DNA of 64,000 nucleotides from assembly GCA_029237695.1 (NCBI GenBank), contig CM055265.1:118435078-118499077 (forward strand), written 5' to 3'. Made by a program: the position numbers and the translations under genes. The notes under the pieces are model-generated. The model did not search any database and was not told the origin of the DNA. It saw only the letters and a program-made list of their open reading frames with translations. How positions within the stretch are numbered: the stretch's first letter is position 1; every line of letters begins with the position of its first letter. This stretch comes from Conchocele bisecta. Its lineage: Eukaryota > Mollusca > Bivalvia > Lucinida > Thyasiridae. Below, piece after piece: positions 1 through 64,000 of this stretch.

Positions 1-1153
1 TTTATTGCGTTCTAACGCACTCAAATTCGTTCTGACGATTTCAATTATTTCGTTCTAACGACTTCGAATTCGTTCTAACGCATTGCAATTCGTTCTAACG
101 CATTGCAATTCGTTCTAACGCATTCAATTATTTCGTTTTAACGCATTGTAATTCGTTCTAACGATTTCAATTATTTCGTTCTAACGCATTCCAATTGGTT
201 CTAACGCATTCCAATTGGTTCTAACGCATTCAATTATTGCGTTCTAACGCATTCGAATTCGTTCTGACGATTTCAAATATTTCGTTCTAACGAATTCGAA
301 TTCGTTCTAACGCATTGCAATTCGTTCTAACGCATTGCAATTCGTTCTAACGACTTCCTATTAGTTTTAACGCATTCAGTGATTGCGTTCTAACGCATTC
401 AAATTCGTTCTAACGCATTCAATTTTTGCGTTTTAACGCATTGCAATTAGTTCTAACGATTTCAATTATTTCGTTCTAACGCATTCCAATTCGTTCTAAT
501 GCATTCAATTATTGCGTTCTAACGCATTCAAATTCGTTCTGACGATTTTAATTATTTCGTTCTAACGCATTCGAATTCGTTCTAACGCATTCAATTATTG
601 CGTTCTAAAGCATTCGAATTCGTTCTGACGATTTCAAATATTTCGTTCTAACGAATTCGAATTCGTTCTAACGCATTGCAATTCGTTCTAACGACTTCCT
701 ATTAGTTTTAACGCATTCAGTGATTGCGTTCTAACGCATTCAAATTCGTTCTAACGCATTCAATTTTTGCGTTTTAACGCATTGCAATTAGTTCTAACGA
801 TTTCAATTATTTCGTTCTAACGCATTCCAATTCGTTCTAATGCATTCAATTATTGCGTTCTAACGCATTCAAATTCGTTCTGACGATTTCAAATATTTCG
901 TTCTAACTAATTCGAATTTGTTCTAATGCATTCCAATTCGTTCTAACGCATTCCATTATTGCGTTCTAACGCATTCAAATTCGTTCTAACGATTTCAATT
1001 ATTTCGTTCTAACGAATTCCAATTCGTTCTAACCCATTCAATTATTGCGTTCTAACGCATTCACATTCGCTCTAACGATTTCAATTATTTCGTTCTAACG
1101 AATTCCAATTCGTTCTAACGCATTGCAATTCGTTCTAACGCATTCCATTATAG
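1..1153. repeat. Tandem array of ~20 bp repeat, forward orientation
   Basis: The stretch is built almost entirely from a ~19-23 bp unit containing CGTTCTAACG followed by CATTCAATT, ATTTCAATT or similar spacers. The array runs off the left edge of the window. Larger groups of units recur; for example the stretch around 241-480 is echoed around 600-850, so higher-order duplication occurred. No coding potential is seen. The same unit returns in reverse complement at 1919-3975. Confidence 0.95.
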
Positions 1154-1165
1154 CACTTTGTTGTA

Positions 1166-1662
1166 GGGGGTGGTCGATTTTTCTATGTTTGTGCATTTCT
1201 GACTTCAATTAACGACCATACTTGAAAACGGCATTCAGGCCCGAATCCGACGGTGCCGACGCATACTCGGGACATAGTCTTACAGTTCAGTATGTGTCTA
1301 CATTGGGCAACTGGACTTGTTTGACCAGCCGCCATGACACTTTAATTCAGGGGGTGGTCCATTTAACCATTTTCTTGGTTTTCTGACTTCAACTGACCAC
1401 CATATTTGTAAATAGGATTCAGGCCCAAATCCGACGGTGCCGACGGATACTCAGAACATAGTCCTACAATTCAGTATATGTCAACATTGTGCAAATTGAC
1501 TTGTTTGACAAGCCGCCAACCCATTTTAATTCAGGGGGTGGTCTATTTGCCCATTTTCTTGTTGCATATTTGTTAATGGGATTCAGGCCCAGACGGTGCG
1601 GTGCAGACGTATACTCGGGACATAGCCCTACAACTCAGTATATATCTACATTGGGCAACTTT
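1166..1662. repeat. 184 bp tandem repeat, ~2.7 copies
   Basis: Copies begin with GGGGGTGGTC at 1166, 1350 and 1534, giving two exact 184 bp spacings; the third copy is incomplete and ends near 1662. A small open frame over the third copy (1489-1701) is not shared by the other copies and is not credible as a gene. The block sits at the centre of the two oppositely oriented 20 bp arrays. Confidence 0.9.
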
Positions 1663-1918
1663 CGTAGAATTATGAAATACTCTAAAAAGAAATATACCTA
1701 GTCAAGCCTCCCAAAGTCAAGAAATATTCATAAACCTATTTTTCTAGACACACTGGTGTAACTTGCAGGGTTGGTAGTGAAGTACATAGAAAAAACCATT
1801 TTTAAAGCCGCCCACTGTCCCGTGAGACATTATACATGTCAATGGCGGCAATGGTACTGTTGTTGTTGTTGTTGTTACTGCACTGTTTATTTGAAATCCA
1901 GCCGCTGAGTTTTGAATT
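1663..1918. other. Spacer with short (TTG)n microsatellite, no gene
   Basis: Non-coding sequence between the 184 bp repeats and the inverted array. It contains a (TTG)n run of six units near 1858-1876. No gene or element was recognised. Confidence 0.6.
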
Positions 1919-3975
1919 TGAATACGTTAGAACGAATTGGAATGCGTTAGAACGAATTGCAATGCGTTAGAACGAATTCGTTAGAACGAACTAATTGAAA
2001 TCGTTAGAACGAATTTGAATGCGTTAGAACGCAATAATGGAATGCGTTAGAACGAATTGGAATGCGTTAGAACGAATTTCAATGTGTTAGAACGAATTCG
2101 AATTCGTTACAACGAAATAATTGAAATCGTTAGAATGCGTTAGAACGCAATAATTGAATGCGTTAGAACGAATTGGAATGCATTAGAACGAATTGGAATG
2201 AGTTAGAACGAAATAATTGAAATCGTTAGAACGAATGTTAATGCGTTAAAACGCAATAATTGAATGCGTTAGAACGAATTGGAATGCGTTAGAACGAATT
2301 GCAATGCGTTAGAACGAATTCGAATTCGTTAGAACGCAATGATTGAAATCGCTAGAACAAATTTGAATGCGTTAGAACGCAATAATTGAATGCGTTAGAA
2401 CTAATTAGAATGCGTTAGAACGAATTGGAATGCGTTAGAACGAATTGCAATGCGTTAGAACGAATTCGAATACGTTAGAACGAATTCGAATTCATTAGAA
2501 CGAAATAATTGAAATCGTTAGAACGAATTCGAATGCGTTAGAACGAAATAATTGAATTCGTAAATAAACGAATTAAGAAACGAATTCGAATGCGTTAGAA
2601 CGAAATTTAATTGAAATCGTTAAGAACAATTGAATGCGTTAGAACGAAATAATTGAAATCGTTAGAACGAATTCGAATGCGTTAGAACGAAATAATTGAA
2701 ATCGTTAGAACGAATTCGAATGCGTTAGAACGAAATAATTGAAATCGTTAAGAAACGAACGAAAGCTGAACGAAATTAATTGAATCGTTAGAACGAATTC
2801 GAATGCGTTATACGGAAATATTGAAATCGTTAGAACGAATGAAATGCGTTAGAACGAAATTCAATTGAAATCGTTAGAAACGAATTCGGGGAATGCGTTT
2901 GAACCGAATAATTGAAATCGTTAGAACGAAAATTCGAATGCCGTTCAGAACGAAATAATTGAAATCGTTAGAAATCGAATTCGAAATGCTGTTAGAACGA
3001 AATAAATGAAACGTTAGAACGAATTTCGAATGCGTTAGAACGAATAAATAATTGAAATCCGTTTAGGAAGAAATTCGAATGCGTTAGAACGAAATAATTG
3101 AAATCGTTAGAACAGAATTCGAATGCGTTAGAACGACATAATTGAAATCGTTAGAACGAATTCGAATGCGTTAGAACGTATAATTGAAAAATCGTTAGAA
3201 ACGAATTCGAAATGCGTTAGAACGAATAATTGAAATCGTTTAGAACGATTCGAATGCGTTAGGAAGAAAATAATTGAAATCGTTAGAACGAATTCGAATG
3301 CGGTTAGAACGAAAAATATTGAAAATCGTTAGAACGAATTAGAATGCGTTTGAACGAAATAAGTGAAATCGTTGAACGAATTCGATGCGTGTAGACGAAA
3401 ATAATTGAAAATCGTTAGAACGATTACGAAATGCGTTTAGAACGAAATAATTGAAATTCGTTAGAACGTAATTCGAATGCGTTAGAACGAAATAATTGAA
3501 ATCGTTAGAAGAATTCGTATGAGTTAGAACGAAATAATTGAATCGTTAGAAACGAATTCGAATGGCGTTAGAACGAAATAATTGAAATCGGTTAGAACGA
3601 ATTCGGAATGCGTTAGAACGAAATAATTGGAAATCGTTAGAACGAATTCGAATGCGTTAGAACGAAATAATTGAAATCGTTAGAACGAATTCGAATGCGT
3701 TAGAACGAAATAATTGAAATCGTTAGAACGAATTCGAATGCGTTAGAACGAAATAATTGAAATCGTTAGAACGAATTCGAATGCTTAGAACGAAAATTAA
3801 TTGAAATCGTAGAACGAATTCGAATGAGTTAGAACGAAATTAATTGAAATCGTTTAGAACGAATCGAATTGCGTTAGAACGAAATAATTGAAATCGTTAG
3901 AACGAATTCGAATGCGTTAGAACGAAATAATTGAAATCGTTAGAACGAATTGGAATGCGTTCTAAGGAAATAATC
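1919..3975. repeat. Same ~20 bp repeat in reverse orientation
   Basis: The unit is CGTTAGAACG, the reverse complement of CGTTCTAACG in the first array. From about 2480 onward it is organised as a ~43 bp dimer alternating AATTCGAATG and AAATAATTGAAAT spacers. Between roughly 2550 and 3860 many units carry single-base insertions or deletions, while units around 3610-3780 are clean and identical, which looks like residual sequencing error rather than old divergence. Confidence 0.95.
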
Positions 3976-4023
3976 AAATGTGTCAGAACATTGTTTTCTC
4001 TTCTCATGTCTCTTATAAGGCTC

Positions 4024-4172
4024 CGTAAATATTTGATGGAATTTCATCAAATAATTTTTTTTGGAGAGGGTTACTTTTTTGTTATTGATGAAAAAGTACT
4101 TACTTTTAAATATTTTTTAGATTTAATGTGTGTAATGGCCAAATGTTCGTCGGCAGCAAAACGTGGAACAGA
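4024..4172 (+). repeat. Half-copy of the fold-back element found at 5702-6261
   Basis: The segment from 'ATATTTGATGGAATTTCAT' to the 'GGCAGCAAAACGTGGAACAGAC' region matches the right arm of the inverted element at about 6112-6258, and in reverse its left arm. Only one arm is present here, so this is a truncated copy. The surrounding 4173-4496 bases show no gene. Confidence 0.75.
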
Positions 4173-4496
4173 CATTAGGCACGTGTTGTCAGATCGCGAC
4201 TCCAATGTTATGTCATGTCGCGTCCTCTGACAGTGATGTTTCACACCGTATCGATTACGCTATACCACACGTGTGAAAACTGACACGAGTTACCGAACAT
4301 AATTCAACATTAGCATAACCTTCATTCAACTTTTGTTAATTTGCATTATTTAGAGGAAGCATTATGATATCCATAGCTAAAGATTGTGACTTAAGCATGT
4401 CGATTTACATTATGTTGCCACACGAGTTCGTGATTTCAATGGAAGGAAACATGCCTTTGTAGAGCTCGTAAGCCAGAATTACAGTGAAAGCTCACT

Positions 4497-4586
4497 AAAC
4501 CGGACCACTGGGGCCGTTTCACTAAACTTCGTAAGACTAAAAGGTTCGTAAGTGCAAATTTATCATAGTCTGTAAATTTCACATTT
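4497..4586 (+). mobile_element. MITE family B, left end only (truncated)
   Basis: It begins with GGGGCCGTTTCACTAAACTT and continues through the 'AAGTGCAAATTTATCATAG' and 'CTGTAAATTTCACATT' blocks that open every family B copy (40631, 49468, 50779, 51300, 60244). The right half is missing and the element at 4587-5170 begins immediately after it. Confidence 0.75.
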
Positions 4587-5170
4587 CCATTATGACGCCA
4601 AGTGGCGCTCCAAAATAAGTAGCTACCCACCTTCATAACCATAATCTCCATTTGCAAACACGAACACTTATTACACCCAGCTGCGCTAATCTTGTCAATA
4701 TTGGTCAATGATGCTGAACATGTACACACCCAGCTGCGTTAATGTTGTCAATGTTGGTCAATGTTTCTGAACATTTCAGAATCATTGCCCAATATTGACA
4801 AGATTACCGCAGCTGGGTGTGTGCATGTTCAGCATCATTGACCAATATTGACAACATTACCGCAGCCGGGTGTGTACATGTTCAGAACCATTGACCAATA
4901 TTGACAAGATTAACGCAGCTGTGTGTGTACATGTTCAGAACCATTGACAAATATTGACAATATTACCGCAGCTAGGTGTGTAAATGTTCAGAACGATTGA
5001 CCACTATTGACAAGATTAACACAGCTGAGTGTGTACATGTTCAGAATCATTGACCAATATTGACAAGATTACCGCAGCTGGGTGTAATAAGTGTTCATGT
5101 TTGCAAATGGAGATTATGGTTATGAAGGGGGGTAATACTTATTTTGGAGCGCCACTTGGCGTCATAATGG
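4587..5170. mobile_element. Inverted-repeat element carrying an internal 53 bp minisatellite
   Basis: The ends are inverted copies of about 95 bp: CCATTATGACGCCAAGTGGC on the left is matched by its complement ending at 5170, and similarity continues inward to the 'ACACCCAGCTGCG' block. Between the arms are about eight tandem copies of a 53 bp unit containing ATTGACCAATATTGACAAG and CCGCAGCTGGGTG; unit starts at 4803, 4856 and 4909 give the spacing. No transposase frame is present, so it is a non-autonomous fold-back type element. Confidence 0.85.
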
Positions 5171-5399
5171 AAGCGTTCCCATTATGACAACATGGGGCGT
5201 TGCATGTTTCATTCGGCCTTCTGCTTACTGCGATGCTGGCATCCCTCATTCGGCCATTTCATATTCTGACATGGGCCATTCTGCGTGCTTGCATGCTTCA
5301 TTCGGCGGAATTCATATAGTCATATACGCATCCCAGCAAGCAATAAGCAGAATGACACATGGCATAATATGGCATGTAATCGAGGTATGCAACATGCAA

Positions 5400-5580
5400 T
5401 GTAATACTGCAAGATGGAGTTGTCATTAAGCAGTATTGTATAGCCAAGATGCAGGATGACATGTAACAATGTCAAATAGTCAATCGATGTATGCAATGTG
5501 AAATGTAATAATGCACGATGGAGTTGTCATTAAGCAGTAACGAGTAGCCGCAGTGCATGATGACATGTAACAATGGTCGA
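5400..5580. repeat. ~106 bp tandem duplication
   Basis: The block GATGGAGTTGTCATTAAGCA through GATGACATGTAACAATG occurs near 5412-5471 and again near 5518-5575, with a third degenerate trace up to about 5615. Small open frames across this region (5184-5429, 5557-5748) have low-complexity His/Cys-rich translations and no recognisable domain. Confidence 0.75.
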
Positions 5581-5701
5581 CGGCATTGTCATGAAGCAGC
5601 ATGCAATGTAGTGGCGGATATGCCCTTCCATACCCATCTGCCACCACATCACGCAAGCCATACACTAGTGTGTACTTCGTATACTAGCAGCACTAGCTTG
5701 C

Positions 5702-6261
5702 CTACTGTCTGTTCCACGTTTTGCTGCCGACGATCTTTTGGCTATTAAACACAATAAACCTAAAAAATATTTAAAAGTAAGTACTTTTTTATCAATAACA
5801 AAAAAGTCACCCTCCCCAAAAAAAAGATTTTGATGAAATTCCATCAAATATTTATTTTATTGCGAAAAAACGATTTTCCTATGGGAATTTAACATGGGGG
5901 CTAAAAATAGATTTTTTTTAATATTTCTTTTATTTGTGGACCGATTTTCAAAATCTAACTTTCGTTTTCTTAGTTACATCATTTTCAAGCTAACTCGCCA
6001 GGTTTCGGTGTCAATTTCCAAATTTTTTCGTTTTTTGATCCTGAAAACGAAAATGTTTTGGAAATTAACTCCCCATGTTAAATTTCCATAGGAAAATCGC
6101 AATAAAATCAATATTTGATGGAATTTCATGAAACAAATTTTTTTTGGGAGGGCGACCTTTTTGTTATTGGTGAAAAAGTACTTTCATTTAAATATTTTTT
6201 TAGATTTAATGTGTTTAATAACCAAAAGTTCATCGGCAGAAAAACGTCTAACAGACAGTAG
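5702..6261. mobile_element. Fold-back element, ~180 bp inverted arms
   Basis: The left arm starts CTACTGTCTGTTCCACGTTT and the right arm ends with the complementary CAGACAGTAG. Inside are the inverted blocks 'AAAAAGTACTT', 'GATGGAATTTCAT' and 'TATGGGAATTTAACATGGGG'. The inner portion resembles the inner part of MITE family A (41248-41841, 56440-56996), so the two families may share an ancestor. No protein-coding gene is present. Confidence 0.85.
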
Positions 6262-6265
6262 CTTA

Positions 6266-6576
6266 CCTGTAGCAGATTTCACCAACATTGCAAAGTATAC
6301 TTTTCCAGCAAAGTATACTTTGAGGGAGTAATCATTTATTTTTCCCGAAATGCATTATTTCATATAGAACTACCAACTGCATATATTTGATGATTAAAAG
6401 TATGCAGAATTATTATTCTGAATTTATTACATTATCACAGCCATTTTGGCTGTGATAATGTAATAAATTCAGTATAATAAAAATTAATAAATTTATCCTA
6501 AAACTGAGAATTTCTCCCTCAAAGTATACTTTGATAGAAAAGTATACTTTGCAATGTTGGTAAAATAGGCTACAGG
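6266..6576. mobile_element. MITE family C, copy 1
   Basis: Terminal inverted repeats start CCTGTAGCAGATTTCACCAA and end with the complement. The sub-terminal motif AAAGTATACTTT is repeated near both ends, and the centre is a near-perfect hairpin, CATTATCACAGCCATTTTGG with its complement. Other copies are at 7292-7513, 7954-8266 and 57377-57683. Confidence 0.9.
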
Positions 6577-7291
6577 TATGGGGCAAGGCTAACCTGGGTC
6601 TACACTGGTCACAAACTTAATACGCTTCATTGTATCGATCACAGCATATACTATATTAGCATGTCGTTATCTAATACATGTATGACGTGATAGTTTTTCA
6701 GTAGTCGTCATCTTTCACATTTAAATAATATATTGACTATCATATGGGCGGGTGGCACGATTTACCCAAATCTACCCAAGTCTTACACAAACATTATGTA
6801 ATCACTATATTTATTCATAAATATAAAGCTATATACATCATTATAACGTTCATTGGACGATACTTACATAATATAATTATGTCATTACATTTCTCAAATC
6901 AGGGCCCATTTTAACCCTTACACCGCAATCTTAATTTTTTGCCGTCTGCTGTTTGTTTTCTATTTTTCATTTGTATCATCACAACATGATTTGAGAACAC
7001 TTAAGAGTAATTTACAACATGCTTTAACAGCATTTCAGAATCATTTACATTGAAAATGATTCTGAAGTGCTGTCAAAACATGTTTTTATTGAGAAATAAG
7101 GCAAGATATAAAAGCAACAGCAGACAACCATTGTTGTGTGTAGCGGTCTAAGGGTTAATGTTGTATATTTAATCAAGGGAGAGTACTGCAACACTTCAAA
7201 CGTAGATTAAACAAACATTGGCACAACCATCCAGGCAAGGTTATCCCACATGTTATGCCACAACCGACACTTTGGAAACGATAGCGAGACC
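6577..7291. other. No gene recognised
   Basis: AT-rich non-coding sequence. A weak inverted pair around 6995-7075 (TTTACAACATGCTTTAACAG against the complementary stretch near 7070) may be an old element. Confidence 0.5.
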
Positions 7292-7513
7292 AGTAGCCTA
7301 TTTTACCAAAATTGCTAAGCATACTTATCTAGCTAAATATACTTTGAGGGAGTAATCATTATTTCATATAGATCTGAACACTGCATACATTTGACTTCAT
7401 AAAAAACTCAGTGTAATAAACATTAATAAATGTATTCTTAAATTGAAAAGTTCTCCTTTAAAGTGTACTTAGCAAGATAAGTATACTTGCAATTTTGTTG
7501 AAATAGGCTACAT
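7292..7513. mobile_element. MITE family C, copy 2 (internally deleted)
   Basis: The ends AGTAGCCTATTTTACCAA and the complementary AAATAGGCTACA are present with the AGTATACTT sub-terminal blocks, but the central TATCACAGCC hairpin is missing, so this copy is shorter than copies 1 and 3. Confidence 0.85.
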
Positions 7514-7953
7514 ATAAATGCGTCGGACCACAGAGGCTTTGGAGCTATACGGGTATGGAAGGTGTTGGAGCCAATTCCCACCCATAAATATAAGCTGAAC
7601 AAATGAATGGCTTTGGAGCCTGATTAGACGTCGACGATGGTAAGAAACATTACAAAATGTATATACTTTTATTAAAGGGGCCTTTTTGTCGCCCGGGGGC
7701 CCAAATTGTGTGTGAGCACTTTTTATCAGCGGCCAATAATGGGGTTACATGAGAGATCGGACTGAGTTTCATCCCGTTATTCTATGAATAGGTGTCCGGT
7801 CCAGTCAAGTCTATGTGGCTGTGTATATGGTGCTTATGGGATTTGTGATTTGATGAGATGGCAAACAGTGCAGATCGAAAATCGGTGTAGGTATAAATGG
7901 TAGACAATAATAAGTTGCTGGAGGTCAATCGATGAGTCCAAAAATAGGAAAAC
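7514..7953. other. No gene recognised
   Basis: Non-coding. The 'GGGTATGGAAGGT' block near 7550-7610 with 'AATTCCCACC' and 'TAAGCTGAACAAAT' recurs near 28860-28915, so part of this is a dispersed repeat. Confidence 0.5.
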
Positions 7954-8266
7954 CAGTAGCCTATTTCACCAACATTGCTAAGTATACTTATCTAGCAAAG
8001 TATACTTTGAGGGAGAAATTTTCAATTTAAGAATAAATTTATTAATTTTTATTATGCTGCATTTATTACATTATCACAGCCAAAATGGCTGTGATAATGT
8101 AATAAATTCAGTATAATAATTATGCATACTTTTAATCATCAAATATATGCAGTCGTTAGTTCTATATGCCATAACATAATGCATTTCGGGAAAAATAAAT
8201 GATTACTCCCTCAAAGTATACTTTGCTAGATAAGTATACTTTGCAATGATGATGATATAGGCTACA
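7954..8266. mobile_element. MITE family C, copy 3
   Basis: It has the full structure of copy 1: AGTAGCCTATTTCACCAACA start, duplicated AAGTATACTT blocks, central TATCACAGCC hairpin and a complementary end at GGCTACA. Relative to copy 1 the two halves sit in the opposite order, as expected for an inverted insertion. Confidence 0.9.
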
Positions 8267-8386
8267 GGTGCATTATCATATCATAGCCTCATGTTCGTGT
8301 ATAATAAATACATGATGGAGTGCACGTGCATGCATGTCACTACAATAGTGTATATGGGTGCTAAACAGTATATATGCTGTGTGTGG

Positions 8387-8475
8387 CTTAGTGGTATCGC
8401 AACCGGCGAATGTCCACAATTTTGCAGAACTTTTGTTCAATCTATCTGGTCGAGAGTTCGAACCTCACAAAACAC
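8387..8475 (+). ncRNA. tRNA-like sequence, probable SINE head
   Basis: An A-box-like TGGCTTAGTGG is followed about 55 bases later by a B-box-like GAGTTCGAACCTC. The T stem pairs at four of five positions, but the acceptor stem pairs poorly, so it is not a functional tRNA. A tRNA-derived SINE or tRNA pseudogene is the likeliest reading. Confidence 0.4.
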
Positions 8476-9282
8476 ATTACTTTTGTCGATAATATTGTGT
8501 TCCTTTTATGACTGGTTGGTGGAGAGGGAAATATGTGAAACGGCAATGGTTATCACTCTTGCTGTATGACCTCAATTAGCTACAATAATTCGGAAGTGCA
8601 TACCGAAACCTGTTGCATGTAAGACAAAATGTAGTAAAACTGTATATTTTATACATTTAAGCAAATAATCTTTGATGTAAAACTAGTAAATTGCCAAAAA
8701 TAATAGATCTAGAATAGGGAAATCATTTTCCCATGGAATCCATCTTTTCTCTTGTTGTTGTTGTTCAACATTCAACATAACGAAATGATGCTTTTACATT
8801 TACAAGATATGCATGTAAATGTCAGATAAACACCTTGACACGGTAAAATAACCAATTGCTGCATGTGTATGTTCTTTATTAGTAATGTATTGATACAGTT
8901 TTAATAGTTTTATATCGCTAACATATCAAACACGCCGGATAATCGATTGCGAAAATCACTCTTCCATGCCTTACATTAAATAGATGGGGTTAAATGCTAC
9001 CCTCGTGAGAGCGTGGAGCGGGGTAGCAATTTTGTTTCTAGACCTCAATGAGGCATGATCGCCGAAAACATACTCCCAGAGTATTCATGTACTGTAGGCA
9101 TGTCAAATGATGGACACAGATGCAATGTGCATTTAGTTATTAGTCTTCTTCAAAGTGAGACTAACTTTCTACATGTAAACTACATGTATCTCATGCAGAA
9201 GTTAGTGTAAATTGTTTGAGCAACACATATAAAAAAGAAAAGTTATCATAAAATATAAACAAATAAAAATATATCTATATGT
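8476..9282. other. No gene recognised
   Basis: AT-rich non-coding sequence with a short (TTG)n run near 8750. Nothing else could be supported. Confidence 0.5.
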
Positions 9283-9362
9283 ATGAAAAACTAAGATTCG
9301 AACTCCGGGATGACATAATTCATACACTGTCACTCTATCCCCTCGACCACACAAGACTGTGT
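9283..9362 (-). ncRNA. tRNA-like sequence, minus strand
   Basis: On the minus strand an A-box-like TGGTCGAGGGG is followed by a B-box-like GGAGTTCGAATC at tRNA spacing. The acceptor stem does not close convincingly. As at 8387, a SINE head or tRNA pseudogene fits better than a working tRNA gene. Confidence 0.4.
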
Positions 9363-9982
9363 GACCAATCTCAAAGTCGCTATTGAAAAGGAATGCAGGC
9401 ACGGGTATATTTACCTGTCTCACCTATTCTGTGTTCTCTTTATGACCGGTTTGTTTGTAAACAAGTAGCAAGTTATCGTCTGCGGACTATATGTCTAAAG
9501 TGACACACATCATTCATATTCAGCATCATTAACAACATGTTCAAACTGGATTACCATTTGTTCTTCCATTCAAATCAAGTTAGCAAGCAAGCATGTGCCA
9601 CAATGACACGTACATCCGTCTAGTAGTAAAACCTACCCTCCATACGTGTACATATATTTTTGTTTGGTACGTTGCCCGCATTACGGGCCTTTAAGCCTAG
9701 TCACCCAATAATTTGGTTGGTCTCTGTATATCAGGACAAGGGCTATGCACTCTAGTATTGAAATTGTAACTGTCATTGAAGAGTGATCGCCCTTGAACAA
9801 TAATGTTATAGTCACTGTGTCATATTAACACAACGTTTGTTATATGTGGCTGTGACTGAAGAAATGAGATTTTTGGGTTATGCGACCAGTGTAGCTGCAG
9901 CTCATTTTCCATGCAAACCGAAGCAAGTCGAACCCCTGTGAAATTCATTAGCTGAATATACAAATACCGTTCACATACCAAC
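9363..9982. other. No gene recognised
   Basis: Non-coding sequence without recognisable coding frames, arrays or inverted repeats. Confidence 0.45.
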
Positions 9983-10086
9983 TACAGTGGGGTCAGCGTG
10001 TAAGTGCACACACGAACGAACACGACAGGTTGGAATCAACCTGTCGTGTTCGTTCGTGTGTGCACTTACACGCTGACCCCACTGTA
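9983..10086. repeat. 104 bp perfect palindrome
   Basis: TACAGTGGGGTCAGCGTGTA at the left is matched base for base by its complement ending at 10086, and the symmetry continues to the centre at CCTGTCGTGTTCG-type arms. It is probably a tiny fold-back element. Confidence 0.9.
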
Positions 10087-10111
10087 ATAAACACCAATTA
10101 TCAAGAAACAG

Positions 10112-10530
10112 TACAAATCAATACCACCTGACAAGACATACAGTGAAACCTCTCAAAAGCGGACACCCAGGGAGGTCCCAGGGTGTCCGCTTTAGAGATG
10201 TTCCACTGTAATGAAGGCATACAAGCGCACCAATACGTGAAATTGTGTTATTTTGGCTTTTGTATGTGAAAATAACATATTTTGATACTATTTTCCACAT
10301 TTTGATCCTCACCAATTGCATAGCCCCGGGGGCGTTTATTAGAATAAATACGGTATTTTCATTGCAATAAACAATACATATTTGAAGTAGGTTACAGCAG
10401 GTACGTACAATTTCACGTATTGGTGCGCTTGTATGCCTTCATTACAGTGGAACATCTCTAAAGCGGACACCCTGGGTGTCCGCTTTTGTGAGGTTCCGCT
10501 GTATGTCTTGTCAGGTGGTATTGATTTGTA
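10112..10530. mobile_element. Inverted-repeat element with GTGTCCGCTTT hairpins
   Basis: The left arm (TACAAATCAATACCACCTGA ... ATACGTGAAATTG) and right arm (the complement, ending at 10530) are about 130 bp each. Each arm contains its own GGGTGTCCGCTTT hairpin. The AT-rich middle has no coding frame. It lies 25 bp from the 104 bp palindrome. Confidence 0.85.
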
Positions 10531-11421
10531 ATGATTTGTGAATACGGAAATTAATTACATGGAAGCCAACAAAAATGTTTCTCGTGTGTCCGGTTTACCA
10601 ATAGTATACGGAATTACGATTTAGAGCCATGGTATTGGACTTTTACAACCAGAGAATATGAATGTGTATCTGAGTTGACGTCACAAAAGCAGTGACGTGC
10701 TAGTTCTAAGTACATGTCTCTAATTAAATTGCATTACACCTGTTGCATATAAAGCGGAAAACGTGCATCTAGTCACCTGCATGTTTCCTAAATGATAATG
10801 AAGCTTTAACTCTAAATTGGGCCTGTAGTGAAAACTGATCATATACAGCATCTAATTGTATAAACACGTGGATTGAACCTTAATTTACGTTTACAATGAT
10901 CAAACTTTATAATCTGTCGTAAATATTATTTGTTCAGGTGACGCATTTAATTAATATCAATAATTAGAAAATAACATGCCTCATTTGCATATGAAAATAG
11001 CCTGATACCACCGCGAGTCACTATCAGTAAAATAAATATTACTGAATGATTATATCTGTACAGCGGGCACTCTTAATTTTTAATTTCTAGAACTGGTAGA
11101 ATAGTGCCACAATTATACACTTATTTAATTCCTATAAAGAACATCCTGTGCCTACTAAGTGGGCATGTACCTTTAACAATGTTGCTGTTTCGTGAAATAG
11201 TGACTCATGTTGTTAATGAATTTTGGGCCTCTGGCTGACATAAGTGATGATACGGTATTTATAACTATTTGAAATGCTAGAGGTATTATGTAAATCAGCT
11301 ATTTACAAACTTATTTTTTATCTCTTTTCTGTGGGATACTATGTCAGTGTGATTGATTAATATTTGGATTATCCCACATCGCCCGCGTTCGTGTGATTTG
11401 ACCCCGTGTTATGACGGGAAG
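10531..11421. other. No gene recognised
   Basis: AT-rich non-coding sequence. No element boundaries or coding signals were supported. Confidence 0.45.
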
Positions 11422-11813
11422 CTACGGAAGCCCATTAGGGCCACTTCACTTCTTTTTTTTATCTTTTCTTGAATTTTCGAGATCTTTTCTTGAATTTTCA
11501 AGATACTTTATTGAATTTTCGAGATCTTTTCTTGAATTTTCAAGATGTTTTCTTGAATTTTCAAGTTCTTTTCTTGAATTTTCAAGATCTTTTCTTGAAA
11601 ATTCAAGAAAAGATCTTGAAAATTCAAGAAAAGAACTTGAAAATTCAATATTTCAAGATGTTTTTTTAATTTTCAAGATCTTCTTTCAAGATGTTTTTTT
11701 AATTTTCAAGATCTTTTCTTGAAAATTCAAGAAAAGATCTTGAAAATTCAAGAAAATATCTTGAATAAATGGAAATTAAATAAAAGTGAAGTGGCCCTAA
11801 TGGGCTTCCGTAG
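11422..11813. mobile_element. Inverted-repeat element with TTCTTGAATTTTCAAGATC minisatellite
   Basis: The ends CTACGGAAGCCCATTAGGG and the complementary CCTAATGGGCTTCCGTAG form inverted termini of about 35 bp. The interior is a run of a ~19 bp self-complementary unit (CTTGAATTTTCAAGATCTTT) that changes strand at about 11600. The Phe-rich open frames at 11411-11722 and 11469-11669 are by-products of this repeat. Confidence 0.85.
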
Positions 11814-12045
11814 GAAGCAGCCATTGTCGGGTATAGGCTTATAGGATAGGATACATCGCTTACAGCACGGGTAAGGCATGTACGGATGATCTCCTCGTGC
11901 GCTAATCAATGCATGTTGAATCTAATCAGACTGCGCATATGAACGCGCTGATCACGTGACTACGTATTTTATAAGCGTCGTATTGCCTCTTTTGTCAGCC
12001 TGGGACCTGTCTAACCTGGCATTTTCTTACAGCAGAGCTCTAGTT
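11814..12045. other. No gene recognised
   Basis: Short non-coding stretch between two inverted-repeat elements. Confidence 0.45.
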
Positions 12046-12428
12046 AAGCTGCGTATTTGCTTGAATATTCAATTAAAATTGCCAAAAACCCAATTAAAAT
12101 CAGAAGTAGTGAGTATCAAAAAGCAATAACAATTTTGTGGTACCTTTATCATGCTGCAGAAAACAATAAACAGACCACAAATATAGCATATTTTTATTAT
12201 TTTCCATATAAACACATCTTGGTATTTCATTAGAATTGTCTCCAAGGAGACAATTCTAATGAAATGCCAAGACATGTTTTCATTTCGAAGCAAACTATTC
12301 AATAATTGCTGTCTGTTGATGTGTAAACTGTAGTGTGATTATATTGTACTCAATTAAAATGTTGAAATACCCAATTGCTTCAGAAAGGATGGAGTGAAAC
12401 TACTGAATTACTAATTCCTTATCTGGAG
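12046..12428. mobile_element. MITE family F, copy 1
   Basis: It shares GCGTATTTGCTT, AATTGCCAAAAACCCAATT, 'AAATCAGAAGTAG' and ACCACAAATATAGCATAT with the copy at 59364-59713, and ends in the same ATTCCTTATCTGG. The centre is an inverted hairpin, GGTATTTCATTAGAATTGTC with its complement near 12222-12283. Confidence 0.85.
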
Positions 12429-12893
12429 CCGTGTTAGAGGCAGATGACATCCGTCTGTGTCTCTTTTTCGTACTTTCCACAAATGGGTAGTCGATTGTTT
12501 TTTTTTCAGAACAATGTACATTACATGCACATGCCGATTACGAAGTTGTGTTTTAAATTCCAGAACACTGATTGAATTTACAACTACATGTATTATCCAG
12601 AGTTGTTCACAGAACACACGCAACTGACAAAGCTGGTTTCAAACTTGAAATAATAAGCACGCGCTCCTGTTAAACTGCACATGGATCATGCAGCATGCTT
12701 CTATAAACATTCACTCGGCTATCGAATATGAAAGATCACATGTGCTTCGCATGACATATGTTCATGCCATGGCGAATATACCCTTTGGGACATACATATA
12801 TAGTACTTATCACAGCTTTGGCACATTTCCGGGTGTTGTTTCTGTATTAACACAGCTTGTGTGTGTATGGTATGTGCATGCGGATGTGATAAA
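12429..12893. other. No gene recognised
   Basis: Non-coding. The small open frame at 12688-12984 runs into the fold-back below and shows no domain. Confidence 0.45.
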
Positions 12894-12993
12894 TAAGTTA
12901 GATCACGTTTGTCCGTATGTACGAGCGATAATACGCTCGCTAAAGCTCGCGGATTATCTCCTCGTACATGCGGACGAACCGTGATCTAACTTA
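12894..12993. repeat. ~100 bp imperfect palindrome
   Basis: TAAGTTAGATCACG at the left matches CGTGATCTAACTTA at the right. The stem continues through TCCGTATGTACGAG / CTCGTACATGCGGA and AGCGATAATACGCTCGC / GCTCGCGGATTAT, with a few unmatched bases. Confidence 0.85.
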
Positions 12994-13261
12994 TACTAGG
13001 TATACAAAGGGGCGTCATTTGTGTCATGTTTTAAGTCGGTTATATCACTAAGACTGTCTATTATGTTAAGTAACGCGCCTCAGGTTGTCCAATATATAAC
13101 ATAATAGACATGATACACGAGTGTACGCCAGCTTCCGCGTAAACAAGGAGTAAGCGACGCGTGCGAGTCTTTTGTTCTTTGACAGGATCGAGTGAAGCAT
13201 CATTCATCAGTAGAGGAGGATTTTGTGGTTTGTTGTATTTCCGGGAAAAAAGTCATAATTT
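12994..13261. other. No gene recognised
   Basis: Non-coding. A weak inverted pair, GTCTATTATGTTA / ATAACATAATAGAC, lies near 13057-13110. Confidence 0.45.
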
Positions 13262-13790
13262 AAATTGTTGATGGATTGAATTGTACGAGCCACTTCTCTG
13301 ACCATTTATTGATAGTGTTAAGATCGTTGTTTAGAATAGTTGAAGAAAGGACGGGGTCATCGACGATAATGTAGAGACTGGTGTCGTCGGCGAAAAGATG
13401 AATGTTTTATTTAATTTCCTCAACGATATCGTTTATGAAGTTAAGAAAGAGAAGAGGAATAAGAATAGAACCTTGAGAAACACCAGCATTCAATGAGGAC
13501 CACTGCGAACTGGAATTAGAATAAACTACCCTTTGCTATCGATTAGATAAATAGGAACAGAACCATTTATGAAGAGGACCGTGAATACCAAGGAAAGACA
13601 GTTTGTGTAGAAGACCACGATGCCAGACTCTGTCGAAAGCTTTAGAGATGTCACAAAAGACTGCTCTGACCTCCTTGCAGTTATCAAGTGCCACACATAT
13701 GTTGTTGTATACATAAGTAAGTTAGATGATAGTTGAACCGCCTCTAATAAAGCCTGATTGGAAGGAAGTTAGCTTATTGTTGTCAGTGTT
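13262..13790 (-). pseudogene. Decayed non-LTR retrotransposon reverse transcriptase fragment
   Basis: Reading the minus strand from 13790 down, conceptual translation shows the order of reverse transcriptase motifs expected for a non-LTR retrotransposon. A finger-domain 'SFQSGFIRGGST' is followed by a palm motif 'CDISKAFDRVWHRGLL', then 'GVSQGSIL' (motif B) and 'FADDTSLYI' with the catalytic Asp pair (motif C), then 'INKWSEKWLVQFN'. Several stop codons and frame changes interrupt it, so it is dead. No endonuclease domain or 3' tail is seen. The fragment directly abuts the start of the 59 bp satellite. Family placement (CR1/Jockey-like) is inference from motif spacing. Confidence 0.8.
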
Positions 13791-16700
13791 ATCTCATAGT
13801 ACGGACCGAACTGGTCAAACATACCATACTACCCATTTCCCCAATCACAGTTACATAGTAGGTACCGAACTTGTAACAAATACCTTGCCACCCATTTCTC
13901 CTGTCACAGTCACATAGTAGGGACCGGACTGGTCACAAATACCATACTACCCACTTCTCCTGTCACAGTCACATAGTAGGGACCAGACTCGACACAAATA
14001 CCATAGTACCCATTTCTCCTGTTACAGTCACATAGTAGGGACCAGACTGACCACAAATACCATACTACCCATTTCTCATGTCACAGTCACGTAGTAGGGA
14101 CCGGACTGGTCACAAATACCATACTACCCACTTCTCCTGTCACAGTCACATAGTAGGGACCGGACTGGTCACAAAATACCATAGTACCCATTTCTCCTGT
14201 CACAGTCACATAGTAGGGACCAGACTGACCACAAATACCATATTACCCATTTCTCCTGTCAAAATCACGTAGTAGGGACCGGACTGGTCACAAATACCAC
14301 AGTACCCATTTCTCCTGTCACAGTCACATAGTAAGAACCAGACTGGACACAAATACCATACTACCCATTTCTCATTTCACATTCATATAGCAGGGACCGG
14401 ACTGGTCACAAATACCATAATGTCCATTTATCTTGTGACATTCATATAGTAGGAACCAGACTGGTCAAAAATACCATGCTACTCATTTCTCCTGTCACAA
14501 TTTCGTAGTAGGGACCGGACTGGTCACAAATACCATAGTACCCATTTCTCCTGTCACATTCACAAAGTAGGAACCAGACTGGTCACAAATACCATAGTAG
14601 CCATTTCTCCTGTCACATTCATATAATATGGACCGGACTGTACACAAATACCATATTACACATTCTTCCTGTCACTTCACATAGTAGTGACCGGACTGGT
14701 CACAAATATCATACTACCCATTTATCCTGTCACAGTCACATAGTAGGGACCGGACAGGTCACAAATACCATAGTACCCATTTCTCCTGTCACAGTCACAA
14801 AGTAGGAACCAGACTGGTCACAAATACCATAGTAGCCATTTCTCCTGTCACATTCATATTATAGGGACCGGACTGTACATAAATACCATTTTACACATTC
14901 TTTCTGTCACTTCTCATAGTAGGTGCCAGACTGGTCACAAATACCATAGTACCCATTTCTCCTGTCACAGTCACATAGTAATGACCAGACTGGTCACAAA
15001 TACCATACTACCCATTTCTCCTGTCACTACACAGAGTAGGGACCAGACTGGTCACAAATACCATAGTACCCATTTCTTCTATCACAGTCACATAGTAGGG
15101 ACCGGACTGGTCACAAATACCATAGTACCAATTTCTCCTGTCTCAGTCACATAGTAATGACCAGACTGGTCACAAATACCATACTACCCATTTCTCCTAT
15201 CACATTCATATAATAGGGACCGGACAGTACACAAATACCATATATTACACATTCTTCCTGTCACTTCACATAGTAGGTGCCAGACTGGTCACAAATACCA
15301 TAGTACCAATTTCTCCTGTCTCAGTCACATAGTAATGACCGGACTGGTCACAAATACCATAGTACCCATTTCTCCTGTCACAGTCACATAGTAGGGACCG
15401 GACTGGTCACAAATACCACAGTACCCATTTCTCCTGTCACAGTCACATAGTAATGACCGGACTGGTCACAAATACCATACTACCCACTTCTCCTGTCACA
15501 GTCACATAGTAGGGACCGGACTGGTCACAAAATACCATAGCACCCATTTGTCCTGTCACAGTCACATAGTAGGGACCAGACTGACCACAAATACCATATT
15601 ACCCATTTCTCCTGTCACAGTCACGTAGTAGGGACCGGACTGGTCACAAATACCACAGTAACCATTTCTCCTGTCACAGTCACATAGCAGGAACCAGACT
15701 GGTCACAAATACCTTGCTACCCATTTATCCTGTCACCGTCACATAGTAGGAACCAGACTGGACACAAATACCATACTACCCATTTCTCCTGTCACATGCA
15801 TATAGTAGGGACCGGACTGGTCACAAATACCATAATACCCATTTCTCTTGTCACATTCATATAGTAGGAACCAGACTGGTCACAAATACCATGCTACTCA
15901 TTTCTCCTGTCACAATTTCGTAGTAGGGACCGGACTGGTCACAAATACCATAGTACCCATTTCTCCTGTCACAGTCACAAAGTAGGAACCAGACTGGTCA
16001 CAAATACCACAGTATCCATTTCTCCTGTCACATTCATATAATACGGACCGGATTGTACACAAATACCATATTACACATTCTTCCAGTCACTTCACATAGT
16101 AGTGACCAGACTGGTAACAAATATCATACTACCCATTTATCCTGTCACAGTCACATAGTAGGGACCGGACTGGTCACAAATACGATAGTACCCATTTCTC
16201 CTGTCACAGTCACATAGTAATGACCAGACTGGTCATAAATACCATAGTATCCATTTCTCCTGTCACAGTCACATAGTAATGACCAGATTGGTCACAAATA
16301 CCATAGTACCAATTTCTCCTGTCACAGTCACAAAGTAGGAACCAGACTGGTCACAAATACCACAGTACCCATTTCTCCTGTCACATTCATATAATACGGA
16401 CCGGATTGTACACAAATACCATATTACACATTCTTCCTATCACTTCACATAGTAGTGACCAGACTGGTAACAAATATCATACTACCCATTTATCCTGTCA
16501 CAGTCACGTAGTAGGGACCGGACTGGTCACAAATACGATAGTACCCATTTCTCCTGTCACAGTCACATAGTAATGACCAGACTGGTCATAAATACCATAG
16601 TATCCATTTCTCCTGTCACAGTCACATAGTAATGACCAGACTGGTCACAAATACCATAGTACCAATTTCTCCTGTCACTATACATAGTAGGGACGAGACT

Positions 16701-18529
16701 GGTCACAAATACCATAGTACCTATTTCTTCTATCACTGTCACATAGTAGGGACCGGACTGGTCACAAATACCATAGTACCAATTTCTCCTGTCTCAGTCA
16801 CATAGTAATGACCAGACTGGTCACAAATACCATACTACCCATTTCTCCTGTCACTACACATAGCAGGGACGCGACTGGTCACAAATACCATAGTACCCAT
16901 TTCTTCTATCACAGTCACATAGTAGGGAACGGACAGGTCACAAATACCATAAAACCCATTTCTCTTGTCACCGTCACGTAGTAGGGACCGGACAGGTCAC
17001 AAATACCATAGTACCCATTTCTCCTGTCACAGTCACATTGTAATGACCAGACTGGTCACAAATACCATACCACCCATGTCACCTGTCTCAGTCACATAGT
17101 AGGGACCGAACTGTTCACCAATACCATACTACCCATTTCTCCGGCCACAGTCACATAGTAATGACCAGACTGGTCACAAATACCATACAGCCCATTTCTC
17201 CTGTCTCAGTCACAGAGTAGGGACCGAACTGTTCACAAATACCATACTACCCATTTCTCCTGTCACAGTCACAAAGTAGGAACCAGACTGGTCACAAATA
17301 CCACAGTACCCATTTCTCCTGTCACATTCATATAATACGGACCGGATTGTATACAAATACCATATTACACATTCTTCCTATCACTTCACATAGTAGTGAC
17401 CAGACTGGTCACAAATACCATAGTACCAATTTCTCCTGTCTCAGTCACATAGTAATGACCAGACTGGTCACAAATACCATACTACCCATTTCTCCTGTCA
17501 CTACACATAGCAGGGACGAGACTGGTCACAAATACCATAGTACCCATTTCTTCTATCACAGTCACAGAGTAGGGACCGGACAGGTCCCAAATACCATAAA
17601 ACCCATTTCTCTTGTCACCGTCACGTAGTAGGGACCGGACAGGTCACAAATACCATAGTACCCATTTCTCATGTCACAGTCACATTGTAATGACCAGACT
17701 GGTCATAAATACCATACCACCCATGTCACCTGTCTCAGTCACATAGTAGGGACCGAACTGTTCACCAATACCATACTACCCATTTCTCCTGTCACAGTCA
17801 CATAGTAATGACCAGACTGGTCACAAATACCATACCGCCCATTTCTCCTGTCTCAGTCACAGAGTAGGGACCGAACTGTTCACAAATACCATACTACCCA
17901 TTTCTCCTGTCACAGTCACAAAGTAGGAACCAGACTGGTCACAAATACCACAGTACCCATTTCTCCTGTCACATTCATATAATACGGACCGGATTGTATA
18001 CAAATACCATATTACACATTCTTCCTATCACTTTACATAGTAGTGACCAGACTGGTAACAAATATCATACTACCCATTTATCCTGTCACAGTCACGTAGT
18101 AGGGACCGGACTGGTCACAAATACGATAGTACCCATTACTCCTGTCACAGTCACATAGTAATGACCAGACTGGTCATAAATACCATAGTATCCATTTCTC
18201 CTGTCACAGTCACATAGTAATGACCAGACTGGTCACAAATACCATACCGCCCATTTCTACTGTCTCAGTCACAGAGTAGGGACCGAACTGTTCACAAATA
18301 CCATACTACTCATTTCTCCTGTCACAGTCACAAAGTAGGAAAAAGACTGGTCACAAATACCACAGTATCCATTTCTCCTGTCACATTCATATAATACGGA
18401 CCGGATTGTACACAAATACCATATTACACATTCTTCCTGTCATTTCACATAGTAGTGACCAGACTGGTAACAAATATCATACTACCCATTTCTTCTATCA
18501 CAGTCACGTAGTAGGGACCGGACTGTCAC

Positions 18530-20150
18530 AAATACCATAATACAATTTCTCCTGTCTCATCACATTTAGTATGCAGACTGGTCATAAATACAGAGATCCC
18601 ATTTCTCCTGTCACAGTCACATAGTAATGACCAGACTGGTCACCCCAAATACCATAGTACCAATTTCTCCTGTCACAGTCCACAAAGTAGAACCAGACTG
18701 GTCACAAATACCAACAGTACCCTATTTCGACCTGTCACCAGCATATACGGACCGGATTGAACATCACATATACATACTACATTCTCCTATCACCTTCTTC
18801 ACATAGAGTAGTGACCAGACTGGTAACAAATATCATACTACCCTATCGTATCCTGTCACAGTCACGTAGTAGGACCAGGACTGGTCACAAATACGATATA
18901 CCCATTTCTCCGTCACAGTCACAATAAGTTTTGGGACCGGGACTGGTCCAAATACCCATTATACCCAATTTCTCCTGTCACAGTCAATAGTAATGACCAG
19001 ACTGGTCATAAATACCATAGTTTTATATTTCTCCTGTCACAGTCCCTTAGGCCCGATTTCTGGTACACAAACCTACCTTATTACAAATTCTTTTCCTGTT
19101 CCACATACGTACGGAAAAAAGATGGGTCACAAATAACCATGTTCCATGTCCTATCACACATAAATAGGGACGGGGATTGTCACCAAATACCATTAGCACA
19201 TTTCTTACCTGGTCTAGTCACTAGTAATGACAGATCTGGTAACAAATAACCAATACTACCCATTTCTTCCTATCACTACACCTAGTAGGGACCGGGACTG
19301 GGTCAACAAAATCATAAGGTACCATTTTCTTCTATCACAGGTCACATAGTAAGGGACCGGACAGGTCACAAATACATACCCATTTTCTCCTTGTCACGTC
19401 ACATTAGTATCCCAGGACGGTCACAATTAACATACTACCCATTTCTCCTGTCACAGTCACAAATAGGTATGACCAGACTGGTCACAAATACCAATTACCA
19501 ACCATTGGTTCACCTGGTTCATTCACATAGTATGGACCGATGGTTCTATACCATATACCCATTTCTCCTGTCACTGTCACATAGGGTCCGATGGACAGAT
19601 GTCATACTAGGTACCAATTTCTCCTGTCACATATATGTGCGAGAGCTGTCATATACATGTACCAATTCTTCTATCACTGACATAGTGGGACCGGACTGGT
19701 ACAATACCAGTACCAATTTCTCCTGTCAGTCACATAGTAATGACAAGATGGTCACAAATACCATACTCCATCTCCTGTCACTACACAGCAGGGACGAGGA
19801 TGGTACAAATACCATAGTCCCATTCTTCTATCACAGTCATGTAGGGACCGACAGGTCACAAAATCCAAAAACCCATTTCTCTTGTCAACGTCAGTAGAGG
19901 GGCCGGAAGGTCACAAATACCTATACCCATTTTCTGTCACAGTCATTTAGTAATGACCAGCTGGTCACAAATACCATACCACCTGTACCTGTCATTACAT
20001 AGTAGGGACCGAACTGTTCACCAATCCATACTACCCATCCTGTCACAGTCACATAGTAATGACCAGACTGGTCACAAATACCATACCGCCCATTTCTCCT
20101 GTATCAGTCGAAGTTACAAAATACTACAATTTCTCCTGTCACAGTCACAT
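18530..20150. other. Indel-rich patch inside the satellite (likely low sequence quality)
   Basis: Units here carry multiple single-base insertions and deletions each (for example 'GGGACCGGGACTGGTCC'), unlike units before 18500 and after 20200, which are mostly substitution variants. The 168 aa and 144 aa open frames across 19391-20387 result from this scrambling. Confidence 0.6.
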
Positions 20151-20659
20151 ACTAATGACCAGACTGGTCAAAAATACCATACTACCCAATTATCATGTCA
20201 CAGTCACATAGAAGGGACCAAACTGATCACAAATACCATACTACCCATTTCACCTATCACTACACATAGTAGGGATCAGACTGGTCACAAATACCATAGT
20301 ACCCATGTATTCTATCACAGTCACATAGTAGGGACCAGACTGATCACAAATACCATACTACCCATTTCTCCTGTTACAGTCACATAGTAGGGACCGGACT
20401 GGTCACAAATACCATACTACCCATTTCAGCTGTCACTGCACATAGTAGGGACCAGACTGGTCACAAATACCATAGTATAGTACCCATTAATTCTATCACA
20501 GTCACATAGTAGGGACCAGACTGATGAGAAATACCATAGTACCCATTTATACTATCACAGTCACATAGTAGGAACCAGACTGGTCACAAATACCTTACTA
20601 CCCATTTCGCCTGTCACTACACATAGTAGGGACCAGACTGGTCACAAATACCATAGTAA

Positions 20660-21430
20660 CCCAATTCTCCTGTCAGTCACATAGTATGGACCAGACAGTC
20701 CTCAAATACCATAGTAACCCATTTCTTCTATCACAAGTCACAGTAGGGACCGGACTGGTCAAAAATACCATTACTACCCATTTTCACTGTCTGCACATAG
20801 TAAGGGACCAGACTGTCAAATACCATAGTATAGTACCCATTAATTCTATCACAGTCCACATAGTAGGGACCAACTGATAGAGAAATACATAGTACCATTT
20901 AAATACCTTACACCCATTTGGGCGGTGTTTTCCAATACACATAGTAGGGACAGACTGAAACACAAAATACCATGTTCATTCTCCTTTTCTCAGTCACATA
21001 GTAGGGAACCAGACTGGTTCAAATCCATAGTACACCATTTCTTCTGTTCACAGTCACCATAGTAGGGACCCGGGAGCTGGTTTCACAAATACCATATACC
21101 CATTTCAGGCTGTCACTGCACATAGTAGGGACCAGACTGGTCACAAATACCATAGTAGTACCCATTTAATTATATCACAGTCACATAGTAGGGACAGACT
21201 GTGAGAAATACCATAGTATCACAAATACCTATCACAGTCACATAGGTAGGAACCAGACTGGTCACCAAATACCTTATTACATTTCGCCTTGTCATTACAA
21301 CATAGTAGGGACCAGACCTGGTCACAAATACCATGGTACCCCACTCGTTCTCAGTCAACCAAAGTAGGGAACCCCGACTATCACAAAATACCCATTTTCT
21401 ACACCATTTTATTCTATCACAGTCAATAGT

Positions 21431-21462
<32 letters not shown>

Positions 21463-21540
21463 AAGACTGACACAAATACCATACTACCCATTTCTCCTGT
21501 TACAGTAAAAACTAGTAGGGAACCGGACTCTCCACAAAAC
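20660..21540. other. Second indel-rich patch with a 30 bp G homopolymer
   Basis: Again dense single-base indels, and an uninterrupted G run from 21432 to 21461 inside a satellite unit. The proline-rich minus-strand frame at 21170-21475 is a translation of that G run. Confidence 0.65.
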
Positions 21541-21779
21541 TATCTCACCCCATTTCTCTGTCACAGTCACATAGTAGGGACCGGACTGGTCACAAATACG
21601 ATACTACCCATTTCTCCTGTTACAGTCACATAGTAGGGACCGGACTGGTCACAAATACGATACTACCCATTTCACCTGTCACTACACATAGTAGGGACCA
21701 GACTGGTCACAAATACGATACTACCCATTTCTTCTATCACAGTCACATAGTAGTGACCGGAACGGTCACAAATACCATA

Positions 21780-22310
21780 TTACCCATTTATCCCATCTCA
21801 GTCACATAGTAGTGACCGGACTGGTCACAAATACCATACTACCCATTTATCCCATCTCAGTCACATAGTAGTGACAGGACTGGTCACAAATACCATACTA
21901 CCCATTTATCCCATCTCAGTCACATAGTAGTGACCGGACTGATCACAAATACAATACTACCCATTTATCCCATCTCAGTCACATAGTAGTGACCGGACTG
22001 GTCACAAATACCATACTACCCATTTATCCCATCTCAGTCACAGAGTAGTGACCGGACTGGTCACAAATACCATACTACCCATTTATCCCATCTCAGTCAC
22101 ATAGTAGTGACCGGACTGGTCACAAATACCATATTACCCATTTATCCCATCTCCGTCACATAGTAGTGACCGGACTGATCACAAATACAATACTACCCAT
22201 TTATCCCATCTCAGTCACATAGTAGTGACCGGACTGGTCACAAATACCATACTACCCATTTATCCCATCTCAGTCACATAGTAGTGACCGGACTGGTCAC
22301 AAATACGATA
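21780..22310. repeat. Homogenised block of one satellite variant
   Basis: About nine successive 59 bp units share the variant 'CCCATTTATCCCATCTCAG' and 'TAGTAGTGACCGGACTGG' and differ at only one or two positions, indicating recent local amplification. Confidence 0.85.
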
Positions 22311-22823
22311 CTACCCATGTTTCCTGTCACTACACATAGTAGTGACCAGACTGGTCACAAATACGATACTACCCATTTCTTCTATCACAGTCACATAGTA
22401 GGGACCAGTCTGGTCACAAATACCATAGTACCCATTTCTTCTATCACAGACACATAGTAGGGACCAGTCTGGTCACAAATACCATAGTACCCATTTCTTC
22501 TATCACAGTCACATAGCAGGGGCCAGTTTGGTCACAAATACCATAGTACTCATTTCTTCTATCACAGTCACATACATGTAGTAGGGACCAGTCTGGTCAC
22601 AAATACCATAGTACCTATTTCTTCTATCAGTGTCACATAGTAGGGACCAGTCTGGTCACAAATACCATAGTACCCATTTCTTCTATCACAGGCACATAGT
22701 AGGGACCGGACAGGTCACAAATACCATACTACCCATTTCTCCCGTCTCAGTCACATAGTAGGGACCGGACTGGTCACAAATACCATACTACCAATTTCTC
22801 CTGTCACAGTCACATAGTAGGGA

Positions 22824-24720
22824 CCAGACAAATACAATAGTACACATTTCTCCTGTCACTACACATAGTAGTGACCAGACTGGTCACAAATACCATAGTA
22901 CCCATTTCTTCAGTCACAGTTACATAGTAGGGACCGGACTAGTCACAAATACCATACTACACATTTCTCATTTCACAGTCACATAGTAGGGACCAGACTG
23001 GTCACAAATACCATGGTACCCATTCATCCTGTCACAGTCACATAATAGGGGCCAGACTGGCCACACATACCATACTACCAATTTTTCCTGTCACAATCAC
23101 ATAGTAGGGACCAGACTGGTCACAAATACCATGCTACCCATTTCTCCTGCCACAGTCACATAGTAGGGACCGGACTGGTCACAAATACCATACTACCCAT
23201 TTCTCATGTCACTACACATAGTAGGGACCAGTCTGGTCACAAATACCATAGTACCCATTTATCCTATCACAGTCACATAGTAGGAACCAGACTGGTCACA
23301 AATACCTTACTACCCATTTCTCTTGTCACTTTCACATAGTAGGGACCGGACTGGTCACAAATACCATAGTACCCATTTTTCCTGTCACAGTCACGTAGTA
23401 GGGACCGGACTGGTCACAAATACCATACTACCCATTTCTCATGTCTCAGTCACGTAGTAGGGACCGGACTGGTCACAAATACCATAGTACCCAATTCTCC
23501 TGTCACAGTCACATAGTAGGGACCGGACTGGTCACAAAACCATACTACCCATTTCTCTTGTCACAGTCACATAGTAGGGACCAGTCTGGTCACAAATACC
23601 ATAGTACCCATTTCTTCTATCACAGTCACATAGTAGGGACCAGTTTGGTCACAAATACCATAGTACTCATTTCTTCTATCACAGTCACATAGTAGGGACC
23701 AGTCTGGTCACAAATACCATAGTACCAATTTCTTCTATCAGTGTCACATAGTAGGTACCAGTCTGGTCACAAATACCATAGTACCCATTTCTTCTATCAC
23801 AGTCACATAGTAGGGACCGGACAGGTCACAAATACCATACTACCTATTTCTCCCGTCTCAGTCACATAGTAGGGACCGGACTGGTCACAAATACCAAACT
23901 ACCCAATTCTCCTGTCACAGTCACGTAGAAGGGACCGGACTGGTCACAAATACCATACTACCCATTTATCCTGTCACAGTCACATAGTAGGGAACGGACT
24001 GGTCACAAATACCATACTACCCATTTCTCCTGTCACAGTCACATAGTAGGGACCAGACAAATACCATATTACACATTTCTCCTGTCACTACACATAGTAG
24101 TGACCAGACTGGTCACAAATACCAGAGTACCCATTTCTTCAGTCACAGTCACATAGTAGGGACCGGACTAGTCACAAATTCCATACTACACATTTATAAT
24201 TTCACAGTCACATAGTAGGGACCAGACAGGTCACAAATACCATGGTACCCATTCATCCTGTCACAGTCACATAATAGGGGCCAGACTGGCCACACATACC
24301 ATACTACCAATTTTTCCTTTCACAATCACATAGTAGGGACCAGACTGGTCACAAATACCATGCTACCCATTTCTCCTGTCACAGTCACATAGTAGGGACC
24401 GGACTGGTCACAAATACCATACTACCCATTTCTCATGTCACTACACATAGTAGGGACCAGTCTGGTCACAAATACCATAGTACCCATTTATCCTATCACA
24501 GTCACATAGTAGGAACCAGACTGGTCACAAATACCTTACTACCCATTTCTCTTGTCACTTTCACATAGTAGGGACCGGACTGGTCACAAATACCATAGTA
24601 CCCATTTTTCCTGTCACAGTCACGTAGTAGGGACCGGACTGGTCACAAATACCATACTACCCATTTCTCATGTCTCAGTCACGTAGTAGGGACCGGACTG
24701 GTCACAAATACCATTCTACC
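22824..24720. repeat. ~1.23 kb higher-order duplication within the satellite
   Basis: The deleted unit 'GGGACCAGACAAATAC' followed by the same series of diagnostic variants occurs near 22824 and again near 24053, 1229 bp apart. The matching series (for example the 'GGCCAGACTGGCCACACATA' unit) continues for about 0.6-0.7 kb in both copies. Confidence 0.8.
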
Positions 24721-26040
24721 CATTTCTCATGTCTCAGTCACGTAGTAGGGACCGGACTGGTCACAAATACCACAGTACCCATTTCTCCTGTCACAGTCAC
24801 ATAGTAGGGACCGGACTGGTCACAAAAAAACATACTACCCATTTCTCTTGTCACACTCACATAGTAGGGACCAGACTGATCGCAAATACCATAGTACCCA
24901 TTTCTCCTGTCCCTACACATAGTAGGGACCTGACTGGTCACAAATACCATACTTCCCATTTCTCCTGTCACTACACACAGTAGGGACCGGACTGGTCACA
25001 AATACCATAGTACAAATTGCTCATGTCACAGTCACATAGTAGGGAGCAGACTGGTCACAAATACCATAGTACACATTTCTCATGTCACAGTCACATAGTA
25101 GGGACCAGACTGGTCACAATACCATGGTACCCATTCATCCTGTCACAGTCACATAGTAGGGGCCAGACTGGTCACACATACCATACTACCAATTTCTCCT
25201 GTCACAATCACATAGTAGGGACCGAACTCGTCACGAATACCATATTGCACATTTCTCCTGTGACAGTCACATTGTAGGGACCAGACTGACCACAAATACC
25301 ATACTACCCATTTCTCCTGTCACATTCATATAGTACATGTAGGAGCCAGACTGGTCACAAATATCATAGTACCCATTTATCATGTCACAGTTACATAGTA
25401 CATGTAGGAGCAAGACTGGTCACAAATACCATAGTACCCATCTCTCCTGTCACAGTCACATAGTAGGGGCCAGACAGGCCACATATACCAGAGTTAACAT
25501 TTATCCTGTCACAGTCACATATTAGGGGCCAGACAGGCCACAAATACCATACTACCCATTTCTCCTGTCACAGTCACAAAGTAGGGACCAGACTGGTCAC
25601 AAATACCATACTACCCATTTCTCCTGTCACAGTCACATAGTAGGTGCCAGACTGGTCACAAATACCATACTACCAATTTCTCCCGTCACAGTCACATAGT
25701 AGGGACCGAACTGGTTACAAATACCATAGTACCCATTTCTCCTGTCACAGTCACATAGTAGGGACCAGACTGGTGACACATACCATACTACCCATTTCTC
25801 TTGTCACCGTCACATAGTATGGACCAGATTGGTCACAAATACCATACTACCCATTTCTCCTGTCACCGTCACATAGTAGGGACCAGATTGGTCACAAATA
25901 TCATACTACCCATTGCTCTTGTCACAGTCACATAGCAGGGACCAGACTGGTCACAAATACCATACTGTCCATTTCTCCTGTCATGGTAGGGACCAGACTG
26001 GTCACAAATACCATACTACCCATTTCTCCTGTCACTACAC

Positions 26041-27675
26041 ATACTAGAATATCTACAAACATTCTCCAATCACAGTCATTGATCAGAGACTAAACTGACC
26101 AGAAATGTCACATTCCCCATATCTCCAGTCACAGTCATAACTCGGGAGCTAGACTGACATAAATATAATTAGTCCCTATTTCTCTATTTACAGTCATGAC
26201 TCTGGAGCTACATTGACAATACATATAATTAGTCCCCGTATCTCCAGTCACAGTCATGACTCTAGAGCTACATTGACAATAATATAATTAGTCCCCGTAT
26301 CTCCAGTCACAGTCATGACACTGGAGCTACATTGACAATAAATATAATTAGTCCCCGTATCTCCAGTCACAGTCATGACACTGGAGCTACATTTAATAAA
26401 ATTAGTCCCCGTATCTCCAGTGACAGTCATGACACTGGAGCTACATTGACAATAATATAATTAGTCCCCGTATCTCCAGTCACAGTCATGACACTGGAGC
26501 TACATTGACAATAATATAATTAGTCCCCGTATCTCCAGTCACAGTCATGACACTGGAGCTACATTGACAGTAATATAATTAGTCCCCGTATCTCCAGTCA
26601 CAGTCATGACACTGGAGCTACATTGACAGTAATATAATTAGTCCCCGTATCTCCAGTCACAGTCATGACACTGGAGCTACATTGACAATAATATAATTAG
26701 TCCCCGTATCTCCAGTCACAGTCATGACACTGGAGCTACATTGACAATAAATATAATTAGTCCCCATATCTCCAGTGACAGTCATGACACTGGAGCTACA
26801 TTGACAATAATATAATTAGTCCCCGTATCTCCATTCACAGTCATGACACTGGAGCTACATTGACAATAATATAATTAGTCCCCGTATCTCCAGTCACAGT
26901 CATGACACTGGAGCTACATTGACAATAATATAAGTAGTCCCCGTATCTCCAGTCACAGTCATGACACTGGAGCTACATTGACAATAAATATAATTAGTCC
27001 CCGTATCTCCAGTCACAGTCATGACACTGGAGCTACATTGACAATAATATAATTAGTCCCCGTATCTCCAGTCACAGTCATGACACTGGAGCTACATTGA
27101 CAATAAATATAATTAGTCACCGTATCTCCAGTCACAGTCATGACACTGGAGCTACATTGACAATAATATAATTAGTCCCCGTATCTCCAGTCACGGTCAT
27201 GACACTGGAGCTACATTGACAATAAATATAATTAGTCCCCGTATCTCCAGTCACAGTCATGACACTGGAGCTACATTGACAATAATATAATTAGTCCCCG
27301 TATCTCCAGTCACAGTCATGACACTGGAGCTACATTGACAATAAATATAATTAGTCACCGTATCTCCAGTCACAGTCATGACACTGGAGCTACATTGACA
27401 ATAATATAATTAGTCCCCGTATCTCCAGTCACGGTCATGACACTGGAGCTACATTGACAATAAATATAATTAGTCCCCGTATCTCCAGTCACAGTCATGC
27501 CACTGGAGCTACATTGACAATACATATAATTAGTCCCCGTATCTCCAGTCACAGTCATGACTCTGGAGCTACATTGACAATAAATATAATTAGTCCCCGT
27601 ATCTCCAATCACAGTCATGACTCTGGAGCTAGACTGGCTATACTATAATTAGTCCCCGTTTCTCCAGTCACTGGA
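26041..27675. repeat. Diverged 59-60 bp satellite, same family
   Basis: Roughly 26 copies of a 59/60 bp unit: CCCCGTATCTCCAGTCACAG, TCATGACACTGGAGCTACAT, TGACAATAATATAATTAGT. It keeps the period and the shared core CTCC-GTCACAGTCA of the preceding array. Units between 26041 and 26220 are intermediate, so the second array evolved from the first. Frames at 27376-27648 are repeat by-products. Confidence 0.95.
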
Positions 27676-28237
27676 TCGATCATCACTTGAACGGCAACCT
27701 TGCACTGAGCAGGTCGTGTGTTTTTAACGGCAGGTAATTATTTCAAGGTTACCGACGGCGGCCATTTTAACTGTTGGAAATTAACTTATATTTCCATTGT
27801 GTATATTCTTATTCACTGGATTGTTACTTCTGGATTTGCGAAAAGGTAGGTCGGGGCTGGGGTGGGCTTGTGCTGGGCGATTTTTCGGCTGGACTTGAGC
27901 TAATTTAGACTAGTTGCAAGGGAATGTTTTGTTCTTATTATTCATATCTCCGTGTTCTGGGTGGTTGATTGTGGCACCTTGTGGATCTGCCTGGCCTCAC
28001 GGTAGGGCAGTTGACTACTTGGTGCATCCAACTGCCACTTATAGAACACAACCCATGCGTATAGCCCTTCTTGGACTCGAACTGGTTTGTGGTGACACCC
28101 GTGTGGCTCTGCCTGGCTGCCGGTATAGCGGACAAGCCGGGCGGATTGACCTATCTGGGTGTATCCCGCGGCCATTACTGGGTTCTGGATTGAATTTGCG
28201 CATGAATGAGATATATATCATGTATATACCATCAACA

Positions 28238-28270
<33 letters not shown>

Positions 28271-28948
28271 CTGATGTGTAGTCGTACTGCGGCCAGTTCG
28301 CACCAGTGGGACAGGCGACGTGTTAACACATGGGGTACGTGGACACCACTGGGAGCCGAGGTGTTCCAGTCCCAGCCATTTTAGGCCAGGATGTCCAGGC
28401 AACTGAGTTATCACACTTTATTATGAAAGTATGCCATATATAACAAGTCTAACCAAAACAGCAAGTTAGCTCAAGCTCAGCCGAATTTTCTACCTGCCCT
28501 TGCCTGCTTCTGGCCCCGGCATGCCTTGGAGCTGTCTGGATGTGGCAACTCTGTGGACGAAAATAGCACGTGTTTGTACCGACTATATAGCACCAACTTG
28601 CGTGTCGAGTGCCGCCAGGGGTGGATTGGTTCTACCTGGGACCCGTTTTGCTCTGCATCACCGGTGCCAGGTTCTACCCAGTTACCCCATATCTTCTTCC
28701 CGCCTCCCATGCACAGGGACACTGCGCGGAATTACAGGACCGTATTGGACCTAAGCAGTGTACCATTTCGGCACACAATTATACACACCTGTCCGCATTG
28801 CACCAACATATATCACATATAACACTTCAAAATTTTGCCTTTTTGGATTTATATGTCCGGGTATGGAAGGTCTACGAGCCAATCAATTCCCACCGTTAAA
28901 CATAAGCTAAATAAATATAGAGGATATATTCCATCGTACATTTTGAAT
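27676..28948. other. Unclassified segment with (TAT)n microsatellite
   Basis: The start of the ~9.4 kb insertion into the satellite. It is less AT-rich than its surroundings and contains a (TAT)n run at 28239-28270. Open frames in several phases (27914-28384, 28500-28899 and others) overlap on both strands, read through the microsatellite and show no recognisable domain, so I call no gene. The end near 28860-28915 matches a dispersed repeat seen near 7550-7610. Confidence 0.5.
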
Positions 28949-29541
28949 AAATGCTCTCAAATATATCTGGCTCATAGAAACAGCTGAGAAATTTGGATTT
29001 CAAAAAGTTTACATGACGTGTGCGTCGCGTCACACAGCGTAACGTCAAAACGCGGGAAAACACGTCATTGTATAACTATTCATGCGCACATCACAATTCA
29101 TTGATTATAATCTCAAACATAGACTAAATGTGCATATATATCCGGTGTGGAGGTGTAATCAATAGGATATTCCATCGTACATGTTTGAATAGCGGAAATA
29201 ATACACTCGTGTCCGTCGGCGTCCGTGCAAGAAACTCGTTCGCTACGCTCACTCGTTGCTTAAGCGGAAGCCGACGCACGCTCTTGTATTATTTCCGCTA
29301 TTCAAACATGTACGATGGAATATCCTATTGATTACACCTCCACACCGGATATATATGCACATTTAGTCTATGTTTGAGATTATAATCAATGAATTGTGAT
29401 GTGCGCATGAATAGTTATACAATGACGTGTTTTCCCGCGTTTTGACGTTACGCTGTGTGACGCGACGCACACGTCATGTAAACTTTTTGAAATCCAAATT
29501 TCTCAGCTGTTTCTATGAGCCAGATATATTTGAGAGCATTT
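28949..29541. mobile_element. 593 bp near-perfect palindrome
   Basis: AAATGCTCTCAAATATATCT at the left is mirrored by AGATATATTTGAGAGCATTT ending at 29541. The arms remain nearly identical for about 270 bp to a GC-richer centre near 29245 ('TTCGCTACGCTCACTCG'). No coding gene is present; the frame at 29128-29331 crosses the centre. A stretch just outside the left arm, 'ATATTCCATCGTACAT'-like, is related to an inner block of the arm, suggesting nested insertion. Confidence 0.9.
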
Positions 29542-29765
29542 TTGGAATGTGTTCAATCACATTAACATTCTAGATTAGTCGAGACCCTTTCAACATTTTT
29601 ATATAACTTATTTTGACTGTAATAACAATTAAACATTTTGCATGGTAGCTCGTGGTTTCCAAGAAAACAGACGCGCAATTACGGGTGTTCTCTTCACGGT
29701 GTATTATTTGTAAGGAGTTTTCTCTCACAGCCAAACCCGTGCAAATAATTTGCAACAGCGTAATA

Positions 29766-30304
29766 AACAAGAGGGTCATGATGGCCCTAATTCGCTCACC
29801 TGACTCCATGAACACCAGAGGAGAATGTGGCATTGAGTTCATATGTGTTTTAAAACAATTGTGCTATTTTTGATGGCAGTCATCTTGGATTAATCGATGA
29901 CTCATTTTACCAAATATGAAAATGCTTCACCCAAGGATCTTAACTTACTATGAAGTTTGGCCAGCATCGGCCATGTGGTTCCTAAGAAAAAGACGTTCAA
30001 AATCTCGAATAAATGGACCTTTTGGAGGCCATCATGGATGACACAATCATCCGATTCCGACAAATATTGCACCAGAGCAATCGCCTCATCGATACCTTCA
30101 ATTTGATATATGACATGAGCATATTTGGTCAAAAATAAAATTTGACCCCACGGGCCACGCCCATTTTTGACCCCGGGGTCACCATTGTTAACACCTTTGA
30201 AAGAGCATTCTACGTCGATCATTCCTACCAAGTTTCGTCGAAATCCGTCTGGCGAAATCCGGCATGACCTCCAATTTCGACAAAAAATGTACCAGAGCGA
30301 TCGC
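29766..30304. mobile_element. Dispersed GCTCACCTGA-type repeat, left part
   Basis: It starts AACAAGAGGGTCATGATGGC followed by TTCGCTCACCTGA. It contains the phrases TTTGACCCCACGGGCCACGC, AAGTTTCGTCGAAATCCG and GATACCTTCAATTTGATATA that recur at 433-442 bp spacing in the right part (35870-37098). The element is interrupted at 30304/30305 by the large palindrome. No intact gene is seen; the 174 aa minus-strand frame at 29902-30426 crosses the insertion boundary and is not real. Confidence 0.8.
30300..30304. repeat. Target-site duplication ATCGC, left copy
   Basis: ATCGC immediately precedes the element tip AGTAGTATA. The same five bases follow the opposite tip at 35870-35874, and the flanking dispersed repeat resumes in register ('GAGCGATCGCCTCTTTGATACC' is restored if one copy is removed). 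Confidence 0.85.
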
Positions 30305-30532
30305 AGTAGTATATAGGGAGTCAAAATGATACCACCAAAGCTGGAAGCGTCATTGACCCTCGTTACAGCTCCCAACAGTATCGAAAAACGTGTTTTTGGC
30401 CAATAATATAAACTAGCCACCAACACTGAAATATTTTAAACCGCGAAACCGTCTTGTTGTACACCCACCATACATAGTGAAAATAAATTGAAATTGAGAT
30501 TGAAAATAATGGCTTCGAAAATCCAACGAACA

Positions 30533-31033
30533 AAAGTACTCCCCAGCACCCTCGAAAAACCAGGTTTTTTTGCAAAGAGAAGAGCAGAATGATACCACCA
30601 GAGGTGGCACCGTTTTCACCACCATACAATACTCCCAACACCCACGAAAAATCGGGGAAAAATTTCAGAAAAACCCAAATACATCGAACTACAACGAACT
30701 ACAGACACTACAACCAACTACAGTATGTATCCACATTTGGGACAAAACATCCACAATCGTACTATCACCTAATATCCACAATCGAACTACAGACTCTACA
30801 ACCAACTACAGACGAACGACAGATAGACTTGTCGTGGCCTCCCAAGAGACAAACAGAAATGATACCACCAATTTGTGTATTTGGACACATTTGGGAAAAA
30901 TCCAATGAACAAAAGTACTCCCCAGCACCCTCGAAAAACAGGCTTTTTTGTGGAGAAAATCAGAATGATACCACCAGAGGTGGCACCGTTTCCACCACCA
31001 CACGACACTCCCAACACCCACGAAAAATCGGGA
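30533..31033. repeat. ~376 bp direct repeat in the tip region, left arm
   Basis: The block starting AAAAGTACTCCCCAGCACCC and running through ATGATACCACCAGAGGTGGC to CCACGAAAAATCGGG occurs at about 30533-30658 and again at 30909-31033. Short CAACTACAG/GAACTACAG reiterations lie between. The right arm carries the mirror image (about 35140-35640). Open frames across this region translate the repeats and differ in every phase. Confidence 0.8.
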
Positions 31034-31141
31034 ACGGATTTCCTAAAAACCCAAATACATCGAACTACAACAAACTACAGGCACTACAACCAACACAGAC
31101 GAACGACAGATAGAACTGCGTACGAGAACAATCTCGTTCTA

Positions 31142-31462
31142 CTATTTCTTCTGGTGTAGCTCTCGGAAGCAGGATTCCGCTATTTTTCTTTTGCGTTTTT
31201 CTGTCTCTAGGGACGCCTGTAGTTCCGCAACCTGGCTTTCTAGTTCGACAACCCGGCTTTCTAGTTCGGCAGTCTGGAGTTGTGTTCTCGAGGGTGCGGT
31301 ACACCGTTTCTGTTTGTGTCTGCAAAGCGTCTGGGAACTGGAGAAATGTTTTCCACAACCTTCGCACAGGAATGCAGGAGTACTGCATCTCGTCTTTCTC
31401 CCGATGTGTCGTTGCAAGTTGGCCTTCTTGGCAAAAGTTCTACCACACGTTTCGCACTCCAT
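31142..31462 (-). CDS. Zinc-finger/coiled-coil protein, left-arm copy (106 aa)
   Basis: The product is the same as at 34713-35033 in the right arm, with no amino-acid difference that I can see. Two zinc-finger-like modules lie near residues 3-26 (Cys3, Cys6, His19, Cys26) and 33-54 (Cys33, Cys36, His49, Cys54), both ending in Cys rather than a second His. A heptad-rich coiled coil follows at about 60-100, ending in a basic tail. The start is the ATG directly before the first finger; upstream in-frame sequence is only 78 bp repeat. Tandem C2HC fingers plus a coiled coil suggest a nucleic-acid-binding, self-associating regulator; the specific role is unknown. Small proteins of this style occur in large DNA viruses and their integrated relatives (general knowledge, not searched). 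Confidence 0.65.
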   Translation of the reverse strand: MECETCGRTFAKKANLQRHIGRKTRCSTPAFLCEGCGKHFSSSQTLCRHKQKRCTAPSRTQLQTAELESRVVELESQVAELQASLETEKRKRKIAESCFRELHQKK

Positions 31463-31489
31463 TTTCCCAATAGTATTTTTCTGTTCAAA

Positions 31490-32065
31490 TGGGAAAATCA
31501 CAAGAATTTTTTGTCTCCCAAAAGGCAAACAGAAATGATACCATCCAATTGTACACATTCGGACTTTTGGGAAAATCGAAGAAAAAATTTGTCTCCCAAG
31601 AGTAAAACAGAAATGATACCACCCAATTGTACACATTCAGACTTTTGGGAAAAGTGTAGAAAAAATTCGTCTCCCAAGAAGCAAACAGAAATGATACCAC
31701 CCATTTGTGTATTTGGACACATTTGGGAAAAGTGCAGGAGAAATTCGTCTCCCAAGAGGCAAACAGAAATGACACCACCCAATTGTCCACATTTGGTCTT
31801 TTGGGAAAGTGGAAGAAAAAATTTGTCTCCCAAGAGCAAAACAGAAATGATACCACCCAATTGTCCACATTTGGACTTTTGGGAAAGTGTAGAACAAATT
31901 TCTCTCCCAAAGGATGTAGAAAAAATGATACCACCCAATTGTACACATTTGGACTTTTGGGAAAAGTGTAGAAAAAATTCGTCTCCCAAGAGGCAAACAG
32001 AAATGATACCACCCAATTGTCCACATTTGGACTTTTGGGAAAGTCGAAGAAAAAATCGTCTCCCA
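31490..32065. repeat. 78 bp tandem repeat, seven phased copies, left arm
   Basis: ATGATACCACCC-type motifs start at 31535, 31613, 31691, 31769, 31847, 31925 and 32003, exactly 78 bp apart each time, although the bases between vary (GTCTCCCAAGAGGCAAACAG, ATTGTCCACATTTGGACTTT and so on). Because 78 is divisible by three, both strands stay open and give 26-residue protein repeats in several frames (for example 31280-32113 plus and 31498-32151 minus). The lack of one preferred frame argues for a cis-acting DNA role. The array lies between the two genes of the arm. Confidence 0.85.
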
Positions 32066-32156
32066 AGAGCAAAACCACATCGAAAAACAGAAAACCTCTC
32101 CCAAAGGAGGTAGAAATACAACTCGAAAAAAGACAAAGAACTTTTTTCCAAAATGG

Positions 32157-32856
32157 CTACTGCATGTAGAACGGGTCGCGACTACCAGAGTGCTGGTGTA
32201 CGGAGTCGCTAGTTTCGTTTTTCCCATTCGGCGTACCGGACTGTTTTGCGGAGTGCACGAACTGGGTGTCGGAGTCTGGTTTACTCTTCCAGAGTCTACG
32301 GGCCTCTAGAGACACGAATGGGAACAGTGGTCTGCAGACCGCGTACGCCACCACAGAGACCCCCAGCCACCACTTCGCATTCTCTACGGTTCTCCAGATG
32401 TCGTGCACCTCCCACCCGGATTTCGTCTGGCACTCTTCTTCCTCCGGGCACTCGTCTTTCTTCGGACACTCGGAATCGGCATCGTCGAAAATTGCGTCCA
32501 ACAGTCTACGTTCCAACGCGTCTAACTGGTTCTCCAAACGTCTCTCCATGTCGGACAGGTGCGTCGATTCTTCGAACGAGCTGGCGTTTCGTGCATCTTC
32601 TAGTAGATCCGTGGGGAACTCGGTGGGGCCCGCAAAACCAGGCGCGGTCACCCTGTGTACTACGGGGGTGGGGGTTTCTTGTTCTTGGGAGGTTTCTTCG
32701 GGCTTTGTACTACGCTCTACATCGGCATCGTCCCATATTTTTCGAAGCCTGGGCACTACCGATCCCGTACTTCTTCTTTGTTTCGCTGGCTGTAGCCTTC
32801 CCACGGGTGGAAATAATTTCTAGAATATTTTTCGGAGACAAGTAGGTTTTTGGCAT
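32157..32856 (-). pseudogene. Helix-turn-helix/membrane protein gene, left-arm copy, frameshifted
   Basis: This is the mirror copy of the gene at 33319-34017, but with one extra C in the run read as GTGCCCAGGC on the minus strand near 32750 (the right arm has GTGCCAGGC). The insertion separates the N-terminal ~35 codons from the rest, which stays open to 32157. One conservative substitution (Gln for Arg in the coiled coil) is also visible. The break may be genuine or a sequencing error. Confidence 0.75.
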
Positions 32857-33058
32857 GCTTGCAAACGCTTCTATCTAGATAGGGAACATTTGTCCAACAT
32901 GGAATTCCCAAATTATTCGAAATGGTCGAAATACTTGTTCGCGGTGCTCGGATTGCTCGGATTGCGCGCCAGATTGCTCGGATTGCTCGCCAGGAAATCC
33001 AGTCCTCTCGGGAAGGTCGAAATGCCTGCTCGCGATTCCCAGGGGGCTCGGGCTCTCC

Positions 33059-33116
33059 AGGGTGCTCAGTTTGCTTCCCAGAATTTCTATTTTTGCTATC
33101 CTTGTTGGCTAGAAAT
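33059..33116. other. 58 bp unpaired loop at palindrome centre
   Basis: The arms end at 33058 (GGGCTCTCC) and restart at 33117 (GGAGAGCCC). The intervening bases, including TTCTATTTTTGCTATCCTTG, have no inverted partner. The arms next to the loop are rich in short ATTGCTCGG reiterations. The mirrored open frames at 32756-33253 and 32922-33419 are by-products of the symmetry. Confidence 0.85.
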
Positions 33117-33318
33117 GGAGAGCCCGAGCCCCCTGGGAATCGCGAGCAGGCATTTCGACCTTCCCGAGAGGACTGGATTTCCTGGCGAGCAATCCGAGCA
33201 ATCTGGCGCGCAATCCGAGCAATCCGAGCACCGCGAACAAGTATTTCGACCATTTCGAATAATTTGGGAATTCCATGTTGGACAAATGTTCCCTATCTAG
33301 ATAGAAGCGTTTGCAAGC

Positions 33319-34017
33319 ATGCCAAAAACCTACTTGTCTCCGAAAAATATTCTAGAAATTATTTCCACCCGTGGGAAGGCTACAGCCAGCGAAACAAAGA
33401 AGAAGTACGGGATCGGTAGTGCCAGGCTTCGAAAAATATGGGACGATGCCGATGTAGAGCGTAGTACAAAGCCCGAAGAAACCTCCCAAGAACAAGAAAC
33501 CCCCACCCCCGTAGTACACAGGGTGACCGCGCCTGGTTTTGCGGGCCCCACCGAGTTCCCCACGGATCTACTAGAAGATGCACGAAACGCCAGCTCGTTC
33601 GAAGAATCGACGCACCTGTCCGACATGGAGAGACGTTTGGAGAACCGGTTAGACGCGTTGGAACGTAGACTGTTGGACGCAATTTTCGACGATGCCGATT
33701 CCGAGTGTCCGAAGAAAGACGAGTGCCCGGAGGAAGAAGAGTGCCAGACGAAATCCGGGTGGGAGGTGCACGACATCTGGAGAACCGTAGAGAATGCGAA
33801 GTGGTGGCTGGGGGTCTCTGTGGTGGCGTACGCGGTCTGCAGACCACTGTTCCCATTCGTGTCTCTAGAGGCCCGTAGACTCTGGAAGAGCAAACCAGAC
33901 TCCGACACCCAGTTCGTGCACTCCGCAAAACAGTCCGGTACGCCGAATGGGAAAAACGAAACTAGCGACTCCGTACACCAGCACTCTGGTAGTCGCGACC
34001 CGTTCTACATGCAGTAG
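33319..34017 (+). CDS. Helix-turn-helix / coiled-coil / single-pass membrane protein (232 aa)
   Basis: The frame starts at an ATG just outside the central ~260 bp and runs to a stop before the 78 bp array. Residues about 6-42 (LSPKNILEIIS ... KKKYGIGSARLRKIW) look like a helix-turn-helix. Residues 50-95 are acidic, Pro/Thr-rich linker. About 98-122 is a heptad coiled coil (SDMERRLENRLDALERRL). A Cys/Glu/Asp-rich stretch lies at about 123-145. Residues 162-182 (WWLGVSVVAYAVCRPLFPFV) form one hydrophobic span. The C-terminus is Ser-rich. No catalytic motif is recognised. A DNA-binding head with a membrane span and coiled coil is unusual; viral packaging, anchoring or regulation are guesses. The left arm carries a frameshifted copy. 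Confidence 0.6.
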   Translation: MPKTYLSPKNILEIISTRGKATASETKKKYGIGSARLRKIWDDADVERSTKPEETSQEQETPTPVVHRVTAPGFAGPTEFPTDLLEDARNASSFEESTHLSDMERRLENRLDALERRLLDAIFDDADSECPKKDECPEEEECQTKSGWEVHDIWRTVENAKWWLGVSVVAYAVCRPLFPFVSLEARRLWKSKPDSDTQFVHSAKQSGTPNGKNETSDSVHQHSGSRDPFYMQ

Positions 34018-34114
34018 CCATTTTGGAAAAAAGTTCTTTGTCTTTTTTCGAGTTGTATTTCTACCTCCTTTGGGAGAGGTTTTCTGTTTTTCGATGTGGT
34101 TTTGCTCTTGGGAG

Positions 34115-34680
34115 ACGATTTTTTCTTCGACTTTCCCCCCAAAAGTCCAAATGTGGACAATTGGGTGGTATCATTTCTGTTTGCCTCTTGGGAGACGAAT
34201 TTTTTCTACACTTTTCAAAAGTCCAAATGTGTACAATTGGGTGGTATCATTTTTTCTACATCCTTTGGGAGAGAAATTTGTTCTACACTTTCCCAAAAGT
34301 CCAAATGTGGACAATTGGGTGGTATCATTTCTGTTTTGCTCTTGGGAGACAAATTTTTTCTTCCACTTTCCCAAAAGACCAAATGTGGACAATTGGGTGG
34401 TATCATTTCTGTTTGCCTCTTGGGAGACGAATTTCTCCTGCACTTTTCCCAAATGTGTCCAAATACACAATTGGGTGGTATCATTTCTGTTTGCCTCTTG
34501 GGAGACGAATTTTTTCTACACTTTTCCCAAAAGTCTGAATGTGTACAATTGGGTGGTATCATTTCTGTTTTACTCTTGGGAGACAAATTTTTTCTTCGAC
34601 TTTCCCAAAAGTCCGAATGTGTACAATTGGGTGGTATCATTTCTGTTTGCCTCTTGGGAGACAAAAAATTCTTGTGATTT
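34115..34680. repeat. 78 bp tandem repeat, right arm
   Basis: This is the mirror image of the left-arm array, seen here as GGTGGTATCATTTCTGTTTG units separated by AAAGTCCAAATGTGGACAAT-type blocks. Small differences from the left arm (CCCCCC near 34135, a shortened TTTTCAAAAG near 34214) break the exact 78 bp phasing at two places. The open frames over it are again multi-frame repeat translations. Confidence 0.85.
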
Positions 34681-34712
34681 TCCCATTTGAACAGAAAAAT
34701 ACTATTGGGAAA

Positions 34713-35033
34713 ATGGAGTGCGAAACGTGTGGTAGAACTTTTGCCAAGAAGGCCAACTTGCAACGACACATCGGGAGAAAGACGAGATGCAGTACTCCTG
34801 CATTCCTGTGCGAAGGTTGTGGAAAACATTTCTCCAGTTCCCAGACGCTTTGCAGACACAAACAGAAACGATGTACCGCACCCTCGAGAACACAACTCCA
34901 GACTGCCGAACTAGAAAGCCGGGTTGTCGAACTAGAAAGCCAGGTTGCGGAACTACAGGCGTCCCTAGAGACAGAAAAACGCAAAAGAAAAATAGCGGAG
35001 TCCTGCTTCCGAGAGCTACACCAGAAGAAATAG
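34713..35033 (+). CDS. Zinc-finger/coiled-coil protein, right-arm copy (106 aa)
   Basis: It starts at the ATG encoding MECETCGRTF, just after ACTATTGGGAAA. Finger 1 is C-x2-C-x12-H-x6-C and finger 2 is C-x2-C-x12-H-x4-C, followed by the heptad run 'ELESRVVELESQVAELQA' and a Lys/Arg-rich end. The identical protein is encoded in the left arm. Conservation of both copies without a stop or frameshift suggests either very recent duplication or selection. The array of 78 bp repeats lies upstream, where a promoter would be. No specific function can be assigned. Confidence 0.65.
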   Translation: MECETCGRTFAKKANLQRHIGRKTRCSTPAFLCEGCGKHFSSSQTLCRHKQKRCTAPSRTQLQTAELESRVVELESQVAELQASLETEKRKRKIAESCFRELHQKK

Positions 35034-35869
35034 TAGAACGAGATTGTTCTCGTACGCAGTTCTATCTGTCGTTCGTCTGTGTTGGTTGTAGTGCCTGTAG
35101 TTTGTTGTAGTTCGATGTATTTGGGTTTTTCGGAAATCCGTTCCCGATTTTTCGTGGGTGTTGGGAGTGTCGTGTGGTGGTGGAAACAGTGCCACCTCTG
35201 GTGGTATCATTCTGATTTTCTCCACAAAAAAGCCTGTTTTTCGAGGGTGCTGGGAAGTACTTTTGTTCGTTGGATTTTTCCCAAATGTGTCCAAATAAAC
35301 AAATGGGTGGTATCATTTCTGTTTGTCTCTTGGGAGGCCACGACAAGTCTATCTGTCGTTCGTCTGTAGTTGGTTGTAGAGTCTGTAGTTCGATTGTTGA
35401 TATTAGGTGGTAGTACGATTGTGGATGTTTTGTCCCAAATGTGGATACATACTGTAGTTGGTTGTAGTGTCTGTAGTTCGTTGTAGTTCGATGTATTTGG
35501 GTTTTTCTGAAATTTTTCCCCGGTTTTTCGTGGGTGTTGGGAGTATTGTATGGTGGTGAAAACGGTGCCACCTCTGGTGGTATCATTCTGCTCTTCTCTA
35601 TGCAAAAAACCTGGTTTTTCGAGGGTGCTGGGGAGTACTTTTGTTCGTTGGATTTTCGAAGCCATTATTTTCAATCTCAATTTCAATTTGTTTTCACTAT
35701 GTATGGTGGGTGTACAACAAGACGGTTTCGCGGTTTAAAATATTTCAGTGTTGGTGGCTAGTTTATATTATTGGCCAAAAACACGTTTTTCGATACTGTT
35801 GGGAGCTGTAACGAGGGTCAATGACGCTTCCAGCTTTGGTGGTATCATTTTGACTCCCTATATACTACT

Positions 35870-35874
35870 ATCGC
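35870..35874. repeat. Target-site duplication ATCGC, right copy
   Basis: It directly follows the right tip ...TATACTACT and is identical to 30300-30304. Confidence 0.85.
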
Positions 35875-37098
35875 CTCTTTGATACCTTCGATTTGATATA
35901 GACATGACCATATTCGGTCAAAAATAAAATTTGACCCCAATTTGACCTCACGGGCCACGCCTATTTTTGACCACGGGGTCATCATTTTAACAACTTTGAA
36001 AGATCATTGTACATCGATCATTTCTACCATGTTTCGTCGAAATCCGGCTGGCGGTTCATCAGAAGAAGACTTTTTAAGAAGTTGTGCTATTTTTAGAAGG
36101 CGGCCATCTTGGATTAGCGACGACCTCCGTTTTAACAAATCTGAAAAGGCTTCACCCATGTACCATAACTGTGAAGTTTGGCCACCATGGGCCAAGCGGT
36201 TCGTGTGAAGAAGAATTTTGAAATCTCTAATAAAAGAATAACCTTTTGACCTTTCGGCGGACATCTTGGATGACATGACCAACCAATTTCGACAAATAAT
36301 GTACTAGAGCGATCACCTCTCTGATACCTTCGATTTGATATAGACATGACCATATTAGATCAAAAATAAAATTTGACCCCAATTTGACCCCACGGGCCAC
36401 ACCCATTTTTGACCCCGGGGCCACGATTTTAACAACTTTGAAAGAGCATTGTACATCGATCATTCCTACCAAGTTTCGTTGAAATCCGGCTTGCGGTTCA
36501 TGAGAAGAAGATTTTTTAAGAATTTATGCTATTTTTAGACGGCGACCATCTTGGATTAGCGATGACCTCCATTTTAACAAATCTGAAAAGGTTTCACCCA
36601 TGGACCCTCACTTTTAAGTTTGGTTACCATGTGCCAGGCGGTTCATGTGAAGAAGAATTTTGAAATCTTTAAATCCTTTTGACCTTTCGGCGGCCATCTT
36701 GGATGACATAACCATCCGATTTCGACAAAAAATGCACCAATGTGATCGCCTCGTTGATACCTTCGATTTGATATATGACATGACCATATTCGGTCAAAGA
36801 TGAAATGTTAACAACTTTTAAAGAGCATTGTACATCGATCATTCCTACCAAGTTTTGTCAAAATCCGGTTGGCGGTTCTTGAGAAGAAGATTTTTGAACA
36901 ATTTGTGCTATTTTTATACGGCGGCCATCTTGGATTACGTGATGACGTCATTTTAACAATTTTGTAATCCCCCTACCTAAGGACCATGACCATGAAGTTT
37001 GGTGATTATAGGCCGAATGGTTAACGAGGAAAAGACGTTTGAAAATGTTCACAGACGGACGGACGACGGACAACGGACACATCGCTCAGGTGAGCTAA
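35875..37098. mobile_element. Dispersed GCTCACCTGA-type repeat, right part with ~440 bp internal tandem units
   Basis: GATACCTTCGATTTGATATA starts at 35881, 36323 and 36756 (spacings 442 and 433), each followed by the same order of phrases including TTTGACCCC, CATCGATCATT(C)CTACCA and GGCGGCCATCTTGGATTA. The end GACGGACGACGGACAACGGA, then CATCGCTCAGGTGAGCTAA, is inverted relative to the TTCGCTCACCTGA near 29790, so the original element had short inverted ends. Open frames in this part are not supported as genes. Confidence 0.8.
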
Positions 37099-37104
37099 AA
37101 ATAA

Positions 37105-37165
37105 TAATAATAATTTCTCCAGTCACAGTCATAACTCCGTGTCTCGACTGGTAAATGTCATAATC
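37105..37165. repeat. Orphan unit of the diverged 59 bp satellite
   Basis: ATTTCTCCAGTCACAGTCAT followed by AACTCCGTG and CGACTGGTAAATGTCATAA matches the unit structure at 26100-27675. Its presence directly after the dispersed repeat shows that 27676-37098 interrupts the satellite. Confidence 0.75.
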
Positions 37166-38623
37166 GTCCGGTCTGCAGTTACGGTCTCAAAAAGTTCAAT
37201 AACAGTGAAAGCTAATTTGTCACAAAAGTATGTGTCGACTAAATTGTTTGTTAAAGCAAATGTGGAAATGAATTGTCTGTTAAGACTTATAACATGTTAC
37301 ATTACAAGCGCATGTTAATAGTATTTTGGGAGTGCTTTAGAATCGTCTCAATGAGACGATTCTAAAGGACTCCTAACTTGCCATTTGTGTTAATAGTATG
37401 TTTTACTTGATTTTGTATGTGATGTCAAAAGGTATGAGTATAATTAGGGTGGACTATTTTGAACTAGCCTAATAGTATATTTATGCAGACTAACTTTTAA
37501 AACAAAATGAAAATTAAGTTATTGGTTAAATAGTTGACGTCACATCAAAATTGATAAGTTATGGTTATAAAATACATGAATCAACCATGAGATTACATTC
37601 AGCAAGTTATTGAATACTTGTACTAGCGTTTAGTTTAGCTACTTTTAATACCCATTGATTTTCTTTGATAATCTAATTACATTACAATGTCTTCCTATTC
37701 TGTTTATCTATCATGAATACACGGAAAAACTAAGACCAAGACGGCGAACTCGCGACCACATTTAACTTGCGCACGGAAGCCCCATCATCAGTCACTGTGT
37801 CTGGACTTATCGCATTGCCAGGATATCAGCTGTGATGCACGGCACCATGCTTCAAGGCATATAACCACTATGTTGGCGGGATAAATTAAATTAAATGAAT
37901 ATAAACTAGTAATCATCGGCATACCCAAAAACTAGCCTTTTTCAGTATTGTTTTGTTTTTAATTCATGTTTTTCATGTTTCTTATCGGTGAACAACGGTT
38001 CAGAGAAACGATATTGTTTTAACCACATCATTTTCACGTCAATTTCAGATAAGTTTGGCGGAATAAATAAGACAAAATATCATCAAAAACATGATACCTC
38101 CCACTAGTGAGATCGAATTTAGTACATTAATCTCGTCTTGGTTAGTTAGAATGTCGTCTTGGATCGATACTGATCGATCCTGATCGCGTCAAGACGATAT
38201 CCAACTGATCAATTCGATATGTTAATCTACTAAGTCAAGTATCCACTAGCTAATCAGATGCATGTACTGTTGTGCCACAAATAAAACTCGTGTTGTCTCT
38301 TTAATTCCTATTAAGACTTTCAGAATTATAGCAGTCCTTTTTGCCAAAAAATATACTATGAAGCACAAAAATTATTTTAGATTTGGTCGATTTTATGGTG
38401 GTCATTTTGAAAACTTCTGCTGATATACAAAACAGCGTCATATATTATGTCAAATGAATTGCACCGCATATTGCATTATTAACGTAAACAATATGGAAAT
38501 GGCAACATTTATTTGACAGCTACAGCTACAATTTGCTTTCTGAAGGCCATTTTGAAAATAACTTTCATGTATTGCAGGGTGTGTGTTAATACACATACAC
38601 CTATACGTATCGGTTGTACATAA
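37166..38623. other. No gene; one short hairpin
   Basis: AT-rich non-coding DNA. A hairpin, TTTAGAATCGTCTC / GAGACGATTCTAAA, is at about 37339-37366. It could be upstream regulatory DNA of the receptor gene at 40966, but no motif supports that. Confidence 0.5.
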
Positions 38624-38889
38624 TAGATAGAGAATAGTAGGTTAGTGCCGTGAATGGGAAAAAATATCTGACAAGGCTCAGGGAATGGGATGGGCGAGGC
38701 TCTGCCGAGCACATCCCGTTTCCGTGCCGCGCCAGATATTTTTCCCATTCACGGCACTAACCTACTATTCTATTTATCCCGTCAACACCTACAAATGGCT
38801 GTAAAATGCAAAAATAGTATTGATTGGATATCAAAAATGTTTCACGGCACCGTGTTTCACGGCACATACGCACTGTGTTGACGGGATAA
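38624..38889. mobile_element. MITE family E, copy 1
   Basis: It contains GAATAGTAGGTTAGTGCCGT and its inverted copy ACGGCACTAACCTACTATTC around a GC-rich centre with 'GGGCGAGGCTCTGCCGAGC'. It is followed by TTATCCCGTCAACACCTA and ends with CACTGTGTTGACGGGATAA. Relatives are at 61576, 63094 and 63467. Confidence 0.85.
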
Positions 38890-39315
38890 TATGTAATAGT
38901 TGTGGATGATAATTTGCGTTCGAAGCCGAGTATTCAAAGCTGAGTGCAAACATCTATGTAGATTACTCTAAGGCCTGCATTCATCTTGCCAATATTTGTG
39001 AATTTATTTATTGATAACTACTTGAATATTGTTCGTGAACTCATTGATTTCCAGTTTGCATTGCCAATAGACATTCGGAAATGTTGAAGGTCTGGACAAG
39101 ATTAGCGTAAGCGGTTGACAATGTGTGATTAATTTTAGCTTACTAGTTCACATAATTTACGTAATAATTCTATAACATATACTTTTTTCAACCATATAAT
39201 ATAATGCGAAACATATTATCTGTAGACTAGCAGTTTTGTTTTGTGACGAGCTTTCTGAAAAGTAATACCACTTCACTACTATATGATACAAGTTGATCAT
39301 ATATGCACATATAGT
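38890..39315. other. No gene recognised
   Basis: AT-rich non-coding DNA. Confidence 0.45.
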
Positions 39316-39559
39316 TTAACTCTTGGCATGCTGGGAAACTTGTCGGCTATAAATAGTTCAAAACTTGCGGACAATAATTCATCATATTTTCTGGTATTTC
39401 TCCCCGTAAATATCATGAATATGTCTTGGAATTTTATTAGAATCGATTCCTGAGGACTCGATTCTAATGAAATTTCAAGACATATTTACAGAGAGAAATA
39501 AAACATATACTCCTAATTCATTTGGCGGATATTTTCACCGCTAGCATGCAAAGAGTTAA
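39316..39559. mobile_element. Imperfect inverted-repeat element
   Basis: The ends TTAACTCTTGGCATGCT and AGCATGCAAAGAGTTAA are inverted. The centre contains ATGTCTTGGAATTTTATTAG and its complement around GATTCCTGAGGACTCGA. The central hairpin resembles that of MITE family F. Confidence 0.75.
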
Positions 39560-39567
39560 GCATTACT

Positions 39568-39624
39568 GGATTTACATGTATTGAGCATAGGCTGCATATG
39601 CCTATGCTCAATAAATGTAAATCC
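39568..39624. repeat. 57 bp hairpin (core of MITE family B)
   Basis: TGGATTTACATGTATTGAGC and GCTCAATAAATGTAAATCCA flank ATAGGCTGCATATGCCTAT. The same hairpin forms the centre of the family B copies at 49468, 50779 and 60244. Confidence 0.85.
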
Positions 39625-40630
39625 ATCAATATGCTTTATGTTTTATTACATGAAATGGACTTTCGAAGTGCAACAACACAATGTATTACAAATCATAATT
39701 TATTAGACTTACATACTTTTTTAATGATATCACATCGGAAAACGTTTATGTAACAAGTCGACATATGATGATGTGCCTATTCAATACATACAATCTAATA
39801 TCTGTGTTCATTTAATATAAGTATATGTACTACAATGCATTTATTAAGTTCGTTGTCTGAATTCGGCATAGCATCGTTTGTTAAAAGAATCAGCCAACTC
39901 GTTTAATATATGTTAAGTGTTTAGTTAACCAGCAGGCAATATAACTTGACTGTACATAATGCATGAAAGACAACGGATGATAACAGCACATGCATTCGTT
40001 TTGGGGATTTCACGTTCGGTAATGGCGGCCATCTTGGATTTATCTCACATTTTGGATTTAGAAAAGACAAAATTGTTTCAAACCGTTGCGCGTAATTTTT
40101 AATTTCGCTAAAATTCCACTTGAATCATCTTGTCTATGCAAAACAAGAGGATAAAAGTGAAAGTTGATTTTATTAATAACCAATATTGGCAGACATGCTC
40201 GAGAGCGAGCTATATTTCTAAGACGATGGATACAGGTCATTCATTAAGCGCATTTCAAGTGCACTATAACGTTGATCTGCAACTACCATAGTTACAGAAA
40301 GAACAAGTTTTATTTTTTGAATATTGATAACTTTGAAGATTATGTGACTCACTTTAAGACACAGTTTACAGGTATAAAATGCAGTGATATTTTACTCCAT
40401 TTCATTGCTGAACGTCGACACAGAGAAAATATATTGCGACGCATATTAATCATTGATAAGGTTACATAGCGAAATATTGGTATGGAACACAATCTTACAC
40501 AAAATAGTTAGAAAAACTTAATTTGCGGTAATACATTAATTAAATAATATCAAAAAAATTTGTTTAATCAATAAAAACTCGTGTAATTCACTTGTACATG
40601 CTTATAAACCATGTACACGCTGAAACAACA
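39625..40630. other. No gene recognised
   Basis: AT-rich non-coding DNA with a GGCGGCCATCTTGGATTTA phrase near 40025. Small frames at 40058-40240 and 40272-40469 show no domain. Confidence 0.45.
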
Positions 40631-40844
40631 GGGGGCCGTTTCACTAAACTTCGTACGACTAAAATGTTCGTAAGTGCAAAATGATAGTCTGTAAATTTCA
40701 CATTAACAAGTATTCTTGTAAACAATTGATGGATTTACATTTATTGAGCATATGCTGCATATCTATTAATTGGAATTTTCAGACGATCAAAAATTTGCAC
40801 TTACAAACATTTTAGTCGTACGAAGTTTAGTGAAACGGGCGCCA
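40631..40844. mobile_element. MITE family B copy (about 120 bp upstream of receptor exon 1)
   Basis: The termini GGGGGCCGTTTCACTAAACT and AGTTTAGTGAAACGGGCGCC are inverted, with the sub-terminal blocks TTCGTAAGTGCAAA / TTTGCACTTACAAA. The central hairpin is only half present. Confidence 0.9.
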
Positions 40845-40965
40845 TAAAGTGAAGAAAGTGAAGAACAAAACATTCCATACAGAGACTCTCATTGCTACAT
40901 AGATTCTGAAGACAAAAACCACCAAAAAGAAGTTCACATTCACACTGGAATATTCTCTAATTTAA

Positions 40966-41214
40966 ATGGCGAGATTGTGTCAGTACAGATGGCGTTTGCT
41001 GGTTACTCAGTACTTACTAATATACTCGGCATTTGCTCGGGCATGGGAGGAGCCTCGGGACTTGAACATAATGGGGTTATTGCCTATGACGGGCAACCTG
41101 TTCACAGGGGGAGGGGCATGCCTGCCCTCGATTCAAATAGCCTTGGATATCGCCAACAGCAAAGAAGATATTCTGCAGGGGTATCGGCTCCGTTATATAT
41201 ACATGGACGACCAG
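40966..41214 (+). CDS. GABA-B receptor-like class C GPCR, exon 1 (first coding exon)
   Basis: The exon encodes 83 residues: a hydrophobic signal peptide (about residues 1-26), then the start of a periplasmic-binding-like Venus-flytrap domain. The order 'LNIMGLLPMTG', a Gly-rich turn, 'ACLPSIQIALDIANS' and 'DILQGYRLRYIYMDDQ' is the beginning of the extracellular ligand domain in GABA-B receptors. The ATG is preceded directly by an in-frame TAA, supporting this as the start. The exon ends CCAG|GTGAGG at phase 0. The next exon at 61131 continues the homology exactly, so this is one gene. The protein would be a plasma-membrane metabotropic receptor. The subtype and the rest of the gene lie outside what can be seen. 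A homologous pseudogene is unlikely, as the splice sites and frame are intact. Confidence 0.82.
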
Positions 41215-41247
41215 GTGAGGTTTTTATTTAAATGAGGGATCGTAATT

Positions 41248-41841
41248 ATAGTCTGTTTCACGAAAGCTGCCCAAATTTTACAGCTATATAAACAATTCAA
41301 AAACAACATTTGTTTGGATAATATTAAATTAAAGGAAAATTTAAGAATGAGCCTTCTTTTTATTTCGTGAAAATTGGTCAAATATTGATTTTATAACGAA
41401 AAATGTATTTGTCTATGGGAATTTAACATGGGGAAAAAAGAGGTAAGGAAGTGTGGGAGGAGTCAAAAAACGATTTTTTTTGGAAATTGACTCCGAAACC
41501 TAGCTAGATAGCTTGGATATGATCTAACTAAGAAAACAAAAGTTAAATTTTAAAAATCGGTCCAGTATTTCTGAAATTCAAAAAAATTTCCCCATGTTAA
41601 ATCCCCATAGACATCTTCACTCCGTGAAGATGTCTATGGGGATCCGTGAAGATGTCTATGGGGATTTAACATGGGGAAATTTTGTTTTCGCAATAAAATC
41701 AATATTTGACCAAATTTCATGAAATAAAAAGAAGGCTCATTCTTAAATTTTCATTTAATTTAATATTATCGAAATAAATATGGTTTTTGAATGGTTTATA
41801 TGGCCGTAAAATTTGGGCAGCTTTCGTGAAACAGACTATAG
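41248..41841. mobile_element. MITE family A, copy 1
   Basis: Inverted termini TATAGTCTGTTTCACGAAAG and CTTTCGTGAAACAGACTATA enclose inverted blocks including AAATTTAAGAATGAGCCTTC and the 'ATTTAACATGGGGAA' core. The centre at 41595-41690 contains a GAAGATGTCTATGGGGAT direct/inverted reiteration. No coding gene is present. Confidence 0.9.
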
Positions 41842-41958
41842 TTATCTCCCTTTGAATATATTAATAGAAATCCTGTCCAACTTGAAGAGTTCAGGGCCTT
41901 ATTGATTGTAACAAGGACGAATTTTGCGAAAGGGAACCATTATTATAGTACATTGTAT

Positions 41959-42411
41959 AATAATTCCAGCACAAAAATATTTACACAATTCCCTAACATT
42001 TGATTGGCCCGTAGCAAGTCTCTGTCCAAAATGTATATCCCAGTAAACTCCCACGCCGAACTACTTTCGGTAACCGTGAGGCGCAGTTAAAATAATTCTT
42101 AAAAAAAACGGAAAATAAACACATTTTCTTGATGAAATTATTTCAAATGCTGGAATTATAAGGAATGAATGGCCTTTTTGTTGAATTTATCTGGGATATA
42201 AACTTAGAAAAGTCGTGGGAATACTGGAGGAGGCCTTAAAAAATTACAATTTTCGAAAAAGAATGAAAAAAATAAATAATCTTTTTTATTTTTGGATTTT
42301 TTTTCGAAAATTGTAATTTTGTATCGCTTCGTCCAGTATTCCCGCGACTTTTCCAAGTTTATACCCCGATAAATTCCACAAAAATGCCATTAATTCCTAT
42401 AATGTTTTTCA
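41959..42411. mobile_element. MITE family D, copy 1
   Basis: It starts ATAATTCCAGCACAAAAATA; TTTCAAATGCTGGAATTATA returns inverted near 42145. A second inverted pair, AAAGTCGTGGGAATACTGG and CCAGTATTCCCGCGACTTTT, flanks an AATTACAATTTTCGAAAA hairpin. Copies at 53900 and 58230 share the same order. Confidence 0.88.
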
Positions 42412-42498
42412 GGCGTGTTGATCCAGATCATCCTATGAATATGCGTAATCTTATCCAGGACTGCAGTATTTGCCGGATTCCAATTCATTGCAACCAGT

Positions 42499-42546
42499 GT
42501 AGACCCAGATCAGACTGCACAGATGTACAGTCTGATCTGGGTCTAC
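42499..42546. repeat. 48 bp hairpin GTAGACCCAGATCAGACTG
   Basis: The stem GTAGACCCAGATCAGACTG pairs with CAGTCTGATCTGGGTCTAC around CACAGATGTA. The same CAGATCAGACTG stem recurs at 53083-53121. Confidence 0.85.
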
Positions 42547-42849
42547 TCTGGTGGCAATATCAATTGTTGTACTCGGTGTTCAGTAAGAACTAAACACTAA
42601 AATACCACATAGGACCGGATCTCTATAAATAGATTTGCAAAGGGAAATAACTGGATACAATCCCTCATTGGTCAGTAGAAGAAGGGAGCTAACTCCCGTA
42701 CGAAGTTCGTATTCATCTACCAGTGACCAATTGCACTGTTGCTGCTCTCCGCGCCGGCGTAAAATGCTTCATGTCGAAACAGGCGCCGGATTCCTGACGA
42801 ACTCGCATTCATCTACATGTAGAAGATATACTGCATAAACACATTTTCG
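42547..42849. other. No gene; left flank of the Ngaro element
   Basis: Non-coding sequence. A short repeated phrase, GAAC/TTCG..ATTCATCTAC, appears near 42700-42720 and 42800-42816. Confidence 0.45.
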
Positions 42850-43032
42850 TTTATGTCCACTAACACATTTACCATATGTACTAGACCTGTCGCATTGCTT
42901 GGAGTGGTGGAAAATAACAACACAATGTTTGTGTGTAATGGTCATTTATTATAAATGACGGGTTACTGAAAGCATGACACTAAGGTATCAACATGCTTGT
43001 GTCCACCACGAAGGTGGGGAAGGAATAAAGGC
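42850..43032 (-). repeat. Split direct repeat B2 (183 bp)
   Basis: TTTATGTCCACTAACACATT through CACGAAGGTGGGGAAGGAAT and AAAGGC; the same 183 bp occurs at 43183-43365. Confidence 0.92.
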
Positions 43033-43048
43033 TGGGTGGGATGGTGGG

Positions 43049-43188
43049 TATTTTTAACACACGTGTCCCGCCTGATGTACATAACTGAACTGAATGACCG
43101 GACGAACAGTGATTGCTAACAATGTATGGGTGTTCCAAAATGAGTTCGTACATAAATAGTCTTGCCTTCGCGCAAGCTGTATTTTATG
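43049..43188 (-). repeat. Split direct repeat A2 (140 bp)
   Basis: TATTTTTAACACACGTGTCC through CGCGCAAGCTGTATTTTATG; matches 49097-49239 apart from a 3 bp gap in the CTGAACTG(ATG)AATGACC region and possibly a few bases. Confidence 0.92.
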
Positions 43189-43365
43189 TCCACTAACACA
43201 TTTACCATATGTACTAGACCTGTCGCATTGCTTGGAGTGGTGGAAAATAACAACACAATGTTTGTGTGTAATGGTCATTTATTATAAATGACGGGTTACT
43301 GAAAGCATGACACTAAGGTATCAACATGCTTGTGTCCACCACGAAGGTGGGGAAGGAATAAAGGC
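43183..43365 (-). repeat. Split direct repeat B1 (183 bp)
   Basis: Copy of 42850-43032. It overlaps the end of A2 by the shared TTTATG, a likely recombination junction. Confidence 0.92.
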
Positions 43366-43370
43366 CACAC

Positions 43371-43394
43371 GTTGTCCCGCATTAGCGGGACAAC
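43371..43394. terminator. Hairpin GTTGTCCCGC-ATTA-GCGGGACAAC
   Basis: A perfect 10 bp stem with a 4 base loop directly inside B1, in the 3' untranslated part of the retrotransposon. A role in transcript end formation or RNA structure is possible but inferred only from position. Confidence 0.5.
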
Positions 43395-43552
43395 CCCCCA
43401 CCCAATGCGAGAGGTCTTGTGTCATAGTGAATGCCCCTGTATGCAGTACACAGCCGCAGCCATAAAGCTGAACGACATCTAATTTTGCGGACGTTGAAAT
43501 ATCACTCGCTAGCAGATGTAACACCAATTATATGTGAATGCGTGTATATACT

Positions 43553-43815
43553 ACAGCGCAGCCACAACTATGTGCACTTATTAGAACAAACATGGTACAG
43601 TATCAATTACAGCACAGCCATAAAGCTGTACACTTATTAGAACAGACATGGTACAGTATCAATTACAGCGCAGCCATAAAGCTGTACACTTATTAGAACA
43701 AACATGGTACGGTATCAATTACAGCGCAGCCATAAAGCTGTACACATATTAGAACAAACATGGGTACAGTATCAATTACAGAGCAGCCATAAAGCTGCAC
43801 ACTTATCAGATACAA
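43553..43815. repeat. 56 bp tandem repeat, ~4.7 copies
   Basis: Units start ACAGCGCAGCCATAAAGCTG and continue TACACTTATTAGAACAAACA and TGGTACAGTATCAATT; starts at 43553, 43609, 43665 and so on are 56 bp apart. It sits in the 3' untranslated region of the Ngaro element. Confidence 0.9.
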
Positions 43816-43941
43816 TGCCCAAACGAAATCACAGGTCAGACATAATCTGAGCCCCGGAATGTTAGCATACGTTCCTTCAGTTCTGGGTGAATGATAGCAC
43901 AAAATTGTAGTAAAGCGGTCAATCGTTCAACGTGATGCCAA

Positions 43942-44919
43942 TTAAAATTGCGACATCCGTATATACGAATGTAATGCACTGGATTTCCAGCGGCCCATTT
44001 TCTGAATTACGAGTTCCGGTATACCTGCGGCGGCCGCGGACGTAGCCGCTCCTATGCGAAAACTATGGCTTTTTTATAAAGACGGGTCATACCCAATGAA
44101 CGATATTGCATCACGTAAACTTTTCGCGACATATGAAGTTGTCACTGGCACTTTATCCTGGAATTGGAAAAGCGGGCCCGTCGTGTGTGTAGCCATGGTT
44201 AGATACTGCTTTAAGCAATGAACGGGACAAATGGCCAGTTCTGAACCTGATCGCAAGCATAACGTGACCGGATCTGACGTTGTTTTGTGCTTGTAATGTC
44301 TAAGAATAATCTGCATCGCAACTGGGGTTACACACGAATTATTTGGCAAAAAAAAGTGACATCGGCAAATTGTACGACCTTGTACTTTTGCTCTTTATTT
44401 CTGCATGCAATTTCGCCCATACGCAGAAAGGCATGAAACGCGAGAACAAATATTGCTTGACATAACCGCCTATGAAATTGAGACACAACGGTGTGACGTA
44501 GTGCTTGTACTAGTCTACTGAGAATTGTTTTAGTGATCGGTAAACGTTTGTCGGTGCTGGCCTTCAAATTATGAGCACCTTTTTGCAATTAATTTTTTAA
44601 TGTAAAAAGAAGCCGTCGGATCAGATACCTGTATAAGCTTATGAATGAATGAGATGGCCGATATGTGTGAAGATATAGTCGACGGACTATATCCCTGCTC
44701 GAACATGTGGGCGATATAATTTGCTACCATGCTTTCCGAGGATGGAAATACATTGGAAGACATACACGTCAATCGAACGAATGTTACATACGCTTGCAAT
44801 GATCTAATATACGATGTCCACGTTGACGATGAAAGCGACGCCTTGAATAACTTAGCCTTTACACATGTTAGATTAGCAATATGCTGTCTGGTAACGGGAT
44901 AGGGTGCTTGTCCAGCCAA
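43942..44919 (-). pseudogene. Tyrosine recombinase (Ngaro YR), interrupted by two frameshifts and one stop
   Basis: This is the element's integrase-equivalent, a phage-integrase-fold tyrosine recombinase. The N-terminal SAM-like domain lies at 44919-44569. The next frame (44588-44328) has the box I arginine in 'HAFLRMGEIAC'. The last part (44349-43942) has the box II His-x-x-Arg (HSFR), 'GRWKS' and the nucleophile tyrosine in 'HSYIR'. All catalytic positions I can place are present. Three lesions interrupt it: a frame change at the five-A run near 44580, another at the eight-base homopolymer near 44347-44354, and an in-frame TAA beside an A run near 44073. Each lies at or beside a homopolymer, so sequencing error is a real alternative to decay. 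It overlaps the RT frame start by about 52 bp. Confidence 0.85.
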
Positions 44920-46625
44920 GGTGCAATTCGTCTGGCTTCCTGAAATTGGAATCGAGACAATTTGTCAGCGACTACGTTATGTTTTCCAGGAACATGCTGA
45001 GCCCGAAATAAAATATTGCACGTCAGACACGCTACCACTAGACGTCTTACCAGTGACATTAACACCTTATGTTTTGAAGATAGTTTATTTACGATATCAA
45101 CCACGGCTGAATTGTCAGACAAGAACATTATCTTATGATTGGCTAATTTATAACCCCACAGCTCCACCGCGATAACGATTGGTAGTAACTCCTTAATTGT
45201 TATAGATTCATTTCTAAGAGAATCCGGGCATAACCCGGCAATCCACTGTGAACCCAAAATAGCGGCAAATCCACCATGAACGCCCGCTGCGTCGGTATAT
45301 AACTTTATGTATTCGGAATTTAACCAACGACGATTGAGAAATACGCTTTTACCATTGTATTTAGAAATAAATTTCAGCCATGCGTGAATGTCGGCTCTCG
45401 CTTCATTAGTGAGACGTATGTGATGATGTGGTTTTTGCACACCCATAGTTAGTTGTATCAATCTTCGTAGAAAAGCGCGACCTGGCACAACAACAGAACA
45501 CGCAAAGCTAAGAAGGCCTATCAGCGATTGCATTTCCTGCAATGTTGCTTTCTTTTTAGAATGAAATCGCTCTAATTCTTGTTTAATTTTCTCGACCTTT
45601 TCCTTTGGAAGACGCACCTCCATTCTCGAAGTATCTAACTCATAACCGTACACCGTGATTACAGTGGTAGGATTGACAGTTTTTGAATGTTTGATTGGTA
45701 TACCGACATTCCTGCATAGCGCAATAAAATTATCTAAATCCGTTTGACATTGATTCGACAACGCATCATTAACAAACACGAAGTCATCGATTAAAAGCGA
45801 CACGCCACCAGCTCCAAACTTGTTTTCCATTACCCACTGTAATGCAGTGCTGAGAGTTTCGAAAATTGAGCACGATGATGAACAACCCATGGGCAAACAT
45901 TTGTCGTAATAATATTTACCCTCCCAACTAAAACCGAGGCATTCATAATCCTTTGGTGACACCGGGATAATCCGATAAGCGCATTCGATATCTGATTTCG
46001 CTACTAAACAATTAGGACCATATTGCTGAATGAGATTAATTACTGTATCAATGTAGTCATAATGGACAACACACGAACTTCGCGGTATGTTAGCATTAAC
46101 AGAATGTTCATCTCCGTTAGATAAGTCGTGTATTAATCTAAACGTACCCGCTTCCTTTTTTGGTATAAGACCAATTGGAGAACACAACAATGATGCAAAT
46201 GGCGGTGTATCAAAGGGGCCAGCTATACGACCTTGATCTAACTCACTGTTCAATTTTTGCTGTACGATATGTTTGTTTTCTAGCGCAGAAGTGTGATTTG
46301 TTGCTAACCTGTGCGTCCGTTGACCTGAATAACCAATTGAGAAACCGTTAGTGAAACCGTGAATTAAATATTCTGTCAAGCTTACATCATACCCTCGCAA
46401 AATTTCAGACATCGGGCTGATATGTATCGGTGTGGGAAGTTTAGTCTCTATATCACTACCAGATTGATTTCCATTAATCCCGCTTTTTACAGGCGGTAAC
46501 GCTGTGCTTTCCGTTGCATTTTGCACACAGATGCTTGAATTTACATGCGTCTGGTCGCTTACATTTCCCGGATTCGCAAAATCCCCAACAGTAGCCAATT
46601 GGGAAACGTTTTGAGCGTGTTTCAC
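44868..46625 (-). CDS. Reverse transcriptase / RNase H (Ngaro pol), 585 aa
   Basis: It copies the element's RNA into DNA and removes the RNA strand. The reverse transcriptase palm is clear: 'IGLIPKKEAGTFRLIHDLS' at 151-169, motif A 'KSDIECAYRI' with Asp212, motif B 'CLPMGCSSSCSIFE' at 243-256, and motif C 'LLIDDFVFV' with Asp280/Asp281. RNase H follows with Asp445 (LYTDAAG), Glu479 (TIKELLP), Asp504 (LSDNSAV) and Asp554 (VPGKHNVVADKLSR). No integrase or protease is present, as expected for DIRS-order elements. The frame is uninterrupted. It overlaps the gag frame by 152 bp in a different phase, suggesting frameshifting or internal initiation. Confidence 0.93.
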   Translation of the reverse strand: MKHAQNVSQLATVGDFANPGNVSDQTHVNSSICVQNATESTALPPVKSGINGNQSGSDIETKLPTPIHISPMSEILRGYDVSLTEYLIHGFTNGFSIGYSGQRTHRLATNHTSALENKHIVQQKLNSELDQGRIAGPFDTPPFASLLCSPIGLIPKKEAGTFRLIHDLSNGDEHSVNANIPRSSCVVHYDYIDTVINLIQQYGPNCLVAKSDIECAYRIIPVSPKDYECLGFSWEGKYYYDKCLPMGCSSSCSIFETLSTALQWVMENKFGAGGVSLLIDDFVFVNDALSNQCQTDLDNFIALCRNVGIPIKHSKTVNPTTVITVYGYELDTSRMEVRLPKEKVEKIKQELERFHSKKKATLQEMQSLIGLLSFACSVVVPGRAFLRRLIQLTMGVQKPHHHIRLTNEARADIHAWLKFISKYNGKSVFLNRRWLNSEYIKLYTDAAGVHGGFAAILGSQWIAGLCPDSLRNESITIKELLPIVIAVELWGYKLANHKIMFLSDNSAVVDIVNKLSSKHKVLMSLVRRLVVACLTCNILFRAQHVPGKHNVVADKLSRFQFQEARRIAPWLDKHPIPLPDSILLI

Positions 46626-47643
46626 GAAAAGAACGATTATTTCTATTACTATTCTCAGAAAAGCGATAATTTATACCTTTCGTAACGCATTGCTGAAACA
46701 GCGCATTGAGCATGGATTTCCACGTAACTTGACCGTGATTCAACAACGTACGAAATGTCTCGTCGTAGTACCGGAAGGCATGCGGACCATGCTCACGAGC
46801 GATTGATCGAATCCGATTTTCATAATTCAACAGATCTAGATTTGACTCTGGAAATTTCTGAAGATACACATATGAAAATATGGTAAACGCTTCACACCAT
46901 TGAAATATGGTTAAAGGATATTTATGCGTCTGCTTTCGTGACAGATTGACAACCTTACTATCTGCGCTGTTGTTAACAGTAATCGTATACGATTCATCTT
47001 CATTTACGTTGAGCAAGTCACGAAAATCAATAGGTTCGCGACGCCAAATCCGAGTTTTAACTTTTTCTGGAACTGCGTAATCTAGCGGCAACGCTTCTGC
47101 AACATCTAATACACCAGCGCAGGAATTTGACAGCTGTGACCTCGCACTCTCTGTGCTATTAATAGCTGTACCTTCGGTGTGTTGCTTTCCAGCCAACACG
47201 GAGTTAAGGATTGTTAACACATCGCTGTTGGGTTGGTCCATTCCCAATTCCGTTGGTGACATCAATGGGGACACCGGGTCAGATGTACTTATGAGATCAG
47301 GTACATTACTGGGGCCTGGCGTGGGCGTAACCAGATCATTTGGGGGCAAAACCACTCCACTAGACTGTATTTGGGTAGTACATATAGGATCTGGAATGTT
47401 ACTGGGGCCTGGTGTATTAACCAAGTTAGATGTAGGCATAACAAGGCCACGCGACTGCAATTGGCTAATTATCTCAGTGGCCAGCGCGGACATGTCCACC
47501 TGAGTCGATTGAATTGGCGGCGCCAAGTCCGTGGCAATTGGTAGTCCTGAACCTGGGTCCTCAGTCGACAACCTCCCTGCACGCCGCCGCTTTGTCTGTG
47601 CTGGCGCCTTTCCGGACCCTGGAGTCTGTTTTCGCTTCGGCAT
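46474..47643 (-). CDS. Gag-like protein with C-terminal zinc motif (Ngaro), 389 aa
   Basis: The likely nucleocapsid or structural protein. The N-terminus is basic (MPKRKQTPGSGKAPAQTKRR), followed by a long Pro/Ser/Thr-rich low-complexity region to about residue 150 and a globular middle ('YPLTIFQWCEAFTIFSYVYL', 'AREHGPHAFRYYDETFRTLL'). At the very C-terminus is a Cys/His cluster ('YCWGFCESGKCKRPDACKFK', then H-LCAKCNGKHSVTACKK) typical of DIRS/Ngaro gag proteins. The start is the first ATG after the untranslated gap. The end overlaps the RT frame. Confidence 0.85.
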   Translation of the reverse strand: MPKRKQTPGSGKAPAQTKRRRAGRLSTEDPGSGLPIATDLAPPIQSTQVDMSALATEIISQLQSRGLVMPTSNLVNTPGPSNIPDPICTTQIQSSGVVLPPNDLVTPTPGPSNVPDLISTSDPVSPLMSPTELGMDQPNSDVLTILNSVLAGKQHTEGTAINSTESARSQLSNSCAGVLDVAEALPLDYAVPEKVKTRIWRREPIDFRDLLNVNEDESYTITVNNSADSKVVNLSRKQTHKYPLTIFQWCEAFTIFSYVYLQKFPESNLDLLNYENRIRSIAREHGPHAFRYYDETFRTLLNHGQVTWKSMLNALFQQCVTKGINYRFSENSNRNNRSFRETRSKRFPIGYCWGFCESGKCKRPDACKFKHLCAKCNGKHSVTACKKRD

Positions 47644-48452
47644 CCTGAAACTGACAATCCAATCAGGAGCAACGCGGAACTACCATGAATATACCCGGAG
47701 ATTTTTATTCCTTAGTCAAATTCATCAATAAATCAGTTTTTAAAGGCACCGAGCCGCATATATTGACTCGAGTTTGAATATGTGGATTAAACCATATAAA
47801 GTGCTACTGATCGACATCCATGGTAGCGGAACATACACTCCCTACTTGAGCACATCGTGTTGGGCATAAACCAGCCTTGAAGCCCCTATTTGTTACAGAG
47901 TTGGAAACATCCGTAGTGGAAAATGTCATTGTATAGTACATGTACACATAACAATCAACACGGTACCTTGGCATGAGACAACCAAACAACCCACACTCAC
48001 AGTAATATGCAGAATACTATATAATGGCACAAGCCTGAAAGTTTACATGCTTGAAACTGCAATTATAGTCAATTATAGTGGGCTGTCCGCTCATACCAAA
48101 CACTGAACCGGATTAGCACACACTAGACAGGGTTATATCACTAATACCCCATGCCTGAAATTGTGAATGCAATAAACACCGGCAAGTTACTCGACTAAGA
48201 GACATCAAATTAAGCCGGCCACACCAGGGACCGGACACTCTCAGTACAAGCAGTGCATCAAATTAACCGTGCATACCGATAATGACATGTACAAATGGCT
48301 CAACAATTACGGGTAACAACCAATGAATTTGAAAATGTTTTGCATGGCAAACTATATGTATTATTGCAGCCCATGTACAAATTACCACCATGGATTAACA
48401 AGCCTGATAGTACATTTAGGCCTATATTCACATAATTTCACAAACCCAGAAA
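47644..48452 (-). other. Gap between SGNH and gag ORFs, no gene
   Basis: About 0.8 kb of non-coding sequence inside the Ngaro element. Small frames (47804-47989, 47531-47731) show no domain. Confidence 0.5.
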
Positions 48453-49085
48453 CTATAATATTGCCAAAACCAAAACAACGTCCACCTGTGTATGCAGGCG
48501 TACCCGTGACCGTTGACCCTTCTGACGTCCCACTTGGCGCAATACTGCGTATTTGATACTATGCAGGAATTTTCGGTGGCCGGCGGAGTTTAGGTGCACG
48601 CTGTCCCTATGGAGTAGATGCTGCTGTGGCTTAGAGAATCCCCTGTGCTTCCACAGCGATACACCATTGTCACATCGCTGTATTTTGTCCGCAAGGTGTG
48701 CATTAACTGCCCGCACCTTTAGATTGAATTGATCGTACGCCCGCGGCAGCAGTTCGCCGACAATTACGGACGTTTTATAGACCGAGGACAGAAACTCCGC
48801 AAAACTGACAATGTACTTCACCACATCCCCGGGCAGAAGAGTTGCGAGATCGTTCTCTCCAATTTGTAAAAACACATCCGGCGAGCACGCTCGCAATGCG
48901 TGTAACTCGTTCTGTAATGATTTCCTGCCCGGTGATATTTTTGCACCTCCAACACCGTGAAATGTTACCTCAAACTTGGCAACATCCAACGCCAGATTGG
49001 CAGGACCCTCGTGTGACGAGTACTCTCCCAAACGCCGAACGTATGAATGTCCAAAACACAATACTTTTGTTTTAAACTGCGACAT
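48453..49085 (-). CDS. SGNH/GDSL-type hydrolase ORF of the Ngaro element, 210 aa
   Basis: The first ORF after repeat A1. The four SGNH blocks are visible: nucleophile Ser14 in 'VLCFGHSYVRRLG', a Gly in 'HGVGGAKI' near 44-50, Asn78 in 'LQIGENDLATL', and the Asp161/His164 pair in 'DSVHLNSAGHRKF'. The length fits a single-domain esterase-like hydrolase. SGNH domains are known in some retrotransposons (CR1 ORF1 and some YR elements), where the role is unclear; lipid or ester hydrolysis at membranes is a common suggestion. The uninterrupted frame inside a recent element argues it is functional for the element. The start ATG lies 12 bp from the inner end of A1. Confidence 0.82.
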   Translation of the reverse strand: MSQFKTKVLCFGHSYVRRLGEYSSHEGPANLALDVAKFEVTFHGVGGAKISPGRKSLQNELHALRACSPDVFLQIGENDLATLLPGDVVKYIVSFAEFLSSVYKTSVIVGELLPRAYDQFNLKVRAVNAHLADKIQRCDNGVSLWKHRGFSKPQQHLLHRDSVHLNSAGHRKFLHSIKYAVLRQVGRQKGQRSRVRLHTQVDVVLVLAIL

Positions 49086-49096
49086 TTAACGTATTT

Positions 49097-49239
49097 TATT
49101 TTTAACACACGTGTCCCGCCTGATGTACATAACTGAACTGATGAATGACCGGACGAACAGTGATTGCTAACAATGTATGGGTGTTCCAAAATGAGTTCGT
49201 ACATAAATAGTCTTGCCTTCGCGCAAGCTGTATTTTATG
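49097..49239 (-). repeat. Split direct repeat A1 (143 bp), 5' end of Ngaro
   Basis: It matches A2 at 43049-43188. The first ORF starts just inside it, so promoter elements for the element are expected within this repeat. Confidence 0.92.
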
Positions 49240-49467
49240 CTATAGCTTTACTTCGAGCCGAGTGGCATCTACTTAGGAAACATGTACATTTTTCGGCTGG
49301 AAACAGTTAACCTCGGCGCACCAGTCGTGCAACACCAGTCGAATTAGTCAGGGGAAGAAGAGACTAAATCCCAAACTAGCCCCGTTCTACCACTGACCAA
49401 TTCACATTGTGTGGTTGTTGTGACTTTAGTAATTGGCATTATCGAATTTGCGATCAGTATGGTACCT

Positions 49468-49769
49468 GGGAGCCGTTTCACTAAACTACGTACGACTAAA
49501 TTGTTCGTAAGTGCAAAATTGTGAAGTCTGTAAATTGGAGATTGTCAATGTGTTCTTGTAAACAACTATTGGATTTACATTTATTGAGCATAGGCTGCAT
49601 ATGTAGCCTTTGCTCAATAACTGTAAATCCATCAATTGAAATTTACAGACGATCCTAAATTTGCACAGCCTTTGCTCAATAACTGTAAATCCATCAATTG
49701 AAATTTACAGACGATCCTAAATTTGCACTTACGAACATTTTAGTCGTACGAAGTCTAGTGAAACGGGCC
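49468..49769. mobile_element. MITE family B copy with a duplicated right half
   Basis: Ends GGGAGCCGTTTCACTAAACT and AGTCTAGTGAAACGGGCCA. The block GCTCAATAACTGTAAATCCA to ATCCTAAATTTGCAC occurs twice in tandem near 49610-49730. Confidence 0.88.
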
Positions 49770-50721
49770 ACTGGTCCGTTATCGTACTCATCTGACGGAT
49801 TATGATCTATGTTGTTGGAAGCATTAAGGACCCATGGGACCCCGGATCATCCTATGAGATGTGCATAATTGCTTCGTAAACGTGATGGATCTATGCATAA
49901 CATACATGTGAACATTCTCTTCTTACTATATCCTACACGTTGCATGTCGGCCATCTTAATGTGTGCAATCCATCGGCCAGTGTTATATGTTATGGTGTTT
50001 GACACATACCACTAAAAATATGACAAACACATGCATAAAATGTCATGCATCATTTCAATATGATGGGGGAAACATCAGACTATATTATTTCTCAAATATA
50101 TATAGAAATCTGATATCTGAAGGGATTGTTGACCTTTTTTTTTTAATGTTTCAGAATTCAGTAAATACTGTGTAACTGTAAGAACAATACACAGTGCAGT
50201 AAATATATACCTGTATTATCATACATACTGTATATAACCCAGTGTCTTTTAAGCAGTTATCTGAGTATTGTCACTATTGTCTATGTAATTAAATAACGCG
50301 GTGCTTATGGCAGATGTACGTCTAGTAATAAACAGTGCATCAGTTTGACATTTTACACATGTAAAAGAAGTGTATATTTTGTGAGTTATGGTAGAAAAAC
50401 ACAGATACCTAGCTTGTTGTGTAGTCTGCTGAAACAATCTTTATTGGAAGTTGTCGTCCTATTTATCTCGGACGTATTGCAACAAATGCTCCAAGTGGTG
50501 AAACTGCCCGATAGCATGTACATGTACAAACTAAACTGGCGGAGATGGCAACTCAATGCGCTGTATAATATACACTAAGGAGAACATGGTCAGATATCCT
50601 TTATATAGATATTCAGTCACATGTCTGATGCTTGTATATTTGAAACAAAGGGTCATATTCTATAAAGCCAGTCCTTAAAAATGATTGACGTACTGAATGA
50701 ATGGCTAACAGTGCAGAACTG
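49770..50721. other. No gene recognised
   Basis: AT-rich intronic sequence. Small frames at 49963-50175 and 50345-50578 have no recognisable domain. Confidence 0.45.
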
Positions 50722-51020
50722 TGGCCCGTTTCACTAAACTTCGTACGACTAGTAAAAGTTTTGCAGAAGAACTAAACTGGGGCCCGTTTCACGAAACTTC
50801 GTACGACAAAAATGTTCATAGGTGCAAATTTATGATCGTCGGTAAATTTCAACTGATGGGTTTACATTTATTGAGCATAGGCTGCATATGCAGCCTATGC
50901 TCAATAAATGTAAATCCATCAATTGTTTACAAGAAAACATTGTTAATGTGAAATTTACAGACTATCATAATTTTGCACTTACAAACATTTTAGTCGTACG
51001 AAGTTTAGTGAAACGACCCC
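50722..51020. mobile_element. MITE family B copy preceded by a broken left end
   Basis: A partial left terminus (GGCCCGTTTCACTAAACTTC) at 50722 is followed by a complete element from 50779 (GGGGCCCGTTTCACGAAACT) to 51020 with the full central hairpin. It is probably a nested or slipped duplication. Confidence 0.88.
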
Positions 51021-51174
51021 CTGGTATGCACAGTTGCCTTTAGCAGCCGATTCTGACAAATCTTTGGTAGATTTTCTCAGGTTTAATGACCCTACATGTC
51101 AGTGGAAATACATAGCAGTAATATATCACATTGATGTGTAAGTAATTTTATAGAAATCTACTTATTATCATTAT

Positions 51175-51463
51175 TATCGTACGAAGTTTGGTGAAACGGG
51201 CATCTGTTTTGAATGCGCAATTGTCTAAACAAGTTGAAAATTCCTCTAACTGACTGCATGGAGATTAGACCATTTGCTGCCTGCCGGTACAGTTACCAAG
51301 GGCCGTTTCACTAAACTTCGTACGACTAAAATGTTCGTAAGTGCACAATTATGATAGCCTGTAAATTTCACATTAACACTGTTGTCAACCTATGTTAAAT
51401 AAATGTAAAGTTTTGGCATTGTTTATATGGTCGTAAAATTTGGGCAGGTTTCCTGAAACAGAC
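51175..51463. mobile_element. MITE family B and A fragments
   Basis: A right end of family B at about 51178-51201, a left end from 51300 (GGCCGTTTCACTAAACTTCG) to ~51376, then the right end of family A (CGTAAAATTTGGGCAGGTTT) ending about 51463. This chimaera indicates insertion and deletion among MITEs. Confidence 0.75.
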
Positions 51464-51619
51464 AACATAAATAAAATAATTAACGCTAACTTAGTAACCG
51501 TCGATAGCAGAAAATTTGTTTTTGCAACGCTAGCTATTTTTTTATGTTTCAAAAAGATGTTTTTTTCAGGAGACACATATACAGTTATTTCATTGATCCC
51601 CGAAATGACAATGAAATAA

Positions 51620-52797
51620 CACGCGGAACCATTGCCCAGGCATGCGGAACTATTGTCCAGGCACGCGGAACTATTGCTCAGGCACGCGGAACTATTGCCC
51701 AGGCAAGCGTAACCATTGCCCAGGCACGCGGAACTATTGCTCAGGCACGCGGAACTACGTGGAACTATTGTCCAGGCACGCGGAACTATTGCTCAGGCAC
51801 GCGGAACTATTGTCCAGGCACGCGGAACTATTGTCCAGGCACGCGGAACTATTGCTCAGGCACGCGGAACTATTGCCCAGGCAAGCGTAACCATTGCCCA
51901 GGCACGCGGAACTATTGCTCAGGCACGCGGAACTACGTGGAACTATTGTCCAGGCATGCGGAACTATTGCTCAGGCACGCGGAACTATTGTCCAGGCACG
52001 CGGAACTATTGCCCATGCACGCGGAACTATTGTCCATGCACGCGGAACTATTGCTCAGACACGCAGAACAATTGCCCAGGCAAGCGGAACTATTGCCCAG
52101 GCACGCGGAACTATTGCTCAGGCACGCGGAACTACGTGGAACTATTGTTCAGGTACGCGGAGCTATTGCTCAGGCACGCGGAACTATTTTCCAGGCATGC
52201 GGAACTATTGCCCATGCACGCGGAACTATTGTCAAGCACGCGGAACCATTGTCCAGGGACGTGGAACTACTGCCCAGGCACGCGGTACTATTGCTCAGGC
52301 ACGTGGAACTATTGCCCAGGCACGCGGAACTATTGTCCAGGCACGCGGAACTATTGTCCAGGCAAGCGGTACTATTGTCCATGCACGCGGAAATATTTCC
52401 CAGACATGCGACCTATCAATGCACGCGGAACTATTGCTCAGGCACGCAGAACTATTGTCCAGGCAAGCGTAATTATTGCCCAGGCACGCGGAACTATTGC
52501 CCAGGCAGGCACACGGAACTATTGCCCAGGCACGCGGAACTAGTGCCCAGGCAGGCACGCGGAACTATTGCCCAAGCAAGCACGTGGAACTATTGCCCAG
52601 GCACGCGGAACTATTGCCCAGGCACGCGGAACTATTGCCCAGGCAGGCACGCGGGTCTATTGCGCAGGCACGCGGAACTATTGCTCATGCACGCGGAACT
52701 ATTGCTCATGCACGCGGAACTATTGCCCAGGCACGCGGAACTATTGCACAGGCACGCGGAACTATTGCTCATGCACGCGGAACTATTTCCCAGGCAC
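51620..52797. repeat. 21 bp minisatellite, ~56 copies
   Basis: The unit is GGAACTATTGCCCAGGCACGC with T/C and G/A variants. Interruptions 'GGAACTACGTGGAACT' at 51751, 51929 and 52128 mark a higher-order unit of 178-199 bp. The 21 bp period keeps all forward frames and some reverse frames open (the longest is 428 aa at 51544-52830), so the protein-like frames are by-products unless shown otherwise. Confidence 0.95.
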
Positions 52798-53082
52798 GAG
52801 AAGGGCAGGGAAATAGTCATAACTATGTAATATCAACTTATATAGGGAGTTTGGTAATAATGAATTTCTATAGAAAGTATGGTAATGCTATACAAGGCAC
52901 ACGTATAATTGGCGGGTTCAATGCAATGCCGATCTATAATTAAACTATTTATATTTCTAATCTATTTCATCACATTCTACGCATATGTGACACCCAGTGA
53001 CCTTAAACATTTATGACCGGTATACATGTACATCCCAATCACCGCGCGTGCTATTTCTTTGATGGACTGCCAACTAGCGTAG
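52798..53082. other. No gene recognised
   Basis: Intronic sequence after the minisatellite. Confidence 0.45.
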
Positions 53083-53121
53083 GCCCAGATCAGACTGCGC
53101 TTAAGCGCAGCCTGATCTGGC
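53083..53121. repeat. 39 bp hairpin GCCCAGATCAGACTGCGC
   Basis: GCCCAGATCAGACTGCGCTT pairs with AAGCGCAGCCTGATCTGGC. The stem core matches the hairpin at 42499-42546. Confidence 0.85.
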
Positions 53122-53899
53122 ATATGCTAGACGCGCACGTCGTATGGTCCCTTTTCGCAGTCAGGGAGCCTGTCATTTAATATTTTCTTGTTTTCGATGT
53201 CAAGCCATTTCATCACGAACTCTTTTTTTTTAAATACAAATCATCTGGATTTATTTCCATTCACATCATATTTCATACCGTAATAGTTGAGATATGAGAA
53301 AAAAAACACTGGACTGTTGTTGTGACAATGTAGACACAGGCAAATGTTGAACGTTTACACTAGATGGTTTTCTTCACGGGCGATAAAGCATTTGGCCCGA
53401 ATGTTTTCCAAGTCAGCTTTATGCCACGCACATATCATTAAATTCGTTGAAAGAAACTATAAATATTATATTAACCCACCACTCATAATATATTAATAAT
53501 CGGCTTTTAGTGGCGGTTTTGAATGTTCATGTCAATTTATATTTTTCTGACTTCCTGTTGGTTTCTAAACAGTATTATGCGTTATTCACATGTGACATGG
53601 AATCGGAAAGAATGGACAGACTCATATCATAATACAATGACAAAGATTAATAACGAAATCAACTCTCTCATATGGTATCCTGTTTACGGTGTCAAGCCAG
53701 TTCGCGGCTAATTGCTCCTTTAGGGTTATTACTAGATTCATTACTGTCTGTTTTACGAAACCTGTACAACTATTACGGCTGGAGAAGCAATGCAAAAACA
53801 ATATCGTTTTTCGATTTTATTAAATTTTATAAAAAATTAAGAATGAGCCTTCTGTTTATTTTGTAAAATTTGATTGTTTACGAAATGTTTTATTTCACT
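53122..53899. other. No gene recognised
   Basis: AT-rich intronic sequence. A phrase near 53840-53865 (AAGAATGAGCCTTCTGTTTA) is a family A fragment. Confidence 0.5.
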
Positions 53900-54322
53900 A
53901 TAATTCCAGCACAAAAACATTTACACAATTCCCTAACATTTGATTGGCCCGTAGCAAGTCTCTGTCCAAAATTTATATCCCAGTAAACTCCCACGCCGAA
54001 CTACTTTCCGTAACTTTGACGTGCAGTTAAAATAATTCTTAAGAAAACGGAAAATAAACACATTTTCTTGATGAATTTATTTCAAATGCTGGAATTATAT
54101 GGAATGAATGGCCTTTTTGTGGAATTTATCGGGGATATTAACTTGGAAAAGTCGCGGGAATACTGGACGAGGCTTTAAAAAAATTACAATTTTCGAAAAA
54201 AAAAAAATATATTTTTTTTTTTTTTCGAAAATTGTAATTTGTTATCGCTTCGTCAAGTATTCCCGCGACTTTTCCAAGTTTATACCCCGATAAATTCCAC
54301 AAAAAGGCCATTCATTCCTATA
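53900..54322. mobile_element. MITE family D, copy 2
   Basis: ATAATTCCAGCACAAAAACA start, GCTGGAATTATATGGAATGA and the inverted pair around an A/T-run hairpin, ending TTCCACAAAAAGGCCATTCA. It is collinear with the copies at 41959 and 58230. Confidence 0.88.
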
Positions 54323-54343
54323 GTGGAAAAGAGAGCTGGATAA

Positions 54344-54400
54344 CCTGTAGCCGATTTCACCAAATTGCAAAGAACAGAACAGAACAGAACAGAGCATACT
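54344..54400. mobile_element. MITE family C left-end fragment plus (ACAGA)n
   Basis: CCTGTAGCCGATTTCACCAA is the family C terminus, immediately followed by an AACAGAACAGAACAGAACAG microsatellite. The right end is missing. Confidence 0.7.
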
Positions 54401-55150
54401 TTTATTTAAAGTCAGGTTGCAAGGTAACACCATGACTGAAATTGGTAATATATGTAGGTGGGTAGACATGGTCTGCATATAGTAAAACGAAGAGCTTTAA
54501 ATATAGGTCATTGTCATACCGCAGAAAAGTTTCTCGGCTTTTGATTGGCTAGCTTGCCTGGTCATATATATTATATGACCTGCCAAGCCAGTCGGACATA
54601 GAGGAATTGCGATTCCCCTCCGGCGCCTCGCGTCCAATGAAGACACATTTTGCAAGCGTCTTGCGATTGTGAATTGTATTCCTCAATAAACACAATAAAA
54701 CCCCGAATTGATCAATAAAAGTAAGAAATTGTACACTCAAAACCAGTCTTTATTGTTTATTTTTCCATTTTTCGTGACACGGCTATATTTAGGTCACAAA
54801 CTATGGGTTCCACGCACGAAACGCGGCGTAGAAATGACAGCGAATGTTTGGGAACGAGTCGCATTCTTGTAGAGGCGCCAAAGGGAGAGCAGATCGATAG
54901 AGCAGTGGAATATAAATTAAATTACACGATATGAAAAAAACTGTCATAAAGTCGTTTTCGATGGATTTCTTACTCCATATTTAGTTAGTTTTCGTTTAAT
55001 AAAAAAAAGGAAATGTTCATTTACGCCTTTATATTAAGACTGACGGTAGAAAATCGAATCTCGGATTATTTTTCTTCCTGAAAAAACGCAAAGATCAAAA
55101 GAAGAGATATGTTTATACGGCCAAATAAATGATCTGCGGTATGACAAATA
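54401..55150. other. No gene recognised
   Basis: Intronic, AT-rich, no element ends identified. Confidence 0.45.
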
Positions 55151-55262
55151 CGTTATTGTGATTCTACGCAGGCTATAAATTATGGTGTAATATTGCCTCG
55201 TGTGAACATACCTCCAGACGGGCAATATTACACCATATAGCCTGTGTAGAATCACAATAACT
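55151..55262. repeat. 112 bp inverted repeat
   Basis: CGTTATTGTGATTCTACGCA pairs with TGTGTAGAATCACAATAACT around GGTGTAATATTGCCTCGTG / CGGGCAATATTACACCAT. It abuts the truncated 3' side of the reverse transcriptase pseudogene. Confidence 0.85.
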
Positions 55263-56439
55263 TATAATATTGTCATTGGGTTGCACAATAGTGATTCTGT
55301 CATTATTGGTCTCCACATTAGAATGTAGGTAGTTAAGGTAGATTGAAAATAATATCGGGGACAGATTTTCACCCTGTCGAATCCCGCAAAAACTTTTGAA
55401 AAAGGGGAGATATCATTATTTGCAGAGATACAAGATTTAATTTTTTTTTTTATTATTATTTTTATATTTATATTTAATATCTTGGTACACATTATATATG
55501 ACCCTTTATAATTTTCTGTTTATTCCTGTTTTAATTGATTTACTCCATAGCCGACTCTCCAAATGTTATCAAAGGGTGTTAAGAAATCAATAAAGGAACA
55601 GTAAATCTTTTTTCTTCCGGGCTCTTAGCTTGTCGATTAAAAAGTTCAACGTAAATATTTGGTCTGTAGTCGAATAATTCTAGCGAAAAATAGCTTGATT
55701 TGTATTTAGGAGGTAATTGGTGTTAACAAAATTATTTACAAGTTCATTTAGCACAGCAGTGAATATTTTTCCAATACAGCTTAGTATAGTAATTGGCCTA
55801 TAATTTTTGGGGGTCAAGGGTCTAGCCTTTCTTTTTGAAAATAGGTTTAATAGTCCAATTAACCAGCTATCAGGCAAAATACCAGAGTCAAATATTTTGT
55901 TAAAGAGGTCACAGTAAATTGGGAGCACGCATTGTTTCGTACTTCTGATGTATTCATAATAAATATAATCCTGTGGAGATGATGCTTTTGAGTTGTTACA
56001 ATATCTATCATTTTAGTAATTTCTTGTAGCATAGATATATTTTGTTATCATGGATGTGGTCATGGTGTTTGTCTGTATTAACATGTGTGTAGTGATTGAA
56101 GAAATCGACTATACATTGTAGCTGGCAATTTTTCAGGATTTGCGGGGCTGCGGTTTAGATTGTTAATTATTTTCCAAAAGTCCTTTGGCCGTTGATTGTG
56201 CATGTCTCGCAGTTTTTGCTCATTTCTGGTTCTACATTGTTTGATAAATGTGTTCATCGTTTGTTTGGAAATTCATCCTTTGATATGTTATCGGTCATTT
56301 GTTCAATTTTGGATGTTATGTGGTTAATTTTGCTTTCATCTAAGTTATGTGCGTACTGCTCTTGAATGTCGATTTGTCATTTTGGCGGCTTTTTCATTTG
56401 TTCGTCTGTGCTTATGGGGCGGGTCCCTGGCTTACTGTC
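55263..56439 (-). pseudogene. Non-LTR retrotransposon, RT and linker part (decayed)
   Basis: Minus-strand translation in shifting frames gives, in order, 'RPKDFWKIINNLN' (linker), 'LPDSWLIGLLNLFSKRKARP' and 'LTPKNYRPITILSCIGKIF' (reverse transcriptase fingers, open at 55928-55680), and further down 'GIRQGENLSPILFSIYLN' (motif B region) near 55390-55330. The catalytic Asp pair is not seen before the inverted repeat at 55151-55262 cuts it. It is continuous with the endonuclease part at 56997-57350, separated by a MITE. Stops and frameshifts show that it is inactive. Confidence 0.82.
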
Positions 56440-56996
56440 TGTTTCACGAAAGCTGCCTAAATTTTACGGCTATATAGACAATTCAAAAACAATATTTTTT
56501 TCGATAATATTAAATTAAAGGAACATTTAAGAATGAGCCTTCTTTTTATTTCGTGAAATTTGGTCAAATATTGATTTTATTGCGAAAAAACAATTTCCCC
56601 ATGTTAAATCCCCATAGACATCTTCACGGAGTCTATGGGGATTTAACATGGGGAATTTTTTTTTAATTTCAGAAATATTGGACCGATTTTCAAAATTTAA
56701 CTTTTGTTTTCTTAGTTAGATCATTTCCAAGCTGTCTAGCTAGGCTTCGGAGTCAATTTCCAATTTTTTTCGTTTTTTAGCTCCTCTCACACTCCTTTAT
56801 CTCTTTTTCCCCCATGTTAAATTCCCATAGAGAAATCAATATTTCGTAATAAAACCAATATTTGACAAAATTTCACGAAATAAAAAGAAGGCTCATTCTT
56901 AATCTTTCCTTTAATTTAATATTATCAAAAGAAATCTTGTTTTTCAATTGTTTATATGGCCGTAAAATTTGGGCAGCTTTCGTGAAACAGACTATA
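56440..56996. mobile_element. MITE family A, copy 2, inserted in a non-LTR retrotransposon
   Basis: CTGTCTGTTTCACGAAAGCT and AGCTTTCGTGAAACAGACTA ends with the same internal order as 41248-41841. The retrotransposon endonuclease lies on one side and its RT on the other. Confidence 0.9.
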
Positions 56997-57350
56997 GTAT
57001 TAGTACTATGAGCATGGAATGGACAGCGGATATAAAGGGACAATGTCCGTCTGAAAATAAAGAGTCTACTTGAATGACTTTAAAATCGAGACTATATTTA
57101 AAACAATTACTGGTGCAGCAGCGTAGTCGATGACGAATGTGTCCCTAAAAGTAAACTCTCCTACGCCCGCATCTTTACCAATACGACCATTTACCATGTA
57201 TATATTCTTTGTTTTGCATATTTCCAAGAACTTAGTGCCAATGAAGTTTATTTTGGTGTCTTTCGATGATCTGGTCAGAGGGATGTTGTCATCAGTTAAT
57301 ACATTAGTTGTGTCATTCATGAATTTATCGCCAAGGTCGAAATAGTTCGT
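56997..57350 (-). pseudogene. Non-LTR retrotransposon, endonuclease part
   Basis: Minus-strand frame 57320-57066 contains 'KFLEICKTKNIYMVNGRIG' and 'GEFTFRDTFVIDYAAAPVIV', matching the end of apurinic-type endonuclease domains of non-LTR retrotransposons (the Asp of 'VIDYA' is a conserved catalytic-region residue). It is the upstream part of the element continued at 55263-56439. Confidence 0.82.
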
Positions 57351-57376
57351 TTGACAATCATGGAGTACAATCTAAT

Positions 57377-57683
57377 CTGTAGCCGATTTCACCAACATTA
57401 CAAATTATACTTTTCTAGCAAAGTATACTTTGAGGGATAAATCATTTATTTTTCCCGAAATGCATTATGTCATATAGAACTAACGACTGCATGTATTTTA
57501 TGATTAAAAGTATGCAGAATTATTAATGTGTTACATGATAACAGCCATAATGGCTGTGATAATGTAATCAATTCAGTATAATAAAAAATAATAAATTTTA
57601 TCCTAAAATTGAAAGCTTCTCCGTCAAAGTATACTTAGCAAGATAAGTATACATGTACATTGCAATTTTGGTGAAATAGGCTG
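57377..57683. mobile_element. MITE family C, copy 4
   Basis: CTGTAGCCGATTTCACCAAC start, AAAGTATACTTT blocks, central CAGCCATAATGGCTG hairpin and an end at GTGAAATAGG. Confidence 0.88.
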
Positions 57684-58229
57684 GAAGAGGAATCCAAAAA
57701 CGAAAATTTTGGAAATTGACTCTGAAACCTGGCTAGATGTCGTGGAAATATGTCTGTGGGCATTTAGCATGAGGATTTGTTGTTTTTCAAATTTCACTCA
57801 ATAAAAACAATGCCCACAGTTAAAGTTTTGTTTTTGGATTGTTATATAGCCGTAAAATTTGCACTGGTTTCGTGAAACAGACAGTAGGTCAATATTTAAG
57901 ACTTACACATGAAAATACATAGCCATGCAATGTAAATAAAAGTCACATGTTATTTGTATCGATGAAATAAACAACTCCCATTGAAATATCAGTAGTTTCG
58001 GTATCCAAAATTTTATTATGTACGTAATTTCGCTTCACATTGAAACACGTTGCAACGCAAGACGTCAATATTTTCCCATACTGTATACAGGTCACATGCT
58101 CTTTATAAATGGAATAGTTCGAAAATCATATTGTGACGATTGGATTGGTTAGAGAAATAACGTCAACATCCATTCCATACGCACATACATATCATTCCAA
58201 CATTACGCTCCGAGGTGTTTACTCTAATA
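57684..58229. other. No gene; MITE family A end fragment
   Basis: GCCGTAAAATTTGCACTGGT and TTTCGTGAAACAGACAGTAG near 57850-57889 are the family A right terminus; the remainder is unassigned AT-rich intron. Confidence 0.55.
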
Positions 58230-58586
58230 TAATTCCAGCACAAATATATTTACACAATTCCCTAACATTTGATTGGCCCGTAGCAAGTGTCTGTCCAAAA
58301 TTTATATCCCAATAAACTACCACGCCGGACTACTTTCCGTAACCGTGAGGCGCAGTTAAAATAATTCTTAAGAAAACGGAAAATAAACACATTTTCTTGA
58401 TGAATTTATTTCAAATGCTGGAATTATAAGGAATGAATGGCATTTTTGTGGAATTTATCGGGTATATAAACTTGGAAAAGTCGCGGGAATACTGGACGAG
58501 GCCTTCCGGCCTTCGTCCAGTATTCCCGCGACTTTTTCAAAAGTTTATACCCCGATAAATTCCACAAAAGGCCATTCATTCTTATG
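58230..58586. mobile_element. MITE family D, copy 3
   Basis: TATAATTCCAGCACAAATAT start and the GTCGCGGGAATACTGGACGA / TCGTCCAGTATTCCCGCGAC hairpin. This copy has the tightest central hairpin, with only GGCCTTCCGGCC between arms. Confidence 0.88.
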
Positions 58587-59363
58587 ATCACTCGAAAATA
58601 TATTTTGATACAAAACGGTAAATCAAGGCAAGGTGAATGTGTATGATCACGTGGTGACAACAACAAAAGCAAGTACTGAAACTTCCAGAAGCCCACCGAT
58701 TCAAAGTACGTAATAATAATAATTGTTTTATTTTGTCCTTATTATGTAACTGATTTTGATGAAATATGGCGCATCAAACGCGTCTTGTTAAGCTGCATTT
58801 GGTGGTATCGGTACTTTGGCCCAAACTTCTATCGTCTAGAGACACGGACATCGATTCTTCGCAAAAACTCCCGGGACAGCCAACTGCAGCTCATTTCATC
58901 AAAATCCGTTGTCTATTCAGGAAAATATCAAATAATACTTACTTTGGACTGGGCGCGCTTTCAGCACGTTCAGCCACTGTTGTTGTTGTTGTAACCACGT
59001 GACCATGCACCTTGCAATGCTACGTGCTAGTATTAATAAAACATGGTCATATTGGGTATTTAAAAAGCCTGGTTTTATGTAAAAATACATGAATAGTGTC
59101 AACGCGTCACATATTCATGAAACAGCTGATTATATCAAAATAATGTCGTAGCAATTTATATACTTTAACAATCATTGCTATTTCATTGCTGTTCTGAGTA
59201 ACCATTTTGAATGTAAAGATTCCTGAATCTTATATTGGTTACCTACGAATATTGTCATTTCCATGTACATGGAATGTACATAGGACGCCATTTCGTACGA
59301 AATATATGTCATTTGCGTTAAAGTTTTGCAATCTCACTTATTTTATTTTGTGGCGTCCAGACT
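58587..59363. other. No gene; short (TTG)n
   Basis: Intronic sequence with TGTTGTTGTTGTTGTAAC near 58978. The frames at 58766-59002 and 58785-58994 overlap, with no recognisable domain. Confidence 0.45.
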
Positions 59364-59713
59364 CCAGATAAGGTGCGTATTTGCTTAAAATACCCATTCA
59401 TGAAAATTGCCAAAAACCCAATTGAAATCAGAAGTAGCGAGTATCAAAAAGCAACAAAAAATGTGTGGTATCTTTATCATGCTGCAGAAAATAATAAACA
59501 GACCACAAATATAGCATATGTTTCTTATTTTCCATGAAAACACTTCTTGGTATTTCATTAGAATTGTCTTCAAGGACATGCCAGGACGTGTTTTAATTTC
59601 GAAGCAAACTATTCAATAAGTGTTGTCTGTGGATGTGTAACCAGTAATGTGATTTTATTTTACCCAATCAAAATTTTGAGTGACAATACTCAATTACTAA
59701 TTCCTTATCTGGA
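59364..59713. mobile_element. MITE family F, copy 2
   Basis: Inverted termini CCAGATAAGGTGCG and AATTCCTTATCTGG with the same internal order as 12046-12428; the central hairpin is half deleted. Confidence 0.85.
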
Positions 59714-60243
59714 TATCTTTAATTTCAATAATCCGAGCGGCTATTCATACAATGTAAATGCATACACAAATATACACTACTAAAACATGATTACATTACT
59801 AGTGTGCAGAGATATATTTATTTGGCGGCCATTTTGGAATTGAAAATAGCATAGCAATCACAGGCAAATAGGCATTGTAGTAATTATATTGTTATTAGTA
59901 GTGTGTTTCCTGCCCCATTAAACATGCTACATACGAACCGTTTGTGTCATTTGTGAAAAAAATGGGCAAATCGTGTTTGAAGGGCGGCAATTTGGAATTT
60001 CAACAGTGCGTTCACAATAACATAGTATTTTTTATTATTACATCTCCTAGAATTGCGTTGGTATAAACAGTAAGTACCTATGAGTCACACATATTAAGAT
60101 ATGGGCAAAACAAGTTTATTCTGGCGGCCATTTTGAAATCCGTCATTTTGTAAGGGGAAGAACAAATGTTATCGCTTGTCACAATTTTCAGCGTACTCGA
60201 AAACCCGTGTATACCAAAGTTCATACGGGAAGGGCACTACTCT
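59714..60243. repeat. Region with GGCGGCCATTTTGGAAT phrases
   Basis: GGCGGCCATTTTGGAATTGA near 59824, GGGCGGCAATTTGGAATTTC near 59982 and GGCGGCCATTTTGAAATCC near 60123 suggest ~150 bp degenerate repeats. No gene is recognised. Confidence 0.5.
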
Positions 60244-60478
60244 GGGGGCCGTATCACTAAACTTCGTACGACTAAAATGTTGGTAAGTGCAAAATTATGA
60301 TAGTCTGTAAATTCCATATTACCAATGTAAACAATTAATGGATCTACATTTATTGAGCATAAGCTGCATATGCAGCCTATGCTAAATAAATGTAAATCCA
60401 TCAATTGAAATTTCCAGACGATCCTAAATTTGCACTTACGAACATTTTAGTCGTATGAAGTTTAGTGAAACGGCCTCC
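60244..60478. mobile_element. MITE family B copy
   Basis: GGGGGCCGTATCACTAAACT start, central hairpin with ATGCTAAATAAATGTAAATC, and AGTTTAGTGAAACGGCCTCC end. Confidence 0.9.
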
Positions 60479-60731
60479 ATGTGTTTAATGGCTCGTATCT
60501 ATTACACTATGACATACATAACTATTATGAATATTGTTAGCGAAGCCATGTGATATGATATTCGTATTTCAATAAAACGTCAACAATCTTGCTTTGTAAC
60601 ATAATACATGTTGTTGTGCAACTGTGGAATCATAATGATCCGCAGATGTCGCTGTGAATGGACAAATTGGGTTTATGGGTTATGCGACCAGTGTAGATCC
60701 GGCTCAGCCATTCCATACGTTCCTGGAATTA

Positions 60732-61101
60732 AGTAACAATATACCGAAATTGCGGTGGTGGAACACCTCTAAATAGCATGGAACGCCAAATCTACATAAA
60801 CTCAAATAATTATGGCTAGCTCTAAATAAGTATAGCTAGCATTAAATATTAGAGCTAGCAATACTTATTTGAGTGTATGTATATTTGGCGTTCCTGGAAC
60901 GCCGAATCTCTATAAACTCAAATAAGCATTGCTAGCTCTAACTAATTAGAGCTAGCATTAACTTATTTGGAACTAGCTCTAAATATTTTTTTGCTACCTC
61001 AAATTATTTAGAGCTAGCATTAAACATTTGAGTTTATGTAGATTTGGCGTTCCATGCTATTTAGAGGTGTTCCACCACCGCAATTTCGGTATATTGTTAC
61101 T
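60732..61101. mobile_element. 370 bp inverted-repeat element abutting exon 2
   Basis: About 80 bp arms starting AGTAACAATATACCGAAATT and ending with the complement at 61101, each including GGTGGTGGAACACCTCTAAA and ATGGAACGCCAAATCT. The interior is filled with GCTAGCTCTAAATA-type short inverted reiterations and a GGCGTTCC/GGAACGCC pair. The end is only 29 bp from the splice acceptor of receptor exon 2. Confidence 0.9.
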
Positions 61102-61130
61102 CCAAGACATTCGTGTGTTGTATGTTTCAG

Positions 61131-61268
61131 TGCCACGCTGGGCACGCGGCAGATGCGATGTACGAGATGTTATATGCCCCGCCCACAAAGCTGATGATTA
61201 ACGGACCCGGATGTTCCGTCGCCGCGGAGGCCACAGCACGGTCGTCTTATATGTGGAACCTTACACAC
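61131..61268 (+). CDS. GABA-B receptor-like class C GPCR, exon 2
   Basis: 46 codons in phase 0 between an acceptor (TATGTTTCAG) and a donor (GTGAGT). The protein 'CHAGHAADAMYEMLY' followed by 'TKLMINGPGCSV' and 'YMWNLTH' is collinear with the segment of GABA-B receptor Venus-flytrap domains in which a conserved Cys starts a helix and a 'PGCS' loop contributes to the ligand pocket. It continues exon 1 (ending ...MDDQ) directly. The remainder of the gene is beyond the window. GC content and codon use are higher than in the surrounding intron. Confidence 0.83.
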
Positions 61269-61350
61269 GTGAGTATAAATGTATACAGGTATACACGCAG
61301 TTGGGTTCAAACATGCATTCCAGTAAAATATGGTGTGGTATGATACTATC

Positions 61351-61446
61351 GTTATGCCCCGCCCAAAAATGATTAACGGGCCAGCACGGTCGTCTTTTAT
61401 GTGGAACATTGCACACGTGAATTGAGTACTTATTAATAATGTATAC
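61351..61446 (+). pseudogene. Decayed partial duplicate of exon 2
   Basis: GTTATGCCCCGCCCA, AATGATTAACGGGCC, then AGCACGGTCGTCTTTTATGT and GGAACATTGCACACGTGA repeat exon 2 in order, with internal deletions (notably the PGCSVAAE codons) and a frame loss. The similarity continues into the downstream intron (AATGTATAC). It is a tandem duplication of the exon and flank that then decayed. Confidence 0.8.
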
Positions 61447-61575
61447 GACGTCGCGCATAGTGTTGGGGAACGAATTGTAACGTCACATAACGTCATAATT
61501 ATGGCGTTATTGGCGTCAAAACAGCCGTAAAACGTTTAGCATTTTGTACTGCTTGTAGGATCTATTTTTATCCCG

Positions 61576-61711
61576 TCAACACAGCCATTTGTAGGTGATA
61601 AATAGAATAGTATGTTAGTGCCGTAAATGGGAAAAAATACCTGGCGCGGCACGGAAAGAGGATGTGCTCGGCACCCATTCACGGCACTAAACTACTATTC
61701 TCTATACGTCT
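61576..61711. mobile_element. MITE family E, short copy
   Basis: GAATAGTATGTTAGTGCCGT and CACGGCACTAAACTACTATT inverted, preceded by TATCCCGTCAACACAGCC; the GC-rich centre is shortened. Confidence 0.82.
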
Positions 61712-62706
61712 GTCACTATATCATTTTTGTTATTCAGCATTGTAATTGGCACTATACATGTATCTTCTGCTATGTCGTATTTACCTCGGGTACATTTTTG
61801 GTACGTGATAGTTGAATCTGGTTATATCAATTATAAAACTAATAAGATTAGTACTAATTAGTGCTTTTATGGAGTGGGGCTAAGTGACTACGATGAAGAC
61901 CTAGCACCAGATCAGGCTATTCTATTTTCAGGGTTGGATGTATGTTTTTTATGTAAATATTCAGTTCTGATTTTCCGAAGTCCCCCCCCCCCGCTCCATG
62001 CCGGTGAAATACTGAAATCAACCCCGTTAACCCGGTCTAAATTGACCTTAGCTGTTGACAGGCCGTTAAACACCATTACTAAATAAAATGCAGCCTATGG
62101 TATTAAGATAAAACTTACTAAATAACAGTTGCATATATTGTGGATAGTGTTCTCAGCGAGACAATGAATAGTAGACTTGTTTCCGGTTTCGTAAAAGGTC
62201 CCTGACGTTAGTAATAACGTACAAATGCAAGTTGTAACACAATTTTAAGACCAAATTATCTCGATAATTATTTTTTTTCATAATATGTATTTTAAATTTT
62301 ACATTTCGGATGACGTAATAACTTACATTTTGAAACCAGTGCGATTTTAGAGAACAAGTTTAGAACAACTACCCCGAGAAATGCCGTTTTCTACGATGTT
62401 TACGCTTAGGTAACATTTCTTTAAGACAGTATGAAATTCAACGTATTTAGCAACAAAACATTGAACAAATAATATTTTCTGATATTTGATATCGCAACCA
62501 AATGCACATTTTGAAAATATATCTTTTTATTCGCATTAGTAAATGAACTTTGTGGAAACTCAATGCGTAATTTAGGCACAAACTGTAATTGTTGCAGTCG
62601 AGGCCGCCACTCGCCTCTTCCTGTTTATCAGTTCATTGCAAAGCGTTAATTTTAAAAAATATCTTGTGGAAATTGTAAATTCAAACCACGACCAACCCGA
62701 GCCTCC
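61712..62706. other. No gene; C-run
   Basis: Intronic AT-rich sequence with a 10-base C run near 61982-61991. No exon-like segment with splice sites could be supported. Confidence 0.45.
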
Positions 62707-62825
62707 ACCATTGCTTTTATTATGCATTGTGACTATTGGTATTTGTGCCATTGCTTTTATTATGCATTGTTATATCGATCTTTGCACCATTGCTATTATT
62801 ATGCATTGTGACTATTGGTCTTTGT
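62707..62825. repeat. ~45-50 bp tandem repeat, ~2.5 copies
   Basis: CCATTGCTTTTATTATGCAT followed by TGTGACTATTGGTATTTGTG occurs three times in degenerate form. Confidence 0.8.
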
Positions 62826-63093
62826 TTGCTGGTTGTATTTGGATGATAACATTAAGGCGGGGTGGCGGTAAATGATGTCAACCCCACCTTTACTGTACCA
62901 TTTATGTAATCGTATGGTTACGATCAGTTATGATCAGGGTCATTTGATAAGATATAATGACCAATTATAATCATAGTCATTTAGGTTATTAAATAACACA
63001 GACATTTAGGTTATGGTTATTAAATGTCAATTTTCAATTCAACCATACAGTATTTCTGTGTTTTTTACAATTCCATGGGTACAGTAAACAAGC
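62826..63093. other. No gene recognised
   Basis: Non-coding; minor reiteration of ATTTAGGTTAT near 62980-63020. Confidence 0.45.
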
Positions 63094-63397
63094 TTATCCC
63101 GTCAACACAGTGCGTATGAGCCGTGAAACACGGTGCCGTGAAACATTTTTGATATCCTGTCAATACGACCTAATCACTGCGTATGAATATGTGTTGTGGC
63201 TGGGATTATTTGTTTGCATTTTAATGACATTAGTAGGTGTTGACGGGATAAATAGAATAGTAGGTTAGTGCCGTGAATGGGAAAAATATCTGGCGCGGCT
63301 CGGAAACGGGATGTGCTCGACAGAGCCTCGCCCATCCCGTTTCCTAAGCCTTGCCAGATATGTTTTCCCATTCACGGCACTAACCTATTATTCTCTA
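63094..63397. mobile_element. MITE family E, copy
   Basis: TTATCCCGTCAACACAGTGC start, then GAATAGTAGGTTAGTGCCGT and its inverted partner at the right end, with the centre CGACAGAGCCTCGCCCATCC. It is oriented opposite to the neighbour at 63467. Confidence 0.88.
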
Positions 63398-63466
63398 TAT
63401 GTGTGTGTGAGACATGATGTTTCCACAAATGCTGTTTCGTATCTCTCTTACACGTCTATCATATAT

Positions 63467-63733
63467 ATAGAGAATAGTAGGTTAGTGCCGTGAATGGGAA
63501 AAATATCTGGCAAGGCTTAGGGAACGGGATGGGCGAGGATCTGCCGCGCCAGATATTGTTTTCCCATTCAAGGCACTAACGTACTATTCTATTTATCCCG
63601 TCAACACCTACAAATGGCTTTAAAATGAAAAAAATAACCCCAGCCACCGCACATATTCATACGCAGTGATTATGTCGTATTGACAGGATATTAAAAATGT
63701 TTCACGGCACATACGCACTGTGTTGACGCGATA
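63467..63733. mobile_element. MITE family E, copy
   Basis: AGAATAGTAGGTTAGTGCCG start, inverted partner near 63565-63590, TTATCCCGTCAACACCTACA and ending CACTGTGTTGACGCGATAA. It faces the copy at 63094-63397, making a larger inverted pair separated by ~70 bp. Confidence 0.88.
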
Positions 63734-64000
63734 AATACTTCAACTCCCGGTTTTCGGCCATTCTGAAAACAATGTCGTGAAACTGCATATTACTTCACTA
63801 ACGTGAACATGCGATGAACATGTACGTTTGTGATGACCGTCATTGTATATGAGTGTTTACCCCGGGGAGAAAGAGTATCATTTTGATGGTACACGTTTAC
63901 AACGTTTTTAACCCCGCAATTAAGGCGAACCATGTTTTTCTTTCATTAGTGTAGAGTAGGGACATTACTGAAACATCATAATTGTATTGGCGAATCATAT
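63734..64000. other. No gene recognised
   Basis: AT-rich sequence to the window edge. Confidence 0.45.

What the first reader, a model, noticed from the sequence alone, without database searches (positions are those of the whole stretch)
30305..35869. Gene-bearing 5.6 kb palindromic mobile element
Seen: two ~2.75 kb near-identical inverted arms, 58 bp loop, matching AGTAGTATA tips and a 5 bp target duplication in a repeat whose reading is restored when the element is removed. Each arm carries the same two protein genes and the same phased repeat array. Known fold-back elements usually lack such paired genes, and Polintons have a long unique core between their inverted ends. Inference: a previously undescribed non-autonomous or minimal DNA element, perhaps related to Polintons or integrated DNA viruses.
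Basis: partly seen in the sequence, partly recalled or inferred. Interest (0 to 1): 0.88.

Follow-up and report, generated by a model that had tools for sequence, protein, structure and literature searches.

The report
Palindromic, gene-carrying Polinton satellite element
A 5.6-kb piece of mobile DNA made almost entirely of two mirror-image copies of the same two genes turns out to be one of a large family in this animal genome that shares its ends with, and probably hitch-hikes on, virus-like Polinton elements.

Summary
At 30305-35869 lie two 2754-bp inverted arms (21 mismatches in 2750 aligned bases), a 57-nt loop and a 5-bp target duplication. It is not an assembly artefact: the arm matches some 30 further places in the same genome; 17 of 20 fetched have inverted arms over 500 nt, and 20 of 21 two-tip loci have perfect 5-bp duplications. 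The 32-bp tip occurs about 9,050 times. One hundred listed tips form 33 facing pairs: 22 are 13.6-20.4 kb apart, 11 shorter. Five short ones were read: all have inverted arms and gene B. Pieces of four long ones gave a type-B DNA polymerase and weak capsid and integrase matches: they look like Polintons. Gene A is homologous to a helper zinc-finger gene near the helper's tip. Gene B ends in the same seven residues as a helper protein. No satellite read encodes a detectable helper enzyme. Best reading: a stable, non-autonomous, palindromic Polinton satellite, copied and integrated in trans. Origin of the palindrome by snap-back in protein-primed replication is inferred.

The parts
30300..30304 (.). 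left copy of the 5-bp target site duplication (ATCGC)
   Evidence: same pattern in 16 of 17 two-tip loci and 4 of 4
30305..33058 (.). left arm, 2754 bp
30305..30336 (+). 32-bp tip shared with the Polinton helpers; carries the AATGATACCACC motif
31142..31462 (-). gene A, left copy: two C2H2-type zinc fingers + coiled coil, 106 aa, open
31513..32075 (-). 78-bp tandem array containing the tip motif, left copy
32157..32855 (-). gene B, left copy; frame broken near codon 36 (start inferred by mirror from the right copy)
33059..33115 (.). 57-nt central loop; the same arm-to-loop junction is seen in 11 of 20 fetched loci by my reading
33116..35869 (.). right arm, 2754 bp
33319..34017 (+). gene B, right copy, 232 aa, open: N-terminal three-helix region, coiled coil, hydrophobic segment, C-terminus RDPFYMQ
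34099..34665 (+). 78-bp tandem array, right copy
34713..35033 (+). gene A, right copy, 106 aa, open
35838..35869 (-). 32-bp tip, right end
35870..35874 (.). right copy of the 5-bp target site duplication (ATCGC)

Best explanation
This is an inserted copy of a gene-bearing, non-autonomous satellite of a Polinton/Maverick family that has many copies in the same genome. SHOWN: copies in this genome share a 32-bp tip with ~17-kb elements, one of which was seen to encode a type-B DNA polymerase; 20 of 21 two-tip copies have perfect 5-bp target duplications; most copies read have long inverted arms (some are full palindromes, many have lost part of one arm beside the centre); gene A is homologous to a helper zinc-finger gene near the helper's tip; gene B here ends in the same seven residues as a helper protein. 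INFERRED: helper integrase and protein-primed polymerase recognise the shared tip and integrate and replicate the satellite in trans. The palindrome arose once or a few times, when synthesis starting at a helper end snapped back on itself, giving a genome with the same helper end on both sides. The displaced single strand of such a molecule folds into one long hairpin, and repair of that hairpin keeps the arms alike, so the element behaves as if it were all terminal inverted repeat. Protein A may bind the tip motif, which A-type satellites repeat in the 78-bp array. Protein B may link satellite DNA, through its N-terminal region, to helper particles or replication sites, through its hydrophobic segment and shared tail.
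For: Copies: the arm search gave 189 matches (33 of 1707 candidates scored), which I group into some 30 places besides this one, many as opposite-strand pairs. 17 of 20 fetched loci have inverted arms over 500 nt. Duplications: 16 of 17 and 4 of 4 perfect 5-bp; five of these lie in simple sequence (L023, L031, L032, L033, L043) and are weaker evidence. One 17-kb copy also has a 5-bp duplication, read from its two ends. Tip count: 4521 + 4534 at up to 3 mismatches, reversed-pattern control 0 + 0. Of 100 listed tips, 33 facing pairs within 40 kb against 3 outward and 0 same-strand; 22 pairs are 13.6-20.4 kb. Short pairs read: 5 of 11 (L033 from the arm search; L043-L046 by tip); all have inverted arms (longest 505-2637 nt) and gene B. 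Satellite ends: 34 of 38 ends of the arm-selected loci and the window carry the exact 32-mer, the other four differ by 1-2 bases. Helper: PF03175 3.9e-10; capsid-like 0.002 and integrase-like 0.03, both below cut-off. Gene A against helper piece L042: 43%, E 3e-14, match ending ~270 bp inside the helper's end. C-terminal RDPFYMQ in the window's gene B and in the helper protein. Purifying selection on gene B: mean dN/dS 0.40, 22 of 28 pairs 0.26-0.47 (eight open copies chosen). None of 14 helper proteins matches any of 25 satellite sequences at E<=1e-3.
Against: Trans-mobilisation was not observed; it rests on shared tips and duplications. Integrase and capsid matches are below Pfam cut-offs, and no ATPase or protease was identified in the pieces read. 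Of the 22 long pairs, gene-content pieces came from 4 and 450-bp ends from 5 more. Helper-satellite similarity beyond the 32-bp tip is weak (about 70-80% over 73-131 bp in the best matches), and the nine helper ends were chosen for an exact tip. 34 of 100 listed tips have no facing partner within 40 kb, though partners with a mismatch would not be listed. PF03175 matches scored in the first 64.7 Mb of C1 do not fall in the listed tip pairs, so other Polinton families probably exist too. Three of 20 fetched loci (L022, L024, L034) lack long inverted arms. Arms of one copy are sisters at the tip in 11 of 13 copies, but in 8 of 15, 4 of 8 and 2 of 4 for other segments, and in 5 of 16 copies the best match of an arm was another copy's arm (compared lengths differ). 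Other gene B copies end RDPFYME, SDPFYME or RDPFHMQ, the distant relative RDSFYME; outside the tail no similarity of B to the helper protein was found. dN/dS is 0.59-1.25 in 6 of 28 gene B pairs, 0.76 for gene A and 0.65 for A', with few changes. The hydrophobic segment of gene B is borderline (1.54), and weak in the 39%-identical relative (0.91).
Confidence: 0.8

Rival explanations
1. Repeated de novo snap-back (defective-interfering) products: each palindrome formed independently from a Polinton end and then integrated, with no lasting satellite lineage.
For: Palindromic defective genomes are a recalled by-product of protein-primed replication (adenovirus, yeast linear plasmids; recalled, no call). 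Two of three helper ends folded carry a near-perfect ~31-bp dyad that could fold back.
Against: Copies share genes that differ strongly from the helper's; the same loop junction is seen in 11 of 20 fetched loci by my reading; gene B dN/dS is 0.26-0.47 in 22 of 28 pairs; a 39%-identical gene B relative exists in another sequence set, and an A' relative on a contig of the same length.
Confidence: 0.08
2. A self-sufficient transposon with an unrecognised enzyme (for example gene B) that merely shares ends with Polintons.
For: Gene B has no relative above cut-off in Pfam, NCBIfam or PHROGs and looks selected.
Against: Gene B is predicted as a short helical region, coiled coil and hydrophobic segment, mostly at low confidence. 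Tip and 5-bp duplication are those of the ~17-kb elements.
Confidence: 0.07
3. A chance inverted duplication or fold-back artefact of assembly, not a mobile element.
For: Long perfect palindromes are classic assembly and amplification artefacts (general knowledge).
Against: Arms differ at 21 sites; 20 of 21 two-tip loci with different flanks carry matching 5-bp duplications.
Confidence: 0.01
4. The arms are kept alike by ordinary gene conversion in the chromosome, with cut-and-paste movement and no replication hairpin.
For: In this copy the inner ~1.25 kb has 2 mismatches against 19 in the outer ~1.5 kb, as conversion around the centre would give.
Against: No such gradient in other near-complete copies, e.g. 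L036 and L037. Both models can act together.
Confidence: 0.2

Closest known systems
Polinton/Maverick elements (animal Mavericks, adintoviruses)
   Same: (AGT)2//(ACT)2 ends, terminal inverted repeats, short target duplication; gene A homologous to a helper zinc-finger gene; RDPFYMQ tail shared with a helper protein.
   Different: 3.1-6.6 kb in the two-tip copies read, instead of 15-20 kb; 5-bp instead of 6-bp duplication; no detected polymerase, integrase or capsid; in full copies nearly all of the element is inverted repeat. (Tlr elements of Tetrahymena were once suggested to be non-autonomous Polinton derivatives, a view the authors of PMC4028283 argue against; passage.)
Transpovirons of mimiviruses (PMC7031253, passages seen)
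   Same: Small satellites with terminal inverted repeats whose common genes include a zinc-finger protein, in some clades a second paralogous one, and a small protein with a transmembrane segment.
   Different: About 7-kb elements associated with giant viruses, with a helicase and inverted repeats of only 380-520 nt; no sequence link was tested.
Symmetric defective adenovirus genomes and palindrome-hairpin derivatives of yeast linear plasmid pGKL1 (recalled; the listing showed no paper describing them)
   Same: Palindromes with the same protein-primed end on both sides, made by snap-back (recalled).
   Different: Laboratory or cytoplasmic deletion products without diverged genes of their own, and not a genomic repeat family (recalled).
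Foldback-like elements, Galileo (PMC4168063, passages seen)
   Same: Very long terminal inverted repeats.
   Different: P-superfamily transposase and 7-8-bp duplications; the genes here are inside the arms, in two copies, and the tips are Polinton-like.

Membership tests
Polinton/Maverick | 15-20 kb size | tested here: not met
   5565 bp in the window; 3110-6612 bp among two-tip satellite copies read; the tip-sharing long pairs are 13.6-20.4 kb
Polinton/Maverick | encodes protein-primed PolB, RVE integrase, ATPase, protease, capsid proteins | tested here: not met
   none of 14 helper proteins found in 25 satellite sequences; PolB, and weak integrase and capsid matches, in helper pieces; ATPase and protease not identified in either
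Polinton/Maverick | (AGT)2//(ACT)2 terminal motif and inverted repeats | tested here: met
   motif as quoted in PMC8097293 (passage)
Polinton/Maverick | 6-bp target duplication | tested here: not met
   5 bp in 20 of 21 two-tip loci and in one helper copy; 5-6 bp is quoted for Polinton-like viruses in PMC12220804 (passage)
Non-autonomous satellite of a Polinton | shares tips and target-duplication length with a resident autonomous family and lacks its enzymes | tested here: met
   helper duplication length rests on one copy
Non-autonomous satellite of a Polinton | moved or packaged by helper proteins | not testable with these tools
   needs an experiment
Foldback/Galileo (P superfamily) | P-type transposase, 7-8-bp duplications | tested here: not met
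   5-bp duplications; no transposase family matched by genes A or B
Transpoviron | helicase core gene and association with a giant virus | tested here: not met
   no helicase match for genes A or B; the element is inserted in a large contig of the assembly; giant-virus association not tested

The most novel reading that the evidence does not exclude
An endogenous hyperparasite of a virus-like animal element: a fully palindromic satellite, possibly more than a thousand copies, that keeps two dedicated genes under selection. One derives from a helper end gene. The other carries the helper's own C-terminal tag, so that protein B can dock satellite DNA into helper particles or replication sites. 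The replicating form is a single strand folded into one long hairpin.
Probability: 0.3. Interest if true: 0.9.

Novelty: new variant of a known kind. Interest (0 to 1): 0.75.

Why it matters
Whether animal Polintons behave as viruses, with particles and parasites of their own, is open. A satellite that copies their ends and keeps genes under selection would be evidence that they act in trans and are exploited, as virophages and transpovirons exploit giant viruses. It also gives a natural, many-copy example of long palindromes persisting in chromosomes, and a testable footprint (all-inverted-repeat genomes) of protein-primed replication in animals. The shared RDPFYMQ tail gives a concrete handle on what the helper protein does.

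Tried and rejected
Assembly artefact: rejected (arm mismatches, many copies, matching duplications). Chance palindrome: rejected. Independent foldback or P-superfamily element: rejected on duplications and tips. Gene B as a known enzyme: no Pfam, NCBIfam or PHROG relative above cut-off; Protein Data Bank profile matches only weak, best E 0.004; AlphaFold2 model too poor to search (mean pLDDT 47.6), so no fold search was made. Relatives of gene B, the tip, the helper polymerase, integrase-like frame and capsid-like protein in IMG/VR viral contigs: none found. One gene B relative (P0001, 39% identity) and one A' relative (P0002) in the protein collection; both come from contigs of 1528 nt, probably the same contig but not proven. 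The integrase-like piece and the capsid-like protein found no convincing solved structure. Arm-against-arm trees were clear only at the tip. Host species was not identified; passages of one clam genome paper (PMC8905726) were looked at without conclusion, as were passages of PMC2836005 on related integrases. In print: the listings showed, by title and start of abstract, no paper on a palindromic or non-autonomous Polinton satellite (searched the tip letters, another the yeast plasmid). These cover open-licence PubMed Central papers only, and Repbase was not available.
Full report
CHECK OF THE OBSERVATION. The window holds an inverted pair of 2754-bp arms at 30305-33058 and 33116-35869, separated by 57 nt. 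They align over 2750 bases with 21 mismatches and 8 gap columns. The 5-bp sequence ATCGC flanks both ends, and the interrupted sequence is a ~430-442-bp tandem repeat whose neighbouring copies are whole. The tip occurs only at the two ends of this element in the window, 0 in 100 shuffles. Gene A (106 aa, two zinc fingers; Pfam zf-C2H2 9.1e-10 for the longer ORF that contains it) is open in both arms. Gene B (232 aa) is open in the right arm and frame-broken in the left. A 78-bp tandem array lies between them in both arms.

IT IS A FAMILY. A search of the window's own assembly (1.89 Gb, 1196 contigs) with one arm gave 189 matches, 33 of 1707 candidates scored; I group the listed ones into some 30 places besides this one, many with matches on opposite strands. 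I fetched 20 of these places. 17 of 20 have inverted arms over 500 nt; L022, L024 and L034 do not. Counting the window, 17 loci have both tips within the stretch and 16 of these have a perfect 5-bp duplication; L039 matches at 4 of 5. In L023, L031, L032 and L033 the duplication lies in simple sequence. Of 38 ends of these loci and the window, 34 carry the exact 32-mer and 4 differ by 1-2 bases. By my reading, 11 of 20 loci share the loop junction of the window copy; many have lost part of one arm next to the centre, with different break points. Mean identity between copies is 98.7% for the gene A segment (35 sequences), 93.5% for gene B (22) and 93.3% for the outer 420 bp (31). For gene B, eight open copies, mean dN is 0.055 and mean dS 0.139 (ratio 0.40); 22 of 28 pairs lie at 0.26-0.47 and six at 0.59-1.25. 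For gene A the ratio is 0.76 and for A' 0.65, with few changes. A genome search with protein B had 3789 first-look candidates, 150 of them scored, 152 matches; of the 150 rows listed, 28 contain a stop. A search with protein A had 7050 candidates, of which 150 were scored.

THE HELPER. The 32-bp tip at up to 3 mismatches occurs 4521 times forward and 4534 times reverse; the reversed-pattern control gave none. The 100 listed places (all exact, first 64.7 Mb of contig C1) form 33 facing neighbour pairs within 40 kb, against 3 outward and 0 same-strand; 34 tips stay unpaired (partners with a mismatch are not listed). 22 pairs are 13.6-20.4 kb (median 17.4) and 11 are 3.1-10.8 kb. Five of the 11 short ones were read: L033 (fetched through the arm search) and L043-L046 (chosen by tip). 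All five have inverted arms, the longest being 505 nt in L033 and 739, 1550, 2637 and 1472 nt in L043-L046, and gene B. All five carry a second zinc-finger gene, A', in place of A; L043-L046 all have 5-bp duplications, that of L043 in a run of A. A sixth, at 12.67 Mb, has gene B on opposite strands by the protein search. For the long ones I read only pieces: two ends of one copy, single inner stretches of three others, and eight 450-bp left ends, three of them of the copies with an inner stretch. One right end encodes part of a type-B DNA polymerase (PF03175, 3.9e-10), and that copy has a ~201-bp inverted repeat at 98.5% and a 5-bp duplication. Other pieces gave a capsid-like protein (PF16903, 0.002, below cut-off), with a 48%-identical frame in a second copy, and an integrase-like stretch in two frames (PF00665, 0.03, below cut-off). 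Published Mavericks are 15-20 kb, encode polymerase, integrase, ATPase and protease, and those of vertebrates have (AGT)2//(ACT)2 or (AG)3//(CT)3 ends and 6-bp duplications (passages of PMC4028283, and PMC8097293). The ends here are AGTAGT...ACTACT; the duplication is 5 bp.

HOW SATELLITE AND HELPER ARE RELATED. The 23 ends aligned (9 helper, 14 satellite) agree over the first 32 bases; the helper ends were chosen for an exact tip, so the exact-tip count is the fairer measure for satellites. Beyond the tip, similarity is about 70-80% over 73-131 bp in the best matches. Of three helper ends folded, two form a near-perfect hairpin (-43.0 and -40.5 kcal/mol, RNA parameters) and one a weaker one (-17.4); in this satellite the inner half is degenerate (-14.7). 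None of 14 helper proteins, which did not include the zinc-finger frame below, matches any of 25 satellite sequences at E<=1e-3. Two gene links exist. Gene A matches a frame in L042 whose matched part ends ~270 bp from the helper's right end (43%, E 3e-14); that frame contains a stop in this copy. Gene B of the window and a helper protein with a hydrophobic segment both end in RDPFYMQ; other gene B copies end RDPFYME, SDPFYME or RDPFHMQ and the distant relative RDSFYME. A genome search with the helper protein (cut one residue before its end) had 10364 candidates; the best 150 were scored, are 93-100% identical, and all extend to query residue 166 or 167 of 167, i.e. into that tail; single residues were not shown. 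Outside the tail no similarity was found, so common descent of B and the helper protein is not shown.

MECHANISM. Shared tip, shared duplication length and absence of own enzymes make mobilisation in trans by the Polinton the simplest account. Polinton polymerase is protein-primed (PMC4028283, passage); for such replicons snap-back palindromes are recalled from adenovirus and yeast plasmids (no call). A molecule with the same helper end on both sides can be replicated from either, and its displaced strand folds on itself. Over the outer 1.8 kb or less, arms of one copy differ by 1.1-4.3% in 16 of 18 copies; L023 differs by 9.2%, and L033 could be compared over 67 bases only. In 11 of 16 copies with comparisons the own arm was the closest, in 5 (L023, L026, L029, L036, L040) another copy's arm was. 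At the tip, arms of one copy are sisters in 11 of 13 copies; other segments are less clear: 8 of 15, 4 of 8 and 2 of 4. This copy has fewer differences near its centre, others do not, so chromosomal conversion may add to, or replace, replication-linked homogenisation.

COMPARISON AND NOVELTY. It is not a Polinton by size, gene content or duplication length, and not a Galileo-type foldback (7-8-bp duplications, passages of PMC4168063). It works like a satellite. The gene content of transpovirons (zinc-finger protein, sometimes a paralogous second one, and a transmembrane protein; passages of PMC7031253) is a striking parallel, but no sequence link was tested. The listings showed no description of a palindromic Polinton satellite. 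I rate it a new variant of a known kind (non-autonomous derivative of a self-synthesising DNA transposon), unusual in being almost all inverted repeat and in keeping diverged genes that look selected.

LIMITS. The number of satellites genome-wide is an extrapolation (11 of 33 pairs are short; all five of those read have inverted arms and gene B). Host species, expression, particles and present activity were not tested.

Noticed in passing
window 1-1151 and 1914-3974: The same ~43-bp tandem repeat in opposite orientations on either side of a short spacer: an inverted pair of satellite arrays.
   Followed up: no
window 13795-27671: About 13.9 kb of mostly 59-bp tandem arrays with strong GC skew (-0.18 to -0.32 per 2-kb step between 14001 and 28000).
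   Followed up: no
window 44868-47643 (-): A reverse transcriptase ORF (RVT_1 8.4e-09) next to a 389-aa ORF without Pfam match; looks like a DIRS/Ngaro-type retrotransposon (type recalled).
   Followed up: partly
L050, L053 (helper left ends): Two of three helper ends folded begin with a near-perfect ~31-bp dyad able to form a terminal hairpin; possible recognition site or self-priming structure.
   Followed up: partly
L033, L039, L043-L046: A second zinc-finger gene (A', 117-124 aa where its full frame was listed) replaces gene A (L033, L043-L046) or accompanies it (L039); its relative P0002 comes from a contig of the same length (1528 nt) as the gene B relative P0001.
   Followed up: partly
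G000, many places: The polymerase-B matches scored in the first 64.7 Mb of C1 do not coincide with the listed exact-tip pairs, and one match elsewhere has a 1415-codon open frame, so further Polinton families are probably present.
   Followed up: no
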